From Candidatus Laterigemmans baculatus (lineage in GTDB: Bacteria > Planctomycetota > Planctomycetia > Pirellulales > Pirellulaceae), in the NCBI RefSeq assembly GCF_010367455.1, contig NZ_WRPR01000077.1, forward strand, positions 62,001-126,000: a DNA stretch of 64,000 nucleotides, written 5' to 3'. Each line of letters starts with the position of its first letter. The stretch's first letter is position 1. Positions 1-64,000 of this stretch are shown piece by piece. A model generated the notes under the pieces. That model saw nothing but the letters and a program-made list of their open reading frames with translations, did not search any database and was not told the origin of the DNA. The translations under genes and the position numbers were made by a program.

Positions 1-37
1 CCGGTTTTTTGAAGCGAGCTAGCGTCGTCACCCAATT

Positions 38-101
38 GTTTAACGGCAAACCGAAGGCGACTGCTTTGGAGAACACAGTCGCCTTCGGCTTGCCGTTAAA
101 C
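38..101. repeat. Inverted repeat with 26-nt arms
   Basis: Arms 38-63 and 76-101 are reverse complements with one mismatch and a 12-nt loop. The arm begins GTTTAACGGCAA and ends AAGGCGACTG. A solo copy of the right-hand arm recurs at 7332-7357 with one mismatch, so this is a dispersed family rather than a local hairpin. No gene is convincing in positions 1-232. Confidence 0.8.
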
Positions 102-232
102 GATTTTCCCGCGGACCGCTACTTTCGCGGAGCGAAAGGCGACTATCTCGCTCTTGCCTTCGGGTGGGGGGCGTTGCTAGGGTCCGCTCCGGCTGATTCT
201 CAAGTTCAGCGAGGGGTGGGAGGGCCGCGAGA

Positions 233-748
233 GTGCTCAGCGATTACAAGGTCAGCCGCTGTACGCGGCGGTGCGCTCAACTCGAGCGAGCGCTCGAGCC
301 GGGAGAATGGTATTTCTCGGTCGTCTCCGAAGGGGATGAGGAAGGGGCGCTGGTTCGCCACGACTATTCCGCCGAAGCTTGGCAAGGACCGCCAGAAGGG
401 ACGTTGGGATGGTGGAAATGTCGGATGCCCGAAGCGGGCGCCAAGAAATTGACGCTGGCTCCCGACGGCGTGCTGGTCGACTTGCTGCGGCAGACGGGCG
501 AAGGAACCGATCCGGCGCTGCGGTATCTGCTGGCGCTGCTCCTGATGCGGCGGCGGTTGATCAAGCCCGTGGACTCTCCCGCTGGCCCCCCCGCTCGTTC
601 TGGCTCCCCCGCTACCGCCGGAGGGCTGGAAGTCGAGGTGATTGCCGACGGTTCGACGATCGCGCTCGAGCCGTGCCGGATCCATCCCGATCAATTGCCG
701 AGACTCCGCGAACAGTTGTCGGAGCTGCTCTACTGCGAAGCCGATTGA
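233..748 (+). CDS. Conserved hypothetical protein, 171 aa
   Basis: I do not recognise the family. The product is soluble-looking with no signal peptide or membrane segment. It has a CTRRC pair near residue 10, a WWKC motif near residue 62 and a last Cys close to the C-terminus (LLYCEAD). An early stretch, PGEWYFSVV, looks folded and conserved, which argues for a real gene. The GTG start at 233 gives the frame that runs to the TGA at 746-748. The stop overlaps the TTG start of the next gene (TTGA), so the two are probably translationally coupled. A Cys-rich, possibly metal-binding role is only inference. Confidence 0.6.
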   Translation: MLSDYKVSRCTRRCAQLERALEPGEWYFSVVSEGDEEGALVRHDYSAEAWQGPPEGTLGWWKCRMPEAGAKKLTLAPDGVLVDLLRQTGEGTDPALRYLLALLLMRRRLIKPVDSPAGPPARSGSPATAGGLEVEVIADGSTIALEPCRIHPDQLPRLREQLSELLYCEAD

Positions 749-1815
749 GGACGCTCGTCGTCCTGCTGGCGGTCGTGTGGGTCGCTGGCGGGGCAACTTG
801 CCATCGCGGCCAGCGGGTCTCGGATCTCAACCCGCCGCCCGTGGTCTTTGAGTCGACGCCGCGGATCGAAGAGGTGATCGCGGCGGTCAATCTAACCGAT
901 GCGATCACGCAGATGCAGAGCACCTCGACGACCGTCGAACTGCTCGACTCGCCGCTCCCGGTATCCCGCTTGAGCGCGACGCTGGCGCTCGAGCGACCGC
1001 GCCGCTTCCGCCTGCGGGCCAGCTTGCCGATCATGCTCGGGGCGGGCCTCGACGTGGGGAGCAACGACGAAACGTTCTGGATGCAGTATCCCGACAACGG
1101 CGTCCACCAAACGCTGCTGTTTGCGCGGCACGACGAGTTCCAGCAACGGATGGCCGGCTCGCCGCTGCCGGTCGATCCGACGTGGTTGATCGAAGCGCTC
1201 GGACTGGTCCACATCGATCCGGAGCTGGTCACCGAAGGGCCGGTGCCGCGTGGCGATGGAGCGCTCGAGGTTCGCACGCGGGTGCCGACCGCCAGCGGCA
1301 GCTACCAGCGGGTGTTGCTGATCGACGGCGCGGCCGGGTTCGTCCGCGGCCAGTACCTGTACGGTCCGGCCGGCGAGCTGGTCGCCAGCGCCAGCGGCTC
1401 GGAGCACCAGTACTATCCCGAGCACCGCGTCGTGCTGCCGCACAGCGTCCAGATCCAGCTGCAGCCGCAAGCCGGCCCGCCGATGGGGCTGCAGATCGAG
1501 ATCGGCTCGTACGTGCTGAATCAGTTGCTCGGCGAAGATCCGCGGCTGTTCGAGATCCCGACCGGCAGCCACCAAGTGATCGACCTCAGCCGCTTGCAGC
1601 CGTCGGTCGCTCCACCTCCGCTGGGCGCAGTTCCGCCCCCAGGGATGCTGCCTCCTGCAGCTCTGCCTCCTGCGACTCCCCCCCCGGGGGCTTCGTCTCC
1701 CTACACGCCTCCGGGGCAGGTTCCGGCACTGACTCCGGCGGCGGGCGAGCCGGTCCGTTCCTACGTGCCGACGGCCAGCTACGTCCCCACGCTCCGCGGC
1801 AACCAGTTGCGCTAG
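745..1815 (+). CDS. Probable secreted lipoprotein, 356 aa
   Basis: The frame is open from 379, but I place the start at the TTG at 745, overlapping the upstream TGA. It opens a signal peptide (hydrophobic residues about 4-16) leading to a cysteine at about residue 19 (GGATC), a weak lipobox. The body (residues 30-290) reads like an antiparallel beta protein: it describes a substrate-like chain with many short hydrophobic strands (RFRLRASLPIMLGAGLDVG, ETFWMQYPD), reminiscent of LolA/LolB-type lipoprotein carriers, but that is inference. The last 80 residues are Pro-rich and low complexity. The stop TAG lies inside a GCTAGC hexamer like that of the dispersed repeats just downstream. Confidence 0.6.
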   Translation: MRTLVVLLAVVWVAGGATCHRGQRVSDLNPPPVVFESTPRIEEVIAAVNLTDAITQMQSTSTTVELLDSPLPVSRLSATLALERPRRFRLRASLPIMLGAGLDVGSNDETFWMQYPDNGVHQTLLFARHDEFQQRMAGSPLPVDPTWLIEALGLVHIDPELVTEGPVPRGDGALEVRTRVPTASGSYQRVLLIDGAAGFVRGQYLYGPAGELVASASGSEHQYYPEHRVVLPHSVQIQLQPQAGPPMGLQIEIGSYVLNQLLGEDPRLFEIPTGSHQVIDLSRLQPSVAPPPLGAVPPPGMLPPAALPPATPPPGASSPYTPPGQVPALTPAAGEPVRSYVPTASYVPTLRGNQLR

Positions 1816-1829
1816 CGGCGGGCGTTCCC

Positions 1830-2078
1830 TGAGCCGTAGGGGCTAGCCTCGGGCCTCGCATCAGCCGCCGGGCGCTAGCCCCCGGTTTCCGAAAACGCCG
1901 TGACAACCGGACGCTAGCGCGTGGCGGCTGATTGAGTGGACGGGGCTCGGATGCGGCGGAACCCGCGGCTAGCGCCCGGCGGCTCAGGGAACCGGGGGCT
2001 AGCGCCCGGCGGCTGATGAATAATCCGGGCTAGCGCCCGGCGGCTGATGAATATTTCGGGCCGGCGCCGGCGGTTCAG
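1830..2078. repeat. Cluster of GCTAGC-type hairpin repeats
   Basis: At least six units of the dispersed GCTAGC family. 1830-1854 is the GAGCCGTAGG type (type C). 1861-1931 is a full two-arm element (type A arm, loop, inverted type B arm). 1961-1986, 1990-2016 and 2024-2047 are single inverted type A arms. 2056-2078 is a degenerate arm that overlaps the stop codon of the sigma factor gene. The cluster separates convergent genes. Confidence 0.85.
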
Positions 2079-2722
2079 GAGGGGCGGCGGAGTTGTTCGC
2101 GGGCGCGGCTGAGGGTGGGGCCGATGGTGTTTTCGGAGAGCCCCGTCGCCTGGCTGATCTCGCGGTAGCTTTTGCCCTCCAGGTGGTACATCCGCACGAT
2201 GTGAGCCTCCTGAGGGTCGAGGCGGTTGAGCAGCTGTTCGACGTGATCGCGGTCGTCGATGCGGGCTTCATGTTCGTCGACGCTACTGATCCGGGTCGCC
2301 TCGCCGTTGGTCGCGAAGCGGGATTCGCCCATCCCGCCTTGCGAGGCCGATTCCGCCGTGGCGGCTCCGCCAGGAGATGCTGCTCCACCGGATCGGTCCC
2401 CGCCGCTGGAATGGCGCGGGGCGTTGCTCAGCAGTCGCCGGACGATGACCCGTCGGGAGACGACCGCCAAGTAGGTCGCCAGCGAGCACTGGCGGCGGAA
2501 GCGGCGGAGGATCGCGAAATCGTTTTCGACGAGTTTGAGAAAAACGTCGGCGACCAGATCGTCGAGCGTCGCGCTGTCGAGCGGCAGGGAGCGGGCCGCA
2601 GCGGTGTGCCGGGCGACGTGGACCACCAATCCCAGAAAGCGATCGACGAAATCCTCCCACGCCCGCGGAGCACTCTGCAGGCAGCGATCGAGCAGCAGGC
2701 GGTCGACGTCCGATAGACTCAC
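2075..2722 (-). CDS. ECF-type RNA polymerase sigma factor, 215 aa
   Basis: Residues about 10-95 fit sigma-70 region 2 (ATLDDLVADVFLKLVEND, then FRRQCSLATYLAVVSRRVI). Residues about 155-213 fit region 4 with a helix-turn-helix (SYREISQATGLSENTIGPTLS). Regions 1 and 3 are missing, as expected for the extracytoplasmic-function class. The linker (residues 100-150) is low complexity and Ser/Gly-rich. The start is GTG at 2722. No anti-sigma gene adjoins it: the neighbours are unrelated and both are separated by repeats or a long intergenic region. It probably directs a small stress or surface regulon; the target is unknown. The stop codon sits in a degenerate copy of the GCTAGC repeat. Confidence 0.85.
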   Translation of the reverse strand: MSLSDVDRLLLDRCLQSAPRAWEDFVDRFLGLVVHVARHTAAARSLPLDSATLDDLVADVFLKLVENDFAILRRFRRQCSLATYLAVVSRRVIVRRLLSNAPRHSSGGDRSGGAASPGGAATAESASQGGMGESRFATNGEATRISSVDEHEARIDDRDHVEQLLNRLDPQEAHIVRMYHLEGKSYREISQATGLSENTIGPTLSRAREQLRRPS

Positions 2723-3175
2723 GCGGCAGACTTTCGGGCGAGCATCGACGACGCTCGCGGGGAGAAGGGAGTAAGCGAGAAGGGGAAAGCAAGGCGACTG
2801 TCGATGACGCCCGTCAAGATGAGAGGCCCGTCAAGCGGTTCGCCGAACACCTAGCATATTAGGTGGGGGGAGAGTCGCTCGCAAGCAAACCGGGGGGATC
2901 AAATCGCGTACGTTGACATCGATCCGCACGATTCCTACGATCGATACTCCCGCTCTTCAGGGTACAAGCGAACCACGGGGCCATCCAGCCTCTGGCGGCG
3001 AAGGGGGATCCCGAAGAGCGTTGTCCCTGCCACGAAACCGCTCGGCGGGTGGTTGCAAAGCTCAAAATCCAGAGCTCAAAGTTCAAGGCTCGGTAGGCGT
3101 TCGTGCCGATACCAGCCCTGAAGCCAACTTTCCACCGTTGATTGCTCGGGTCTATCGAGAGGAAGAAGAAAGACA
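2723..3175. other. 453-nt intergenic region between divergent genes
   Basis: No gene is convincing here. It contains a short dyad CACCTA-N6-TAGGTG at 2848-2865, about 125 nt upstream of the sigma factor start, and a good promoter match at 2913-2941 pointing to the ferredoxin gene. The dyad could be an operator; that is a guess. Confidence 0.4.
2913..2941 (+). promoter_or_regulatory. Putative sigma-70 promoter upstream of fdxA
   Basis: TTGACA at 2913-2918 is a perfect -35 match, followed after 17 nt by TACGAT at 2936-2941 (4 of 6 to TATAAT). It would give a 5' leader of about 225 nt before the ferredoxin start. The match is by eye, and promoter rules are less well known in planctomycetes. Confidence 0.4.
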
Positions 3176-3454
3176 ATGACTCACGTCGTCACGCAGCCCT
3201 GCTTCGGATGCAAATACACCGACTGTGTGGTGGTTTGCCCGGTCGAGTGCTTCTACGAAGGGGAAAAGATGCTGTACATCCACCCCGAAGAGTGCATCGA
3301 CTGTGAGGCCTGCGTGCCCGAGTGCCCGGTCGAAGCGATCTTCCACGAGGACAACGTTCCAGAAGAGTGGAAGGAATACATCGAGATGAACGCCGAGATG
3401 GCCGAGCAATCGGAAGTCATCACCGAGAAGAAAGAACCGCTCGCCGATAGCTGA
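3176..3454 (+). CDS. fdxA: 7Fe ferredoxin (3Fe-4S / 4Fe-4S)
   Basis: A 92-residue electron carrier. The cysteine pattern matches the seven-iron ferredoxin family typified by Azotobacter FdI: C9, C12, C17, C21 and C25 in [18 protein letters not shown], then C40, C43, C46 and C50 in [12 protein letters not shown]. By family knowledge C9, C17 and C50 bind the 3Fe-4S cluster and C21, C40, C43 and C46 the 4Fe-4S cluster. The C-terminal [17 protein letters not shown] segment is also typical. The family's usual C-terminal tail is shortened. The gene stands alone with its own likely promoter (2913-2941) and a strong terminator (3484-3524). Confidence 0.93.
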
Positions 3455-3483
3455 GCGGGCAGCAGCACGTAAACCAAACCCGC

Positions 3484-3524
3484 AAAAGGGGGCCTGGGTC
3501 GCGGACCGAGGCCCCCTTTTTTTT
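3484..3524. terminator. Intrinsic terminator after fdxA, bidirectional
   Basis: An 8-bp stem, GGGGGCCT at 3488-3495 with AGGCCCCC at 3509-3516, is followed by eight T (3517-3524) and preceded by four A (3484-3487). It starts 30 nt after the fdxA stop. The A-run lets it work also for transcripts arriving from the minus strand. Confidence 0.9.
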
Positions 3525-3533
3525 GCGCTCCCA

Positions 3534-3728
3534 CTCGTACTCGTACTCAGCGAAGCGGTACTCGTACTCGTACTCGAATCCGCGAAGCCAACACGTGAAG
3601 GCTCGAGTACCGCTTCGCTGAGTACGAGTACCGCTGCGCTGAGTACGAGTACCGCTGCGCTGAGTACGAGTACCGCTTCGCTGAGTACGAGTACCGCTGC
3701 GCTGAGTACGAGTACCGCTTCGCTGAGT
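3534..3728. repeat. 21-bp tandem array with an inverted copy
   Basis: Five consecutive 21-bp units of the form GAGTACGAGTACCGCTKCGCT occupy 3620-3724, differing only at one T/G position, with a partial unit before them. The left part (about 3536-3577) carries the reverse complement of the same unit. The region could therefore fold into a long hairpin with a spacer near 3580-3603. It lies between the fdxA terminator and the 3' end of the HNH gene. Confidence 0.9.
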
Positions 3729-3741
3729 CGGGGGCCGCGGA

Positions 3742-3766
3742 GCCCGAGGCTAGCGCCTACGGCTCA
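3742..3766. repeat. GCTAGC-family repeat, type C arm, inverted
   Basis: The sequence GAGGCTAGCGCCTACGGCTC is the inverted form of the GAGCCGTAGG arm seen at 1830-1854 and 25494-25512. It lies just 3' of the HNH nuclease gene. Confidence 0.75.
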
Positions 3767-3793
3767 AGAAGAGAATGCCCGGTTTTTGACCTC

Positions 3794-4459
3794 TTAGACG
3801 TGCGGCAGGAAGGTTTTCCAGCATTCGTAGCGGGGGTCTTGGATCGGCTGGTGCAGGAGCGGATTGTGCTTGGGCTTGGCCGGTCGGCTGAGCAATTGCA
3901 TCCGAGCCTGCTGCGGGGTCCGCCCTCCTTTGCGGTTGTTGCAGCGCAGGCAGCAACAGACGATGTTCTCCCACGTCGTTCGCCCACCGTGCGAGCGGGG
4001 GACGACGTGATCGAGGCTCAGCTGAGCCGTCGGTTTCTGCTGGCCGCAGTACTGGCAGGTGTGCTCGTCGCGGATGAATAAATTTTTGCGATTGAAGCGG
4101 ACTGTCTGCACTGGCAACCGATCGAACCGCGTCAGGCGGATGATCCGCGGTGCTTGCAGTTCAAAGCCGACCGCCTGAATGTAGTCTTCGCCGATCTGTT
4201 TGGAGGTCGCGTTGAGCTGGCTGACTTCCCGCCAGTCGGCGAAGTCGTAGCTGGTGAACTGATCGCGCTCGAGCATCACGACTTCGGAGCAATTGCGGTA
4301 CAGCAGCGTCAGCGCACGGCGAACCGAGATGACTCGGACCGCCATGTAGAAGCGGTTGAGGACGAGAACGCTCGAATCGAGCACGCTGGTGGATGAGCTG
4401 TCGCCGCTCGACGAGTGACCGTCGATGCGAGTACCTTCGGAAGGACGAGCGTGGACCAT
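3794..4459 (-). CDS. HNH endonuclease family protein, 221 aa
   Basis: The C-terminal half (residues about 125-190) is a complete zinc-type HNH domain: CQYCG, then LSLDHVVPRSHGG with the catalytic His, then NIVCCCLRCNNRKGGRTP. The N-terminal 110 residues (VLNRFYMAVRVISVRRALTLLY) are the usual partner of this class, often annotated simply as HNH endonuclease in many bacteria. Family knowledge does not fix a cellular role, and no methylase, phage or defence gene lies nearby, so I would not call it a restriction enzyme. The N-terminal 25 residues are Ser/Gly-rich. The ATG at 4459 is used; a later start near residue 27 is possible. Confidence 0.85.
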   Translation of the reverse strand: MVHARPSEGTRIDGHSSSGDSSSTSVLDSSVLVLNRFYMAVRVISVRRALTLLYRNCSEVVMLERDQFTSYDFADWREVSQLNATSKQIGEDYIQAVGFELQAPRIIRLTRFDRLPVQTVRFNRKNLFIRDEHTCQYCGQQKPTAQLSLDHVVPRSHGGRTTWENIVCCCLRCNNRKGGRTPQQARMQLLSRPAKPKHNPLLHQPIQDPRYECWKTFLPHV

Positions 4460-4752
4460 CGCGACCGGGATCCTCCAGGGGTGAACCGCCGCGGCAGCGA
4501 CCTCGATCGCATGGGATCAGAGGGCTGATCGTCGACGTCTGGTGAGCATTTTACCGCCCGCTTCGGAGCGCGGCCAGCAAATCAGGACTGAGGCACGAGA
4601 CAATTGAAGCGTCAGGGCGTGAAGTCTGCGTGAGGGCGTCGTGAAGGTCTGGAGAGACCGCCGAACGGGCTAGCGGGTTCGGGCTAGTCGGTTCGCGGTG
4701 GGCGGGTCGCTGTGGGCGGCACCGGGGAATCATCCGAGAGAGGGGCTTTGAA

Positions 4753-5304
4753 GTGGATATCGCTGTGGCGGTTGGATGGTCGGCCGGGTTGCTCGTGCTG
4801 TGCACGCTCGCCTGGGCGCTGAACCTCGTCTCCCTGCCGGGCAACTGGATCGCCGTGGGGCTCGTCGGGCTATACGCCTGGTTGGGGCCCGAAGCGGGAC
4901 GCGCGTCGATCACCTGGCCGGTCGTCGCCGCCGTCTTCGCGGTCGCCGTGCTCGGCGAAGTGATCGAGTTTTTCGCTGCCGCGTTCGGGGCTCAGCGGGC
5001 CGGAGCCAGTCGCCGCTCGACGATGTTCGCGGTCCTCGGCTCGCTCGGCGGTGCGGTGATGGGAATGGTCTTCGGCTCGGCGATCCCGATTCCGATCGTC
5101 GGCTCGGTCGTCGCCGCGGTCCTCTTTGGCTCGGTCGGAGCCACCCTCGGGGCGATGTATGGCGAGTGGTCCGGCGGCAAGACGTGGGGCGAGAGTTGGT
5201 CGGTGGGACACGCGGCTTTCTGGGGCCGCTTGTTTGGCACCGTCGGCAAGCTGGCGAGCGGCGTGATCATCTTGGTCGTGATCGCCGCAGCCGTCCTGCT
5301 CTAG
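4753..5304 (+). CDS. DUF456 family membrane protein, 183 aa
   Basis: The protein is almost wholly hydrophobic, with about five or six membrane segments and Gly-rich stretches. SLPGNWIAVGL in the first loop, VLGEVIEFFAAAFGAQRAGASR in the middle and GGAVMGMVFG match my recollection of DUF456. The function is unknown. Length is close to the family's usual 160-170. It starts with GTG at 4753, has no clear operon partner, and the 293 nt upstream show nothing I can name. Confidence 0.8.
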   Translation: MDIAVAVGWSAGLLVLCTLAWALNLVSLPGNWIAVGLVGLYAWLGPEAGRASITWPVVAAVFAVAVLGEVIEFFAAAFGAQRAGASRRSTMFAVLGSLGGAVMGMVFGSAIPIPIVGSVVAAVLFGSVGATLGAMYGEWSGGKTWGESWSVGHAAFWGRLFGTVGKLASGVIILVVIAAAVLL

Positions 5305-5409
5305 AGACGCTTTTATCTTGCGGGGCTTTCTTCGTTGTCATTACGATTGAAGTGTGGGTAGTCGCTCGGTTGACGCTCACGCTCGCATTGCTCAAGCCGA
5401 AGATTTTGA

Positions 5410-5718
5410 ATGATCCACTACACGTGTGACCGATGTCACCGCGTTATCGAGCTCGACTCCGAAGCACGCTACACGGTCGACATCGAAGCCAAAGCGGTGT
5501 TCGAACCGGGGCCGATCAGCTCGGCGGCCGATGACGACGGCGATCACCTGCTGGAGCTGCACGAGCTTCTCGAGCGGCTCGACGAAGAGGAGGAGGGAGG
5601 CCCCGAGGCGGATCTCGTCCGCCACCACTTCGATCTCTGTTCCGACTGCTTCAAGGTCTACGCGCGAAACCCCATCGCCCGCGAACTGCCGCTGAGCATC
5701 GAGTTCAGCGAGAACTGA
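5410..5718 (+). CDS. Small acidic zinc-ribbon-like protein, 102 aa
   Basis: I recognise no named family. The N-terminus has CDRC (residues 6-9) and the C-terminal half has CSDC (about 77-80), a four-cysteine layout that would fit a zinc ribbon. Between them lies a very acidic stretch (residues 55-70, LLERLDEEEEGG). No membrane segment or signal peptide. The ATG at 5410 follows GAAGATTTTGA, a weak ribosome site. It is followed directly by a GCTAGC repeat element. Metal binding is inferred from the cysteines only. Confidence 0.65.
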   Translation: MIHYTCDRCHRVIELDSEARYTVDIEAKAVFEPGPISSAADDDGDHLLELHELLERLDEEEEGGPEADLVRHHFDLCSDCFKVYARNPIARELPLSIEFSEN

Positions 5719-5725
5719 AGACTCA

Positions 5726-5796
5726 TCAGCCGCCGGGCGCTAGCCCCCGGTTCTCGAAAATGCTGGGAAAACCGGACGCTAGCGCGTGGCGGCTGA
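5726..5796. repeat. GCTAGC-family element, A arm plus inverted B arm
   Basis: Full two-arm element: type A arm (core GGGC-GCTA-GCCC) followed after about 17 nt by an inverted type B arm (core ACGC-GCTA-GCGT). It lies between the convergent genes at 5410 and 5816. CTGAGTACTG follows at 5801-5810. Confidence 0.85.
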
Positions 5797-5815
5797 TTGA
5801 CTGAGTACTGGATCG

Positions 5816-7048
5816 TCAGGGGCTGGTGGAGACCAGCGTGGATTCGCTGGCGGCCAAGTTGCAAAACGCTTCCTTGGCGTCTTGGTACTCGAGCACCGCC
5901 ACGCGGACGTCGACGGGCAGGCGTCGAATTTCCGCATCGTGGTGAGCGTCGACCGCACCGAACACCGTCCGTTGCATCCAATCGGCGGCGATCCGCGGGG
6001 CGGCTAATTCGAGCGCCGTGGCGACTTGATGGAACAGGTTGGGAGTCGAACGCTGGCGGATCGCGTGCTGTTCCCGGTAGGCGACGATCCGAAGTTGTCG
6101 CTCGGCCGCGACGACTTGCATCGCCGCTTGGCGAGCGTCGAGGTCGCCGGCGCGGTGGACCGCCACCAGGAACTGCTGGTCGCCCACGGTCGAGGTCTCG
6201 AGCGGCATTCCTGGCAGCCCGCGGCGGACAACCTGGGCGGTCGCGCGGACGCGGACCAGCCCTCCTCTCCACGCGGCGGGAACGCGAAGCACGAGGGCGA
6301 ACGGTTTGTCCCCTTCGAGGACCTGCGTGGGGGTCGCCCGGAGCTTGAAGAACACCCCTTTGCCGCGATTGATCGTCCCGCTGGCGGCGACGATTTCCAG
6401 CGGAGCAACCTCCTGGTATTTCCGCAGCTCGGCCTTCTTCTCCCGCACTTCGCCGCCCAGATCGCCGTGGAATTCGCTGTAGTCGCCGGTCACGTTGAAC
6501 CCGAGCCGCGAGTTGTCTTCCTCGCTCCGCTCGACGGCGATGTCCCCAGCAAATCGGCTCGCCAGCTGCGTCCGCGGGCTGAAGTCGTCGACCCACACCG
6601 CCGGGTCGAGGAGGTCGACTTCGACCAGCATCTGGTCGATCCGCGGGGCAGTCGGCGAGGTGATCAAGGTCGACAACCGCAGTTCGACCACGACGTGGTC
6701 CTCGAGCATCGAGAGCTCTTCGGACATCGGCAGCACTTCGCTTAAGGAAAGCTTGCCCGGGCCGCTGAGGCTCGCAGCGACTGCGGGAGTCGCCTTGTCG
6801 CCGCTCTCGGAATCAGCCGGTTTCGGATTGGCGGCTTGCAGCGCTGCCGTGGAATGCACCGCAGCCGTGGAATGCACCGCAGCGGCGGAATGCAGCGGGC
6901 GTGCGACGAGGACCGGCGGGATGTCGAACTGGACTTCCGGAGATCCGGCCGCGGCGAATTCGGTGGGCGCTGCGAGCGATCCGCAGGTGAGCGACGCGGA
7001 GGTGAGCAGCAGCGATAGCGGCAAGCCGCTCCAGAAATTGCTGGTCAT
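5816..7048 (-). CDS. Secreted protein of unknown function, 410 aa
   Basis: A signal peptide is visible (residues about 8-26, LPLSLLLTSASLTCGSLAA). Residues 55-75 hold an imperfect repeat HSTAAVHSTAAVHSTAALQ, coded by an 18-bp tandem repeat at about 6848-6890. The middle (residues 125-300) has alternating hydrophobic strands and looks like one or two beta domains (VVVELRLSTLITSPTAP, PFALVLRVPAAWRGGLVRV). The C-terminal 100 residues are helical and polar. No family recognised. Probably periplasmic or surface. It is separated from miaE by more than 300 nt, so likely its own transcript. Confidence 0.65.
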   Translation of the reverse strand: MTSNFWSGLPLSLLLTSASLTCGSLAAPTEFAAAGSPEVQFDIPPVLVARPLHSAAAVHSTAAVHSTAALQAANPKPADSESGDKATPAVAASLSGPGKLSLSEVLPMSEELSMLEDHVVVELRLSTLITSPTAPRIDQMLVEVDLLDPAVWVDDFSPRTQLASRFAGDIAVERSEEDNSRLGFNVTGDYSEFHGDLGGEVREKKAELRKYQEVAPLEIVAASGTINRGKGVFFKLRATPTQVLEGDKPFALVLRVPAAWRGGLVRVRATAQVVRRGLPGMPLETSTVGDQQFLVAVHRAGDLDARQAAMQVVAAERQLRIVAYREQHAIRQRSTPNLFHQVATALELAAPRIAADWMQRTVFGAVDAHHDAEIRRLPVDVRVAVLEYQDAKEAFCNLAASESTLVSTSP

Positions 7049-7373
7049 GGCATTCTCCTTCCCCTGACCTTAAGTCATCCGTTCAACGCAAGTTCTGACG
7101 ATCCTGTCAGTTATGCGAACCCTGTGCCAAGCAGTTCGCATCCATCGCGCTTCCGTCCTAGGAAGGAGCGTCGGTCGCGGACTCGCAACCGACGCGGGGC
7201 AATCCTACGGGTCCGCCGCGCGAAGACAAGAGAAAATCGGTGGCTCCGCGGCGAGTTCCCCGAGCCACGGGCCGCACAAGCCGCAGACGCGTTGCAGTTT
7301 CAAGGGGTCGCAGGTGGGGAGGGGAGAAAAGCAGTCGCCTGCGGCTTGCCGTTAAACGACTGGTTCGGGCAAG
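7049..7373. other. 325-nt intergenic region with a repeat arm
   Basis: No gene seen. It contains a solo copy of the 26-nt repeat arm known from 76-101, at 7332-7357, one mismatch away, directly 3' of miaE. A short inverted pair CTGAC / GTCAG lies near 7096-7112. Some 300 nt therefore separate miaE from the downstream gene on the same strand. Confidence 0.5.
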
Positions 7374-7949
7374 TTAGCTGTGCATGCGGGGCAGGGGAGA
7401 GCCTGCGGCGATGATCGCGGTCTCTTCGCTCGAGAGCTGCTCGAGCCGCTCGCGGACTTCCGCGCGGGAGGCGAAGTGTTCGGCCAACCGCACGTAGGTC
7501 GTGTGATGTCGAGCCTCGCTCTCGAACAACCCGCCGTAGAACTCGACCAGCACCGGATCGTCGAGATGCCGGCGGAGCAAATCGAACCGCTCGCAGCTGC
7601 GGGCTTCGATCAGCCCGGCGACCAGCAAGCGGTCGACCGCGCGGTGTGGTTCTTGGGAGCGGACCAGGGCGTTGAGTTGGCGGCCGTAGGGGCCGCTCTG
7701 GAGTCGACGGAAGCGAATGCCGCGAGCGTCGAGCAGCTCGAGCACCATCTGAAAATGCTCGAGCTCCTCGAGAACGATCCGCGTCATCTCGGTGCAGAGG
7801 GCTCGATCTTCGGTGTAGGCGTTCATCAGCGACAGCGCCACGGTCGCCGCCTTCCGCTCGCAGTGAGCGTGGTCGATCAGGATTTCGTCGAGATGGGCGT
7901 CGACTTGCGCGAGCCAACGCTGGGTCGATTCGGATTGCAGGTGGAGCAC
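7374..7949 (-). CDS. miaE: tRNA-(ms2io6A)-hydroxylase, MiaE
   Basis: A diiron monooxygenase that hydroxylates the isopentenyl group of ms2i6A37 in tRNAs reading UNN codons. The 191 residues carry the expected four-helix ligand set: E31, E62 with H65 (EELEH), E116 and E145 with H148 (ESEARHHT). SGPYGRQLNALVR in the middle is typical. Length is normal for the family. It starts with ATG at 7949, divergent from ftsY, with 126 nt between the two starts. The protein is expected in the cytosol; MiaA and MiaB, which make its substrate, are not in the window. Confidence 0.92.
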   Translation of the reverse strand: MLHLQSESTQRWLAQVDAHLDEILIDHAHCERKAATVALSLMNAYTEDRALCTEMTRIVLEELEHFQMVLELLDARGIRFRRLQSGPYGRQLNALVRSQEPHRAVDRLLVAGLIEARSCERFDLLRRHLDDPVLVEFYGGLFESEARHHTTYVRLAEHFASRAEVRERLEQLSSEETAIIAAGSPLPRMHS

Positions 7950-8075
7950 GGCTGGAGCGGGTTTCGAGTGAGGGGGGAGGCCAGTTTAAACCGATCGCCG
8001 GTTGCTGGAATCGGGACGGGAGAAAACAATTCGAGGCACGCGGCCTTCAGAAATCCACCCCCGAGCGAGACACCG

Positions 8076-9098
8076 ATGGCATTTTGGCGATCCGACAAAG
8101 CGAAACGCGAGGAGGCTGGGACCAACGAGAAAGCTGGGACCGGCGAGAAAGCTGGGGCCGGCGAGAAAGCTGGGGCCGGGGGGGAGGCAGGTTTTCTCGC
8201 TCGCCTGCGGCGGGGGTTGGAAAAGACCAACCGCGTCCTCAACACCGACGTCCGCGACCTTTTCAAAGGCGAGGGGCGGCTGGTCGACGAAGAGCTGCTC
8301 GGCGAACTCTTCTCGCGGCTGGTGACGACCGACATGGGAGCGGCCCCGGCTCGTCGGATCCGCGACCGAATCGCCAAGGATTATCGCGGCCGCGTCGTGC
8401 AGATGGAGGACGTTCTCGGCTCGATCCGCGATGAGATCCGCGAGATGCTGCGGCAGGATTCCGGGGGCGTCGCCTGGGCCGCCGAAGGGCCGACCGTCGT
8501 GCTGGTCGTGGGGGTCAATGGGAGCGGCAAGACGACCTCGATCGCCAAGCTCGCCCGCCGCTTCCATGCCCAAGGCAAGCGAGTCGTGCTCGGTGCGGGC
8601 GACACGTTTCGAGCCGCGGCGGTCGAGCAGCTGACCGTCTGGGCCGGACGCATTGGCTGCGAAATCGTGACCGGCAAACCCGAAGCCGATCCGGCGAGCG
8701 TCGCGTTTGCCACCGCCAAGAAAGCGGCCGAGGAAGGTTTTGACGTGGCGGTCATCGACACCGCCGGTCGGCTGCAGACCCAGACCCATTTGATGCAACA
8801 GCTCGAAAAAATCCGCCGCGTAATCGGCAAATCGATCGAGGGAGCTCCGCACGAAGTCCTGCTGGTGCTCGACGCGACGGCCGGGCAGAACGCGATCAGC
8901 CAAGCCCGCGGGTTTAGCGAAGTGGCCGGCTGTACCGGGATCGTGCTGGCCAAACTGGACGGCTCGGCCAAGGGAGGCGTGGTGATTCCAATCCGGGAGC
9001 AATTCGGCTTGCCCGTCAAATTCGTCGGCCTCGGCGAAGGGCTCGACGACCTCGCCGAGTTCGACGCCGAGAGCTTCAGCGAAGCGTTGTTTCGCTGA
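8076..9098 (+). CDS. ftsY: Signal recognition particle receptor FtsY
   Basis: GTPase that docks SRP-ribosome complexes at the inner membrane. The frame is open much further upstream, but the family N-terminus and the ATG at 8076 (MAFWRSDKAK) give 340 aa. Motifs: P-loop GVNGSGKTT near residue 146, DTFRAAAVEQL, DTAGRLQ, and the G4/G5 region LAKLDGSAKGG. The N-terminal targeting region is short (about 40 residues) and consists of repeats of the type EKAGxG, a low-complexity charged stretch replacing the usual acidic A domain. It is convergent with tatC, so two membrane-targeting genes sit tail to tail. Confidence 0.97.
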   Translation: MAFWRSDKAKREEAGTNEKAGTGEKAGAGEKAGAGGEAGFLARLRRGLEKTNRVLNTDVRDLFKGEGRLVDEELLGELFSRLVTTDMGAAPARRIRDRIAKDYRGRVVQMEDVLGSIRDEIREMLRQDSGGVAWAAEGPTVVLVVGVNGSGKTTSIAKLARRFHAQGKRVVLGAGDTFRAAAVEQLTVWAGRIGCEIVTGKPEADPASVAFATAKKAAEEGFDVAVIDTAGRLQTQTHLMQQLEKIRRVIGKSIEGAPHEVLLVLDATAGQNAISQARGFSEVAGCTGIVLAKLDGSAKGGVVIPIREQFGLPVKFVGLGEGLDDLAEFDAESFSEALFR

Positions 9099-9131
9099 GC
9101 GGGAAGAGAGTACTGAGTACTGAGTGTGGCT

Positions 9132-10550
9132 CTAGCGCGGATCGTAGGCCGCTTCTCCGAGCCCTCGGCCGCGAGGCATGAACCGGCACAAACCGATCCC
9201 GAGGAAGTACAAGCCGACCATCGGGAGCATCAGCAGCACCATGCTGTAGGGGTCGGCCGGCGTCAGGATCATCGACAGAAACGCGATTACCAACACCGCC
9301 ATCCGCCAGCTGTTCTCGTACGCCGAGGTCTCAAAGATCCCGATCCGCTGCAGGAACAGCATGACGAGCGGCAGCTGGAAGGCGACGCCGAAACCGAGCG
9401 GCAACAGCAGTACAAAGCTGATGTAGTAGCTCAGCCGCGGCTCGAGATCGACGCTCAGGGCCGAGTTGAAATCGAGCAGGAAGTCGAGCACGTAGCGGAG
9501 GACGGCGAAGAACGCCAGGCTGACCCCGCCGATGAAGAGCGACACGCTGAACGGCAGGTAGATGTAGACGTACTTCCGCTCGTGCGGGTATAGCCCGGCC
9601 GCGACAAAGCCCCACAGGTAATAGAAGATCATCGGGCTGGCGATCACCGCTCCGACGACGAACGAGGCCTTGAGGTAGATCATGAACGGCTCTTCGACCT
9701 GGTGCGAATTGAGCGCGGCCTGAGTCCGTTTCAGTTGCAGCTGCGGGACGAACTCCGCGGGCGCCGGGACGTGATCGAGTAGCTCGTCCATCGCGAGCGG
9801 AGCGGAGGCCTCCGGTTTTCTTTCCGCAGCGACGGGCGGAGTGGCTGGGGGCTCACGCTCAGCCGCCGGTTCGGATTCAGCCGCCGGCTCGGATTCAGTT
9901 GCCGGTTCGGGCTCCGCTGCCGGCTCGGGCTCAGTTGCCGGTTCGGGCTCCGTTGCCGGCTCGGATTCAGCCGCCGGCTCGGATTCAGTTGCCGGCTCGG
10001 GCGCCGTTGCCGGTTCGGCTTCGGCTGCCGGCTCGGCTTCGGCTGCCACGCTGGCTTCGGAAGTCGGTTCGTTCTCGGCCGCTGGTTGGAGGGCCCTCGG
10101 CTCGGCCGCTTCGGCCGCTTCCGGTTCGGCAACTCCGGCTGGTTCTTCGGTTTCGGCTGGTTCTTCGGTTTCGGCTGGTTCTTCGGTCAGGATGGGGGCG
10201 GAGGCGGGGACCGGCAGCATCTGGGTGGGCAGGACGTAGACCAGGTCCCAAGCCAGCTGGTGTTCGAGCATCCAGTTCCGCAGGGCGATGATTTCGGGCG
10301 TTTTTTCTTGCGGGTCGTAGCCGAGCTGCGCCAAGCTGCGGTCCGCTTGGTACTTAATGATCGCAGCCCGCAGCGGATCTTGGATCATCTGCACGACTGG
10401 CTTGGAGAAGAAGACCAGCGCGACCAGGAATCCGATCGCCAACCAGATCAGGGCCCGAGCCAAAGAGCGGCGAAGTTCCTCGAGGTGCTCCCCGAAGGTC
10501 ATCGTCGAGTTGTCGAACAGATTTTCGTTGGGTAGGGCAGGTCGATCCAC
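9132..10550 (-). CDS. tatC: Twin-arginine translocase TatC with large acidic loop
   Basis: Core channel subunit that recognises twin-arginine signal peptides. The N-terminal TFGEHLEELRRSL and first membrane helix (residues about 33-52) are canonical, as are the later helices from residue 290 on (SFVVGAVIASPMIFYYLWGF; ILTPADPYSM). At 472 residues it is nearly twice the usual 250. The excess is the first periplasmic loop (about 55-288), whose residues 120-255 are Ala/Glu/Pro repeats such as EPATEPEPAAEPEP. No tatA/tatB gene is adjacent. It starts with ATG at 10550 and is divergent from manA. Confidence 0.93.
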   Translation of the reverse strand: MDRPALPNENLFDNSTMTFGEHLEELRRSLARALIWLAIGFLVALVFFSKPVVQMIQDPLRAAIIKYQADRSLAQLGYDPQEKTPEIIALRNWMLEHQLAWDLVYVLPTQMLPVPASAPILTEEPAETEEPAETEEPAGVAEPEAAEAAEPRALQPAAENEPTSEASVAAEAEPAAEAEPATAPEPATESEPAAESEPATEPEPATEPEPAAEPEPATESEPAAESEPAAEREPPATPPVAAERKPEASAPLAMDELLDHVPAPAEFVPQLQLKRTQAALNSHQVEEPFMIYLKASFVVGAVIASPMIFYYLWGFVAAGLYPHERKYVYIYLPFSVSLFIGGVSLAFFAVLRYVLDFLLDFNSALSVDLEPRLSYYISFVLLLPLGFGVAFQLPLVMLFLQRIGIFETSAYENSWRMAVLVIAFLSMILTPADPYSMVLLMLPMVGLYFLGIGLCRFMPRGRGLGEAAYDPR

Positions 10551-10673
10551 GGCGGGAACAGGAATTCTTGGGGAGGGGCTATAGTCGGAGAGACGCAGAG
10601 CTCTAGTTTAGCAGCCAATCGGCAAAATCAGGTCAGCGTTTCCCCTGGAAATTGGTTTCTCAAAGGTGATGCC

Positions 10674-11663
10674 ATGGAACTGTACCCCCTGACTTTCGTG
10701 CCGGTCTTCCGCCAGTACATCTGGGGAGGCCGCCGGCTGGGTGAGGTGCTGGGGAAACCGATCGGGCCGGAACCGCGATATGCGGAGAGCTGGGAAGTGG
10801 TCGATCACGGCGAGGATCAGAGCGTCGTTGCCGAGGGTCCGCTCGCCGGACGGACGCTCGGAGCCCTCCTCGACCAGTTCGGCGCCGCGCTGTGGGCTGG
10901 AGGGGCAAAACCCTTTCCGTTGCTGCTCAAGTACCTCGACTGTAACCGCGTCCTCTCGGTCCAAGTTCATCCGGACGACGCTTACGGGGCGACGATGGAT
11001 CCGCCCGATCTGGGCAAGACCGAGGCCTGGTACGTGATCGATGCGGAGCCCGAGAGCGTGATCTACGCGGGGCTCAAGCAAGGGGTCGACCGCGAGCGGT
11101 TCGCCGCCGCGATTCGCAGCGGCGAGGTGGCCGACGTGCTGCATACCCTCCGGCCGCGGGCCGGCGACTGCATCTTCATTCCCGCCGGTACCGTGCACGC
11201 TCTTGGAGCGGGAATTCTGGTCGCGGAGATCCAGCAGTCGAGCGACACGACATTCCGCGTCTTCGACTGGAACCGGCTCGACGACTCGGGCAATCCGCGG
11301 CCGCTGCACGTGGAGCAGGCGCTCGAGGTGACCGACTACGAGCGGGGGGAGGTCGCGCCGCAGATTCCCCAGCCGCTGGGGGACGGAGGAGAGCGGTTGG
11401 TCGCGTGCGACAAGTTCGTCCTCGACCGCTACACCGGAGTGGAGGCTCGCCAGCTGGCAACCGCCGGCGGCCGGATTCTCACCGCGGTCCAGGGAGAGGG
11501 AACGCTGCGGTGGAGCGGGGGTGGTGCGCATGGGGGAGGCACCGTGGCGATGCCGCGAGGCCAATCGGTGCTGGTCCCCGCGGCACTTTCCGCAGTGCAG
11601 TTCGAGCCGCACCCGGCCGGAGCCACGCTGCTCAGCATGGGCTCCGGCGGATCTGCGTCCTGA
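10674..11663 (+). CDS. manA: Mannose-6-phosphate isomerase, type I
   Basis: Interconverts fructose-6-phosphate and mannose-6-phosphate, feeding GDP-mannose and glycan synthesis. The 329 residues start with FVPVFRQYIWGGRRLGE, typical of the short bacterial class. Predicted zinc ligands are Q97 and H99 (VQVHPDD), E117 (GKTEAWY) and H175 (AGTVHALG). QSSDTTFRVFDW and the C-terminal cupin half follow. The ATG at 10674 is preceded by AAAGGTG, a usable ribosome site. The stop lies in GAGTCCTGAGTCCTG, a variant of a short motif found at several gene ends here. Confidence 0.93.
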   Translation: MELYPLTFVPVFRQYIWGGRRLGEVLGKPIGPEPRYAESWEVVDHGEDQSVVAEGPLAGRTLGALLDQFGAALWAGGAKPFPLLLKYLDCNRVLSVQVHPDDAYGATMDPPDLGKTEAWYVIDAEPESVIYAGLKQGVDRERFAAAIRSGEVADVLHTLRPRAGDCIFIPAGTVHALGAGILVAEIQQSSDTTFRVFDWNRLDDSGNPRPLHVEQALEVTDYERGEVAPQIPQPLGDGGERLVACDKFVLDRYTGVEARQLATAGGRILTAVQGEGTLRWSGGGAHGGGTVAMPRGQSVLVPAALSAVQFEPHPAGATLLSMGSGGSAS

Positions 11664-11680
11664 GTCCTGAGTCCTGGATA

Positions 11681-12304
11681 CTACTTGGCCGCTTGGTATC
11701 GCTGGTTGACGGCGTCCCAGTCGACCACGTTCCAGAAGGCGGAGATGTAGTCGGGGCGGCGGTTTTGGTAGTTCAGGTAGTAGGCGTGCTCCCAGACGTC
11801 GAGTCCGAGGATCGGGGTCCCGCCGAGTCCGACCGTGGCTTTCCCCATCAGCGGGCTGTCCTGGTTGGCGGTGCTGCCGACGACGAGCTTGCCGCCGTCG
11901 ACGACCAGCCATGCCCAGCCGCTGCCGAACCGCGTCGCGGCGGCGTTGGCGAACTGCTCTTTGAAGCTATCGAAGCTGCCGAAGGTTTGGTTGATGGCGT
12001 CGGCCAGCGGCCCGCTCGGGCTGCCCCCTTTGCCCGGGCCCATCAGGGTCCAGAACAGCGAGTGGTTGGCGTGGCCACCGCCGTTGTTCCGCACCGCACC
12101 TCGCTTGTCCTCGGGAACCGCCGACAGATCGGAGATCAGATCCTCGATCGATTTGTTCTCGAGCGGCGTGCCGGCGATCGCGTCGTTGACCTTGGTGATG
12201 TAGGCCTGGTGGTGCTTGGTGTGATGGATTTCCATCGTCCGCGCGTCGATGTGCGGCTCGAGAGCGTCGTAAGCGTAGGGCAGTTGGGGCAGAGTGTACG
12301 CCAT
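11681..12304 (-). CDS. sodA: Superoxide dismutase, Fe/Mn family, Mn-type
   Basis: Dismutates superoxide to peroxide and oxygen. The family N-terminus [20 protein letters not shown] begins at the ATG at 12304; the frame extends 25 residues upstream but that part is not family-like. Metal ligands: H27, H81 ([11 protein letters not shown]), D169 and H173 ([11 protein letters not shown]). G77 and Q148 (TANQDSPL) are the residues that usually mark the manganese rather than the iron form. 207 aa, normal length, no signal peptide, so cytosolic. AGGAGCCCCC just upstream of the start is a possible ribosome site. Confidence 0.95.
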
Positions 12305-12419
12305 CGTGGGGGCTCCTTCGTGAAGTGGGATAGTCCTCTCCCTGGCACGATAGCGAGCCGCAAACCGGCCGAAAAGCACCTGCAGTTCGGGGAGCCGCGG
12401 TCCGAGTGGCGAAGGGGGG

Positions 12420-14726
12420 CTAGGCCTTGGCCTTGATCTGCCCCATCAAATAGGCCCGCAGGCTGGCGATGAGCTGGGCCGAGCAGTCCTTCAGCTCACC
12501 CCGCCGGCGGTCGCGGCTGCGGATCGGCCGGAGCTGGACGCGGACGATCGTCTGGGTCCCGGTGATCGAGTGGCGGGAGGCGAAATCGTGCTGCGTCTTT
12601 GCCTCTTCGAGCGTCATCCGCAGATCGAAACCGATCCGCTGGTCGGCCCGCCGCCGCCCGCCGGTTTTGAAGTCGACGCTCAACCGAGCCTCGACGTGAT
12701 CGCTGCCGACGCGGGTGATCTCGGCGCGATGGTCGGCCAAGAACCCGCGGAGTTTCTCGATCGCGATCTCGACCGGCACAGGCGAGGAGATGCGGACTTC
12801 GCTCGAGGAGTGGACCAGTCCGCGATCGAACCAGTTGAGCCAGCGGTGTTTGGAGGGGAGTTGGCCGCCGAGCGTGGAGTAGCCGCCGGAGCCGAGTTGG
12901 ACGACGCGGTTGCGGCCATGGTCCTTGGCTCGCAGCAGGGCGCGGTCGGCGCGGGAGAGGACAGTTTCGGCGGTGTCGCCGTCTTGGTATTCGGTGACTC
13001 CGAAGCTGGCGGTGATCGATTTGCCACCGAGCGCTTCGTAGGTCGTCTGCTCGACCGCCTGACGGATCGATTCGGCGCGCGCCGCAGCGGTCGCGTTGTC
13101 GCAGCCCGGGCAGACGAGCACGAACTCCTCGCCGCCGTAGCGAGCGACCAAGTCCCCCTCCCGGTTCTGGCTGCCGAGCATCTCGGCAAAGCGGATCAAC
13201 ACCTCGTCGGCCGCCGGGTGGCCGTGGACGTCGTTGACCTGCTTGAAGTGGTCGATGTCGCAGATGATCAGGCTGAAGGGGGCCGAGCCCGAGCGGGCGG
13301 CGTCGCTGCACTGTTCGAGCTTGCGATCGAATTCCGCGCGGTTGGCGATCCCCGTCAGCGGGTCGCGGGTGGCCTGCACCGACAGGTCCTGGACACGCTG
13401 TTCGAGGCAGGTTTGTCGGGAGGCATCGTGCAGGATTACGACCACGCCGCGGATTCCGGGGGTCGCTTCGAGCACCGAGCAGACCAGGGCGTGGACCGGT
13501 ACCAGTTGGCCGCTCCGGCCGATGAGGCTCAGTTGACGATTGATATGGCCGCCGCTGCTCAGCCGAGCGAGCACCGGGCAGCGGTCGCGCTGGATCGGCT
13601 CGCCCGACTCGTCGCGGAGCCCGATCATGTCGGGCTCCCAACGGTTCCCGCAGACCGCTGCGGCCGAGACGCCGGTGAGCCGCTGCATCGCCTGATTCCA
13701 GCGGCGGATCAGGCCATCGTGGTCGACGAAGATCACCCCGTCGTGCATGTTCGCCATCAGATGGTTGTAGAAGCTTTCGCTGTGGGTCCCTTCGATCGAG
13801 AGCGGCTGAGGCGATTGCCGATTGGCGCTCCAGCGGTGATCGCTCGCTTCGCTCTTGAATTGGCTCAGCCAACGATTGACCGCGCTGCTGTAGATCGCTT
13901 CGGGCTGCACCTCGAGCATCTGGGAGAAGTGGCGCGTCAGCTCCGGATCGAACTGGGTGCCGGCGTACTGCAGCAGTTCGGCGATCGCCCGCTCGCGGCT
14001 CAGCGCCGGTCGGTAGAGGCAGTCGGAGGTCATCGCGTCGAACGCGCCGACGATCGCCAGCATGCGGGCCCCGAGCGGCAACGCGGTGCCCTGCGGCAGG
14101 TCGCCACCGCGGCGGCTGGCAAACCAGGTCTGGCTGTAGCGAACGATGTCGAGCAGCTCTTGGTCGGTCGTGCAGCCGCGGAGGATTTCCGAGCCGAGCT
14201 GCGGCGCGAGGTCCATCGAGAGCTGCTCTTCGGCGGTCAACTTGCCGGGCTTTTTGAGGATCGCATCGGGAATCCCAATTTTACCAATGTCGTGCAGCAG
14301 GGCGGCGACCTCGATCCGATCGCGATCCTCATCCGAGAGCGACAGCCGCTCGGCCCAGCCGGAACATCCGAGTGCCACCCGCAAACTGTGGCTGGCGGTC
14401 GGGGCGTGCTTGCTCCGCAGGGCATAGAACAGCGCGGTGGCAGTTCCCAGCCGGACCATCGCCAAGCGGTTCTCCACCCGCGCCGATCCGCTCTCGGGCA
14501 CCAGCGCGCTGGCCGCCGGTGCGAACGCTGCGGCCAAGGGGGGAAGGGCACCGGCACCGACCAACCCCGAGATCAGCCCCGAAATCCGACCCAACGCGTC
14601 CCCGCCTCCCGCATCGGCGGTCGAGGCAAAGGCGGCCGCGGCGAGCCGAAAGGAGTCCGCCGTGACGGCCGAAGAGGGATGCAAGATGCCCGCAGGGGAA
14701 TCGGTCGGAGGGGTGGTATCGGTCAT
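12420..14726 (-). CDS. HD-GYP-like / PAS / GGDEF signalling protein
   Basis: Makes cyclic di-GMP by its GGDEF domain. I prefer the ATG at 14726 (MTDTTPPTD, about 768 aa) over the TTG 24 nt upstream. Order: Ala-rich N-terminus; HD domain (about 110-265) with [22 protein letters not shown] domain (about 325-450, [15 protein letters not shown]); GGDEF domain (about 465-620) with RYGGEEF and an inhibitory RxxD site (REGD) five residues before it; and a C-terminal 140-residue domain of unknown type. The HD domain keeps HD but the later HD-GYP motif HHExxDGxGYP reads [16 protein letters not shown], so most metal ligands are lost and phosphodiesterase activity is unlikely. No membrane segment is clear. 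Confidence 0.88.
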
Positions 14727-14863
14727 CCCGGTGCTGCTCAGTCGATGCAATGGTGAAACGTTTTCCAGGTCTCAAGAATCCTAGGTCGCGAACCGGGGGG
14801 GAGCCAATTTCCGCGAAGGGCGGCTGCGGAATCGTCGCCGACCCTCCAGGATGCGCCTCGAAA

Positions 14864-14886
14864 TCACCCTCCCGGGGGGAGGGTGA
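14864..14886. repeat. Short palindrome of the CACCCTCCC family
   Basis: TCACCCTCCC and GGGAGGGTGA meet almost head to head, giving a 23-nt near-perfect palindrome. This equals the outermost tips of the larger CACCCTCCC elements (25538-25667, 36351-36480) with the interior missing. It lies 80 nt upstream of ispH. Confidence 0.8.
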
Positions 14887-14966
14887 AGGTATCGGTCGGT
14901 TAGACGACTTCGCTGGGCTCGGTTAGGTTGTAGGGGAATGTCTCGCTGGGCCTTTGTGGGGTGGGA

Positions 14967-15902
14967 ATGATGAAGCTGATCTTGGCGGCGCCGCGCGGTT
15001 TCTGTGCCGGGGTGAATATGGCGGTCGAGAGCCTCGAACTGGCGCTTTCCGCGTTCGGTCCGCCGGTCTACGTCTACCACGAGATCGTGCACAACCAGTA
15101 CGTGGTCCGTTCGTTCCGCGACTCCGGAGCGGTATTCGTCAATGAGTTGGAGGAAGTGCCGCGGGGGGCCACGGTGCTGTTCTCCGCGCACGGGGTGTCG
15201 CCCGAAGTTCGCCGCGCGGCTCGCGAGCGGAATCTGACGGCGATCGACGCCACCTGTCCGCTGGTGACCAAAGTTCACACCGAGGCGATCCGCTACGCGC
15301 GGGGCGGGTACACGATCATTTTGATCGGCCACGAAGGACACGACGAAGTGATCGGCACGATGGGCGAAGCGCCCGAAGCGATCGTGTTGGTCGAAGACGA
15401 AGCGGACGTCGATCGGCTGGAGATCTCGCCCGACTCCAAGCTCGCTTACCTGACCCAAACCACGCTCAGCGTCGACGATGCCAACCGCGTCATCGCTCGG
15501 CTTCGGGAGCGGTTCCCGCAGATCGAAAGCCCCGCCAAGGGAGACATCTGCTACGCGACGCAAAACCGCCAGGAAGCGGTCCGGTTGCTCGCCGGCGAAG
15601 CCGACGCAGTGATCGTGCTCGGCAGTAAGAACAGCAGCAATTCGCAGCGACTCCGCGAACTGGCGGCCGAGACGGGCAAGCCTGCTTATCTGGTCGACGG
15701 TCCCCAGGATCTAGACGCGGCGAACTTCGACCGCGATATGACGCTCCTGATGACCGCCGGTGCGAGTGCTCCCGAGTCGGTCGTCGAGGCGACGATGGCG
15801 TGGCTCGACCAACAGTTCGGGATCGAGGTCGAGACCCGAGTCGTCCGCACCGAGCAGGTCCACTTTCCGCTCCCCCAGCCCCTCCGCGAATTCGCCAAGT
15901 AA
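14967..15902 (+). CDS. ispH: 4-hydroxy-3-methylbut-2-enyl diphosphate reductase
   Basis: Last step of the MEP isoprenoid pathway, an iron-sulfur enzyme giving IPP and DMAPP. Three cluster cysteines are visible: C13 (PRGFCAGV), the DATCP cysteine near residue 97, and the one in GDICYATQNRQEAV near 197. SAHGVSP, GHEGHDEVIGTMGE, TQTTLS and GSKNSSNSQRL are all family motifs. The frame starts with GTG at 14961, but the tandem ATGs at 14967 and 14970 fit the family better, with GGGTGGGA just upstream. About 311 aa, normal length. Soluble, cytosolic. Confidence 0.96.
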   Translation: MMKLILAAPRGFCAGVNMAVESLELALSAFGPPVYVYHEIVHNQYVVRSFRDSGAVFVNELEEVPRGATVLFSAHGVSPEVRRAARERNLTAIDATCPLVTKVHTEAIRYARGGYTIILIGHEGHDEVIGTMGEAPEAIVLVEDEADVDRLEISPDSKLAYLTQTTLSVDDANRVIARLRERFPQIESPAKGDICYATQNRQEAVRLLAGEADAVIVLGSKNSSNSQRLRELAAETGKPAYLVDGPQDLDAANFDRDMTLLMTAGASAPESVVEATMAWLDQQFGIEVETRVVRTEQVHFPLPQPLREFAK

Positions 15903-15903
15903 G

Positions 15904-15929
15904 TACGTCAGGCTGGAAAGCCTGACGTA
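15904..15929. terminator. Perfect hairpin between convergent ispH and dedA
   Basis: An 11-bp perfect stem, TACGTCAGGCT at 15904-15914 with AGCCTGACGTA at 15919-15929, loop GGAA. It fills the whole 28-nt gap between the two stop codons, so it can serve both transcripts. There is no T-run. I recall similar CGTCAGGCT hairpins in other planctomycete genomes, but only this copy is in the window. Confidence 0.65.
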
Positions 15930-15930
15930 T

Positions 15931-16551
15931 CTAGGCGGAGGAGTGGACTCGCTTGACCCACTGCCGGCGCTTCACGATCCAGCCGACGATGGCGACCACC
16001 ACGGCGACGCCGACGACCGTCGAGACCGGGCCGAGGTACTGGCCGACCTGTTCGTAGTGCTGGCCTAGCCAGAGCCCGAGAAAGGCGAGCACCGTGGTCC
16101 AGATGGCCGTCCCGAACATCGTCCAGGCCAGAAAGCCGACCAGGTTCATCCGAGCGATCCCGGCGGGGATGGAAATGTAGGATCGCAGCCCGGGAATCAC
16201 GCGGCAGATGAACACGGCCCACCAGCCGTGCCGGTTGAACCACTGGTCCGCCCGCTCGATGTTTTTTGCCGAGACCATCAACCACCGACCGTGACGGTCG
16301 GCCAGCCGCTTGATTCGCTTCAGCCCCAGGGCTCGTCCGAGATAGTACAGCGGCAGCTGGCCGATGACCGAGCCGGCAGCACCGCTGAGGATTACTCCCC
16401 AGAGCGTCAGCTGCCCTTCGGCGGCCGCGAAGCCGGCGGCCGGCATGATCAGTTCCGAGGGGATCGGTGGGAAGACGTTTTCCAGGAACATCAGGAAGGC
16501 GATCCCCGGATAGCCCATCGTCTCCATGACCGAGTTGATCCAGTCTTTCAT
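15931..16551 (-). CDS. DedA family (VTT-domain) membrane protein
   Basis: Polytopic inner-membrane protein of 206 aa. Residues 15-35 hold the family signature FLMFLENVFPPIPSELIMPAAGF. The middle has the expected re-entrant region with FICRVIPGLRSYISIPAGIARM, including the conserved Arg-x-x-Pro-Gly-x-Arg. A C-terminal helix ends in a basic tail. DedA proteins are lipid scramblases or transporters linked to undecaprenyl phosphate recycling and proton balance in other bacteria; the exact role here is not determined by sequence. A CACCCTCCC repeat lies only a few nt upstream of the ATG, inside any leader it has. Confidence 0.9.
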   Translation of the reverse strand: MKDWINSVMETMGYPGIAFLMFLENVFPPIPSELIMPAAGFAAAEGQLTLWGVILSGAAGSVIGQLPLYYLGRALGLKRIKRLADRHGRWLMVSAKNIERADQWFNRHGWWAVFICRVIPGLRSYISIPAGIARMNLVGFLAWTMFGTAIWTTVLAFLGLWLGQHYEQVGQYLGPVSTVVGVAVVVAIVGWIVKRRQWVKRVHSSA

Positions 16552-16555
16552 TATA

Positions 16556-16600
16556 TCACCCTCCCGCTGGGAGGGTCGCGAGGAACGAGCGGGGAGGGCG
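16556..16600. repeat. CACCCTCCC-family element, single X end
   Basis: One end only of the larger element: TCACCCTCCC / GGGAGGGTCG hairpin followed by GCGAGGAACGAGCGGGGAGGGC. The same end recurs at 36351-36394 and, inverted, at 25625-25667 and 40440-40482. Confidence 0.85.
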
Positions 16601-16657
16601 AAAGGCGACTAAGATCGCCTCTCTTGCAATCGCTGTTCCGGCGGTCGAGCCAGCCGC

Positions 16658-18181
16658 CTAGGGGGCCTGCTGCGGTGCGATCCGCAGGCTGCGGAAGCGG
16701 ACGTCGGTCCCGGGGTCGTGGGCCTGCAGCATGATCGTCCCAGCCTCGAGTCGTCGACCGCGACGAGGATTCTCATTCGGCTCGCGGGTGTCCCGCCATT
16801 CGCAGACTTGCAGCCCATTGACCCAGGCGGAGATCTCCGCCCCGTGGGCGACCAGCATCAGCGTGAACCATTCGGCGTTGTCGGCCGCGATGATCCGTGC
16901 GTCTTGGCGACGGAAGATCCCGCCGGTCCCGCAGTCGGCCGGGCGGAGCGGGTTGCCGTCGATCGCGTCGTTGTTGATCTGGCACTCGTAGCCCATCAAC
17001 GTGTCGCCCGGGATGCAGCGGAAGAAGATCCCCGAGTTCTGTTTCGGGCCAGCCGTTTTGACTTCGGCTAGGAGCGCAAAGTCCGCGAACTCCTCCCGCG
17101 TTTCCAGCTGACCCAAGCCGCCGAGGACGTGCAGATTCCCCTCGGCATCGAGCTCGAACTTGCCCTCCATCTCCGGGTACCGCTTCCACTGAGCCAGCGG
17201 ATCGTCTCCCGTTTCCACCTCCGCAGCTTCCCCGTTGGCAACTTCCCCGTCCGTCGCGTTCTCCTCAGCGTCTTCCGTGTTCTCAGCGTCTTCCGTGTTC
17301 TCGGTGTCCTCGGTGCTCTCTGTGGCTTCCTGCTCGTTCGCTTCCGTCTTCTCAGTGGCGTTGTCACTCGCAGCGGCTGCGAACAGCGGGCGGAAGCCGA
17401 GCGGGCGGAGTCGAATGTTGCGGAAGGCGATTCGGCCTTCGTTGTGCTGCAGCGCGATGCGGCCCGCCGGCAGCGGCATCGGATCGGTCCAGCTGTACAA
17501 CTCGCGGTCGTCCAGTCGCACAGTCACCGTGTCGCCTTCGACCCGAACGTCGAAGGTATGCCAGGCGGCGGGATCGAAGTCGCCGAGCTCGTCTCGCTCG
17601 AGCTTCCGCCGACCCACCAGGGAGCCGGTCGGGAAAGGATTCGCCGGCGGGGCAATATTCAGCTCGTAGCAGTCGGTCGCCGGGTTCTCGGGGACCAGCG
17701 GTGAGCGGAGGAAAATTCCGCTGTTGGTCTCCGCTTCGGCCTGAAACTCCACTCGCAGTTCGTAATCCCGCCAGTTGAGCGACGTGCAGAGCAGGCTCGG
17801 CTCACCTCCGTCGACGACGATCTGCTCGTCTTCGATCCGCCAGTTCGCCGCTCCGGCCATCTGCCAGCCGTAGAGCGTGTGTCCGTCGAACAGCCGAATC
17901 CAGCCCTCACGCGTTTCCGCGTCGGGCAATCGCATCGCCAGCAACGCTTCGGCGTCGAGCTCGAACACCGGCGGCGTCGGCTCGGCAGGTTCCTCGGCAG
18001 CGGCCGTTTTCGGCTCGGCCGTTCCCGACTCGGGCGTTGCCGCTTCCGGCGCTGCCGACTCAGGTATCACCGGTTCAGCGGCCGGTTCGTTTTCGGCTCG
18101 CTTGGAACAGCCGGTGATCGAAAGGGTGAGCAGCCCGACGGCGAGCCACCACGACGAGAGCGGACGGGCGAGAGACTTCAT
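16658..18181 (-). CDS. Lipoprotein with two DUF1080 domains, 507 aa
   Basis: A signal peptide ends in a lipobox LSITGC with Cys25. A Glu/Ala/Pro-rich linker (26-70) follows. Domain 1 (about 85-260) begins EGWIRLFDGHTLYGWQM and contains WHTFDVRVEGDTVTVRLDD, the signature of DUF1080 (3-keto-disaccharide hydrolase/lectin-like jelly roll). An acidic linker with ENTEDAENTEDAEE repeats (about 275-325) leads to domain 2 (about 330-505), which repeats the pattern (LLAEVKTAGPKQNSGIFFRC; ARIIAADNAEWFTLMLVAHG). The family is greatly expanded in planctomycetes and thought to act on or bind sugars; substrate unknown. Likely anchored in the outer or periplasmic face of a membrane. Confidence 0.87.
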   Translation of the reverse strand: MKSLARPLSSWWLAVGLLTLSITGCSKRAENEPAAEPVIPESAAPEAATPESGTAEPKTAAAEEPAEPTPPVFELDAEALLAMRLPDAETREGWIRLFDGHTLYGWQMAGAANWRIEDEQIVVDGGEPSLLCTSLNWRDYELRVEFQAEAETNSGIFLRSPLVPENPATDCYELNIAPPANPFPTGSLVGRRKLERDELGDFDPAAWHTFDVRVEGDTVTVRLDDRELYSWTDPMPLPAGRIALQHNEGRIAFRNIRLRPLGFRPLFAAAASDNATEKTEANEQEATESTEDTENTEDAENTEDAEENATDGEVANGEAAEVETGDDPLAQWKRYPEMEGKFELDAEGNLHVLGGLGQLETREEFADFALLAEVKTAGPKQNSGIFFRCIPGDTLMGYECQINNDAIDGNPLRPADCGTGGIFRRQDARIIAADNAEWFTLMLVAHGAEISAWVNGLQVCEWRDTREPNENPRRGRRLEAGTIMLQAHDPGTDVRFRSLRIAPQQAP

Positions 18182-18257
18182 GGCACTTTAGAAAAATCAA
18201 AGGAGAAAAAGGAGGGATTGTAGCATCCGCCGTTACCGCGCTAGGCCGGTTGCTTCA

Positions 18258-18329
18258 TCAGCCGCCGGGCGCTAGCCCCCGGTTTCTGAAAAACGCTGTG
18301 AGAACCGGACGCTAGCGCGTGGCGGCTGA
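18258..18329. repeat. GCTAGC-family element, A arm plus inverted B arm
   Basis: Same architecture as 1861-1931 and 5726-5796. It lies between the start of the DUF1080 gene and the 3' end of the sulfotransferase gene, so a transcript from the latter would read through it before reaching the DUF1080 gene. Confidence 0.85.
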
Positions 18330-18369
18330 TTGAACGCAATGTTCGAGAAGACCGGATGATTCACCCGGG

Positions 18370-19536
18370 CTAGCGGTATCCGTAGCGGGCGAAGTAGTCC
18401 GACCAGCGGTCCTGGATCAGGGCTTCGTCTTCTTCGGGCAGGCGGTGTTCGTTGGGCTTGTAGCCGCGATGGTTCTCCTCGACCCAGCTCTGCAGCGGAC
18501 GCTCGACCGGCGCGAAGTCCCCCAGTTCGAGTGCCTGATACACGTCGCGGAGCGAACCCACTGGGTCGGCGACGAGATCTTCGTAACGGATGTCGATGAT
18601 CGAACCGGGCGGAACCGCATCGCGGTCGGCGTGGAACGCGGCGTACATCCGCTCAAGACAGCTCAGCACATATTCGCGATCGGTTTCGGCAGGCGGCTTT
18701 TGCAATCCTTGGATCAGGTCGAGCGAAGTCCACAGTCGCCGTGTCGAGGGATACAGCGAGCGGGGGTCGCGGGTGATGTGGATGAATTTGGCCCCGGCAA
18801 AATAATCGGCCAGCACTCCCACTCGGCCGGTATGCGTGGGGCTTTTGAGGACCAACCGCCGCGGACCTTGGTCGCTGCCGAGCGTCACGGCGGTGAGGAA
18901 TTGGTGCAGACCGCTGAGCCAACGCCGGAGCGACATCTCGTCGACCGCGGCGAAGTCGAGGTACTCCATGTCCGGGGCGGGCTGGCGCGGGAACGCGATC
19001 CGTCGGTAGGGCGAGGGAAGCCCCAAATTCATCAGCGCGAACTCATCCTCCTGCGGCCGGTCCCAGCCCGCGGCGACGTTGTCCATCGGCCGCTTGTTGG
19101 GCAGCAACCAGTTGCCGAAGGAGCGAAAAAACCACTCGCTGACCAGAAAATGGCTAGGGGCAAAGCACTGGTAGGTCGTCGGGTAGGAAAGCCGGGGGTC
19201 GAGCATCATCAGCTCGTGCAGCAGCGTCGTACCGCTCCGCCAGTGCCCGACGATGAAAATCGGCGGGGCGGCCAGCTCCGTCTGCTCCAGCTTGGCCCCG
19301 TGCCGCCACTGCTGCAGCCAGCCGAGCAGATCGTTGATCGGCGTCTCGAGCGACAGCAGCAGGGCCATCGGGACGCGCGAGGGATCGACGCGAAAGCGGT
19401 TCGCGCGGAGCAGCCCCCACCACGTCCTGGCTCGCATCCCGTGCCAAAACCGGGGCGCGTAGAACGGATAGCTGTGAAACGACTGGGGGGGAGGGGCGGA
19501 CGACAACGCTGAGGACAACCAGTTGGGGAAGGGCAC
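18370..19536 (-). CDS. Sulfotransferase family protein, 388 aa
   Basis: Transfers sulfate from PAPS to an acceptor. The 5'-phosphosulfate loop is IFIVGHWRSGTTLLHELMM (about 93-111). The 3'-phosphate site is LVLKSPTHTGRVGVL and FIHITRDPRSLYPSTRRLW (about 228-265). The N-terminal 90 residues look like the extension common in bacterial carbohydrate or lipid sulfotransferases. No membrane segment is obvious. Acceptor unknown. It starts at 19536 (ATG). The TAG stop lies in CCGGGCTAGCGG, which resembles a repeat arm of the GCTAGC family. Confidence 0.9.
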   Translation of the reverse strand: MPFPNWLSSALSSAPPPQSFHSYPFYAPRFWHGMRARTWWGLLRANRFRVDPSRVPMALLLSLETPINDLLGWLQQWRHGAKLEQTELAAPPIFIVGHWRSGTTLLHELMMLDPRLSYPTTYQCFAPSHFLVSEWFFRSFGNWLLPNKRPMDNVAAGWDRPQEDEFALMNLGLPSPYRRIAFPRQPAPDMEYLDFAAVDEMSLRRWLSGLHQFLTAVTLGSDQGPRRLVLKSPTHTGRVGVLADYFAGAKFIHITRDPRSLYPSTRRLWTSLDLIQGLQKPPAETDREYVLSCLERMYAAFHADRDAVPPGSIIDIRYEDLVADPVGSLRDVYQALELGDFAPVERPLQSWVEENHRGYKPNEHRLPEEDEALIQDRWSDYFARYGYR

Positions 19537-20001
19537 GCGGTTGGGGAAGGGCAGAAGGGGCCGACGTCGGGTCCCAAGCTACTTCACGATCGCTTCGGCC
19601 GCTATCTCGAAGCCGCTTGAAGAGCGTGTCGCAGTTGCGGCGCGTGTGTCGTCATTGTGGTGACATGGCGGCGGGCTGCGGAGGTCGGCGGAGGAGGGGA
19701 CGAGGGCCGTTCGGAGCGATTTCGAGCCGCTGCCGCAAACTCCGAACCCCCCCCGGCGAGAAGCTCGGTAGCGAGTGGTAACTCTTTTGTTTCAAGTAGG
19801 TTACGAGGTTTCGCCTGGGCCGCCGAGAGGCTGCCGCGAGCGAGCGACGGGGGTGAACGGGAGTGAACTGATGAGCCGCAGTTGGCACGGCTGGCAATCG
19901 GTTTGCGTTTGTAAGAACTACAAAGCGAGACGTCGCTGCAATCGGCGGCGACTCCTTCCCGTTTGATCCTCCTCTCTACTCTGATGCGAAGGGACCTTCC
20001 G
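19537..20001. other. 465-nt intergenic region without a clear gene
   Basis: Open frames on both strands here (for example about 19602-20018 on the minus strand) have unlikely composition and no recognisable motif. I see no repeat of the families listed elsewhere and no strong promoter or terminator. It separates divergent genes, so control regions of the sulfotransferase and the His-rich protein must lie within. Confidence 0.4.
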
Positions 20002-20364
20002 ATGTTTCCGATTTTCAAATGGGCCGCAGCTCCGGCTCTCGGTTTGGCGATGACTTTGGCGGGCGAGGCTCCGCAGGCGGAGGCGGGCGACTCGTTTCGC
20101 CTGCAACTCGGTCGGTTTGGGATCGCGGTCGACGGGCATCATGGGCACCATGGGCACTACCGCCACTACGACCACCATCGGCACCACGGCTACCGCTCGC
20201 ACTACCGCGGCCACTACGGAGGCCACTATGGCCACCGCTATCGCGGGTATCACGACACGTCGCACTACGATTACCACCCGCCGACCATCGTGCCGCACCG
20301 GGGGCATTACGATTACATCCCCGGCCATTACCACTTCCACCGCAGCGGTCACTACCACCACTGA
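20002..20364 (+). CDS. Secreted His/Tyr/Gly-rich protein, 120 aa
   Basis: The frame opens at 19963, but the ATG at 20002 has AGGGA nine nt upstream and starts a signal peptide (MFPIFKWAAAPALGLAMTLA) with a likely cut after AEA. The mature part (about 90 residues) is built from short His-rich steps such as HHGHHGHYRHYDHH and ends HFHRSGHYHH. There is no folded-domain signature. A metal-binding or matrix role is plausible from composition only. Proteins of this look occur scattered in planctomycete genomes, but I assign no family. Confidence 0.6.
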   Translation: MFPIFKWAAAPALGLAMTLAGEAPQAEAGDSFRLQLGRFGIAVDGHHGHHGHYRHYDHHRHHGYRSHYRGHYGGHYGHRYRGYHDTSHYDYHPPTIVPHRGHYDYIPGHYHFHRSGHYHH

Positions 20365-20373
20365 GTGGGAGTC

Positions 20374-20508
20374 CAGCAGCCGCCGGGCGTGAGTGCGGAT
20401 TATTCATCAGCCGCCGGGCGCTAGCCCGGATATTTCATCAGCCGCCACGCGCTAGCGTCCGGTTCTCACAAACTTCGCAGAAACCGGACGCTAGCGCGTG
20501 GCGGCTGA
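20374..20508. repeat. Cluster of GCTAGC-type repeats including a B-B palindrome
   Basis: A truncated arm (about 20374-20395), a short type A arm (20407-20430) and then a two-arm element 20438-20508 in which both arms are type B. The last is the only B-B combination in the window and is thus the most symmetric copy. Confidence 0.85.
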
Positions 20509-20680
20509 TTGAAGAAACGTTCGGCGGGAACGGATGAATCAAGCTGGGCCCAGCGTGGAGGCAACGGACTGCGCACCTGGAGCGACGCGGAGCAGGTGGT
20601 GGCCCACGGAGGGTTGGGGATCGAGTATCCTCAGCAGCCACTTACTGCAAAATCCGAGTTGTTTCTCCGGCGGTCCCGTC

Positions 20681-20923
20681 ATGCATGATATCTCGCCACG
20701 TCGCTTCAACAGTCGGTTGGGGATGGCGTTGTTTGCTCTCTACCTGGTGTTCTATCTCGGCTTCGTCCTCGTCAGCGCCTTTGCGGCCGACTGGATGGAA
20801 GCGACCGTGCTCGGCGGTTTGAATCTCGCCATCGTCTATGGGTTCGGGCTGATTCTGCTCGCGTTCGTGCTGGCCATGATTTATGGCTGGGGCTGCCGCA
20901 GCGACGAGGAGCCGCGAGCATGA
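20681..20923 (+). CDS. DUF485-like small membrane protein, 80 aa
   Basis: Two membrane helices: residues about 14-36 (GMALFALYLVFYLGFVLVSAF) and 44-68. The N-terminal polar part with SRLGMALF and the placement just before an acetate-type symporter match the DUF485 partner (YjcH-like) found with ActP. The ATG at 20681 is chosen; the frame is open further upstream but that part has no family character. Stop and next start overlap in ATGA (20920-20923), so the two are translationally coupled. Confidence 0.8.
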   Translation: MHDISPRRFNSRLGMALFALYLVFYLGFVLVSAFAADWMEATVLGGLNLAIVYGFGLILLAFVLAMIYGWGCRSDEEPRA

Positions 20924-22857
20924 TCTACGAACCCTCCTGGCTCGCCGTCGTTGTCTTCATGGCTTTTGTCGTGGGCACGGTTGGGCTGAGCTTTTACTTG
21001 GGCAGCCGGGCCCAGTCTTCGGAAGGCTATTTTGCGGCTCACGGTCAGATCCCGTGGTTCATCAACGGCGTCGCGTTCGCTGGCGACTATCTTTCGGCGG
21101 CTTCGTTCCTCGGCATCTGCGGGATGATCGCGGCGTACGGCTACGACGGGTTCTTGTATTCGATCGGCTACCTGGCCGGCTGGATCGTGGCCCTATTCGT
21201 GATCGCCGAGCCGATGAAGCGGCTGGGGAAATTCACCTTTGCCGATGCCCTCGATGCCCAGTTCAACTCGCGAGGGATCAAGCTGGCGGCGGGCATCAGC
21301 ACGCTGGCGGTGAGCGTGTTTTACTTGATCCCGCAGATGGTTGGGGCGGGAGTTCTGATCCAGCCGCTGCTCGGCTTTCCCCACTGGGTGGGCGTCGTGC
21401 TGGTGGGGGTCGTGGTGATGATGATCGTCGTCACCGCCGGGATGGTCTCGACGACCTGGGTGCAGTTTCTCAAGGGTTCGCTGCTGGTCGTCTTCAGCTT
21501 TGTGCTCGTCGTGATGGTGCTCGCCCGCGGGCTCTCGACCGAGGAAGTGAATTCGCTCGAGGTGTTGGGGCCGATGGCTCCGCCCTCGGCGGGCGCGGAT
21601 TCGATCGCCGGTCGCCGCGTCGTGGCGGCCGAAAGTGGCTGGGAGGAGACGCCGCAGTTCATTCGGTTGGAGAGCGAAGCGGGGGCGGGCTACGACGTGT
21701 TCGTCATCGACCCGGTCGGCGAGGAGAGCGAGCAGGTTTATTTGCGTGAGGGGCAGGCGCTGACGACCGCGGCCGACAAGTCGCTGTGGGTCGGCGGCGT
21801 TCCGCTCGGGACCGGTCCGGACGAGCGACAGTTGCAACCGGTCGGGAGCGTCACGGAACTGCCTGGCGGGGCGGAGGCGACCGGTCCGCTCGGTCCGCTC
21901 GAATACCTGACGACGCTTCAGGAGAGCGAAGTCACGCTGTGGGGGAGCCAACCGGTGCGGCATCCCGATGGAGGCGTGACGATGGTCTATTATCCCAAAC
22001 CGACTCCGGGGTCGCAGGTGTTGCGGCCGGGCGAGCATCCGACGTTCGCGGGGATTCGCAGCGGCAACACGCTCGACCGGGTCAACTTCCTGTCGCTGAT
22101 GTTCGCGCTGTTCTGTGGCACCGCCTCGTTGCCGCACATTTTGATTCGCTATTACACGGTCAAGGACGCGGCGGCGGCTCGCAAGAGCACGATCGTGGGC
22201 ATTGCCAGCATCGGGTTCTTCTACGTTCTGACGCTGTACCTGGGCCTGGGGGCGATGACCAGCGGGGCGTTGGATGTGACGACCAACAACATGGCCGCGC
22301 CGCTGCTGGCCCGCAGTCTCAGCCAGTGGTTGTTCGCGATCATCTCGGCGATCGCCTTTACGACCGTGCTTGGAACGGTCAGCGGTCTGATCCTGGCCAG
22401 CAGCGGAGCGGTCGCGCACGACTTGCTCAGCGGATTTATGGGGATCGAACTGACCGGCGGCCAGCAGGTGCGAGTCGCAAAAATCGCCGCGATGGTCGTC
22501 GGCGTGATCGCGATCGTGCTGGGGATCCTGTTCAAAGAGTTGAACGTGAGCTACTTGGTGGGCTGGGCGTTCAGCGTGGCGGCTAGCGCCAATCTGCCTG
22601 CCCTGGTGATGCTGCTGTTCTGGAAACGGACGACGCGGCAAGGCATCATCGCCAGCGTCGTGGTCGGGATGGTCAGCTCGCTCGGCTGGATCCTGCTCTC
22701 GGCCGACACCTTCCAGAAGGTCTACGGATTGCCGGCCGATCAGGCCTGGGCTCCGTTCAGCCAGCCCGGAATCGTCACCATCCCGCTTGCCTTCGCGACC
22801 TTGATCGTCGTTTCGCTGATGACGCCAAAGCCGAAGGAAGTAGGTGCGGAGTACTGA
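20920..22857 (+). CDS. Sodium:solute symporter, acetate (ActP)-type
   Basis: A 645-aa cation:monocarboxylate symporter of the SSS family. N-terminal helices with SSEGYFAAHGQIPWFINGVAFAGDYLSAASFLGI match the sodium-binding core of ActP-like transporters. Core helices resume at about residue 388 (NFLSLMFALFCGTASLPHILIRYYTV). Between them (about 208-385) is a hydrophilic insert of some 175 residues rich in Glu/Gly/Pro (for example RLESEAGAGYDVFVIDPVG), which makes it longer than the usual 550. Coupled to the DUF485 gene. Substrate (acetate or other short acid) is inferred from the pairing. Its stop codon lies in GAGTACTGAG, a short motif found at other gene ends. Confidence 0.88.
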   Translation: MIYEPSWLAVVVFMAFVVGTVGLSFYLGSRAQSSEGYFAAHGQIPWFINGVAFAGDYLSAASFLGICGMIAAYGYDGFLYSIGYLAGWIVALFVIAEPMKRLGKFTFADALDAQFNSRGIKLAAGISTLAVSVFYLIPQMVGAGVLIQPLLGFPHWVGVVLVGVVVMMIVVTAGMVSTTWVQFLKGSLLVVFSFVLVVMVLARGLSTEEVNSLEVLGPMAPPSAGADSIAGRRVVAAESGWEETPQFIRLESEAGAGYDVFVIDPVGEESEQVYLREGQALTTAADKSLWVGGVPLGTGPDERQLQPVGSVTELPGGAEATGPLGPLEYLTTLQESEVTLWGSQPVRHPDGGVTMVYYPKPTPGSQVLRPGEHPTFAGIRSGNTLDRVNFLSLMFALFCGTASLPHILIRYYTVKDAAAARKSTIVGIASIGFFYVLTLYLGLGAMTSGALDVTTNNMAAPLLARSLSQWLFAIISAIAFTTVLGTVSGLILASSGAVAHDLLSGFMGIELTGGQQVRVAKIAAMVVGVIAIVLGILFKELNVSYLVGWAFSVAASANLPALVMLLFWKRTTRQGIIASVVVGMVSSLGWILLSADTFQKVYGLPADQAWAPFSQPGIVTIPLAFATLIVVSLMTPKPKEVGAEY

Positions 22858-22873
22858 GAAGGGGGCAGCACCC

Positions 22874-23551
22874 ATGAAGGTCTGTATCGTGGGGGCATCC
22901 GGCAAGCTGGGCCAGTACATGGTCCAGCATTGCCTCGACAGGGGCTACCAGGTTACGGGTGTCTGCCGACCCAAGAGCGCTGCAAAGCTGGATCGCTTCG
23001 GAGACCGAATCACCGTGGTGCCGGGTTTCACGGACGACCGGGAGGTGATTCAGCGGGCCGTTGCGGGCTGTGATGGCGTGCTCGCGGTTCTCGTGCCGTG
23101 GGGTGTCCATGGCTACGCTTCGGGAACAGCGCGAGCCGTTTTGGAGGGTTCCGAGCCTGACTGCCGGCTGGTCTTTTCCTGTGGCTGGCACATCACCAAG
23201 GACGGGAAGGACACCTATTCGAAGTCCTTTCTCGTGATGGTGGCGGTCTTTGGCTGGATCGCAAGATTGACGCGGCTGGTGGACATCAAGGATCAAGTCG
23301 CAGCTTGCCGGACGATTTTTTGCAGTCCCAAAAAGTGGACCGTCGTCCGAGGGAGTGACCTCGAAGAAGGCGAGAGTCAGGGGCTCCCGGTGTGGAGCCG
23401 GCACGTGGGCGACCCCGTTCTCGCAAGCAATCTCACCCGACGCGTCGATTTCGCCCTGTTCATGGTCGAAGCTCTAACCAACGACGCACTCATTCACGAG
23501 GCTCCCGCGATCGTGGGCTGTCAGGCACCTTCAGCAGTTGCCCACCAGTGA
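22874..23551 (+). CDS. NAD(P)-binding Rossmann-fold protein, 225 aa
   Basis: Starts at the ATG 22874 after GGGGGCAG. The N-terminal MKVCIVGASGKLGQYMVQ has the GxSGxxG dinucleotide loop of atypical short-chain dehydrogenases (NmrA/SDR_a5-like), and a long-range RPKSAAKLDRF follows the second strand. VLAVLVPWGVHG and FSCGWHI lie where the active-site Tyr-x-x-x-Lys motif would be; I do not see YxxxK clearly, so it may be a sensor or a reductase of unusual type. Codon use looks slightly less G+C-rich than its neighbours. Close spacing (16 nt) suggests co-transcription with the symporter. Confidence 0.7.
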   Translation: MKVCIVGASGKLGQYMVQHCLDRGYQVTGVCRPKSAAKLDRFGDRITVVPGFTDDREVIQRAVAGCDGVLAVLVPWGVHGYASGTARAVLEGSEPDCRLVFSCGWHITKDGKDTYSKSFLVMVAVFGWIARLTRLVDIKDQVAACRTIFCSPKKWTVVRGSDLEEGESQGLPVWSRHVGDPVLASNLTRRVDFALFMVEALTNDALIHEAPAIVGCQAPSAVAHQ

Positions 23552-23573
23552 GGGAGGCGAGTACTGAGTACGC

Positions 23574-24056
23574 TCACTCGCGGCGAGGCGGGGCGAATTT
23601 GATTTTCTCGATCAATTTGACCGGCTGGCCGTCGACCTTGTAGCCGCTGACCGCCGTGATCGCGTTGACGACGTTTTCATAACGGAGGTTGTAATCGGTA
23701 TCGATTTCGACCTCCGGCCCTTCCCCCGCGGGAACCGGTCCGGCATCGGTGCCGATGATCCCCAGGATCGACGCTCGCAGCTGGTCGAAGTCGGTCCCGA
23801 GGTTGTTGTCGTTCAGCAGGATCGAAGTCAGCTGTCCCTGTTCATTAGCGATCAAACGCAACTTGATGGGCAGCTGCGAATCGTCCATCTGACCGGCATC
23901 GGTCGACGCCAGCGGCATGCGGATCGAGAAGTCGCCTTCGAGTTCGACGATCTTGAAGGTCAGGATGAAAAAGATCAGCAGCAGGAAGACGACGTCGATC
24001 ATCGACGTCATCTGCAATTCGACCTTCGTGTCGGGCTCGTGGTTGCGGATCTTCAT
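23574..24056 (-). CDS. ExbD/TolR family protein (second copy), 160 aa
   Basis: Single-span inner-membrane subunit of a proton-driven ExbB/ExbD motor. Residues 14-34 include MTSMIDVVFLLLIFFILTF, with the conserved proton-path Asp (MID). A periplasmic domain follows with the family's beta-alpha pattern; ENVVNAITAVSGYKVDG is near the end. The start overlaps the stop of the preceding exbD in ATGA (24053-24056). It is the last gene of the operon. GAGTACTGAGTACG lies just past its stop. Confidence 0.88.
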   Translation of the reverse strand: MKIRNHEPDTKVELQMTSMIDVVFLLLIFFILTFKIVELEGDFSIRMPLASTDAGQMDDSQLPIKLRLIANEQGQLTSILLNDNNLGTDFDQLRASILGIIGTDAGPVPAGEGPEVEIDTDYNLRYENVVNAITAVSGYKVDGQPVKLIEKIKFAPPRRE

Positions 24057-24496
24057 GACGACAAATCCTCCTTGACCCGGAGGGCGAAGTTTTCCAGGCC
24101 TTCTTCTTGGGCGACGCGGATGATCTCTTGGACTTCGCCGGCGGCGACGTCTTTGTGAGCCCGGATGATTACGTTGGCCTCCTTCTCTCCTGCGTCACCT
24201 TGGGCGCGAAGCACCGCCAACTCCGAACGGAAGCGGGTGCCGAGCGTTTCGGCCGTGTACTGGTCGCCACCGACATAGATCACCCCGTCGAAGCCGACGT
24301 GCAGCACGATCGGGAATTCGATCGGTTGCTCGGGCGGTTTGACCAGTTCGCTGCTGGGCAGTTTGACGTGATCGTTCGCTTCGGTCTGGGTGAAGTTGAT
24401 CAGCACCATGAAGAACGCGATCAGCTGAAACACCATGTCGATCATGGGCGTCAGGTCGGCTTCGGTCAGTTCACGCTTTTCGGATTTAACGCGCAT
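24053..24496 (-). CDS. ExbD/TolR family protein (first copy), 147 aa
   Basis: Second ExbD-like subunit. Residues 12-35 carry LTEADLTPMIDMVFQLIAFF with the conserved Asp in the membrane. The periplasmic part has VIIRAHKDVAAGEVQEIIRVAQEEG, typical of ExbD/TolR C-terminal domains. Two unequal ExbD proteins after one ExbB suggest a heteromeric rotor shaft. It starts 3 nt after the ExbB stop and overlaps the next exbD by 4 nt. Confidence 0.9.
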   Translation of the reverse strand: MRVKSEKRELTEADLTPMIDMVFQLIAFFMVLINFTQTEANDHVKLPSSELVKPPEQPIEFPIVLHVGFDGVIYVGGDQYTAETLGTRFRSELAVLRAQGDAGEKEANVIIRAHKDVAAGEVQEIIRVAQEEGLENFALRVKEDLSS

Positions 24497-24498
24497 GG

Positions 24499-25482
24499 TT
24501 ACTTGCGGGCACCCTGGGGCTGCACGTCCTCAAAGCGGCTCATCAGATTCTCGCTGGTCACGCCGACCTCGAGCAGCAGCCGGGCGACGCGGTTGCGGAG
24601 GATGTTGTAGGCGGCGATCGCGGGGATCGCGACAGCGAGTCCCACGAGCGTGGTGAATAGCGCAGTCGAGATCCCGACCGCCAAATCCGACGGCTTGGGC
24701 GTCGATCCGCCGGTGGCGATTACCTGGAACGACGCGATCATCCCCTGGACCGTGCCGAAGAGCCCGATCATCGGGCTGATGTTGCCGATCAGCGCCATGT
24801 AGCTCAGCCGGTGTTCGAGTTTCATGCTCTCTTCCTCGCCGACTTCCTGCATCCCTTCGAGCGCTCGGTTGTAGCCCCGCGAGAGCTTTGCCAGGCCGGC
24901 CGAGAGGACTTGGCCGAGCACCGACTCGTCGCTGCGGGCCAGGTCGTAGGCCTGCTGGAACTCTTTCTCATTCAGCCGGTCTTCAAAACCTTCGACCAGC
25001 TCCTGCGGACAGAGATTGTCGCGGCGGGCGGCCAGCAGGTTCATCACCAGCAGCGAGACGAGGGTGAACGAGAGGGCGAGGAAGACCAGCGTGTAGGACC
25101 AGCCGAGGGCTTCGAACGTCCAGGAGAGAATGTTCTGCGGCGGCGCGGCCCCTGCGGATTCTTCAGCTCCCCCGCCGCCAGCACCCCCGCCTGCCGCACC
25201 CCCGCCACCAGCTCCCCCGCCTGCCGCTTCACCAGCAGCCGGCTCGGCCGCGGGCACGTCGGCCGGAGCTTCGGCAGCTGGGGGCTCGCCGAACTCATCG
25301 GCCAGATCGTCCTGAGCCACCGCCCACCCGGCCGCAGCGGTGGCCGAGAGGAAGCAGAAAACGAGCAGCCGCAGGTAGGAAAAGGGGCGGACCCGCATAC
25401 TCGTGGCCGCAGCTGGCGAAGAGGAATGAGCACCGTGGGGCACCGGAAGTCTCCGTGAAGGGTTGATAACGTTTCGAGTCAT
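24499..25482 (-). CDS. ExbB/TolQ/MotA proton channel family protein, 327 aa
   Basis: The C-terminal 200 residues are the ExbB fold: helix 1 about 115-140 (YTLVFLALSFTLVSLLVMNL), a cytoplasmic helical region with YMALIGNISPMIGLFGTVQG (about 235-255), and helix ISTALFTTLVGLAVAIPAIA (about 275-295). The N-terminus has a signal-like helix (RLLVFCFLSATAAAGWAVAQ, about 36-55) and a Gly/Ala/Pro-rich linker (60-110). A start at the internal Met29 (25398) would leave a conventional signal peptide. It drives energy transfer across the envelope with the two ExbD proteins; no TonB gene is next to it. Confidence 0.9.
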   Translation of the reverse strand: MTRNVINPSRRLPVPHGAHSSSPAAATSMRVRPFSYLRLLVFCFLSATAAAGWAVAQDDLADEFGEPPAAEAPADVPAAEPAAGEAAGGGAGGGGAAGGGAGGGGAEESAGAAPPQNILSWTFEALGWSYTLVFLALSFTLVSLLVMNLLAARRDNLCPQELVEGFEDRLNEKEFQQAYDLARSDESVLGQVLSAGLAKLSRGYNRALEGMQEVGEEESMKLEHRLSYMALIGNISPMIGLFGTVQGMIASFQVIATGGSTPKPSDLAVGISTALFTTLVGLAVAIPAIAAYNILRNRVARLLLEVGVTSENLMSRFEDVQPQGARK

Positions 25483-25493
25483 GATCGAATTTT

Positions 25494-25667
25494 TGAGCCG
25501 TAGGCGCTAGCCACTGTCAGAAAACTGTTCTTCATCATCACCCTCCCCCCGGGAGGGTCGGGTTCTTAGGCCCGGGGAGGGCCAGCTAGCGTGATTCACG
25601 CTCAAGGCTCGACATCGCCGCCTCGCCCTCCCCGCTCGTTCCTCGCGACCCTCCCAGGGGGAGGGTG
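25494..25667. repeat. GCTAGC type C arm plus full CACCCTCCC element
   Basis: 25494-25512 is a type C arm (TGAGCCGTAGGCGCTAGCC). 25538-25667 is a 130-nt element with a Y end on the left (CACCCTCCCCCCGGGAGGGTCGGGTTCTTAGGCCCGGGG) described here in pieces: hairpin 25539-25559, then the TTCTTAGGCC segment; and an inverted X end on the right (CCGCTCGTTCCTCGCGACC). It sits inside the TPR-ExbB operon, between two genes on the same strand. Confidence 0.85.
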
Positions 25668-25691
25668 TCGTTTTGCGTTTTCTGCGAGAGC

Positions 25692-26762
25692 CTACCCGCC
25701 CCAGCCCGGGTAGCGGCTTTGCAGCTCCTGGCGAGCTTCGGCGGCCCGTTCGGGTTTGCCGACTTTAGGCCACAGCTGGACCAGCTGCGTGAGCGCCTCG
25801 GCGTGGGCATCGGCGACGCTTGAGAACAGCAGGTGCGTGTGCAGGTAGTCTAGCAATGCCGCTTCGTCATCGCCGAGCGCCACGTGGGCGGCACCGCGGG
25901 CGTTGTAGATCCGGGCGGCGACTTCGGCATCGCTCGGGTTCAGTTCGGCGACCATCGCGTCGACCGCCTGGAGGGCTTCCTGCCCCTTCCCCTCGCGGGC
26001 CTGGGCGATCGCCCGCTGGGCCCGCGCCAAAGTTTTCAGGCGGGCTGCTTCAGCCGATTCGAGGTTCGCACCGATGACCTTGTCGAGCCCCGAAATCGCC
26101 TCGGCGTCGTTCCCTTGCCGGAGCGACGCGACGGCCGCCAGGTAGACCGCTCGAACTTTCAGCAGCGGGATCGTCGAGGAGCCGAGCGAGGAGTAGAAGC
26201 GACCGGCCGCTTCGTAATTGCCGGTCGCAACCGCCAAGTCGCCGAGCAATTCGGCTGCTTTGTAGAAGTGCATGCTCTGCGGGTGTTTTTGAGCGAACGC
26301 CCGGAGCACCTTGACCGCTTCTTCCTTGCTGCCCTGTCCGGCCAGAGCGAGCTGGGCTTCGCTCAGGGCCCGAAAGAACAGGGCGTCGGCGTTGATGTAG
26401 TCGCGGCGGATCGCGCCCAGATCGACCTGGCGGAGTTCCTCCAGGGCACTTTGGTACTGGCCGTCGACAGCCAAATCGCGGCCCCGCGTCAGCTCGGGCG
26501 GATCGCCCTCGAAGTTGATTTTGCGGATCTCGTCGAGCCGCACGTTTTGCGTTTGCGAGCCGACTTTGACGACCACGCCATCGCGGCGGACGTCGGTGAT
26601 CTCGCCGGTAATCGTCGAGCCGGTCGTCGGATAGACCCGGTCGAGCTGCGCCTGGGCTGTCGACGTCCAGAGCGCGGTGAGCAAGACCGTCGGGAGGATC
26701 AGAACTCGGCTACCGATTCGGCAGCCGGCGAGAGCCTTGGACATCATGGAAAAGCAAGCCAT
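25692..26762 (-). CDS. Secreted TPR protein, 356 aa
   Basis: A signal peptide ends near residue 38 (TALWTSTAQA). Residues 45-95 form a small beta domain (TTGSTITGEITDVRRDGVVVKVG, read in two parts: ITGEITDVRRDG and VVVKVGSQTQNVRL). From about 100 on there are at least six TPR-like helical pairs (for example ADALFFRALSEAQLAL, YNARGAAHVALGDDEAALLD). It is probably periplasmic and could link the ExbB/ExbD motor to the envelope. It lies 49 nt downstream of the larger TPR gene on the same strand. Confidence 0.8.
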   Translation of the reverse strand: MACFSMMSKALAGCRIGSRVLILPTVLLTALWTSTAQAQLDRVYPTTGSTITGEITDVRRDGVVVKVGSQTQNVRLDEIRKINFEGDPPELTRGRDLAVDGQYQSALEELRQVDLGAIRRDYINADALFFRALSEAQLALAGQGSKEEAVKVLRAFAQKHPQSMHFYKAAELLGDLAVATGNYEAAGRFYSSLGSSTIPLLKVRAVYLAAVASLRQGNDAEAISGLDKVIGANLESAEAARLKTLARAQRAIAQAREGKGQEALQAVDAMVAELNPSDAEVAARIYNARGAAHVALGDDEAALLDYLHTHLLFSSVADAHAEALTQLVQLWPKVGKPERAAEARQELQSRYPGWGG

Positions 26763-26811
26763 CGTGAGAGAGCACCGATAGGAAGAAGAGGAGGGGAGTG
26801 CGGGGGGAGCC

Positions 26812-29800
26812 TCAGTTCGCTGCGGTCGCCTCGAACTCGGCTAAACCGACACTCGGTTTGCCGAGCGCCTTTTGGATCTCGACGAGCAGGGCGTCGAACT
26901 TCTTGCGGCTGACCGGACCGCCCATGTCGGGATAGCGGACCAGGACGTTGCGGATGTCCTCGGAGGCTTGCCGAAAACGTTTCTCGGCGTCCGCGGGCGT
27001 TTTCTCTTTTTTTGCCTGCAGGTACCGCGACAGGGCCAGGTGGTAGCGGGCGTTGAAGAACGTTTCTTCAAAGCCCTTTTGCCCCATCGTGCGGCGGGCG
27101 ATCGTGCCCCAGCCCCAGATGGTATTGCGGCGGGTCTTGGGGTCCGGCTTGGCACCGCCGATCGCTCGCCCGTAGGAGAGCAGTGCGTAATTTTCCGGCA
27201 GCGTCGCCGCCCACTGCTCGTATACCAGCGCCGCTTCGATCTGGGCATCGATCAGCATTGGATTCTCCGCGAGCACCTCGCTTAGAGTATCGATTGCGGT
27301 TTTGTATTCTCCGATGCTGCGAGCCGCCGTACCGAGTTCCAAGCGGACCTGGGTCAGCATTTTTTCTCCCTCGAGCCACTCCGGATCCTCGGCGGCACGT
27401 TGGGCGATTTTCTCGAGCAGAGTCATCGAGCTGCGGATCAGTTCAGCCGCTTGCCCGGTCGCCTTTGCGTCGGGGTTGTCCATCATCCCTTGGCCGAGCT
27501 GGAGCAGCGTCTGCGCGGCCCAGTGGAGGGTCGTCGGATCCTCGGTGCGCGTGGCCAGGGAGTCGAGAAACAGGCGGAAAGCGGCGGTCAGCTTCTGCTT
27601 CTGTTCCGGAGCCGCGGCGTCGAGTTGCTCGCGGATGTCGCGGGCCAACTGGAAGTAGGTGCCGACCAACTTTTGGTTGCCGTCGGGCTGCCCTTCGTAG
27701 GCCTTTTGAAGTCCTTCGAGCAGTTCGCTGGCCCGCTTCATCAGCGCTTCGGTGTCGGCATCGCCAGCGGTCAGTTGGCTGACGAGCGCCTGCAGCGCCA
27801 CGGCATACAACTCGCCGCGGAAGCCTTCGCGGGGCGGCTCGCCCGAATCGATGCGGCGCAGCGGACCGTAGGCCTCCGAGTCGAGCGTCTGGAGGGCTGC
27901 CGCCGGATCGCCTCCGAGCATCTGGACGCGGGCGAGCAGCAGCGCGGCATCGAGATCGCTCGCTTTCACTTGATCGGCCTTGAGGTCGGTCAGCCCGCCG
28001 GCGAGCGACTCGGCCGCGTCCTTCCGCATCGCCACGGCGGCTTCTTCGTCGCCGGCTTTTTGAAGTTCGATCGCGCGGTTCCACATCAGCTTGCCCATCG
28101 CCTGCTGCAGTTCGGTCTTGGCTGCGGCGTCGTCGGGCAATTCGGCCAAAAAGCGGCGGGCGTCGTCAAAATTGCCGCGAGCGATCGCGATCCGCACGAG
28201 CAGGTCGCGAGCGGTCGCGGTCTGCGGATCCTGCGGCCACTGGCTCACGAGCAGCTCGGCCAATTCCTGAATCTGAGCCATCAATCCATCGCTGTTTCCC
28301 TCGGCGTCGCGGAGCGCGAGCTGCAGCGAACCGAGGGCGGTCAGGCCGCTCGAAAGGGCCAACTCGCTGCTCGGGTAACGCCGGGCGACGAAGCTGCCGA
28401 CGACTGCTGCTTCTCGCAAATGCTGGTGGCGATAGAGCAGGAACGCAAGCGAGGCGCGAGCGCTGTTGAGCTCCGAGACCGAGGTCTCGCTGTCGGCTTG
28501 CGAGAGGGCATGGCGGAGCAGCTCGATGCCGCGGGCCCGCAGCGCCGCGAGCGACTCGCGGGCTTTGGTCTGTTCTTCGGTCACCGCTTCGCCCTTTGCG
28601 GCGCGCTGCTCGAGCAACTGGGCGGCGAGCGTCAGGTTCCGCTCTTCTTCGAGAATCTCGTTGACGATTCCCATCGTCTCGGCGAACGATTCGGGGTTCT
28701 TGGCGGCCTTCTCGAGCGCCGAACTCGGCTCGGCCCCGATGCCGAGTTTCGCCAGCCGCTGGCTCGCCTCTTCCTGGGTCGGGCCGGGAACTTTGGAAGC
28801 GGCCAGAAGGAGTTCGCGAGCCGAGCCGGTGATCCGTCGTTTTTCGGCTGCCGCCTCAGTGGCCTCGGCCATCGCCAGGTAAGCATCAGCCAGCTCGATC
28901 CGCAGCGTCTGCCATTCGGGGAGTCGCCGCTCGTCGGGGCGGATGCTGTCGGCCATCGGCTGGCCGCGGTCGACGGCCGGCTTCGGCTCCGGCGGCTGTT
29001 TGCCCATGTAGACGCGGATCAGCCCCGTGGTCGCTTTGACTTTGGGCGATCGCAGCAGCGGGTGATCGTCTTGGTCGAGGACTGCCAGATAGCGGTCGAG
29101 CGCTTTCTCCCATTGGCCGAGTGCCTCGTGCGTTTCGCCCGCGTAGAGCACCGCCAGGATCCCGGCCAATTCATCGCTGTACTTGTCGCTCAGCTCGCCG
29201 AACCGTTCGAGCGCTTTGCCGTAGAGCGCGGTCCGCTCCTCCGATTCCCCTTCGAACGTTTCGGCCGCCCGCTTCATCGCGTCGCCGCCGAGCAGCAGGG
29301 CTTGCAAGTAGTCCGCGCGGTACTTGTCGCGGATCGCGATCTTCTCGGGATTGTCCTGGGCATTGATCTTCTGCCCCTGCATCGCCTTCAGTTTTTCCCG
29401 CAGGTCGGTGACGATCGCGTTGAACGTGTCGGCCGCGGCATTGAACGCCGCGCGAGCTTCGCTGCGTCGCTTCGCATCGGGGGGCCCACCCAACTCCATC
29501 AGCTCGACGCCCCGCACGATCAGCAGATTGCCCAGCTGCAACTGAGCTTCGGGTTGCCGGGGATGGTCGGGATGTTCTTTGACGAATTTGCGGAGCGACT
29601 CGGAGGCGGCGGCAAAGTAGGCGTCCCGCTGGTCCGAAACCCGCGAGGCCTGAGCCGCCGCGGTCAGCACGTGCGCCCGCTCGAGATCGACCGTCGCGAG
29701 AAATTCGGCCGGGACGCCCGGATAATCCTCCAGCCGGTCGAGAAACCGAACCGCCAACTCGTAATAACCCTCGCTGCGGAGCTGTTCGAGAAACCGTTCA

Positions 29801-29913
29801 GCCGGTTCCGCCGCGGAGAGGGGAGCGGCCGCCAGGGAGAGCAGGCCGATCGAGAGCGCGATCGCGAAGCGGGAAACGGGGCCAGCAAAGTCCGCTGCGG
29901 ACATTCGAAGCAT
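26812..29913 (-). CDS. Large secreted TPR protein, 1033 aa
   Basis: A signal peptide (residues about 15-33, IALSIGLLSLAAAPLSAAEP) precedes about 1000 residues of TPR and TPR-like helix pairs. Examples are YELAVRFLDRLEDYPGVP at the start, YGKALERFGELSDKYSDELA in the first third and YLALSRYLQAKKEK near the end. The N-terminal and C-terminal parts resemble the repeats of BamD/YbgF-type periplasmic proteins, which act with the Tol system. It heads the operon TPR-TPR-ExbB-ExbD-ExbD. A CAGGAA ribosome site precedes the ATG. Role in envelope maintenance or surface transport is inference. Confidence 0.85.
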   Translation of the reverse strand: MLRMSAADFAGPVSRFAIALSIGLLSLAAAPLSAAEPAERFLEQLRSEGYYELAVRFLDRLEDYPGVPAEFLATVDLERAHVLTAAAQASRVSDQRDAYFAAASESLRKFVKEHPDHPRQPEAQLQLGNLLIVRGVELMELGGPPDAKRRSEARAAFNAAADTFNAIVTDLREKLKAMQGQKINAQDNPEKIAIRDKYRADYLQALLLGGDAMKRAAETFEGESEERTALYGKALERFGELSDKYSDELAGILAVLYAGETHEALGQWEKALDRYLAVLDQDDHPLLRSPKVKATTGLIRVYMGKQPPEPKPAVDRGQPMADSIRPDERRLPEWQTLRIELADAYLAMAEATEAAAEKRRITGSARELLLAASKVPGPTQEEASQRLAKLGIGAEPSSALEKAAKNPESFAETMGIVNEILEEERNLTLAAQLLEQRAAKGEAVTEEQTKARESLAALRARGIELLRHALSQADSETSVSELNSARASLAFLLYRHQHLREAAVVGSFVARRYPSSELALSSGLTALGSLQLALRDAEGNSDGLMAQIQELAELLVSQWPQDPQTATARDLLVRIAIARGNFDDARRFLAELPDDAAAKTELQQAMGKLMWNRAIELQKAGDEEAAVAMRKDAAESLAGGLTDLKADQVKASDLDAALLLARVQMLGGDPAAALQTLDSEAYGPLRRIDSGEPPREGFRGELYAVALQALVSQLTAGDADTEALMKRASELLEGLQKAYEGQPDGNQKLVGTYFQLARDIREQLDAAAPEQKQKLTAAFRLFLDSLATRTEDPTTLHWAAQTLLQLGQGMMDNPDAKATGQAAELIRSSMTLLEKIAQRAAEDPEWLEGEKMLTQVRLELGTAARSIGEYKTAIDTLSEVLAENPMLIDAQIEAALVYEQWAATLPENYALLSYGRAIGGAKPDPKTRRNTIWGWGTIARRTMGQKGFEETFFNARYHLALSRYLQAKKEKTPADAEKRFRQASEDIRNVLVRYPDMGGPVSRKKFDALLVEIQKALGKPSVGLAEFEATAAN

Positions 29914-30087
29914 CGCAGGGAGTTCCTGAAAGTAAGAAAAGGCGTACTTATCTCAACGATAAGACGGCGAAATTCGCGTCACAAGTCGCGGGACGCCGAG
30001 CGGCGGCGACTCTAGAATGATAGGGTTCCAATTATAACGCTTCTGGCCGCAATTCGTGCTCATCCGTTAACGTTTCATAGTCGCTCG

Positions 30088-31383
30088 ATGCGCATCCGCT
30101 CCAATCTGACCCGACGGTTCGCCCCCCCGCCGCGGCACGCCTCCGCTGGGCGAAGGATCTTCCGCTTGGGGCTGATGTTGGTCCTAGTGCTGCTGTTGAT
30201 GCAGCGGGCGGCCGACCCCGATCTGTATCGCCGAATCTTCGGGGCTCTCGGCGCTCCGCTCGAAGGTTCCGCAGTGATGGAGGGTCCCGCAGTGATGGAG
30301 GGCCCCACAGGGATGGAGGGGCCGATGGGGAGCGTGGCGAGCGAGCCGGAGAAGGAGCCGACGGCCGATCCGCTCTCGGCTACCGTCGCTGCGCTCGATG
30401 ACAAAGAACTCAAAGAGCTCTCGGCGGTACTGGCCGCCCGCCGCGCGGCTCGAGCCGAACAGGAGGCTGCAGGCCAGAAGAAGGCAGGCCAGCAGAAGGC
30501 AGGCCAGAAGAAGGCAGGCCAGAAGGACGGGGTGACGGTATCCCAATCGCTGCTGCAGAGTCTGCGGGATGCGGCGGAGGCGAGCGGAGAAATCGATCCG
30601 GCGGCGCTCGCTGCGGCGCTCGAGAGCGGTCAGGACACGGTTCACCGGCGACTGCAGGCGGCGCTCGACGCCCGCTACTGGACGACCGTCTCGGATGCCA
30701 GCGTCTGGATGCCGGGGGACGCCGACGCCTTCTATCGCTTGCTGGAGATGCACTCCGCGGAGCAGGGTTGGGCCGAGGGCGGGCTGGCTGAGAAAGGGCC
30801 GGCGACGCGAGTCGGTTACGCCGCGCTGGCCGCCCAGCCGCAGGTTTACCGGGCTCGGACGGTGTCGCTCGCCGGGCATGCGGTCCGCGTCGAACCGCAT
30901 CAGGCTGCGGAGAATCCGTTTGGCGTCGAGCGGTACTGGTTGGTCTGGCTCCGTCCGGTCGACGGCTCGGAGCGGCCGATGATGGTTTACACCGCTGATC
31001 TGCCCGCACCGCTCGGCGCGGTGCGAGCCGACGACACGCAAGTCGAGGGGCCGCGGATCGTGGCCGAGGGAACGTTCCTCAAGCGGCAGCTGTATCCTTC
31101 GCAGCGGGGGAGCGAACTGGCTCCGGTAATCGTCGGCAGGATCGTGGAGGTGGAGCCTGCGGCGAGCGGCATTCTGCCAGGCCCGTTGGGTGCTGCCGTG
31201 GATGAACGGGGCGAAGGACGCGGCCGCCGGGAGCCGCCGGCGTGGTGGATCCCCGGTTTGATCGCCGCGGTCGTCGTGCCGATCCTGGTGACGTGCCTGA
31301 TCGGTTGGCGGGCGAGTCGCGCGGCCCGCCGGCGGCGAGAGCTGCGAGCCCGCTCGCTCCCCGACACCCCATTCACGCCATAG
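30088..31383 (+). CDS. Membrane-anchored protein of unknown function, 431 aa
   Basis: Two membrane helices: residues about 30-46 (LGLMLVLVLLLMQ) and 385-408 (GLIAAVVVPILVTCLIGW), with a basic C-terminal tail. Between them lies an extracytoplasmic region with a repeat of the type EGPAVMEGP (60-80), an Ala/Lys-rich stretch KKAGQQKAGQKKAGQK (about 130-147), and a beta-rich part (about 235-365) ending VIVGRIVEVEP. No family recognised. It is followed by a repeat cluster and then a gene of similar build (31544), possibly a distant paralogue. Confidence 0.65.
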   Translation: MRIRSNLTRRFAPPPRHASAGRRIFRLGLMLVLVLLLMQRAADPDLYRRIFGALGAPLEGSAVMEGPAVMEGPTGMEGPMGSVASEPEKEPTADPLSATVAALDDKELKELSAVLAARRAARAEQEAAGQKKAGQQKAGQKKAGQKDGVTVSQSLLQSLRDAAEASGEIDPAALAAALESGQDTVHRRLQAALDARYWTTVSDASVWMPGDADAFYRLLEMHSAEQGWAEGGLAEKGPATRVGYAALAAQPQVYRARTVSLAGHAVRVEPHQAAENPFGVERYWLVWLRPVDGSERPMMVYTADLPAPLGAVRADDTQVEGPRIVAEGTFLKRQLYPSQRGSELAPVIVGRIVEVEPAASGILPGPLGAAVDERGEGRGRREPPAWWIPGLIAAVVVPILVTCLIGWRASRAARRRRELRARSLPDTPFTP

Positions 31384-31395
31384 TCGCCTTGTTCA

Positions 31396-31506
31396 TCAGC
31401 CGCCGGGCGCTAGCCCCCGGTTCTCGAACTATTTATCAGCCGCCGGGCGCTAGCCCCCGGTTCCCGAAAACGCCGTGAGAACCGGACGCTAGCGCGTGGC
31501 GGCTGA
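31396..31506. repeat. GCTAGC cluster: A arm, then A-B two-arm element
   Basis: 31396-31422 is a single type A arm. 31436-31506 is a full A arm plus inverted B arm. The cluster lies between the two membrane-anchored genes on the same strand, so a joint transcript would contain it. Confidence 0.85.
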
Positions 31507-31543
31507 TTTGACACGTCGTCATCCATCAACCCAGCGAGTGGAG

Positions 31544-33097
31544 ATGCGCGAAACGAATTGGAGGGTGCGGTCGGTGAAGCGGCTTGCGGCGTGGCTGCTG
31601 ATCGCGATGGTGGCCGTCGGCTTGGGGGCGCGCGTGGCCTCGACCGCTCGAGCTCAGCGGCCCGCGTCGCTCGAGTCGTTGCTGCCGGGAGTCGACCCGG
31701 AGCGGTTGGTCGCCGCCGCGGAGATTTGGAACAACCCTCCGCCGCGCGAGTCGGTCGAAGCTACGGCCAAACTCTTGTGGGCGATCTCGCGGATCGATCC
31801 GGCGGTGCTCGCTCGATGGACACCTGCGGCCGACGCGGAGCCAGCTCCGCCCGCAGATCCGGCCAGCAGCCAGCTCAGCAGTTCGCTTCGGGTGGTCCGC
31901 GTCCGCGGTGTGGTCGAACGCTATGACGCGGTCCGCGTTCCCGCCGAGTTGGCCGAAGTGCTCGAGTTCGATCGCTTCTACCGCGTGCAGCTCGAGCAGG
32001 TCGCGACCGTCGGCACGAATGGCGGGGACGCCAGCGCAGCCGGCGCAGCGGAGCGGTTGCCTGGGTCGATCGGCGTCGTCACGCGGCAGCTCCCCGCGGC
32101 TTGGCTTTCCGCCAGCGGTAATCAGGCTGCCAGCGGTAATCAGGCCGCGGGAATTGGGCAGGCGGTGGAGTTCACTGCGGTGAGTGCGATAAGCGGCGAG
32201 GGGGGGAGCGGCGAGGAGTGGCGGTTGTACGCGAACCGCCTCGGCTGGTTTCCGCAGGCAGGTGATGGTGGGGAATTGCCAGTCGGTTGGCAGCTGCTCG
32301 CCGCCGAGGGAGTGGACATCGGCAGCTTAGCGGAGGTCGCCCGTCGCAACCGTCAGCCGCTGGGGAGCGAGGACAGCGACACCTTTTATGCGATGCTGGC
32401 TGCCGCGGCCGCAATCTCCGAGGACTCCGAGCAGGCCGCACCCGAACGCGTCGAGACGATGCAGCTGCTCCGCGCGCCGGCGGAGCTCGCCGGTCACTGG
32501 ATTCGGCTGGACGTGGAGATCGCGCGGGCCTCACGGATCGCGGTCACGACGCCCGAGCGTCGCGCGGAGTTGGGCCGCGATGCCTACTGGCAGATCGACG
32601 CCTTTGGAGAGCTGCGGGGAGCGAAAGTCCAGCTCGAATCGCCCGACGGTGAAGGGGAGCCGCTGGAGTTTGAGAATCGGTTTCCTGTTTCGCTGGCGAT
32701 TCTTGAGTTGCCCGAGTGGCTCGAGCGGCGCGTCCGCAACGAAGCGGGCGTTGCGGCTGGGGAAGGGGAGGTCGCCGTCAGCATGCTCAGCGAAGGGGTG
32801 ACGGTCGACGGTTTCTTCTTTCGTTTGTGGAGCTACGACAGCGAATACGCGGAGAGTCGCGGTGGGCGTCAGATCGGCCCGCTCGTCGTGGCCTCGGAAA
32901 TCGCTCTGCAACCGGCGAACGTGGCGCTCGAGCGGGGCGTTTCAGCGATCGGTTGGGTGCTCGCGGCGGTGGTCATCGCCAGCTTGCTGATCACCGCGGT
33001 CGTGATGTGGCGGGTGGGCCGCCGGGACCGGGCGGTGGCGCGGGAGCGACGCGCGGCGGCTGCCCAGCGGCCGCCGACGCCGCCCGAGTCGTGGTGA
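31544..33097 (+). CDS. Membrane-anchored protein of unknown function, 517 aa
   Basis: The frame opens inside a repeat; I take the ATG at 31544 (MRETNWRVRS), with GAGTGGAG just before it. A signal or anchor helix (about 15-35, LLIAMVAVGLGARVA) is followed by a large extracytoplasmic part with beta-like strands, a tandem SGNQAASGNQAAG repeat near residue 195, and a C-terminal helix (about 467-490, AIGWVLAAVVIASLLITAVV) with a basic tail. Its second half matches the layout of the 30088 product: DTFYAMLAA against DAFYRLLEM, GPLVVASEIALQP against APVIVGRIVEVEP, then helix and basic tail. Function unknown. Confidence 0.65.
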   Translation: MRETNWRVRSVKRLAAWLLIAMVAVGLGARVASTARAQRPASLESLLPGVDPERLVAAAEIWNNPPPRESVEATAKLLWAISRIDPAVLARWTPAADAEPAPPADPASSQLSSSLRVVRVRGVVERYDAVRVPAELAEVLEFDRFYRVQLEQVATVGTNGGDASAAGAAERLPGSIGVVTRQLPAAWLSASGNQAASGNQAAGIGQAVEFTAVSAISGEGGSGEEWRLYANRLGWFPQAGDGGELPVGWQLLAAEGVDIGSLAEVARRNRQPLGSEDSDTFYAMLAAAAAISEDSEQAAPERVETMQLLRAPAELAGHWIRLDVEIARASRIAVTTPERRAELGRDAYWQIDAFGELRGAKVQLESPDGEGEPLEFENRFPVSLAILELPEWLERRVRNEAGVAAGEGEVAVSMLSEGVTVDGFFFRLWSYDSEYAESRGGRQIGPLVVASEIALQPANVALERGVSAIGWVLAAVVIASLLITAVVMWRVGRRDRAVARERRAAAAQRPPTPPESW

Positions 33098-33139
33098 GCA
33101 TGATTTCCTGGGGGGCGGGAATTCCTGGGGGGCGGGCAC

Positions 33140-33169
33140 TTGACCCACACGCCCCTGGGCCGATATTCG
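33140..33169 (+). promoter_or_regulatory. Weak sigma-70 promoter match before mdh
   Basis: TTGACC at 33140-33145 and TATTCG at 33164-33169, spacer 18 nt. It would give a leader of about 85 nt to the malate dehydrogenase start. The -10 match is poor. Two copies of TCCTGGGGGGCGGG lie just upstream (about 33107 and 33123). Confidence 0.3.
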
Positions 33170-33260
33170 GACGTCTCGCCGATTCCTGCAGGGGGAGAGA
33201 ACGGTCCGTTCGAACTCCACTTGCCCATCCTGATGTCTTCAACCCGGGAATGATTACGCA

Positions 33261-34208
33261 ATGCGACGTGCAAAAATTACGATCGTCGGAGCTGGTAATG
33301 TCGGCGCCACGTGCGCCCACTGGTGTGCTTCGATGGAGCTCGGAGACATCGTGTTGTTGGACATTCCGGCGGCTGGCGACATGCCCGCTGGCAAGGCGCT
33401 GGACCTGATGCAGGCCTCGCCGATCATGGGCTTTGATTCGAACATCGTCGGCACGACCAGCTACGACGACGCGGCCGAGAGCGACGTGGTGATCGTGACC
33501 GCCGGAATTCCTCGCAAGCCGGGGATGAGCCGCGACGATCTGCTCAGCACCAACGCGCGGATCGTGACCAGCGTCGCCGAGCAGATCAAAGCGACCAGCC
33601 CGAACGCGATCGTGATCGTCGTCAGCAATCCGCTCGACGCGATGGTCCAGCAGATGTGGAAGGTGACCGGATTTGATCCCTCGCGGGTGGTTGGCCAAGC
33701 CGGGGTGCTCGACACGGCTCGCTATCGCACCTTCCTGGCGATGGAGCTGGGGGTCAGTGTTGAGGACATTTCGGCGCTGCTGATGGGCGGTCACGGCGAC
33801 ACGATGGTGCCGATCCCGAGCTGCACCAGCGTGGGCGGAATTCCGGTGACCCAGTTGATCGACAGCCAGCGGTTGGAAGAGATCGTCGACCGGACTCGCA
33901 AGGGCGGGGCGGAGATCGTCTCGTTGCTGAAGACCGGCAGCGCTTACTACGCTCCGGCGGCCGCTTGTGCCCAAATGGCCGAAGCGATCGTCCGCGACAA
34001 GAAGCGGCTGATTCCGTGCGCCGCGTACTGTGACAAGCAGTACAACGTGGGCGGGTACTACGTCGGCGTGCCGGTCGTTCTCGGCAGCGGCGGTGTGGAA
34101 AAGGTCGTCGAACTGCAGCTGACCGACCGCGAGACGGCCGACTTCCAGAACAGTGTCGACGCCGTGAAATCGCTCGTTGCGACGATGGAATCGCTGCTCA
34201 GTAGCTGA
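33261..34208 (+). CDS. mdh: Malate dehydrogenase
   Basis: NAD-dependent oxidation of malate to oxaloacetate in the citric acid cycle. The 315 residues belong to the LDH-like class of MDH. N-terminal [17 protein letters not shown] is the NAD loop. [11 protein letters not shown] holds the substrate arginines of the mobile loop, [12 protein letters not shown] the Asp-Arg pair, and [13 protein letters not shown] the catalytic His. ATG at 33261 is preceded by a weak ribosome site. A GGGGCTGA hairpin 58 nt after the stop may end the transcript. Cytosolic. Confidence 0.96.
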
Positions 34209-34265
34209 GCCGGAAACGGAAGGGAAGCGGCGAGCGGGAAGCGGTCGCGCCGAGCCGTGGGTTTA

Positions 34266-34288
34266 GGGGCTGACGTTGACTCAGCCCC
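34266..34288. terminator. Hairpin after mdh
   Basis: An 8-bp perfect stem, GGGGCTGA at 34266-34273 with TCAGCCCC at 34281-34288, 7-nt loop. There is no T-run after it (GCTCGGG), so it may be a transcript-end stabiliser rather than an intrinsic terminator. Confidence 0.5.
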
Positions 34289-34405
34289 GCTCGGGCACTT
34301 AAAACCCTGCTCGCGATTCACTGAAGTTTCCGATCGATTTGGCCGAGCGCGAACCGCCGCTCTCGGCCGCGCGATCCCTCCTCCTCTCCCCGCAACCTGC
34401 CTGCG

Positions 34406-35206
34406 ATGAATCGATTGACCCGCCCCGGTTCGGCCGGCCGCACGGCACCCCCGCAACAGGCCCTCCAGGAACCTTTCGCTTCCGGAGGTGGGAGACGCGG
34501 TAGCTCGCCGCTGAGCTATTTTCTGCCGGTTCGCTATGAGCCGAACTACAAGTACCCGCTGATCGTCTGGCTGCATCAGGACGGGGCGGGGGAGCGGCAG
34601 GTCGCCGAGGTCATGCCCCACCTGAGTCTGCAGAATTACGTCGCCGTGGGAGTCCGCGGAACGCGAGCCTGCGACGCCGCCGGGCACCGTTTTCAGTGGC
34701 TGCAGTCGCCGCTCGGAACCGCGATTGCCGAGGAGGCAATCTTCGAAGCGATCGAGGCGGCCCAGTCGCGGTACTCGATCAATCCCGAACGCATCTACTT
34801 GGCCGGCTACCGCGAGGGAGGCACGATGGCCCTTCGCGTCGGCTTGCGAAACGCCGCGGCGGTCGATGGTTCGCGGGCGATCGACGGGGTGATCAGCCTC
34901 GACGGAGCGCTGCCGCGTGGCGGCCGGCCGCTTGCGAATCTCGAGGCCGCTCGCCAGCTGGCCATCCTCTCGGCCGTCGCGATCGAGGGTTCCCAGTATC
35001 CGATGCAAACGGTCTGCGAAGACCTGCGTCTGTGGCATGCCGCTCGAATGAAGATGGACATGCGGCAGTACACGGTCGATGATGCGATGGTCACCGAAGT
35101 CCTTCGCGACGTGAACGCGTGGATCATGGCCCGCGTCACCGGCCAAGCATCGCCGATGGATGTCGCGGATTACGATACGCTGCCGGTCGAGTTTTCCACG
35201 AACTGA
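34406..35206 (+). CDS. Alpha/beta-hydrolase-fold protein lacking the Ser nucleophile
   Basis: A 266-aa protein resembling the phospholipase/carboxylesterase (YpfH-like) branch. PLIVWLHQDGAGE forms the first strand and oxyanion loop, and RYSINPERIYLAGYREGGTMALRV is the nucleophile elbow region, cited here in parts: INPERIYLAGY and REGGTMAL. The elbow reads G-Y-R-E-G instead of G-x-S-x-G, so the catalytic serine is replaced by arginine. A C-terminal catalytic His is not evident. No signal peptide is visible. It is 16 nt from the response regulator downstream, so the two may form an operon; a binding role is possible. Confidence 0.7.
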   Translation: MNRLTRPGSAGRTAPPQQALQEPFASGGGRRGSSPLSYFLPVRYEPNYKYPLIVWLHQDGAGERQVAEVMPHLSLQNYVAVGVRGTRACDAAGHRFQWLQSPLGTAIAEEAIFEAIEAAQSRYSINPERIYLAGYREGGTMALRVGLRNAAAVDGSRAIDGVISLDGALPRGGRPLANLEAARQLAILSAVAIEGSQYPMQTVCEDLRLWHAARMKMDMRQYTVDDAMVTEVLRDVNAWIMARVTGQASPMDVADYDTLPVEFSTN

Positions 35207-35222
35207 GCCAATCGAGTAGATC

Positions 35223-35681
35223 ATGACGTCCGACAGCGCAGACTCCCGCAGCGATGCGCCACTCCCGAAGTCGTCTCCCCCGAATTCGTCGGCGTCGGCC
35301 GGTCCCAAAGTGCTGCTGGTCGACGACGATTTCGAGATCGTCGACTCGATCCGGTATGCCCTGGAAGGGGAAGGCTACGAGGTGATCGTCGCCCGCGATG
35401 GGAACCAGGGGGTCGCGCTGGCCGAGCGGGAGAACCCCGACCTGATGATCTTGGACATGATGATGCCCAAGCGGAGCGGGTTCCTGGTGCTCGAGAAACT
35501 GCGCCGCTCGCGCGAGCTGCCGCTGCCAGTGATCATGATCACCGGCAACGAGGGGAGCCGCCACAAAGCCTATGCCGAGCTGCTCGGGGTCAGCGACTAC
35601 ATCCGCAAACCGTTCGCCATGGAGCGGCTGGTCGAAGCGGTCCGCCGGCTGCTAGCCGAATCGACCGGCGGGACCGAGTAA
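35223..35681 (+). CDS. Single-domain response regulator, 152 aa
   Basis: A CheY-like receiver domain preceded by a 26-residue Ser/Pro-rich disordered N-terminus. Acidic pocket VDDD (33-36), phosphate acceptor D78 (LMILDMMMPK), T107 (IMITGN) and K129 (IRKPF) are all present, so it should be phosphorylatable. No output domain. It starts with ATG at 35223, 16 nt after the hydrolase-like gene. No histidine kinase is nearby, so the partner is elsewhere. Confidence 0.93.
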   Translation: MTSDSADSRSDAPLPKSSPPNSSASAGPKVLLVDDDFEIVDSIRYALEGEGYEVIVARDGNQGVALAERENPDLMILDMMMPKRSGFLVLEKLRRSRELPLPVIMITGNEGSRHKAYAELLGVSDYIRKPFAMERLVEAVRRLLAESTGGTE

Positions 35682-35712
35682 GCAGCGGCCTGACGCTAGC
35701 GTGAATATTTCA

Positions 35713-35815
35713 TCAGCCGCCACGCGCTAGCGTCCGGTTGTCTGGGCGTTTTCGGAAACCGGGGGCTAGCGCCCGGCGGCTGATGAATAATTCGGGCTAG
35801 AAGCCCGGCGGCTGA
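35713..35815. repeat. GCTAGC cluster: B-A element plus variant A arm
   Basis: 35713-35783 is the two-arm element in inverted orientation (type B arm first, inverted type A arm second). 35792-35815 is an inverted arm whose loop reads TAGA instead of GCTA while GGGC/AGCCC pairing is kept (CGGGCTAGAAGCCCGG). Confidence 0.85.
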
Positions 35816-35849
35816 TATGTTTCCGTGAGCCTTCCATTTCGAGTTAGGC

Positions 35850-36317
35850 ATGCAGATGCCCGCCTCCACGAACCACCCTTCTTCCCGCGACGCGACTTGG
35901 TGGTTGCCGGTCGCTGGCGGCGTACTGGGGGGGCTGGGGGTATTGATCGGAGCGGGCGTTGCGCATGGGCTGGGCGATTGGCTAGCCGAGCAGGGGATGG
36001 CGGCGGAGCTGATTCCGCGGCGGTTGGCTCAGGCCGACACGGCGGTCCGCTATCACTTGATCCACAGCGTCCTGCTGTTGGTGCTGTTTGCGCTCCGCGA
36101 TTCGCTCGGTCGCCGCGGCGTCTTTTGGGCCGGGCTGTTGATGGTGGCCGGGATCGTGCTGTTCAGCGGCAGTCTGTACCTGCTGGTGCTGCTCGACCAG
36201 CCGCGATTTGGAGCGGTCACGCCGTTTGGAGGGATGAGCTGGATCGTCGCCTGGATCGTGATCGCCGTCGCCGGGTTTCGGGCCCGTTCGGATGTTGCAT
36301 CAGCCACCGGGCGCTAG
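35850..36317 (+). CDS. DUF423 family membrane protein, 155 aa
   Basis: Four membrane helices. The family pattern is clear: GAGVAHGLGDWL in helix 1, TAVRYHLIHSVLLLVLF in the second helix, GIVLFSGSLYLLVLLD in the third and GAVTPFGGMSWIVAWIVIA in the fourth. The function of DUF423 is unknown. The last six residues (ASATGR) and the TAG stop are coded by a GCTAGC repeat arm (36300-36326), so the repeat has replaced the original gene end. The N-terminal 15 residues are an extension before the first helix. Confidence 0.87.
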   Translation: MQMPASTNHPSSRDATWWLPVAGGVLGGLGVLIGAGVAHGLGDWLAEQGMAAELIPRRLAQADTAVRYHLIHSVLLLVLFALRDSLGRRGVFWAGLLMVAGIVLFSGSLYLLVLLDQPRFGAVTPFGGMSWIVAWIVIAVAGFRARSDVASATGR

Positions 36318-36326
36318 CCCCTGGTT
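36300..36326. repeat. GCTAGC-family single A arm overlapping a gene end
   Basis: A type A arm with two changes relative to the others, CCG to CCA on the left and CGG to TGG on the right, which keep pairing in the outer stem. It supplies the last codons and TAG stop of the DUF423 gene. Confidence 0.85.
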
Positions 36327-36350
36327 CCCGAACACGCCGCGCTTAATACG

Positions 36351-36480
36351 TCACCCTCCCCCCGGGAGGGTCGCGAGGAACGAGCGGGGAGGGCAATGGG
36401 TGTCTGGCGGTTCTGGACGCTGGTTAATTCGGCTAGCCCTCCCCGGGCCTAAGAGCCCGACCCTCCCGGGGGGAGGGTGA
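36351..36480. repeat. Full CACCCTCCC element, X end then Y end
   Basis: Left X end: hairpin TCACCCTCCC / GGGAGGGTCG, then GCGAGGAACGAGCGGGGAGG. Right end is an inverted Y end: CCCTCCCCGGGCCTAAGAGC, then hairpin to GGGAGGGTGA at 36480. Length 130 nt, the same as the copy at 25538-25667 but in opposite orientation with a different centre. Confidence 0.88.
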
Positions 36481-36495
36481 TGGAGACACGTTCCC

Positions 36496-36538
36496 GCACA
36501 AATTGTGCGGTTGCGAGGGATCGCGATTTCGCTATATT
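36496..36538 (+). promoter_or_regulatory. Putative rpmB promoter with upstream palindrome
   Basis: TTGCGA at 36511-36516 and TATATT at 36533-36538 with a 16-nt spacer make a plausible sigma-70 promoter. Just upstream, GCACAAATTGTGC (36496-36508) is a perfect 6-1-6 palindrome, a possible operator. The leader would be about 95 nt. Confidence 0.45.
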
Positions 36539-36560
36539 CCGGGGCTCTGCCGATATGTGC

Positions 36561-36585
36561 GGCGCCCTTCGGGGACGCCCTTTTT
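36561..36585 (+). terminator. UUCG-loop terminator-like hairpin in the rpmB leader
   Basis: GGCGCCC (36561-36567), loop TTCG, GGG (36572-36574), one bulged A, CGCC (36576-36579), then C and five T (36581-36585). This is a strong stem with an extra-stable cUUCGg tetraloop and a T-run. It lies 55 nt before rpmB. It either ends upstream transcripts or acts as an attenuator within the leader. Confidence 0.65.
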
Positions 36586-36640
36586 GATAACTGAGACACA
36601 CGCCAGCCTTTGATTGGCTGTATTTTTGGAGCTTGATGCG

Positions 36641-36910
36641 ATGGCCCGCCAATGCGAGACCTGCGGCAAGAAAGTTCAGATGGGCAACCGCGTTGAGACT
36701 CGCGGTAAAGCCAAGTACCTGGGCGGGGTCGGTACCAAGATCACCGGCATCACGCGGCGGAAGTTCGTCCCCAACTTGCAGCGCGTCCACGTGACGATGC
36801 CCAGCGGCGAGAACAAGACGGTGCGGGTTTGCACCCAGTGCCTCCGCAGCGGCGCGGTCCGCAAGACGGTCAAGCAAAAGCCGTTCTCGATGGCGGTCGC
36901 CAAGAAGTAA
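36641..36910 (+). CDS. rpmB: 50S ribosomal protein bL28
   Basis: An 89-residue zinc-type L28. The frame opens at 36614, but MARQCETCGKKVQMGNRV at the ATG 36641 is the family start; GGAG lies 12 nt upstream. It has the CxxC pair near the N-terminus (CETC) and CTQC near residue 66, the zinc-ribbon form, and the family middle RRKFVPNLQRVHV. The gene lies 25 nt before gatC, and is likely to be the first gene of an rpmB-gatCAB transcript controlled by the leader hairpin at 36561-36585. Confidence 0.95.
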   Translation: MARQCETCGKKVQMGNRVETRGKAKYLGGVGTKITGITRRKFVPNLQRVHVTMPSGENKTVRVCTQCLRSGAVRKTVKQKPFSMAVAKK

Positions 36911-36935
36911 GCCGTCTCCCTGAGGTCGCGCGGAT

Positions 36936-37232
36936 ATGTCACTCAGTGGTGCGGATGTCCGGAAGCTGGCGTTGCTTGCTCGGCTCGAATTGTCCGACGC
37001 GGAAGTCGCAGTGCTCGGGCCTCAGCTCGCGCGGATTCTGGACTTCGTCGAGCAGCTTTCGGAGCTGGACACCGAGGAGGTGGAGCCGATGACGACGGCG
37101 CTCGACGTCGTCAATCGCTGGGCGCCGGACAAGCTGCATCGGAGCTTGACGGTCGATGAAGCCTTGGCGGCGGCTCCGCGTCGCGATGAGTCGTGCTTCC
37201 TCGTTCCGCCCGTTTTGGGTCCCGCTCACTGA
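36936..37232 (+). CDS. gatC: Asp/Glu-tRNA amidotransferase subunit C
   Basis: Small subunit holding GatA and GatB together. The 98 residues show VRKLALLARLELSDAEVA, ILDFVEQLSELDTEEVEPM and the C-terminal RRDESCFLVPPVL, all typical. Directly followed by gatA after 34 nt. The GatCAB complex converts misacylated Glu-tRNA(Gln) and/or Asp-tRNA(Asn) to the amide form, replacing a missing direct synthetase. Confidence 0.93.
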   Translation: MSLSGADVRKLALLARLELSDAEVAVLGPQLARILDFVEQLSELDTEEVEPMTTALDVVNRWAPDKLHRSLTVDEALAAAPRRDESCFLVPPVLGPAH

Positions 37233-37266
37233 CCCTGGCTCCATCGATTCTCCGCTCGCTGACCTC

Positions 37267-38754
37267 ATGAGCATTCCTCTCGACTCCGCCACCGAGCTGC
37301 TGCGATTGCAGGCCGCTGGCGAGCTCTCCGCCGTCCAGATCACCCAGGCGGCCCTGGACCGCATCGCGGCGACCGAGCCGCAGATTTCGGCCTTCACGCA
37401 CCGGGCTGACGAAGCGGCGATCGCCGCGGCTGAGAAAATTGACCGCGACCGCTCGGCCGGTCTTCCGCTCGGCCCGCTCGCCGGAATTCCAGTCGCTGTC
37501 AAGGATGTGCTCTGCACCCGCGACATGCCGACGACGTGCTCGTCCAAGATGCTCGCCGGCTACCATTCGCCCTACGACGCGACGGTGGTCGCGCGGCTGC
37601 GGCAAGCCGGTGCCGTGCTGGTCGGCAAGACGAACATGGACGAGTTCGCGATGGGGGCCAGCACCGAGACGAGCGCGATGGGCGTCACCGGTAATCCCTG
37701 GGATCCCTCGCGGACGCCGGGGGGCAGCAGCGGTGGAGCGGCCGCAGTCGTGGCGGCGGGGAACTGTCCGCTGAGCCTCGGCAGCGACACCGGTGGATCG
37801 ATCCGCCAGCCGGCCGCGTTCTGCTCGCTGACCGGGATGAAGCCCACCTACGGACGCGTCAGCCGCTACGGGTTGGTGGCGTTTGCCAGCAGCCTCGACC
37901 AGGTCGGGCCGATGGCATGGACGGTCGAGGACGCAGCGCTGCTGCTGCAAGTGATCAGCGGTTTTGATCCGGCCGACTCGACCTCGCTCGACGAGAGCGT
38001 GCCCAACTTTGCCAGCGACGTCGCCGCGACCGACGTGCGGGGGCTGCGGATTGGCGTGCTCCGCGACTCGCTGGACCAGGAGGGACTCGAGCCGGAGGTT
38101 CGCCGCGCGGTGCTCGAAGCGATCGATGTCTATCGCTCGGCCGGAGCGGAGATCGTCGACGTCTCGCTGCCCCACAGCCACTACTGGGTCCCCACCTACT
38201 ATGTGATCGCTCCCTGCGAAGCGAGCAGCAACCTGTCGCGGTATGACGGCGCCCACTACGGTTACCGCGCGGCGATCAGCGACGCCGAAGCGGCCGAGCG
38301 GGGGCCGCTGCTGGCGACGTACTGCAAAAGTCGCGACGAAGGTTTTGGAGCCGAAGTCAAACGCCGCATCATGCTCGGCACCTACGCGCTGAGCACCGGG
38401 TACTACGACGCCTACTATCTCAAGGCGCTCAAGGTTCGGCGGCTGATTCGCGGCGACTTCGACGCAGCGTTCGCTCAGGCCGACGTGCTGCTCGGACCGG
38501 TGACGCCTTCGGCCGCGTTCCGGTTGGGGGAGAAGACCGACGACCCGCTCCAGATGTACTTGTGCGATCTGTTCACCGTCGGAGCCAACTTGGCTGGCAT
38601 CCCCGCGGTCTCGCTCCCGGCCGGCTTCACCGCCGAGGGATTGCCGCTGGGCGTTCAGCTGCAAGCCCCTCCGCTGCAGGAAGCTCGCTTGATCCGCGCC
38701 GGGGCAGCCTTCCAGAAGCTGACGACGCACCACGCCCAGAGGCCGACCCTATGA
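37267..38754 (+). CDS. gatA: Asp/Glu-tRNA amidotransferase subunit A
   Basis: Glutaminase subunit of GatCAB, an amidase-signature enzyme. The ATG at 37267 gives 495 aa; the frame is open upstream through gatC but out of its frame. Catalytic motifs: GIPVAVKDVL (Lys), PGGSSGGAAAVVAAGNCPL (cis-Ser) and GSDTGGSIRQPA (nucleophile Ser). FCSLTGMKPTYGRVSRYGLV and the C-terminal GVQLQAPPLQEARLI are also canonical. Ammonia is released from glutamine and passed to GatB. Confidence 0.96.
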   Translation: MSIPLDSATELLRLQAAGELSAVQITQAALDRIAATEPQISAFTHRADEAAIAAAEKIDRDRSAGLPLGPLAGIPVAVKDVLCTRDMPTTCSSKMLAGYHSPYDATVVARLRQAGAVLVGKTNMDEFAMGASTETSAMGVTGNPWDPSRTPGGSSGGAAAVVAAGNCPLSLGSDTGGSIRQPAAFCSLTGMKPTYGRVSRYGLVAFASSLDQVGPMAWTVEDAALLLQVISGFDPADSTSLDESVPNFASDVAATDVRGLRIGVLRDSLDQEGLEPEVRRAVLEAIDVYRSAGAEIVDVSLPHSHYWVPTYYVIAPCEASSNLSRYDGAHYGYRAAISDAEAAERGPLLATYCKSRDEGFGAEVKRRIMLGTYALSTGYYDAYYLKALKVRRLIRGDFDAAFAQADVLLGPVTPSAAFRLGEKTDDPLQMYLCDLFTVGANLAGIPAVSLPAGFTAEGLPLGVQLQAPPLQEARLIRAGAAFQKLTTHHAQRPTL

Positions 38755-38770
38755 GTTCGCGAGGATCGCT

Positions 38771-40255
38771 GTGAGCAGGCTGGATACCGAGCACCAGGTG
38801 GAGACGATCATCGGGCTCGAGGTGCACGTTCAGCTGCGGACGCAGACCAAGCTGTTCTGTCGCTGCAGCACCGAATTTGGCGCTCCGCCGAACACCCAGA
38901 CCTGTCCGGTGTGTCTCGGTTTGCCCGGAGCGCTGCCGGTGATCAACGAGCACGCGATCGAGCTGGCGATCCGCACCGGGCTGGCGCTGAACTGCGAGAT
39001 CCCGCCGCTGACGAAGTGGGATCGCAAGCAGTACTTCTATCCGGATCTGCCCAAGGGCTATCAAATCAGCCAGTTCGATCTGCCGATCTGCGCTGACGGA
39101 TTTCTGGAAATCACCGATCCGGCCGATGACACGCATACCCGCCGTATTCCGTTGGTCCGCGCCCACCTCGAAGAGGACGCGGGCAAGAGCATGCACGACG
39201 AAGCGGCGGGCATCTCCGACACCCGCATCGACCTCAACCGCTGCGGCACGCCGCTGCTCGAAATCGTCACCCAGCCGGCGATGCGTTCGGCTGCCGAGGC
39301 ACGGGCGTTCTTGAGCGAGCTGAAGCTGCTGCTGACCCACCTGGGCGTCTCCGATTGCGAGATGCAGGAAGGGAGCTTGCGGGTCGACGCCAACGTCAAT
39401 CTGCACATCGAAGCCGACGGCAAAGAGATTGCGACGCCGATCGTCGAGATCAAGAACATGAACAGCTTTCGGGCGGTCGAGCGGGCGATCGAGTACGAAG
39501 TCCGTCGCCAGTACATCGACTGGGAAGACACCGGCGAGACGATCGAAGACCGTGCCAAGCAGACGCGGGGTTGGGACGATGCGGCCGAAGCGACGTTTGC
39601 CCAGCGGGAGAAAGAAGAGTCGGCCGATTATCGCTACTTTCCCGATCCCGACCTGCTGCCGGTGCGGTTGCCGCGCGAGCGGATCGAAGCGGCCCAAGCG
39701 ACCCTCGGCGAACTGCCGGCGGCGACCCGCCAGCGGCTGCAGTCGCAGTACGACATCAAGGCCTACGACGCCGACGTGATCGTCAACCAAGGCCCGGCGA
39801 TGATCGCCTACTTCGAAACCACCGCCGAAACCGCCGGCGACGGGCGACGGGCCAGCGCCTGGATGCAGCAAGACGTGATGCGCTCCCTCAAGGAGAGCGA
39901 CTGGGAGATTGGGACCTTTCCGATTCCCGCGATCGATCTCGGTCGGCTGCTCCGGAAAGTCGACGCCGGTGAGCTCGACAACGCTCGAGCCCGCGACGTC
40001 TTTCAGTACATGCTCGAGAACGATACCGACGCCGAGGGAGCGATCGAAGCGCTCGGCATCGTGGCGGTCGACGCTGGCGAGATCGAAGCCCTCTGCCGAG
40101 AGCTGCTCGAAGCCAACCCCAAAGTCGTCGAACAAGTCCGCGGCGGCAAAGAGCAAGCGATCGGGGCGCTGATCGGCCAAGCCAAAAAGAAAAACCCCAA
40201 CGCCAACCCGCAGCAAGTCAAAGAGACGTGCCTGCGGATGATCCGCGAAGGGTAG
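38771..40255 (+). CDS. gatB: Asp/Glu-tRNA amidotransferase subunit B
   Basis: Kinase/transamidase subunit. It starts with GTG at 38771 and has 494 aa. TIIGLEVHVQLRTQTKLFC, the zinc site CPVCLGLPGALP, KQYFYPDLPKGYQISQFDLP and the C-terminal QKeyn-like helical domain ending KKKNPNANPQQVKETCLRMI are typical. It ends the gat operon. A CACCCTCCC element and the convergent giant TPR gene follow. Confidence 0.96.
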   Translation: MSRLDTEHQVETIIGLEVHVQLRTQTKLFCRCSTEFGAPPNTQTCPVCLGLPGALPVINEHAIELAIRTGLALNCEIPPLTKWDRKQYFYPDLPKGYQISQFDLPICADGFLEITDPADDTHTRRIPLVRAHLEEDAGKSMHDEAAGISDTRIDLNRCGTPLLEIVTQPAMRSAAEARAFLSELKLLLTHLGVSDCEMQEGSLRVDANVNLHIEADGKEIATPIVEIKNMNSFRAVERAIEYEVRRQYIDWEDTGETIEDRAKQTRGWDDAAEATFAQREKEESADYRYFPDPDLLPVRLPRERIEAAQATLGELPAATRQRLQSQYDIKAYDADVIVNQGPAMIAYFETTAETAGDGRRASAWMQQDVMRSLKESDWEIGTFPIPAIDLGRLLRKVDAGELDNARARDVFQYMLENDTDAEGAIEALGIVAVDAGEIEALCRELLEANPKVVEQVRGGKEQAIGALIGQAKKKNPNANPQQVKETCLRMIREG

Positions 40256-40292
40256 GGCGTTCGGTTCACGTGAGGGGGATCCGGAAATGGAC

Positions 40293-40482
40293 CCACCCTC
40301 CCCCCGGGAGGGTCGGGCTCTCAGGCCCGGGGAGGGACCGGTCGACGCTCGCGTGATGAGTGCGTGTGACCCTTTTTCCTCAACGAATTGGCTTCTTTTC
40401 TAACGGCTCAGCGGGGAGTTCAGGCCGAAGCCCACCGGCCCCTCCCCGCTCGTTCCTCGCGACCCTCCCGGGGGGAGGGTGA
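40293..40482. repeat. Full CACCCTCCC element, Y end then X end
   Basis: A 190-nt copy: Y end on the left (hairpin, then TCGGGCTCTCAGGCCCGGGG), inverted X end on the right (CCGCTCGTTCCTCGCGACCC). The centre (about 40336-40438) is longer than in the 130-nt copies and unrelated to them. It fills most of the 303-nt gap between convergent gatB and the giant TPR gene. Confidence 0.85.
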
Positions 40483-40558
40483 ACGTTTGGAACCGCCGCG
40501 GCGCTGTGCCCTGGGCTGATTTGTTTCTGCCCCTGCAGGGCGCTGGAGATGCTCCCCG

Positions 40559-43500
40559 CTACTGACTCTCGGCTTCCTTCAGCGACGCAGTGTCTTCCTT
40601 CAACGACTCCGGAATTTCTCTTGGCCAATCGCCTCGGAGGGTGGCGCCGCGGACGCGGGCTTCGACCTTGGCGGGCTCGAAGGTGAAGCCGATTCGCCGC
40701 TGATGCGATTCGGAGTGGGCATCGTTGTAGCGGTAGATCGGGACGCCGTTGAGCTCGAGCCGCAGATGGTCCTCCTCCATCACCATCCGCAGCTTGTTCC
40801 AGGCGTTCGCTTTCAGCGGGACGGTTCCGTCGTGCAGCTGGCCATCGAGGTCTTCGAGCAGGCGATGCGGTTCGGGACCCACATCGTTCCGGCGGCCGAC
40901 CTGTCCGAGCCAGCGAAGTCGGACGCCCTCGGGCTGGAGGACCATCGCGACTTCATCGAGCACCGGATGGACCTCGCAGGCACCATGTTCGTAGTAGAAC
41001 TCGTATTCCACTTGCTCGCCCGAATGCAGCGGTCGCATGTAGTGCAGCACCGGGTGCGGAATATTCGGCGACGAGCTTTGAACTCCTTTGAGTTCCCCCT
41101 CTTTCCACGCCCAGTGGATCTCGGTGGTCCTCACCTGCGGCGGGTTCGCGACCTCGAGATCTACGGGCTCGGCGACTTCAGCCGAACTGAGCAGCGATCC
41201 TGACTGCCAGGCGGTCCAGCCTCGCAGCCGTGGATCATCGAGGAGGGGAACTTCATCGAGGACTCGCGGAGTCCCTTCGATCGTGATCGCGTCGATCGGC
41301 GAGTGGAAATGGTAGAGGGCCTGCCAACCCAGGAACGGAAACGAAGTTCCCGCGTGCGTTTCACGGTAGATCGGCTGGTCGTTGATCAAGAGTTCCCACG
41401 TGTCACCCCGCACGCGGAGCCGCATCGCGTTTGCCACGCCTTTGTTGATCACGGTCTGCTTATAGACGGTGTGTTCTCGATTACCAAAAGCGTCGATCAA
41501 GATCGTGTCGTTGAAGCCTCGCGGGGACACGACGGCACCGGAGACGACGGCGCCGACCGGTTGCCAGCCCCCGTCGAACTGCTGCCAAGTGAGGTCGAAG
41601 TCGCCCCCGAGCGGCATGCGGAGGAAGACATAATCCTGGTATTGGCCGGATATGTGGGTGAGTTGGCGGGGGCCAGCGAGCCAACGGGTCGGAGCCACTG
41701 GCGTGCTGAACGATGGGACATCGGAGGCGATCGTCCAGATCGGCATCTCGGCGACCGATACCAGGTCGGGCTTGTCCGCGACCGCGACATGCAACGTATC
41801 GTTAACAAGTGCTTGTCCGCGGCCGTACGCGCTCCGCTTGCAGTGCAGCAGAAGCTGCTCAAGCATTTCGATCGCTTGGGCTGCGGTCGCTTCGCGATGG
41901 GCCGCGCTGACCGCCACCGCCAAATGCCCGACGTCGGGAATCTCCTTGCTGCCCATCTCCGCGGGCAGACGCTTGCGAATTGCGCCGGCAATTTCTTCCA
42001 GCAACTCCCGCGGGATTTCCCGGCCGGCATGATCCAGCGCCAATGCCAAGGCAACGTCCGCATTGTCGCGGTCATTGGACTGCATCGACCGCAGTTCGTC
42101 GATCAGCGATTCGAGTTTGCCGCCCCTCTCGGCCGCGGCTAGCAACATCGGGAAAACGCCCGAAAACGGCGCCGAACGGAGCCCCACGGGCTGATCCGCC
42201 ACGCTGATTTCGGCCGTCTCCACGATCGTTGCCGGAAGCGGCGGATACTTCTTGAAGCTCAAGTCCAAGCGAAGTGGTTCTTCGTCGGATGAAGAAAGCC
42301 ACAGCCCTCGAAGAGCGCTGTAGGAAGCGGCGTCGGGCAGCGAACGAACGGCGTGGACGATCTCAGCTCGCAGCATGTCAGAGCTCGGACTGTTGTACTC
42401 GACGAAGATCTGGTCGTGTCGCTGAAGCAGCCGCATGCCGATCGGGACAGCCGCCTCCGTGGCGAAGAACTCGGGCACGACGTCGGCCAGCAGCTCTTTC
42501 TCCATCCGGTCGCCGTAACCCCGGACCGGAGCATTGCGGCGGTGGCGGGCGGCGATCAGCTGCAGCACGCCGCGGTGGGCCGCTTCGACGTCACCTTGCT
42601 GGAGATCGAACGCGATGATCTTTCGGCCGAGCTTTTCGGTCGGAAAGCCGCTGTCGCGGCCGAAGACGCGGGGCTGACCTTCGCTGGCGAGCATCTGAGG
42701 CAGCAGCTGGCGGAGCACCTCGACCGCCGCCGGGGCGAGCGGCTCGGATTCCATCGCTGGCACGGCGGCATGGCTCGCCAGCAGCGTCGTGTAGGCATCG
42801 CTTTGGGAGCCGAGTAGCTCGGCGAGCCGCTCGAGCCGCGCTGCGTCGGACGCTTGCGGTTCGCCCTCGAGAGCCAACAGCACACGGGCGACTTCGGCGG
42901 CGGCCGCCGTTTCGGGATGGTCCGCGGCACGCTGCTGGAGAAGTTCGTCGAGCTCCTGCTGCCGCTCGGCTCGCACCGCCCACGCGGCCAACTCCGCCAA
43001 TCCACTGTCGTACTGCGGAGACGCGTTGGAGTCGCTGGCGTACCGTAGGGAGCGAGGATCGTCTTGCGGATCGCGAACCAAGTAGGCGTGCAGCCCACCG
43101 CTGTCGGCCGGCACGATTGCGTCCCGCAGCGCTTCGTACGCTGCTTCGGCGGAAACCTCATGCTCGCGCCAAACCTTCGAGAGCTGGACCAGTAACGTTC
43201 CGATGCGATGCTCCACGTCGGAGATCGGATCGGGAGTTTGCGACTGGTTGTAGAAGATGCCCGTGGAGTTGCGGTTGCTGCCGAGCATCAGCTCCGACGC
43301 GACTTGTCGCAGCGGAGGTCCTTCGCCGAGCGCCGCCCCGACCGCAGCGACCGAGAGCGGAGTGTTACTTTGTTCGATTGCGAGCTCGGCTAACTCCAGC
43401 GCCCACTCGGTTCGCTCGGCTGGGGAAAGCGTTTGCGGCGATGTCGCTTCCGCATCGGGCGGAGTGAGGATCTCCGCGGCCAACTGCTCGAGCGATTCGG

Positions 43501-46500
43501 CGGCTTGTTCGCTACGACCGTGCCGCTGAGCGATTTCGTTAGAGTGCCGCAGCAGAGCGAGATGCATTCGCGCCTCCTGCGACTCGCCCACGACCCGCAG
43601 CAGTCGATCGCTGAGCCGCTGGGCTTCCGCCACCGGGGTGTCGCGGTCGAGTGCAGCGGCGATCGCCGGCCAGGTTTGGAGCGCGAAGCTCGATGCATCC
43701 TCGGCATCCTCGGGGACTTTTTCCCAGCGACTGGCGATTGCGGGAATCGTCTCGTTCAGCAGCGCCGCGTCTTCCGCGGCAGCGGCCAGGACGGCCCGCA
43801 CGACCAGCGCCCGCAGGACCTGGGGCTGCAAAGTTTCGGCGTCCGCTGCCGGCGCGTCTGTCGCGGCCTGGTCCTGGGAGTCGGCGACTGCAACTTTTTG
43901 GGCGAGTTCGCCGAGCTGGCGGCGGCCTTCTTCGGTTTTCCCGGCGGGCCCCGCCAAGCGATCCAGCATGCTCTCGACGCGCAGCTGTCCCAAGCTGCTG
44001 CCGACGATCCGGGGCTGGAGCAATTCGGCGAACCTGTCGGTGGTCGGTTCCGGGTTCTCCTCCTGTCTGGCCGAGGCGGATTCGATGCGTTCCTGAAGAG
44101 CCGCCAAGCAGTGCTCGGGCGTCAACTTGGCTTCAGCGTCGGTGCGGGTCTTCCTCAGTTGGTCGAGGTAGTACTGCGAATTTCCGTAACTCGCCGCTTC
44201 GCCGAGGAGCATCGAGTCGTCGAGGATCTGTTCGCACAGCTGGAGTGCGTCGAGCGGGTAATCGATCGCCAGCAGTCCGGCAGCGATCCCCTGCAACGAG
44301 CGGACTTTCTGCTGCGCCTGATAGCCGCTGGGGAGGCCTCGCTGATCGGGCTGCGGGGCATCGATCGCTTCCAGCAGCAGCTGCCGAGCTTCCTCGCGGC
44401 GACCCACTTTCGGCAGCGCAGTGACCAGAGCCGCTTTCGGGGTGTAGGCGAAATTGTCGCTGAACGACGCTTCCCGCTCGGCGGCGACCTCGAGCAGTCG
44501 CACGGCCTGCTCGGCGAGTTTCTCGGATTCGAGGAAGAGCACGCCGAGTTGCCAAGCGGCCATGGGCTGTAGCTCAGGTTCTTCGCCTTCGAGCAGTGGC
44601 GCGATCAGCTCGGCTGCCCGCTCCGGGCGACCGGCCGCGGCGGCCAGTCCGGCGGCCAGGGATCGCATTTCGTCCCACTCGAGATCGTCCCGGTGAGCCT
44701 GTTCGGCGAGATCGGCGAGCTCGCTGATCCGCTCATGGTTTTTGGTCTCGGCCAAGCGGGTCAGCGTGCCGTTGATCTGCCCACCGGAACCGACCGAGAT
44801 CGAGCCGTTCAGGCTGCTCCAGTCATTCAGCCTGCCCGACTGGTTTTTGGTCAGCAGCGCATCACGCAGGGTCGCGAAGATTTCGGGATCGTCGAGTGCG
44901 CTTTCGCTGGTGGCCGCGGCGCTGAGTGCGATGCCCGCCATCTGCGGGCCGGCGTCGAACATCGCGATCATCAGTCGTTTGAGCGGTTCGCGGTTCTCCT
45001 CCTCGCGCCAGCCTTCTTGGAGCAGGGTGTCGAAGTAGTGATAGGACCGCTGGTACTTGTCGAGCCCGGAGTCGAGGATTTGATTGACGAGCGCCTCGTA
45101 GCCCCCTTTGCTCTTCAGGCTCTCGCGGAAGCTGTAAAAATGATTGCTCAGCAGATCGGGCTGTTTGCGGATCGCCGCGATGAGATTCTCGATCGCTTTG
45201 TCGTGTTCGCCCGCCTGGGAGCTGCGGAGGGCCAGTTGGATCAGGGCGTCGGCATTTTGGGAGCCGGCCTCGCCAGTACCTTGCAGCACTTTGGCCGCCT
45301 TGTCGCGGTCGCCTGAGGCGATGTACAGCTCGGCGAGCTCCGAGGCGATTCGCGCCGACTTGGGGGCCGCGGCCAGTTGTTGTTCGAGCCGCGCGACGAG
45401 CGGCTCGAGTCGATCGGCCGCGGCGAGTACCTGGACCGCTTCGCGACGGAGGTACTCTTCGCTCGAGCCGGAGCCCGAAGCCCTGCCTCGCGTGCGGGTG
45501 AGGATCTGCATGGCAACTTCCGCGGCCGCTTCTCGCTTGCCCATCGTATTGAGGCCCCGCATTACTTCCTGCAGCGTCTGTGTTTGGCTGCCGGCGTGTT
45601 GCTGGATCCGCCGCACCAGGTTGTCGGCCAGATCGTTCATGCCGAGTGCGGTGAGGTGCTGGGCCAGCAAAAGCTGGGTGCTCGAATCGAGCCGCATCGC
45701 GTAGAGTCGCCGCGCCGCTTGCTGGGCTCGGGCGCGGTCGCCGAGCTGCGAGGCGAGCTGCAGCATGGCCAGCTCGCGTTCCTGGACCAGCTGGCTGTTC
45801 AGCGGCTGGATCGCTTCGACGATTTTGAGGGCGCCGAGCTTGTCGCCCGCGGCGTATCGCTGCCGGGCCAGCACGACGCGGAGCGCGTTGCAGCTGGGGT
45901 CGGCTTCGAGCGCCTCGGCGAGAAGCTCGGCGGACTCTTCGGGAGCACCGCTCCAGTGCCGCACGAAAGCGGCCGCGGCGAGCCGCACCAGTCGCCGCGT
46001 CGCCGACTCCTCTTGGCCGGCCCCGTCATCCGCTTCTTGGCGAAGCCGCCCGATGAACTCCTCTTCGAGTCCTCCCGCTTTGGAGACGCTCCAGAGCAAA
46101 TGCAGGGTCCGCAGCATCTCCTCATTCCAGACCGGAGTCGCCGGCGGGAAGTCGAGAGCGGTGTAGCGGTTGTCGAGCTTGTTGCCGACGATCGCTTGCA
46201 CATGGACGTTGCCCGACCCGGCGGAGGTCGCTGCCCGCTGCGATGGTCGTAGGTTCTCGTACATGGTGGTCACCGTGTCGATCAGCAGCTCGAGATCTTC
46301 ATTCACCAGCGGCTGGTACTCTTCTTTCTCAAGCCCTTGCTGAGCGAAGAGATTCAGGGCCGTGTGCAGGAACCGTGGATCTTCGGCCGAACCGGTCAGC
46401 ATTCGCCGAAGTCGCTGGCGATCGCCCAATCGGGCTGCGAGGAACATTTGCATCGAGCGGTGTGCCGGAGCGTACTGGGAATCGACCTTCAGACCTATGA

Positions 46501-49500
46501 TCCGGTCGGCCAAATCGATAGCCGCCTGCTCTTGTCCCGCTCGGATCAGTTGATCGATCGCCGGCCCGCTGAGCCGAGTGGCATGGAGGGGCGATTCGGC
46601 GATGATCGCTTCCATGGATTTCTTAATCGTCTCCAGCGTCGCCTCGGGGAGCGGCTCGGATTCCTTGACCGAACCGTCCGATGACCGCCGCGGTTGTAGT
46701 AGGGTCATCAGGTGGCGGGCTTTGCCTTCCACCCCCGCCCGCTCGGCCAACTGCTCGGCAACTCGCACCTGCCGTTCAAGCAGTTCGTCGTCCTGCGGCA
46801 CCGGGCCCGTCAACAACTGCAGGGCGATGTCCAGGTCCCAGAGGGCCGCTTCGCCGCGGGCTGGATCGGCCGCTTCGTCCGCTGCCTGCTGGAACGAATC
46901 GAGGAACGCGTCGGTTTGCTCCGCCTCCTGAGCGATTCCCAAGAGGACCGCGATCGCCGCGGCACGCGCGAGCGAAAAGTGGCTGAGCTGGCCGCTGAAA
47001 CCGGGGCCGCTGCCGGAGTAGTAGACGGTGTTGTTGGTTGAGGCGAGCAATGGACGGAACATGTACTGCGCGTTCATCAACCGATAGCTCGGAGGGAGCG
47101 ACGTCTGGGAGGGCGAGCTGTTGCGAGTCGAGCTCTGCGAGGGGCGCGACGCCTGGCGAGCCTTTTCGCGGGCTTCTTGGGCGGCGGTCTCGCGGCTGGG
47201 GGTCTCGCGCGGTAGCTGTAGCGCCAGCAGTCGCCGAGCCGCCTCGGCCGCCCGCTCGTCCTTCGCCGCTTCCTTGCCGTCTTCCTCGTCATCGCTCAAG
47301 CGGTAAGCGATCGCCAACCGGGCGAGTGTCTCCCAGTCGTCGGGCTGATCGGCCAGCAGACGCTGGGAGATTTTGATCGCCGTCTCCCATTCGGCCCGCT
47401 GCAGCGCTCCGTCGACCGTCGAGAGGAGTTGTTCTTCGGCGTCCTCGCCGCGGGAGAGTCGCATCCAAATCGCTTCGGCTTGCTCGATCTCACCGAGGTC
47501 GATCAGCAGTCGCGCGAGCCGCGTGTCCCCTTCGCGGCTGGGGGCGATCTCGTTCAGCGCCCGTTGGTACTCGGCCGCCGCCACGGTGTCGCTGTCGCGG
47601 GTGGCCAAGTCGACCAGCCGCTCGAGCAGCAGCGTGTCGCGGGGGCTGGCCGCGAGCAGATCGTCGAGCAATCGGCGGGCGGTGCCGGTATCGCCGGAGG
47701 CTTCCTGGGCGGCAGCGATCAGCAAATCGGCTTCCCGTCGGCCTTCGCCATCACGGCCTTCGCGACCGCTGATTTCGAGCCGCTCGATCAGCTGCTCGAA
47801 CTGTCCGCTCCGCACGTACAGCTCGGTCAGCTGGGTGACCAGGTCCCCTTTCGCGTCGAGATTCTCGGCGGCCTCGAAAGCCTGCCAGTAGAGCTCGATT
47901 GCTTCGTCGGTGCGGAATTGATCGGCGAGCGCTCGAGCCAGCGCTAGCATGGCGTCGCGGTCGTTCGGAGCGGCACGGACTCCGCGGCGCAGCGCGTCGA
48001 GTCCCTGGTCAACTTCGCCGATCCGGAAGCAGAGGTCGGCAAAGAAGCGATAGTTCTCGGGGTTCGTCGCTCCGCTGGCCAAGAGCTCGCGCCCCGCTTC
48101 GAGAGCCGCCTCCGAATCGCCAAGCCGCAGCTGCAGGTTGGCGATTTGCGTGAGGTGGTTGGAGCGAAAGCGTTGGTCGATTTCAGCCAGCCGCCGATAC
48201 GCTTCGATCGCCGCCCCGAATTGGCCGGAGCGTTCGCGGAGCTCGGCAGCGGTCGTCCACGCGGCGATCGAATCCGAAGCCACCGTCACCGCCCGGCCCG
48301 CCGCGCGGACCGCTTCGTCGAGCTCGCTGTTCGCCTGTAGCAGCCGAGCCAAACGGATCCAGGCTTCGGCGTCGTTGGGGTTGGAGCTTGTCAGTTCCCG
48401 GGCTTCGGCGATCCGCTCGGGCAATTCTCCCGCGGCTTGGTAAAGCTCGATCTGTTCGCTCAGTAATTGACCCCGCTCGTCGGGCGTCTCGGCCAGCGAC
48501 GAAGCCAGCTGCAGCTGTTCGTTGGCTTCTTCGTACCGCTGTGCCTCGCGAAGCATTTGGCCAAAGCGGAGCCGCTCGGCCAGAGTCGGATCGAGCTGGG
48601 CGGCTTCGCCCATCGTTTCGAGAGCCAGCGAATCATGGTCGAACGTGGCATAGACTTCGGCCAAGCGGACCAGGTTCTCTCGCGTGCGGCGGTCGCCGGT
48701 GGCCAGTTCCGCCCAAACCTGTCGGGCCTCCTCGCCGCGGCCGAGCCGGTGCAGGTATTCGCCGAGATACTCGCGGTACTGCGGTTCGTCGGGAGCCAGT
48801 TCGATCGCTTTGGCGTACAGTGCAAGGGCCCGCTCAGTCTGTTCGGCCGCCCGCATCAAATCGGCGGTTTGGCTGGCGGTCACTGCGTCGTCGGGGCGTC
48901 GCTCGACCAGTTTTTCCCAAACTTCGGCAGCTTGCTTTTGCCGCTCCTCGGTCGGCACTTCGCGGTCGGCCAGCAGCGTTTCGCCCCAGCGGATGATGAC
49001 GTCGGGATCGTCCGGCACCAGCTCGTGCAAGCGGGCGTACTGCGTGGCGGCTTCGGCGAATTTCTCCTCGCCGAGCAGGGCACCCACGAGCGCTTCGCGC
49101 GGTTCGCTGTCGGTTGGTGCCCGCTCGATCGCCTGCTCGAACCACTGCCGCGCCTCGGGCAGCCGGCCTTGGAGGGCGAGCGTGCGGCCGGCCCGGAGCA
49201 TCGCGTCGACATCGTTCGGATGCTTTTTGATCCAGGCCGCGTAGTACTCGCTCAGCGCGTCGTAGTCGGCGGAGTCGGTGAACGAGGCTTCGATTCGTCG
49301 GCGGACATCGCGGTACAGCCAGCTGTCGGGGTTGAGTTGTGCGAGTTGCTTCTCGAGATCACCTCGAGCCGCTTCGGCTTCTCCCAAACGCAGCTTCATC
49401 TCGGCCGCGCGGATCGCGAACTGGACTCGCTGGTACGGGTCGCGGGCCGCTGTGGCGAGATCGGTGAATCGCTGGAGCGCGGCAGCGTGGTTGCCTTCGT

Positions 49501-50200
49501 CGGCCAGAATCGCGGCGACCGCTTCGGCGACGCGGGTGTCGCCCGGAAAAGCTTCGGTCAACTGCTGCCACACCTCGGCCGCTCGCTCGTCTTGCTGCTG
49601 CCGCTGATAGAGCCGGCCCAAAGCCTTGCCGATCTCCAGCAGCTCGGCTCGCGGCGGTTGGCGGCGGAGCGCTTCTTCCATCGCTTCGGCCGCCCGGTCG
49701 GGTTCACCGAGCAGGAGGTGGGCGCGCCCCAGGTAGTACGGAGCCATGCTGTCGTCGGGCAGTTGCTCGGTGGCTCGGCGGAGCGCGGTGATCGCCTCGA
49801 GCTCTTCGCCCCGTCGCAGCTGGATCAGACCCAAGAGCAGCCAGCTATTGCCGTCGGCCTGGTCGCTCTCGGCGTCGCGGCGGAGCTGTTCGACGAACGG
49901 CTCGAGCGAACCGTTTTGGACGTGGTAGCCATAGAGGCGGTCGAGCGCCGTGCCGGTCCGCGGCCGCCGCTCGAGGAGCTGGAGAAACCGCTCGGCGGCT
50001 ACCCGTTCGCGACGCTCGGCTTCGGTCTCAGCCGGTTCCTGCGAGGCTGCGTTTTGGGCGGCCGTGTCTTGGGCGGCAGCATCTTGGGCTGGAGCCAGCG
50101 ACGGAGCGGGGATCGTGAGCGTGGTGGCCACCGAGCCGAGGGCCAGCAGCAGAGCGGTGAGGCGTTTGCCGGTACGGCTGCGGGGGATGAGCGTCGCCAT
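40559..50200 (-). CDS. Giant secreted TPR protein with DUF1583-like end, 3213 aa
   Basis: A signal peptide (about 12-38, LTALLLALGSVATTLTIP) is followed by an Ala/Gln-rich spacer and then very long TPR arrays (about 75-1000 and 1500-1900; examples SWLLLGLIQLRRGEELEAI, APYYLGRAHLLLGEPDRAAE). A Ser/Pro-rich break lies at about 1005-1045. The middle (2000-2750) is helical. The last 400 residues (about 2810-3195) are beta-rich with repeated lectin-like elements (WELLINDQPIYRETHAG; LRLELNGVPIYRYND), which I take as DUF1583-like, a domain known mainly from planctomycetes. Probably exported or periplasmic. Function unknown; a scaffold or surface role is inference. No break in frame is seen over 9.6 kb. 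Confidence 0.88.
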   Translation of the reverse strand: MATLIPRSRTGKRLTALLLALGSVATTLTIPAPSLAPAQDAAAQDTAAQNAASQEPAETEAERRERVAAERFLQLLERRPRTGTALDRLYGYHVQNGSLEPFVEQLRRDAESDQADGNSWLLLGLIQLRRGEELEAITALRRATEQLPDDSMAPYYLGRAHLLLGEPDRAAEAMEEALRRQPPRAELLEIGKALGRLYQRQQQDERAAEVWQQLTEAFPGDTRVAEAVAAILADEGNHAAALQRFTDLATAARDPYQRVQFAIRAAEMKLRLGEAEAARGDLEKQLAQLNPDSWLYRDVRRRIEASFTDSADYDALSEYYAAWIKKHPNDVDAMLRAGRTLALQGRLPEARQWFEQAIERAPTDSEPREALVGALLGEEKFAEAATQYARLHELVPDDPDVIIRWGETLLADREVPTEERQKQAAEVWEKLVERRPDDAVTASQTADLMRAAEQTERALALYAKAIELAPDEPQYREYLGEYLHRLGRGEEARQVWAELATGDRRTRENLVRLAEVYATFDHDSLALETMGEAAQLDPTLAERLRFGQMLREAQRYEEANEQLQLASSLAETPDERGQLLSEQIELYQAAGELPERIAEARELTSSNPNDAEAWIRLARLLQANSELDEAVRAAGRAVTVASDSIAAWTTAAELRERSGQFGAAIEAYRRLAEIDQRFRSNHLTQIANLQLRLGDSEAALEAGRELLASGATNPENYRFFADLCFRIGEVDQGLDALRRGVRAAPNDRDAMLALARALADQFRTDEAIELYWQAFEAAENLDAKGDLVTQLTELYVRSGQFEQLIERLEISGREGRDGEGRREADLLIAAAQEASGDTGTARRLLDDLLAASPRDTLLLERLVDLATRDSDTVAAAEYQRALNEIAPSREGDTRLARLLIDLGEIEQAEAIWMRLSRGEDAEEQLLSTVDGALQRAEWETAIKISQRLLADQPDDWETLARLAIAYRLSDDEEDGKEAAKDERAAEAARRLLALQLPRETPSRETAAQEAREKARQASRPSQSSTRNSSPSQTSLPPSYRLMNAQYMFRPLLASTNNTVYYSGSGPGFSGQLSHFSLARAAAIAVLLGIAQEAEQTDAFLDSFQQAADEAADPARGEAALWDLDIALQLLTGPVPQDDELLERQVRVAEQLAERAGVEGKARHLMTLLQPRRSSDGSVKESEPLPEATLETIKKSMEAIIAESPLHATRLSGPAIDQLIRAGQEQAAIDLADRIIGLKVDSQYAPAHRSMQMFLAARLGDRQRLRRMLTGSAEDPRFLHTALNLFAQQGLEKEEYQPLVNEDLELLIDTVTTMYENLRPSQRAATSAGSGNVHVQAIVGNKLDNRYTALDFPPATPVWNEEMLRTLHLLWSVSKAGGLEEEFIGRLRQEADDGAGQEESATRRLVRLAAAAFVRHWSGAPEESAELLAEALEADPSCNALRVVLARQRYAAGDKLGALKIVEAIQPLNSQLVQERELAMLQLASQLGDRARAQQAARRLYAMRLDSSTQLLLAQHLTALGMNDLADNLVRRIQQHAGSQTQTLQEVMRGLNTMGKREAAAEVAMQILTRTRGRASGSGSSEEYLRREAVQVLAAADRLEPLVARLEQQLAAAPKSARIASELAELYIASGDRDKAAKVLQGTGEAGSQNADALIQLALRSSQAGEHDKAIENLIAAIRKQPDLLSNHFYSFRESLKSKGGYEALVNQILDSGLDKYQRSYHYFDTLLQEGWREEENREPLKRLMIAMFDAGPQMAGIALSAAATSESALDDPEIFATLRDALLTKNQSGRLNDWSSLNGSISVGSGGQINGTLTRLAETKNHERISELADLAEQAHRDDLEWDEMRSLAAGLAAAAGRPERAAELIAPLLEGEEPELQPMAAWQLGVLFLESEKLAEQAVRLLEVAAEREASFSDNFAYTPKAALVTALPKVGRREEARQLLLEAIDAPQPDQRGLPSGYQAQQKVRSLQGIAAGLLAIDYPLDALQLCEQILDDSMLLGEAASYGNSQYYLDQLRKTRTDAEAKLTPEHCLAALQERIESASARQEENPEPTTDRFAELLQPRIVGSSLGQLRVESMLDRLAGPAGKTEEGRRQLGELAQKVAVADSQDQAATDAPAADAETLQPQVLRALVVRAVLAAAAEDAALLNETIPAIASRWEKVPEDAEDASSFALQTWPAIAAALDRDTPVAEAQRLSDRLLRVVGESQEARMHLALLRHSNEIAQRHGRSEQAAESLEQLAAEILTPPDAEATSPQTLSPAERTEWALELAELAIEQSNTPLSVAAVGAALGEGPPLRQVASELMLGSNRNSTGIFYNQSQTPDPISDVEHRIGTLLVQLSKVWREHEVSAEAAYEALRDAIVPADSGGLHAYLVRDPQDDPRSLRYASDSNASPQYDSGLAELAAWAVRAERQQELDELLQQRAADHPETAAAAEVARVLLALEGEPQASDAARLERLAELLGSQSDAYTTLLASHAAVPAMESEPLAPAAVEVLRQLLPQMLASEGQPRVFGRDSGFPTEKLGRKIIAFDLQQGDVEAAHRGVLQLIAARHRRNAPVRGYGDRMEKELLADVVPEFFATEAAVPIGMRLLQRHDQIFVEYNSPSSDMLRAEIVHAVRSLPDAASYSALRGLWLSSSDEEPLRLDLSFKKYPPLPATIVETAEISVADQPVGLRSAPFSGVFPMLLAAAERGGKLESLIDELRSMQSNDRDNADVALALALDHAGREIPRELLEEIAGAIRKRLPAEMGSKEIPDVGHLAVAVSAAHREATAAQAIEMLEQLLLHCKRSAYGRGQALVNDTLHVAVADKPDLVSVAEMPIWTIASDVPSFSTPVAPTRWLAGPRQLTHISGQYQDYVFLRMPLGGDFDLTWQQFDGGWQPVGAVVSGAVVSPRGFNDTILIDAFGNREHTVYKQTVINKGVANAMRLRVRGDTWELLINDQPIYRETHAGTSFPFLGWQALYHFHSPIDAITIEGTPRVLDEVPLLDDPRLRGWTAWQSGSLLSSAEVAEPVDLEVANPPQVRTTEIHWAWKEGELKGVQSSSPNIPHPVLHYMRPLHSGEQVEYEFYYEHGACEVHPVLDEVAMVLQPEGVRLRWLGQVGRRNDVGPEPHRLLEDLDGQLHDGTVPLKANAWNKLRMVMEEDHLRLELNGVPIYRYNDAHSESHQRRIGFTFEPAKVEARVRGATLRGDWPREIPESLKEDTASLKEAESQ

Positions 50201-50375
50201 CGTGGCTCTCCGAGAGAAGTTTCAACTGCGAAAAGTTCAACCGATACGTCCAGCCGGAACTGGAGAGATTGGGGCTAGAGAGTGTAGGCGAAAAAGTTCT
50301 CGCGGTGAGAGAAAAAACCGGTAGGATTGTGTGGACCATCATCCCCGGATGGGTGAGGGCGGTTGGGGCATACAA

Positions 50376-50446
50376 TCAGCCGCAACGCGCTAGCGTCCGG
50401 TTCTCACCGCCTTTTCGAGAACCGGGGGCTAGCGCCCGGCGGCTGA
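50376..50446. repeat. GCTAGC-family element, B arm plus inverted A arm
   Basis: Inverted orientation of the common two-arm element. Its B arm has CA instead of CC in the internal loop, an unpaired position, and is otherwise intact. It lies between the divergent giant TPR gene and the MoxR gene; the rest of the 329-nt gap (50201-50529) shows nothing else I can name. Confidence 0.85.
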
Positions 50447-50529
50447 TGACCATCCGGCCCTGACGCTCTGCGGTGGACATGACAACAATCCGACGGATTG
50501 CACCGCTTCCTACGAGGACGAGAACACGC

Positions 50530-51540
50530 ATGGCGATCGAGGATGACCCGCAGTTGCGGGCTGAGCTGGAGCGGTTTCGCGAGGACTTCGCGCGGCTGCG
50601 GGAGGAAGTGGCACGGGTGATCGTGGGCCAGCGGGAAATCGTCGACGGAGTGCTGATGGCGCTTGTTGCCGGCGGCCACGTATTGCTCGAAGGAGTTCCG
50701 GGGCTCGGCAAGACGCTGCTCGTGCGGACGCTGGCCTCGGTGCTCGAGGCTCGCTTTTCGCGGATCCAGTTCACTCCCGACTTGATGCCGGCGGACCTGA
50801 TCGGGACCAACGTGTTGGTCGAAGGGGAGGGGGGGCAGCGGGAGTTTCGCTTCGATCCGGGGCCGCTGTTCGCCAACGTGGTTTTGGCTGACGAGATCAA
50901 CCGCGCCACGCCCAAGACGCAGTCCGCGCTGCTCGAAGCGATGCAGGAGCACAGTGTCACGGTCGCCGGCGTCACCCACTCGCTCGATCGGCTGTTCTTT
51001 GTGCTGGCGACGCAAAACCCGCTGGAGATGGAAGGGACGTATCCGTTGCCCGAAGCGCAGCTCGATCGCTTTCTGTTGAAGTTGATCGTGCCGTATCCGA
51101 CGGCCGAAGAGATGGAGACGATCCTCGACCGCACGACCGACGTCGACTCGCCCACGGCCAGCCCGCTGCTGAAACCCGAGCGGGTGTTGGAGATGTCGCG
51201 GCTGGCGCGGCGGATCCCGGTTGCCGACGAGGTTCGGCGGTTCGCGATTCAGACCGTGATGGGAACGCATCCTGACCAGCCGCAGGCGAGTCCCATGGTG
51301 CGGCAGTTCGTGCGGTACGGAGCCAGCCCGCGAGGAGCCCAAGCGGTGCTGCTGACGGCCAAGATTCACGCCCTGCTCGACGATCGTTACCACGTCGCCC
51401 GAGACGACATTCGTGCGGTCGCCCGGAGTGCCCTGCGGCATCGAGTGCTGCTGAACTTCGAAGGCCAAGCCGAAGCGATCTCGACCGACGCGGTCGTCGA
51501 AGACGTGATGCAGCACGTCGGCGACGCGGTGCTGGCGTAA
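50530..51540 (+). CDS. MoxR family AAA+ ATPase, 336 aa
   Basis: AAA+ chaperone-like ATPase that heads a DUF58/VWA operon. I use the ATG at 50530 (MAIEDDPQLRAEL); the frame opens 57 nt earlier. Walker A LLEGVPGLGKTLLVR, Walker B VVLADEINRATPKTQSALL, sensor LFFVLATQNPLEMEGTYPLP and the family's EAQLDRFLLKL are present. C-terminal lid domain with RDDIRAVARSALRHRVLL. In other bacteria MoxR proteins mature or regulate VWA-domain partners such as those encoded downstream. Confidence 0.94.
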   Translation: MAIEDDPQLRAELERFREDFARLREEVARVIVGQREIVDGVLMALVAGGHVLLEGVPGLGKTLLVRTLASVLEARFSRIQFTPDLMPADLIGTNVLVEGEGGQREFRFDPGPLFANVVLADEINRATPKTQSALLEAMQEHSVTVAGVTHSLDRLFFVLATQNPLEMEGTYPLPEAQLDRFLLKLIVPYPTAEEMETILDRTTDVDSPTASPLLKPERVLEMSRLARRIPVADEVRRFAIQTVMGTHPDQPQASPMVRQFVRYGASPRGAQAVLLTAKIHALLDDRYHVARDDIRAVARSALRHRVLLNFEGQAEAISTDAVVEDVMQHVGDAVLA

Positions 51541-51558
51541 GATCGCGGGCCCTGCACG

Positions 51559-51581
51559 TCACCCTCCCCGGGGGAGGGTGA
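51559..51581. repeat. Short CACCCTCCC palindrome
   Basis: TCACCCTCCCC and GGGGAGGGTGA meet in a perfect palindrome of 23 nt. It equals the outer tips of the large CACCCTCCC elements. It lies between the MoxR and DUF58 genes. Confidence 0.85.
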
Positions 51582-51646
51582 CGGATAATCGAGACGCAAA
51601 GCACAACAAACCCCTTCTCTTTCTCCTTCTCGAACCGGTATCACGG

Positions 51647-52540
51647 ATGCTTCTTGAGCCCCAGTTTCTGGCGCGGTTGGAGTACCTTTCGCTGCTCTCG
51701 CGGCGGATGTTTCGGGGGCAGCTATTGGCCCAGCGGCGGACGCGGCAGATGGGCGGCGGGATCGAGTTCGCCGACCACCGCGCATACTCTCCGGGTGACG
51801 ACCTGCGGTACCTCGATTGGCAGGTGTATGCCCGCCACGGCGACGTGCTGTTGCGGCGGTTTCAGGAGGAGGAGGATCTGCACGTGTACGTGCTGGTCGA
51901 TGCCTCGCCGAGCATGGCAGCCCCATCGAGCGCGAACGCAGGTCAGCCGAGCAAGTTCGATTACGCTCGCCAGATCGCCGCTGCGCTTTCCTACATCGCC
52001 CTGGCCGATTTGGATCGCGTGGCAATTCTCGCCTACGCCGAAGCGGTCCATCAGTGGATGCCGATGACCCGCGGCAAGGACCGCGTCCTCTCGGTGCTGC
52101 GGTTTCTCGAGGCGCTCGAGACTCGCGGCGGACGGACTGATCTGGAAGCGGTGGCCCGGACGCTGGTCCACCGGGCGCCGCGCCGTGGGCTGGCGATCGT
52201 GATCAGCGACTTGTTCGACCAAGAGGGATTCCGCCGCGGCGCCGATCTGCTCCGCCACCATGGCTTCGAGCCGCACTTGGTCCAAGTCCACACGGCCGAG
52301 GAAGCCGAGCCGCCGCTGCTCGGTGAGCTCGAACTCTAGGACGTCGAGACCGGAGACGTGCGGCGGGTGATCGTCACCGAGCGGCTGCGGCGCCAGTACC
52401 GCCAGCGGTTCGAGGCCTTTTTGGAGTCGATCCAAACCTACTGCCGCGGGTATGGGCTCAGCTGCACGCGGAGCACCACCGAGGTCCCCTTCGATCAACT
52501 GATACTGCGGATGATGCGGTCCGCGGGAGTAACCCAGTGA
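51647..52540 (+). pseudogene. DUF58 protein interrupted by an in-frame TAG
   Basis: Starting at the ATG 51647 (MLLEPQFLARLEYLSLLSRR), the protein has the DUF58 signature GGGIEFADHRAYSPGDDLRYLDW and a VWA-like metal site (VLVDASPSMA). Translation stops at TAG 52337-52339, after GELEL. The same frame then continues without a shift for 66 codons: DVETGDVRRVIVTERLRRQY ... EVPFDQLILRMMRSAGVTQ, ending at TGA 52538-52540, which overlaps the next gene's GTG start by four nt. I recall that DUF58 relatives have exactly this C-terminal part joined on. A single substitution (for example TTG to TAG) explains it. Truncated protein of about 230 aa, read-through, re-initiation at GTG 52358, or a sequencing error are all possible. 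Confidence 0.75.
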
Positions 52541-54552
52541 TCGGTTTCGCCGGAGTTCCAGGAAGCGGGCTTGCTGGGCCAATCGCCCAAGTCCAGCTGG
52601 CCGCCCCGCAGCTGGCCCTGTGGGGGCTGTTGGCGGTGCCGATCATCGCGCTGTTCATCCTCCGCGTGCGGCTGCGGCGAGAGCCCGTGTCGACGCTGCT
52701 GTTCTGGGATCAGTTGCTCGACGACCGCCGCCGCCGCGCGTGGTGGCAGCGGCTGCGGAGTCCTTTGTCGCTGCTGCTGCAATTACTGTTGTTGGGGTTG
52801 GTGGTCGCGGCGCTGGTCGATCCCCTGTGGGCTTGGCAAGCCGCTCAGCCACGGCGAGTGGTGTTGGTCGTCGACAATTCGGCCAGCATGAATGCGAGGC
52901 TCCCGGGCGACGCAACGGATCGCCTGGAAGAAGCTCGCGAGGCGGCCGCTTCGATCGTTCGCTCGCTGCGTGACCGCGACCGGATGGCGGTCGTGACTGC
53001 CGGCGGATTGCCGCGGGTTCACTTGGGCATGACCGACGATCTCCGCCGGCTGCGAACAGCCGTCGCAACCGTTCCCGCGACCGACGCTCCCGACCAATTG
53101 GCCGCCGCTGTGACGCTCGCTCGGCAGCTCCTGGCCAGCGAGAAATTCAGCAACGCGGAGAGCGAAATCATCGTCCTGACCGACGGCGGCAGCGGCACGA
53201 AACTCTCCACCAAAGAGTCGGCCGGCAGCCAAGAGGCCAGCAGTGAGGCTGCCAGCAGCGAAGGAGCCAGTGCGGCTCCCCCGGTGACCTTCTATGGCCT
53301 TGGGCGGGCCGCCGACAACGTGGCGATCACCGCGTTCCAGGTTCGCCGCAGCGTTGCCGATGCGCTCAGTTACCAAATCTTGGTCGAGGTTTCCAACTTC
53401 AGCCGCACCGCCGTCGAGCGACGATTGGAGATCGATTTAGAGCAGTCGCCGGTCGATGTCGTGCCGCTGCAGTTGGACGCGGGGCAGGTCTGGCGGCAGA
53501 CGCTCGACCACACTTCGATCGAGGGTGGAGAGCTGGTCGCCCGCTTGGTCGCTCCTGCCGCTACCAGTGATGTAGAACCCGCCGACTCAGAACCCGCGGA
53601 TGCGCTTTCGAGCGACGACGTGGCTCGGGCCGTGCTGCCGCGGCGGGATCCGGTTCCGGTGGTGCTCGTCACGCCAGGCAACCTGTTTCTACAAAACGTG
53701 TTGGCGGCGATTCCCGGAGTGGCGTTGACGGTCACGCTCGAGGTGCCGGCGGAGATCCCGGCTGGCGGAATTTTGGTGCTGCACCGCACGGTGCCCGACG
53801 AGCTGCCGCCGGGAGCGGTGCTGGTGATCCACCCCGAGAAGTCGAACGAGCTGTGGCAGATTGGCGACGAGCTCGCTTCGCCGCTGGTGTTTGGGCAGAC
53901 CGAGGAGACACCGCTGCTGGCCCACTTGCGACTGCAGAACGTGGCGCTCGCGGGGGCTCGCCGGCTGGAATTCTCGGTCGAGGCCGAGCCGTTGCTCGCG
54001 TCGCCGACCGAGGCACCGCTGTACGCTCGGCTGTCGCGGCCGGAGGGGGAGGTGCTGGTCTTGGACGCGGAGCTGGAGCAGGGGGATTTGCCGCTCCGGA
54101 TCGCCTTTCCGGTGATGATGAAGAACGCGGTGGAGTGGTTTCTGGGAACCAAGGGGGAGCTGCAGCCGGCACTCGCCACAGGCCAGTCGACCGTGATCCG
54201 CGCTCCGGCCCAGGGGGCGGCGTGGCTGCTTCGCTCCCCACGCGGCGAGACGTTCCCGCTCTCGACCGACTCCGACCGCTTGTCGATCGGCCCACTGCCG
54301 CAGACCGGCGTGTGGAGGGTCGAGCCGCGGGACGATCGCGAGCGGGGCGATCGCGAGCGGGTCGTCGCCTTGGCGGTGAATTTGACGAGTGCCGCCGAGA
54401 GCGATCTGCGGGAGGCTTCGGATTTCGCGCCGCCGCCGGCCGCCACGTTGGCGGGCGTGGGGGGCTATTCGATGTGGATTTATCTCGCGGCGCTGGCGGT
54501 GATCGGTTTGGTCGGCGAATGGATTTTGTACCAACGCCGCGTGGTTGCTTAA
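52537..54552 (+). CDS. BatA-like membrane protein with VWA domain, 671 aa
   Basis: N-terminal membrane region typical of the BatA family: helix about 28-44 (LALWGLLAVPIIALFILRV), the motif STLLFWDQLLDDRRRRAWW, then helix 78-97 (LLLQLLLLGLVVAALVDPLW). A VWA domain follows (about 105-270) with the MIDAS motif VVDNSASMNA. Residues 210-240 are Ser/Ala-rich. A last helix lies at about 640-660 (MWIYLAALAVIGLVGEWIL). The GTG start overlaps the DUF58 stop. It probably works with MoxR and the next VWA protein in the envelope. Confidence 0.88.
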   Translation: MIGFAGVPGSGLAGPIAQVQLAAPQLALWGLLAVPIIALFILRVRLRREPVSTLLFWDQLLDDRRRRAWWQRLRSPLSLLLQLLLLGLVVAALVDPLWAWQAAQPRRVVLVVDNSASMNARLPGDATDRLEEAREAAASIVRSLRDRDRMAVVTAGGLPRVHLGMTDDLRRLRTAVATVPATDAPDQLAAAVTLARQLLASEKFSNAESEIIVLTDGGSGTKLSTKESAGSQEASSEAASSEGASAAPPVTFYGLGRAADNVAITAFQVRRSVADALSYQILVEVSNFSRTAVERRLEIDLEQSPVDVVPLQLDAGQVWRQTLDHTSIEGGELVARLVAPAATSDVEPADSEPADALSSDDVARAVLPRRDPVPVVLVTPGNLFLQNVLAAIPGVALTVTLEVPAEIPAGGILVLHRTVPDELPPGAVLVIHPEKSNELWQIGDELASPLVFGQTEETPLLAHLRLQNVALAGARRLEFSVEAEPLLASPTEAPLYARLSRPEGEVLVLDAELEQGDLPLRIAFPVMMKNAVEWFLGTKGELQPALATGQSTVIRAPAQGAAWLLRSPRGETFPLSTDSDRLSIGPLPQTGVWRVEPRDDRERGDRERVVALAVNLTSAAESDLREASDFAPPPAATLAGVGGYSMWIYLAALAVIGLVGEWILYQRRVVA

Positions 54553-54567
54553 CGGTTTGGAGTGACG

Positions 54568-57189
54568 ATGTTCGGATCGGAATTTTCGCTCGAGCTGTGG
54601 CGACCCGGGTGGCTGGTCGGACTGCTGCTGCTCGGCGTGCTGTGGTGGTTCTACCGTTACAGCCTCAGCGACTTTTCCTGTGGGCAGCGGCGGTTGTCGC
54701 TCGCGGTCCGGTCGGCGGTGGTCGTGCTGTTGGTCTTGGCCGCGGCCGGATTGACCGCCCGGACGGTAACGCGGCAGCGAATGACGGTGGTCGCTGTCGA
54801 TCACAGTTTGAGCGTCGATGAATCGGCTGCGGAGAAAGTTCAAGAGCTCGCCGAGCAACTGCGGCGAGCGGCGGCGAGCAACCAGCGACTGGCCTTCCTG
54901 CGGTTCGCTGCCGCTCCAGAGCCAGTGGACGATTCGGAAGACGCGGTCGATCGATGGGCGGAACAGCCACTGAGCGATGAGCAGCGGAGTGGGACCGATC
55001 TGGCCGCGGCCATCCGTGTGGCCGCCGCGGCGATCGAGCCGGAGTACGTGCCGGATGTGGTGATTCTCTCCGACGGAAATCCGACCAGCGGAGATGCGGT
55101 AGCGGCAGCGGCGGCCGCAGGGGTTCCAGTCCACACGATTTCGTTGCCCGTTCGCGACGAGCCCGAGATTCAGCTCAGCGAGGTGTTGCTGCCGGCCCAG
55201 GTCCGCGAGGGAGAACCGTTCCATGTCGAGATTGTGGTGCGGTCGAACGTGGCGGGGCCCGCGACGCTCGACTTGTACCGCGACGACATCCGCGTCCAGG
55301 ACGGGGAGGCGGGACAGAGCGTGACGCTCAAGGAAGGCGAAAATCGCTTTCGCATTCGGCAAACGATCGAGGACGCGCGGCAGACCGAGTACACCGCACG
55401 CGTCGAGTCCTCCCGCGATACGCTGCTCGACAACAACGCGGCGAGCGGTTTGGTCTTTGCCGCCGGCCGCCCCTCGGTGCTGGTTTGCGACTCCTCAGGG
55501 GACGCGACCGACGCGTTCCGCTGGGCGCTCGAGGAACAAGACATCCGGGTCGAAGTGCGAGACCCCGAGGGATTGCCACGCGACTTGGCCGAGCTGCAAA
55601 AGTTCGATTGCTTGGTGCTGAGCAACGTCCCGGCCACCGCGATGAGCGTCCGCCAGATGGAGCTGATTCGCAGCTACGTGCAGGACCTCGGCGGCGGGCT
55701 GGTGATGACCGGCGGCGACCAGGCTTTCGGGCTGGGGGGCTACTACAAAACGACGCTCGAAGAGATCCTGCCGGTCCGCAGCAATTTTGAGAAGGAACGC
55801 GAAAAGCCGAGCCTGGCGATGGTCCTGGTGATCGATAAATCGGGATCGATGGGAGGCCAAAAAATCGAGCTGGCCAAAGACGCTGCCAAAGCGGCCGTCG
55901 AATTGCTGGGGCCTCGCGACGCCGTGGGGGTGATCGCCTTTGACGGTTCGAGCAACTGGGTCAGCCCGCTGCAGAACGGCTCGTCGCAAGGAGCGATCCT
56001 CGACCGGATCAGCTCGATTCAGGCTAGCGGCGGGACGAGCATCTATCCGGCGCTGGCCGACGCCCACGACGCGCTGCTCGCTGCGTCCGCGAAGCTCAAG
56101 CACGTGATTCTGCTGACCGACGGTCACAGCAGCCCAGGGGATTTTGAAGGTTTGGCGACCGATATGTCGGCGGCACGGATGACGATCAGCACCGTCGCGG
56201 TGGGGCAGGAAGCCGACGATCAGCTGCTCGAGCAGTTGGCCGAGATCGGCCGCGGCCGCTACTACCACTGCGACGACCCGGCGTCGGTCCCTCAGGTTTT
56301 TGCCAAGGAGACAGTGGAGGCCAGCAAGTCGGCGATCAATGAACTGCCGTTCCTGCCCCAACTCGTCCGCCCAACGGCTGTGCTCGGGGGACTGGAGTTG
56401 GAGGCCGCGCCGTTGCTGCTCGGCTACGTCGTGACGCGTCCCAAACCGACCAGCGAATTCATTTTGGCCAGCGAAGCGGGAGATCCGCTGCTGGTGTGGT
56501 GGCGGTATGGATTGGGGATGACCGTGGCCTTCACTTCGGACATCGGCCCCCGCTGGTCCGCTGAGTGGCTCTCGTGGCCTGAGTTTGGCACGTTCTGGGC
56601 CCAGACGATTCGCCACGCGATGCGGAAGTCGGATGCCGCCGGAGCCTTTGTCGAAGTGGTTCGCGAGGAGGACCAAGCTCGCATCGTTCTCGATTCGGTC
56701 GATCCGGTGGACAATTTCGTGAACGACGCACCCACGACGCTGACGCTGATCCGGCCAGGCCAAGTCGCCGAGCGGATGGAGATGCAGCCGACCGCACCGG
56801 GACGCTACGAGGCGAAGTTTCCCGCCGACGCTCGAGGGGCTTACCTGATGGAGATCAGCCAGGACCGCGGGGGCGAAATGATGCGGCAAAACCGTGGGCT
56901 GGTCGTGGGGTATCCCACTGAGTTGCGGCTGCAGAGCGTCGACCGCGACTTGCTGCGGCAGATCGCCGAAATTTCCGGAGGGCGGTTGGAGCCGACGCCT
57001 GCGGAGCTGACCGCCGCGGATGGACGCTCGGCTCGCCGCCGGGTCGCGCTCTGGCCGTGGCTGCTGATCGTCGCGTTGTTGCTGTTCGTCTTGGACGTCG
57101 CCCTCCGCCGAATCGATTTCGCTCGGCTGCCGCGAGTGCGAACAGAAAAGTCTTCCCCGGTGGTACCCGACCCCGTACCATCAGGGTAG
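54568..57189 (+). CDS. Membrane protein with two VWA domains, 873 aa
   Basis: I take the ATG 54568; GGAG lies 7 nt upstream and makes it better than the GTG at 54562. N-terminal helices about 15-33 and 48-67. The first VWA domain (about 75-200) has a weak MIDAS (VVAVDHSLSVDES). The middle (about 290-400) resembles glutamine-amidotransferase-like domains of this family (SVLVCDSSGDATDAFRWAL; GLVMTGGDQAFGLGGYYKT). The second VWA domain (about 410-590) has a full MIDAS (VLVIDKSGSMGG) and LTDGHSSPGDF. A C-terminal helix precedes a Pro-rich tail. The stop TAG lies in CCATCAGGGTAGG, close to the unit of the tandem array that follows. Confidence 0.88.
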   Translation: MFGSEFSLELWRPGWLVGLLLLGVLWWFYRYSLSDFSCGQRRLSLAVRSAVVVLLVLAAAGLTARTVTRQRMTVVAVDHSLSVDESAAEKVQELAEQLRRAAASNQRLAFLRFAAAPEPVDDSEDAVDRWAEQPLSDEQRSGTDLAAAIRVAAAAIEPEYVPDVVILSDGNPTSGDAVAAAAAAGVPVHTISLPVRDEPEIQLSEVLLPAQVREGEPFHVEIVVRSNVAGPATLDLYRDDIRVQDGEAGQSVTLKEGENRFRIRQTIEDARQTEYTARVESSRDTLLDNNAASGLVFAAGRPSVLVCDSSGDATDAFRWALEEQDIRVEVRDPEGLPRDLAELQKFDCLVLSNVPATAMSVRQMELIRSYVQDLGGGLVMTGGDQAFGLGGYYKTTLEEILPVRSNFEKEREKPSLAMVLVIDKSGSMGGQKIELAKDAAKAAVELLGPRDAVGVIAFDGSSNWVSPLQNGSSQGAILDRISSIQASGGTSIYPALADAHDALLAASAKLKHVILLTDGHSSPGDFEGLATDMSAARMTISTVAVGQEADDQLLEQLAEIGRGRYYHCDDPASVPQVFAKETVEASKSAINELPFLPQLVRPTAVLGGLELEAAPLLLGYVVTRPKPTSEFILASEAGDPLLVWWRYGLGMTVAFTSDIGPRWSAEWLSWPEFGTFWAQTIRHAMRKSDAAGAFVEVVREEDQARIVLDSVDPVDNFVNDAPTTLTLIRPGQVAERMEMQPTAPGRYEAKFPADARGAYLMEISQDRGGEMMRQNRGLVVGYPTELRLQSVDRDLLRQIAEISGGRLEPTPAELTAADGRSARRRVALWPWLLIVALLLFVLDVALRRIDFARLPRVRTEKSSPVVPDPVPSG

Positions 57190-57197
57190 GTCCTGGT

Positions 57198-57287
57198 CCA
57201 TTCGAGTAGGGGCCATTCGAGTAGGGGCCATTCGAGTAGGGGCCATCAGAGTAGGGGCCATCAGAGTAGGGGCCATCAGAGTAGGGT
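57198..57287. repeat. Six-unit 15-bp tandem array
   Basis: Three units CCATTCGAGTAGGGG (57198-57242) are followed by three of CCATCAGAGTAGGGG (57243-57287, last base T). The context of the upstream stop, CCATCAGGGTAGGT (about 57178-57191), differs from the second type by few bases. It lies between two genes of the MoxR operon. Confidence 0.92.
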
Positions 57288-57335
57288 CCAGCAGGATCGC
57301 TGGTCCTCCGCCTCCCATTCTCCGGAGCGCCTTCC

Positions 57336-58805
57336 ATGTTGCCAGACGTCCGCTCTCGATTGCGTCCCGTTCGCCGTCGCATGCACCGCATGCAGTTATG
57401 GCGAGCGGCCACGGCTGGCTTGGCTGTGGGGTCACTCGTGGGGACCGTCGCCGCGGTGTTGTGGCGAAGTGGCATCATCGACTCCTGGTGGCCGGCGGTG
57501 GCTGCCGGACCGCTCGCTGCTCTCCTGGCGCTCGCCGCGGGAGCGGTGGTCCGTCCGAGTTGGCGAGCCGCCGCGGCAGCCGTCGATGCTCATTACGCTC
57601 TTAAGGACCGAGCGGTCACGGCGCTCCGCTTCGCCGCGGATCTCCGCGACGACTCGCTCCGCCGGTTGCAGGTCCGCGAGACGCTCGAGCATCTCCAGAG
57701 CATCGACGCTCGGGCCGCGGTCCCGCAGATCGGCACGCGCTGGACGCCCGTCGCGATCGGAGCCGTCGGGGCGCTGGTGGCCGTGCTGCTGATTCCACTC
57801 AGCAATCCACAGCCGGTGGTCGCGGTGGCGGCGCTGCCAGTCGTGCTCGAGCAAGCCGACGAGCTCGAAGCGACGATGCTCGAGGAGCTGCGGGAATTGG
57901 CCGAGCAGCAGCAGGAGCCGGAGCTGGAAGAGTTGACCGACGAGCTGGAGGAGCTGGTCGAGCAACTGCGGCGTCCTGAGACCGATCAGCGTCAGGCCCT
58001 GGCGACGCTCTCCGAGATGCAGCAAGCGCTGCAAGCGGCGATGGGGAAGTTCGATCTCCAGCAAGTCGACACGGCGCTGCAGGAGATCGCCGCGGCGATG
58101 GAGCCAGCCGAAGCGATGCGGGCGATCGCCGAAGCGCTCCAAAAAGGAGACTACGATTCGGCGGCCGACCAGCTCGAACAATTCGACTCGGCCCAGCTGA
58201 ACCAGAAGGAACGCCGAGCCGTCGCCGCGAGCCTCGCGAAACTCGCCCAAGGACTCGAAAAAGGACGGCAGGGTCAGCTGAGCGAAGCGACTGGAGAAAT
58301 GGCTGAAGGGATCAAGAACAACGACGCGTCGCAGTGTAAAGGCGGTGCCTGCAAGCTGGCCGGGCTCTGCCGCAAGCAATCGCTCCGCAAGAAGATCGGC
58401 CAGTGCCTCGGCTCGCAGCTGAATCGGCTGAGTCTCTGCAAGGGTGCCTGCCAAGGGGGCAAGAATGGCAGCAACAATGTCGCCAAATCCGATTCGCCCT
58501 CCAGCAACTGGGGCACCGGCGCCTCGAACGATCCGCTCGGCGACGAACGCACGCAGCTCGACAGCGGTCGCGAGCAACTGGAGGTGACTGGTACGGCGGG
58601 CGAGGGTCCGAGCGACCGCGAGATCACCACCGCCCCGGAAGCGAGCCAGCAAGCCCGCCGCGGCTACCGCGAGCGATATGCCGAGTACCGCCGGCAAGCT
58701 GAAGAAGTGCTCGACAGCGAACCGCTGCCGCTGGGCTATCGGCAAACCGTGCAAACCTACTTCGAAAGCATTCGCCCCAGCGGCGAGGAGGTGAGCGAGG
58801 AGTAG
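57336..58805 (+). CDS. Membrane protein of the MoxR operon, 489 aa
   Basis: Three membrane helices near the N-terminus: about 24-44, 50-70 and 140-160 (VAIGAVGALVAVLLIPL). A long acidic coiled-coil region follows (about 175-330; ELEELTDELEELVEQL, EIAAAMEPAEAMRAIAEALQ). Residues 330-375 hold eight cysteines in a short basic segment (CKGGACKLAGLC, CLGSQLNRLSLCKGAC). The C-terminal 100 residues are polar, ending YRQTVQTYFESIRPSGEEVS. Its position after two VWA genes suits the DUF4175-like partner seen in such operons, but the family assignment is uncertain. Confidence 0.7.
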   Translation: MLPDVRSRLRPVRRRMHRMQLWRAATAGLAVGSLVGTVAAVLWRSGIIDSWWPAVAAGPLAALLALAAGAVVRPSWRAAAAAVDAHYALKDRAVTALRFAADLRDDSLRRLQVRETLEHLQSIDARAAVPQIGTRWTPVAIGAVGALVAVLLIPLSNPQPVVAVAALPVVLEQADELEATMLEELRELAEQQQEPELEELTDELEELVEQLRRPETDQRQALATLSEMQQALQAAMGKFDLQQVDTALQEIAAAMEPAEAMRAIAEALQKGDYDSAADQLEQFDSAQLNQKERRAVAASLAKLAQGLEKGRQGQLSEATGEMAEGIKNNDASQCKGGACKLAGLCRKQSLRKKIGQCLGSQLNRLSLCKGACQGGKNGSNNVAKSDSPSSNWGTGASNDPLGDERTQLDSGREQLEVTGTAGEGPSDREITTAPEASQQARRGYRERYAEYRRQAEEVLDSEPLPLGYRQTVQTYFESIRPSGEEVSEE

Positions 58806-58820
58806 TTCGCGTCCGCTTGC

Positions 58821-59408
58821 CTACAGCACGCCTTTGGTGCTGGGGATGGCGTCGCTGCGGGGGTCGCTTTCGACGGCCATCCGCAGGGCTCGGGCGGTGG
58901 CTTTGAAGATGCCTTCGGCGATGTGATGCGAGTTGCGGCCGTGGTGCAGCACGACGTGCAGATTGCAGCGGGCGTTGGCCGCGAACGATTGCCAAAAGTG
59001 CTCGACCAGCTCGCTGTCAAAGGTCCCAATCTTGGGAGCGGCGATCGGGGCGTGGTACTCGAAAGCGTATCGCCCGCCGACATCGATCGCCGAGGTCACC
59101 AAGACTTCGTCCATCGGCAGCGTGAAGTGCCCGTAGCGGCGAATTCCGGCGCGGTTGCCAACTGCCTCATCGACCGCTTGGCCGAGACAGATCCCCACGT
59201 CCTCGGCCGTGTGGTGGTCGTCGACATGCAGATCCCCCTGGGCCGCGACCTCGAGATCGACGAGCGCATGCCGAGCGAACAGGTCGAGCATGTGGTCGAG
59301 AAACCCGATCCCCGTCGACCGCTGGCCCGCTCCGGAGCCATCGAGATTCAAAGCCAAACGGATGTCGGTCTCACCCGTCTTGCGAACAATTTCAGCGGTG
59401 CGTTTCAC
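58821..59408 (-). CDS. hisB: Imidazoleglycerol-phosphate dehydratase
   Basis: Sixth step of histidine synthesis. The frame is open upstream into a repeat, but family homology begins at KRTAEIVRKTGETDIRLAL, so the GTG at 59408 (VKRTAE) is the likely start, giving 195 aa. Two manganese motifs are intact: DHHTAEDVGICLG and HHGRNSHHIAEGIFKA. GIGFLDHMLDLFARHAL holds another metal His. A ribosome site is not evident before the GTG. Single-function enzyme without the phosphatase domain of the enteric fusion. Confidence 0.93.
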   Translation of the reverse strand: MKRTAEIVRKTGETDIRLALNLDGSGAGQRSTGIGFLDHMLDLFARHALVDLEVAAQGDLHVDDHHTAEDVGICLGQAVDEAVGNRAGIRRYGHFTLPMDEVLVTSAIDVGGRYAFEYHAPIAAPKIGTFDSELVEHFWQSFAANARCNLHVVLHHGRNSHHIAEGIFKATARALRMAVESDPRSDAIPSTKGVL

Positions 59409-59451
59409 GGGAGTCGTTGGGGGGTGGGGGGTAGTGAGGCTGTGTTTTCTG

Positions 59452-59729
59452 GCCCCCTCTCCCCCGAAGGGAATCGCGGCATCCGCCCGGCTCTCGTCCC
59501 AAACGATTTCGCGATTCACTTTGGGGGAGAGGGTCGGGGTGAGGGGGAACGCGGCCGGCAACCGGCCGCTGTGGATGTTTCGGCTCTCGGCGTGTTTGTA
59601 ATGCGGAGATTTGGGTGGTGTGGGCCGCATGAGAGGCCCCCTCACCCTAACCCTCTCCCCCGAACGGATCGCGGCAAAGTGGCGTGTTCACGTTGAGTTT
59701 CTCCCGCGATCCGTTCGGGGGAGAGGGGA
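59452..59729. repeat. Two CCCTCTCCCCCGAA-type elements between hisC and hisB
   Basis: 59452-59547: CCCCCTCTCCCCCGAAGG on the left and TTTGGGGGAGAGGG...TGAGGGGG on the right. 59637-59729: CCCTCACCCTAACCCTCTCC on the left with CGAACGGATCGCGG, mirrored by CCGCGATCCGTTCGGGGGAG on the right, an inverted pair with 14-20-nt arms. They fill most of the 364-nt gap between hisC and hisB and form a third dispersed family. Confidence 0.8.
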
Positions 59730-59772
59730 CTGGAAGATTCCTGCTCTCACCCATTTCACGCCTCAGTCCCTT

Positions 59773-60861
59773 CTAACCGCCTGCCTCGGCGAGGGCCCGC
59801 TGCAGAACCGTCAGGCAGGCATCGATTTGGGCTTCGGTGCCGACGCTGATTCGCAGCCCATCTCCCCAGCCGGGGAAGTCCATGTACCGCACCAAGACCT
59901 GATTGCGTTTCAGGAATTCGTGCAACTGTTTATGGGAAAACCGCGGGTGCTGGCACCACACGAAGTTGGCTTGCGACGGCGTGACGTCGAAGCCGAGCTC
60001 GGCGAGCCGCGCCGCCAGACGCTCGCGGGTGGCGAGAATCTGGCGGCGATTTTCGGCTTGCCACTCCGTCGCTCCGATCGCCGCCGTGGCTGCGGCGATC
60101 GAGAGCGCATCGCAGTTGTAACTGTCTTTGATCTTTCCCAGTTCGGCAATCAGCTGCGGCTGGGCCAGGGCGAATCCAAAACGCAGCCCAGCCAGCGAGT
60201 AGGCCTTGCTGAGCGTGCGGGTGATGATGATTTTGTCGCTCTGCTGCAGCAGGCTCAGGCAGTTCGTGTCAGCGAAGTCGGCATACGCTTCGTCGACGAC
60301 CAAAGGGCAGGGGAGCGACTCGGCGATCCGCAGCACCTCGTCGGGCGGAACGACCGTCCCGCTGGGGCTGTTCGGATTCGGGAGGAAGGCCAGCTTCAGC
60401 GATTCGTCTCCTTCGCTGAACGCGGCCGGCAGCTTCCATCCACTTTCAAACGGAATCTGCTCCCACGCCGCCCCTTGGATGTCGGCCAAGGTGCGGTACA
60501 GGATGTAGCTCGGATAGGGCAGCCGCAGCCGCTGGCCTTCGCCGACAAAACCGCGGACCAGGATCGTGAGGATCTCGTCGCTGCCATTGCCCGCCAACAC
60601 CCAGTCGGGACCGGGTAGAGCAAGCACTTCGGCGGCTCGTCGGCGGAACGCGAGCGCGGTCGGTTCGGGATACCGCTGCAGACCGCTGTGGGCCGCCGCG
60701 GTGATCGCATCGATGACCGCCTGCGGGGGAGGGTAGGCATTTTCGTTCGTGTTCAATTTCACGAACTTGCCCCCCTGCGGTTGCTCGCCCGGGAGGTAGG
60801 GCTGCATCCGCGCAAGAGCCTGGCGAAAGGGAGAGGTGGGGCTAGGGCTGGGCTGGGTCAT
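59773..60861 (-). CDS. hisC: Histidinol-phosphate aminotransferase
   Basis: PLP-dependent enzyme converting imidazole acetol phosphate and glutamate to histidinol phosphate. The 362 residues show VKLNTNENAYPPPQAV, LAGNGSDEILTILVRGF, PNPNSPSGT, VVDEAYADF, the PLP-lysine motif RTLSKAYSLAGLRFGFA and the C-terminal GLRISVGTEAQID. It starts with ATG at 60861, 39 nt after the hisD stop on the same strand. GAGTACTGAGT lies between the two. Confidence 0.94.
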   Translation of the reverse strand: MTQPSPSPTSPFRQALARMQPYLPGEQPQGGKFVKLNTNENAYPPPQAVIDAITAAAHSGLQRYPEPTALAFRRRAAEVLALPGPDWVLAGNGSDEILTILVRGFVGEGQRLRLPYPSYILYRTLADIQGAAWEQIPFESGWKLPAAFSEGDESLKLAFLPNPNSPSGTVVPPDEVLRIAESLPCPLVVDEAYADFADTNCLSLLQQSDKIIITRTLSKAYSLAGLRFGFALAQPQLIAELGKIKDSYNCDALSIAAATAAIGATEWQAENRRQILATRERLAARLAELGFDVTPSQANFVWCQHPRFSHKQLHEFLKRNQVLVRYMDFPGWGDGLRISVGTEAQIDACLTVLQRALAEAGG

Positions 60862-60900
60862 GCGAGGTGAACGGGGAGGGGCTGGAGTCTGAGTACTGAG

Positions 60901-62268
60901 TCAGTCGGACGTCCGGATGCGGACGCTTTGGGCGTGGCCGGTGAGGCCTTCCTTTTCGGCGATCGTCGTGACGTCGGGCGCGATCTGGCTGAGCGCCGCC
61001 TGATTGAACTCGATCACGCTGCCGCTGCGGAGAAAGTCATTGGACGAGAGTCCCGCGGCCCAGCGGGCGGTGCCGCCGGTGGGGAGGACATGGCTCGGAC
61101 CAGCTGCGTAATCGCCCAGAGCGACCGGGGTGTAGTGGCCGAGGAAGGCGGCGCCGCTGTTCCGGATGTTCGCGATCACCCGCCGCGGATCGGCGGTTTG
61201 AATGTGCAGGTGCTCCGGAGCGAACTGGTCGGTCAGCTCACAGGCTTGGGCTTCGTCGCGGACGTGGATCAGGGCTCCGAAAGCTTCGAGCGAATCGACC
61301 GTCAGTTCTCCACGCTCGAGGCCGGCGACCTGGCGACCGAGTTCCTCGTAGACCGCATCGAGCAGCGACTCGCTCCAGGAGATCAGGATCGACGAACCCG
61401 GCGAGTGCTCGGCCTGGGCCAGCAGATCGGCGGCGATGAAGTCGGCCCGCGCCGTCTCGTCGGCAATCACGATTACTTCGCTCGGGCCGGCGATCGAATC
61501 GATGTCAACGTGCCCGTAGACCTGCTTCTTCGCCAAAGCGACGAACAAATTGCCGGGGCCGACGATCTTGTCGACCGCCGGAACCGCATCGCATCCGTAG
61601 GCCATCGCGGCGACCGCTTGCGCCCCGCCCATCCGATAGACTTCGGTGACTCCCAACTCGTGGCACGTCGCCAGCATGTCGGTGTTGTAGGCTCCGAACG
61701 GCGTCGGTGGGGCGACGACGGCGATCTCGTCGACTCCAGCCACCTGGGCCGGGATGACCGTCATCAGCACGGTCGATGGATAAGCCGCCGCGCCACCGGG
61801 AACGCAGACGCCGATCCGCCGCAGGGGCACGTACCGCTGCTGGAGCCGGACGCCGGGCTGCGGTTCGGTGGTCACGTCGCGGTGGAGGATCGCCGACTGA
61901 AACTGGCGGACGTTGTCGCGAATCCGGCGGACCGCGTCGAGCAGCTGCGGGTCGGCCGCCGCATGGGCCTGGGCGAGCGCTTCGGCCGGCACGCGGAGGT
62001 CGGCGGCGGTGAAGTCGGCTTTGTCGAGTGCCGCACCGTAGCGGAGCAGGGCAGCGGTCCCTTCCTCGGCCACATCCCGGCAGATCCGAGCAACGACCTG
62101 AACCGGCGTCAGCGGCTCGCCAAACACCTCCTCGGTCAGCGCACGGCCACGCGGGCTGACCACGTCCCCTTGGGGGCTGAGCCGGGTGCGGAGCTCGTCG
62201 AGGATTCCCGTGGCCGAATCGCCACGGGCGTCCACGCGTCGGATGTTCAGCTGGTCGGTCGCGGTCAT
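60901..62268 (-). CDS. hisD: Histidinol dehydrogenase
   Basis: Two-step NAD-dependent oxidation of histidinol to histidine, zinc enzyme. I place the start at the ATG 62268 (MTATDQLNIRRVDARG), giving 455 aa; the frame is open 29 codons further. Motifs: YVPLRRIGVCVPGGAAAYPS, DKIVGPGNLFVALAKKQVYG, IAGPSEVIVIADETA, LAQAEHSPGSS and the catalytic DQFAPEHLHI. It heads a hisD-hisC-(repeat)-hisB order on the minus strand. Length slightly above the usual 430. Confidence 0.96.
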   Translation of the reverse strand: MTATDQLNIRRVDARGDSATGILDELRTRLSPQGDVVSPRGRALTEEVFGEPLTPVQVVARICRDVAEEGTAALLRYGAALDKADFTAADLRVPAEALAQAHAAADPQLLDAVRRIRDNVRQFQSAILHRDVTTEPQPGVRLQQRYVPLRRIGVCVPGGAAAYPSTVLMTVIPAQVAGVDEIAVVAPPTPFGAYNTDMLATCHELGVTEVYRMGGAQAVAAMAYGCDAVPAVDKIVGPGNLFVALAKKQVYGHVDIDSIAGPSEVIVIADETARADFIAADLLAQAEHSPGSSILISWSESLLDAVYEELGRQVAGLERGELTVDSLEAFGALIHVRDEAQACELTDQFAPEHLHIQTADPRRVIANIRNSGAAFLGHYTPVALGDYAAGPSHVLPTGGTARWAAGLSSNDFLRSGSVIEFNQAALSQIAPDVTTIAEKEGLTGHAQSVRIRTSD

Positions 62269-62469
62269 CGCAGTCGTGCAGGCAGTGGTATGGAGGGGGG
62301 AGAGGTGCGGCGAAGGGCAGAGGTGCGCGGGCGGCAGTTGTCTCGCTCGAAGCACCCATCATAGGTGCCGGGCACTCTTTGGACACTGCCGCTTTGCTGC
62401 TACCGTGGAGCAAAGCGGCTCGCTCTTCCTGCCTTGGCTTTCACCCCTTCGATCCACTGTCCCCCACCG

Positions 62470-64000
62470 ATGACCGACTCGCGCCGCGATTGGGGGACGA
62501 CCACGTCCTTGGCTGTCGCACTGCTGGCGGCGCTCGTCGCGATTCTGCTCCGCATCCCAGCGGCCAGCGAGAGCCTGTGGGTCGACGAACTGCACTCGGC
62601 CTGGGCGGTGTGGGGCGAGTGGGAGGAGGTGAAGACGCGAGCGGCGTGGGGCAATCAGACGCCGTGGTACTTTTACGCCTTGTGGGGCTGGCGGAATTGG
62701 CTCGGCGACTCGGAGCTGATCCTCCGCCTGCCGTCGATGCTGGCGACAGCTCTCGCCTCGGCGGTGCTCGTCCTCGGAGTTGCCCGCAATGGTGGAGGGC
62801 TGCTCGGCGGAGCCATTGCCGGAGTGCTTCTAGCGGTCGACCGCAACGCGATTTTTTTCGGGACCGAGACGCGGCCCTATGCCGGCACGATCCTGGCCGT
62901 GGCCGTGGCGACTTGGGCTGCCGCCGAACTGCGACGTGCGGAGCTATTGCGCACTGGCGCAGGGAAAGTTTGGTGGGGGCGGGGCGGTTTGCTGCTCGCC
63001 TGCTTCGCGGGCTTTCTGGGGCACGCCACGGCGGCGATCCCGTTGGCCGTTCTCGCCACGACGCTGTTTGCTTGGCCGCTCAGAGACCGCGGGCAACTCA
63101 GAGAACGCGGGCAACTCAGAGAACGCGGGCAACGAAGCTGGAGAAGCCTGGTTAAATCGCGGCCCTATTCACCGGGAGTGTTTGTAGCGGTCGTGGTCGC
63201 GATGGCGTCGGTGCTGTGGATCAACGCCGAAGTCATTTTTCGCGTCTGGTCCGATCGGGCGCAGTGGAATGCGTTCGGACGTCCGCGATTCTTTCAGGAG
63301 CTGTGGACGATCTGGCCCTGGACGTGGCTGGTGCTGGTCCCGTTCGGCTTTTGGCGGGCGGTGAACTTTCTCAGCCGCGAGCCTCGTCAAAGTGTCCCCC
63401 CGGAGCAAGGCGAGGCCGATTGGAAGCGATCCCCCACTGCGTTGCTGGCGCCGGTGCTGGCGGCGGCATTGCTCGCGACGGCTCTCGGGTGGGCGGTCAG
63501 CTGCTTGGGGATCGCTCCGGTTTGGCACCGGCGATTCCTGATCGGGGTGCTGCCGCTGCTGTGTTGGGCTGCGGGTGGTTACTGGGGGGCGAGTGCGAGC
63601 CGGCTCACGCAGCGGCGGCGGATGCGATTCCTCTGGGGTTCGCTGCTGATGATGCTGGTTGCCGTAGGCGGCTTGATGTTCGAGCAGGGGACGCTGGCGG
63701 AGCTGAGCGATGCTGATTTCACCTGGGTCCGTCGCGGCGAGGATTGGCGGGGTGCGGTCGCCTACGTGAATCAGCATCGCGAGCCTGGCGAGCCGGTGTT
63801 CGTCGCAGCGGAACTGCTCGAGTCGGCAGCGCTCGATTCTTTACCTGCGCTCGATCCATCGCCGGCTCAGGCGACTGGCATGGAAAGGCGTCCCGAGCCG
63901 AGTCCGGAAATGATCGAGTATCTGCGGTATCCGGTCACGGGTCCGTATCGAGTGGAGGGAGCGATCCCACTCGGCCGCCAACCCGAGGTGATTCGTGGCG
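62470..64000 (+). CDS. GT-C fold glycosyltransferase (GT39/GT83-like), N-terminal part
   Basis: The frame is open from the ATG 62470 to the window edge (more than 510 codons), so the 3' end is missing. About nine to ten membrane helices. The first loop has LWVDELHSAWAVW, with the Asp-Glu pair typical of the dolichyl-phosphate-mannose or ArnT-like glycosyltransferase families, and GNQTPWYFYALWGWRNW follows. TETRPYAGTILAVAVATW and GHATAAIPLAVLATTLF fit the core. Residues about 205-222 hold RGQLRERGQLRERGQ, a triple 18-bp repeat at 63079-63132. Lipid-linked sugar donor and protein or lipid acceptor unknown. Confidence 0.8.
   Translation, partial: MTDSRRDWGTTTSLAVALLAALVAILLRIPAASESLWVDELHSAWAVWGEWEEVKTRAAWGNQTPWYFYALWGWRNWLGDSELILRLPSMLATALASAVLVLGVARNGGGLLGGAIAGVLLAVDRNAIFFGTETRPYAGTILAVAVATWAAAELRRAELLRTGAGKVWWGRGGLLLACFAGFLGHATAAIPLAVLATTLFAWPLRDRGQLRERGQLRERGQRSWRSLVKSRPYSPGVFVAVVVAMASVLWINAEVIFRVWSDRAQWNAFGRPRFFQELWTIWPWTWLVLVPFGFWRAVNFLSREPRQSVPPEQGEADWKRSPTALLAPVLAAALLATALGWAVSCLGIAPVWHRRFLIGVLPLLCWAAGGYWGASASRLTQRRRMRFLWGSLLMMLVAVGGLMFEQGTLAELSDADFTWVRRGEDWRGAVAYVNQHREPGEPVFVAAELLESAALDSLPALDPSPAQATGMERRPEPSPEMIEYLRYPVTGPYRVEGAIPLGRQPEVIRG

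Follow-up and report, generated by a model that had tools for sequence, protein, structure and literature searches.

A lone in-frame TAG in the DUF58 gene of a planctomycete MoxR operon: probably a very recent nonsense mutation or a consensus error

The DUF58/VWA gene of a MoxR operon carries a single in-frame TAG in the 64,000-nucleotide stretch of Candidatus Laterigemmans baculatus DNA analyzed here (the window), and we read this lone nonsense codon as a very recent mutation or strain variant of an ordinary kind, with a probability of roughly 0.55. The gene opens with an ATG at 51647, runs through 230 codons to the TAG, some three quarters into the gene, and continues in the same frame for 66 codons to a TGA at 52538–52540; without the interruption it would be an otherwise intact frame of 297 codons. 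At the position of the stop, the homologues have sense codons and run on. The first-pass annotation had described a lone TAG in a frame intact on both sides, and its coordinates proved exact. The source genome is a draft (5.76 Mb in 153 contigs, 96% complete) whose relatives are Pirellulales planctomycetes.

Table 1. Positions in the window of the operon genes and of the parts of the interrupted DUF58 frame
Feature	Position	Strand	Remarks
moxR, MoxR-type AAA+ ATPase, intact	50473..51540	+	GTG start at 50473 or ATG at 50530
DUF58/VWA gene with one TAG inside	51647..52540	+	Pfam DUF58; relatives <=69% identical, full length
Open part before the stop, 230 aa + stop	51647..52339	+	keeps MIDAS-like D85xSxS, T164, D188
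In-frame TAG, codon 231	52337..52339	+	context CTC TAG GAC
Coding-like part after the TAG, 66 codons + normal TGA	52340..52540	+	strand 238-243, helix 245-268, last core strand 272-277 and helix 282-295 in the predicted fold
BatA/VWA membrane protein gene, intact	52537..54552	+	Pfam BatA, VWA_2; GTG overlaps the DUF58 TGA
Large VWA/GATase1-like gene, same cluster, intact	54562..57189	+	Pfam VWA 98 bits, GATase1_like 58 bits
Next open frame, 489 aa	57336..58805	+	without a Pfam match; possible cluster member

By Pfam, the cluster reads moxR, DUF58, BatA/VWA and VWA/GATase1-like, with the DUF58 gene adjoining that of the MoxR ATPase. The moxR product scores 211 bits for AAA_3 and 58.5 bits for AAA_lid_2 and is 76% identical to its nearest orthologue; orthologues of the BatA/VWA gene were found in 44 of the 396 genomes searched. 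Divergent from the operon, on the minus strand of the window (40559–50200), lies an open frame of 3213 aa that looks TPR-like by eye.

We conclude that the stretch downstream of the TAG is really coding sequence, because its GC3 is high (0.86 after the TAG and 0.81 before, versus 0.62 and 0.48 for the two alternative frames), its alignment to homologues is gap-free, and the Pfam DUF58 (PF01882) score is higher for the read-on frame (138.9 bits) than for the truncated one (119.8 bits), both above the curated cut-off of 23.4 bits. The translated frame contains the peptides VETGDVRRVIVTERL and EVPFDQLILR, and its TGA overlaps the GTG of the next gene, at 52537, as GTGA. These lines of evidence agree with the earlier description of 66 DUF58-like codons closed by a TGA that overlaps the following start.

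We surveyed homologues in 396 genomes of the order, using a subfamily threshold of E <= 1e-88. The subfamily is patchy (48 matches in 46 of the 396 genomes), and all 47 matches other than the one under study align over their full length. The notion that DUF58 has a natural short form ending at GELEL, which the first-pass annotation had offered as the finding that would undo its reading, is next to impossible on these data: the truncated part alone still scores 120 bits for the Pfam family, but neither the 47 other matches nor roughly 100 further homologues end there. When 96 distinct homologues were aligned, none had a stop at the TAG column, where 14 different amino acids occur (among others, V 39, L 9, W 8, E 7, F 7, Q 6, Y 5 and I 5). 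The residue at this column is nothing special and varies freely, and the homologue codons found there include some that a single base change would turn into TAG (TAC, CAG and TGG). It is highly improbable that the gene has instead been split into two complementing fragments, with termination at the TAG and re-initiation nearby. In-frame GTG codons do follow closely (codon 7 or 10 after the TAG), but no homologue has a split form, the 66-aa fragment by itself matches nothing in Pfam, and in the AlphaFold model the cut falls at a hairpin strand within the fold.

The first-pass annotation had also listed programmed read-through, and this option lost its footing. Production of a full-length protein by programmed or tRNA-mediated read-through (a suppressor tRNA, pyrrolysine, or a TAG reassignment like that of genetic code 15) would account for a conserved, in-frame part after the TAG, and an orthologue in another family (L049/G098) is likewise interrupted by TAG. 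The two TAGs, however, differ in position and in context (CTC TAG GAC versus GAC TAG GCC), and the stop column in homologues is variable and stop-free. TAG is a common terminator in this genome, ending 204 of 616 long ORFs in 1.39 Mb, and both RF1 (L149, PET motif) and RF2 (L150, SPF motif) are intact. No CUA anticodon was present among those read from 60 tRNA matches in the 96%-complete genome, nor among the tRNAs read in the L049 genome, and PylS scored at background level in the genome, 21 bits where the cut-off is 178. We set aside reassignment or suppression of TAG on these results, and a recoding RNA element on folding, which after the TAG was no better than shuffles (z = -0.03; z = -1.58 around the TAG). 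Taken together, read-through of this kind is very unlikely.

Two other observations concern tRNA genes. A tRNA-SeC gene (anticodon TCA) lies at 7318–7416 on the minus strand of L190 (G000 contig C43:50001-70000), which suggests that some TGA codons of the genome may encode selenocysteine. On L173 (G000 contig C63), an array of 13 tRNA genes of many isotypes, several with weak scores and none with a CUA anticodon, occupies 11318–14278 on the minus strand, near a TROVE/Ro60-like gene (8900–10603, minus strand; Pfam vWA_Ro60 and TROVE). The arrangement is reminiscent of Ro60/Rsr-linked RNA-repair loci (lead: PMC7790460).

We then compared branches on a fixed tree of 97 sequences, splitting the tip branch into the parts before and after the TAG. 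The DUF58 tip branch measured 0.62 before the TAG and 0.29 after it, a ratio of 0.47 that ranked 6 of 44 (median 1.02), so there was no accelerated evolution or relaxed constraint after the TAG on this tip branch of the tree. Near-invariant residues were kept at 84 of 88 positions before the TAG and at 12 of 14 after it, the two downstream changes being T242I and L248R. Since four of the 88 upstream residues had changed as well, these substitutions give no dating of the lesion. The lesion is either very young on a long branch or absent from the organism, because the 3′ part has evolved no faster than the 5′ part. It had been proposed that selection has kept the 3′ part or that the stop is very recent; the second half of this proposal gained support, although the data would look alike if the consensus were wrong at this base.

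Such a consensus or assembly error, in which one wrong base turns a sense codon into TAG and the gene is intact in the cell, is the next most probable reading after a recent mutation. We worked from a single consensus sequence, in which a base error is possible, and from a draft of many contigs; the event is isolated, the rest of the operon is intact, and constraint after the TAG is unrelaxed. The one comparable case, L049, likewise comes from a metagenome-assembled genome (MAG). Against an error, the TAG sits in ordinary high-GC sequence with no homopolymer at the site, and the assembly is not generally error-rich. We scanned 1.39 Mb by codon usage for stops flanked on either side by uninterrupted coding signal and obtained nine candidates, among which the DUF58 TAG ranked first and alone proved to be a genuine, isolated stop in frame. 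The other eight were ordinary neighboring genes; in one case, by-eye identification gave a deoxyhypusine-synthase-like gene following a DUF1559-like gene. The scan recovered 308 of 670 planted stops (46%), and a second control, the 37 sulfatase matches of the genome, contained no internal stop. Lone stops are thus uncommon in the scanned sequence, and there are no grounds for inferring that errors or recent pseudogenes are frequent. Of the three options first put forward, a nonsense mutation and a base-call error both stand, and programmed read-through is unsupported.

The DUF58 orthologue of the Planctomycetota MAG LB_PLM_3 has an in-frame TAG of its own (L049:4295-4297; G098:C2, about 284072 + 4294), independent of the one in the window. 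It replaces the Tyr of a conserved FDYAR motif, its place and context differ from those of the TAG in the window, and the flanking moxR and batA frames are open. Three of the 48 DUF58 matches were flagged with an internal stop: the one under study (TAG), the MAG (TAG) and G306 (TAA). On inspection, the TAA in G306 was a natural C-terminal end; with that match set aside, true internal stops number 2 of 47, the gene under study included. The same-operon controls had none (0 of 53 matches for moxR and 0 of 45 for batA). Stop flags in moxR had been raised in five genomes and all proved to be natural ends: in two the stop lies where the alignment runs out, and the other three matches re-aligned without a stop. 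In another collection, of 80 homologue loci, there was one internal stop in DUF58 (L049 again), 0 of 64 in batA and 0 of 43 in VWA; a single moxR flag (57 loci) was a natural gene end, judged from its position. The excess of internal stops in DUF58 comprises two events, one of which was the reason for looking, and may be taken as a hint only. Similarly, the L049 TAG with its open neighbors points to dispensability of DUF58, which is a hint and not proof. A broader proposal, that DUF58 is a recurrent target of nonsense mutation and that loss, partial read-through or reversible switching of the MoxR partner is advantageous with the rest of the operon kept, we consider improbable.

If a single very recent nonsense codon did arise in the DUF58/VWA gene of this lineage or strain, the ribosome would stop at the TAG via the ordinary release factor RF1. 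AlphaFold modeled the read-on protein with a pLDDT of 77.8 overall and about 83–93 for residues 231–290. In this model, the stop is located at the end of a hairpin strand, and truncation removes every element assigned to the downstream part in Table 1. The 230-aa product would keep the MIDAS-like loop and residues, and it is probably inactive, because the VWA fold loses its last core β strand; lacking this strand and two helices, it would probably misfold or be degraded. Termination 197 bases before the overlapping BatA-like GTG would also loosen the coupling of translation to the remaining operon genes. We infer loss of function, from the model and by analogy with NorQ/NorD, and also polarity in the operon. 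Loss of DUF58 would seem tolerable, because the operon has a patchy distribution (46 of the 396 genomes) and the genome holds eleven other DUF58 matches.

If no more than a nonsense mutation or an error is involved, the TAG has little import beyond annotation, in that automatic pipelines will split or shorten the DUF58 gene. If the second TAG reflects a pattern, the DUF58 partner of this MoxR operon can be lost with its neighbors kept, which would bear on how poorly characterized MoxR operons work.

The operon resembles the MoxR AAA+/VWA pairs NorQ/NorD (PMC9976466) and RavA/ViaA (PMC10585395) in that an AAA+ MoxR gene adjoins a VWA gene with a MIDAS-like DxSxS; NorQ/NorD activity needs an intact MIDAS in the VWA partner (PMC9976466). 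Unlike in those pairs, the putative partner here belongs to the DUF58 type, and its sequence is truncated. An in-frame TAG within a conserved gene recalls genetic code 15, where TAG is read as glutamine (PMC9523058); in contrast, we found a single TAG and no UAG-reading tRNA, in a genome where RF1 is present and TAG is a normal terminator. Annotated pseudogenes are common in MAGs (125–527 per high-quality MAG, with most in the largest, e.g., Planctomycetes; PMC13288992), and the DUF58 gene matches recent nonsense pseudogenes of bacterial drafts and MAGs (PMC13288992) in having one in-frame stop, a frame otherwise intact and full-length homologues. Compared with typical nonsense pseudogenes, nothing is distinctive here except that the rest of the frame and the operon are still intact.
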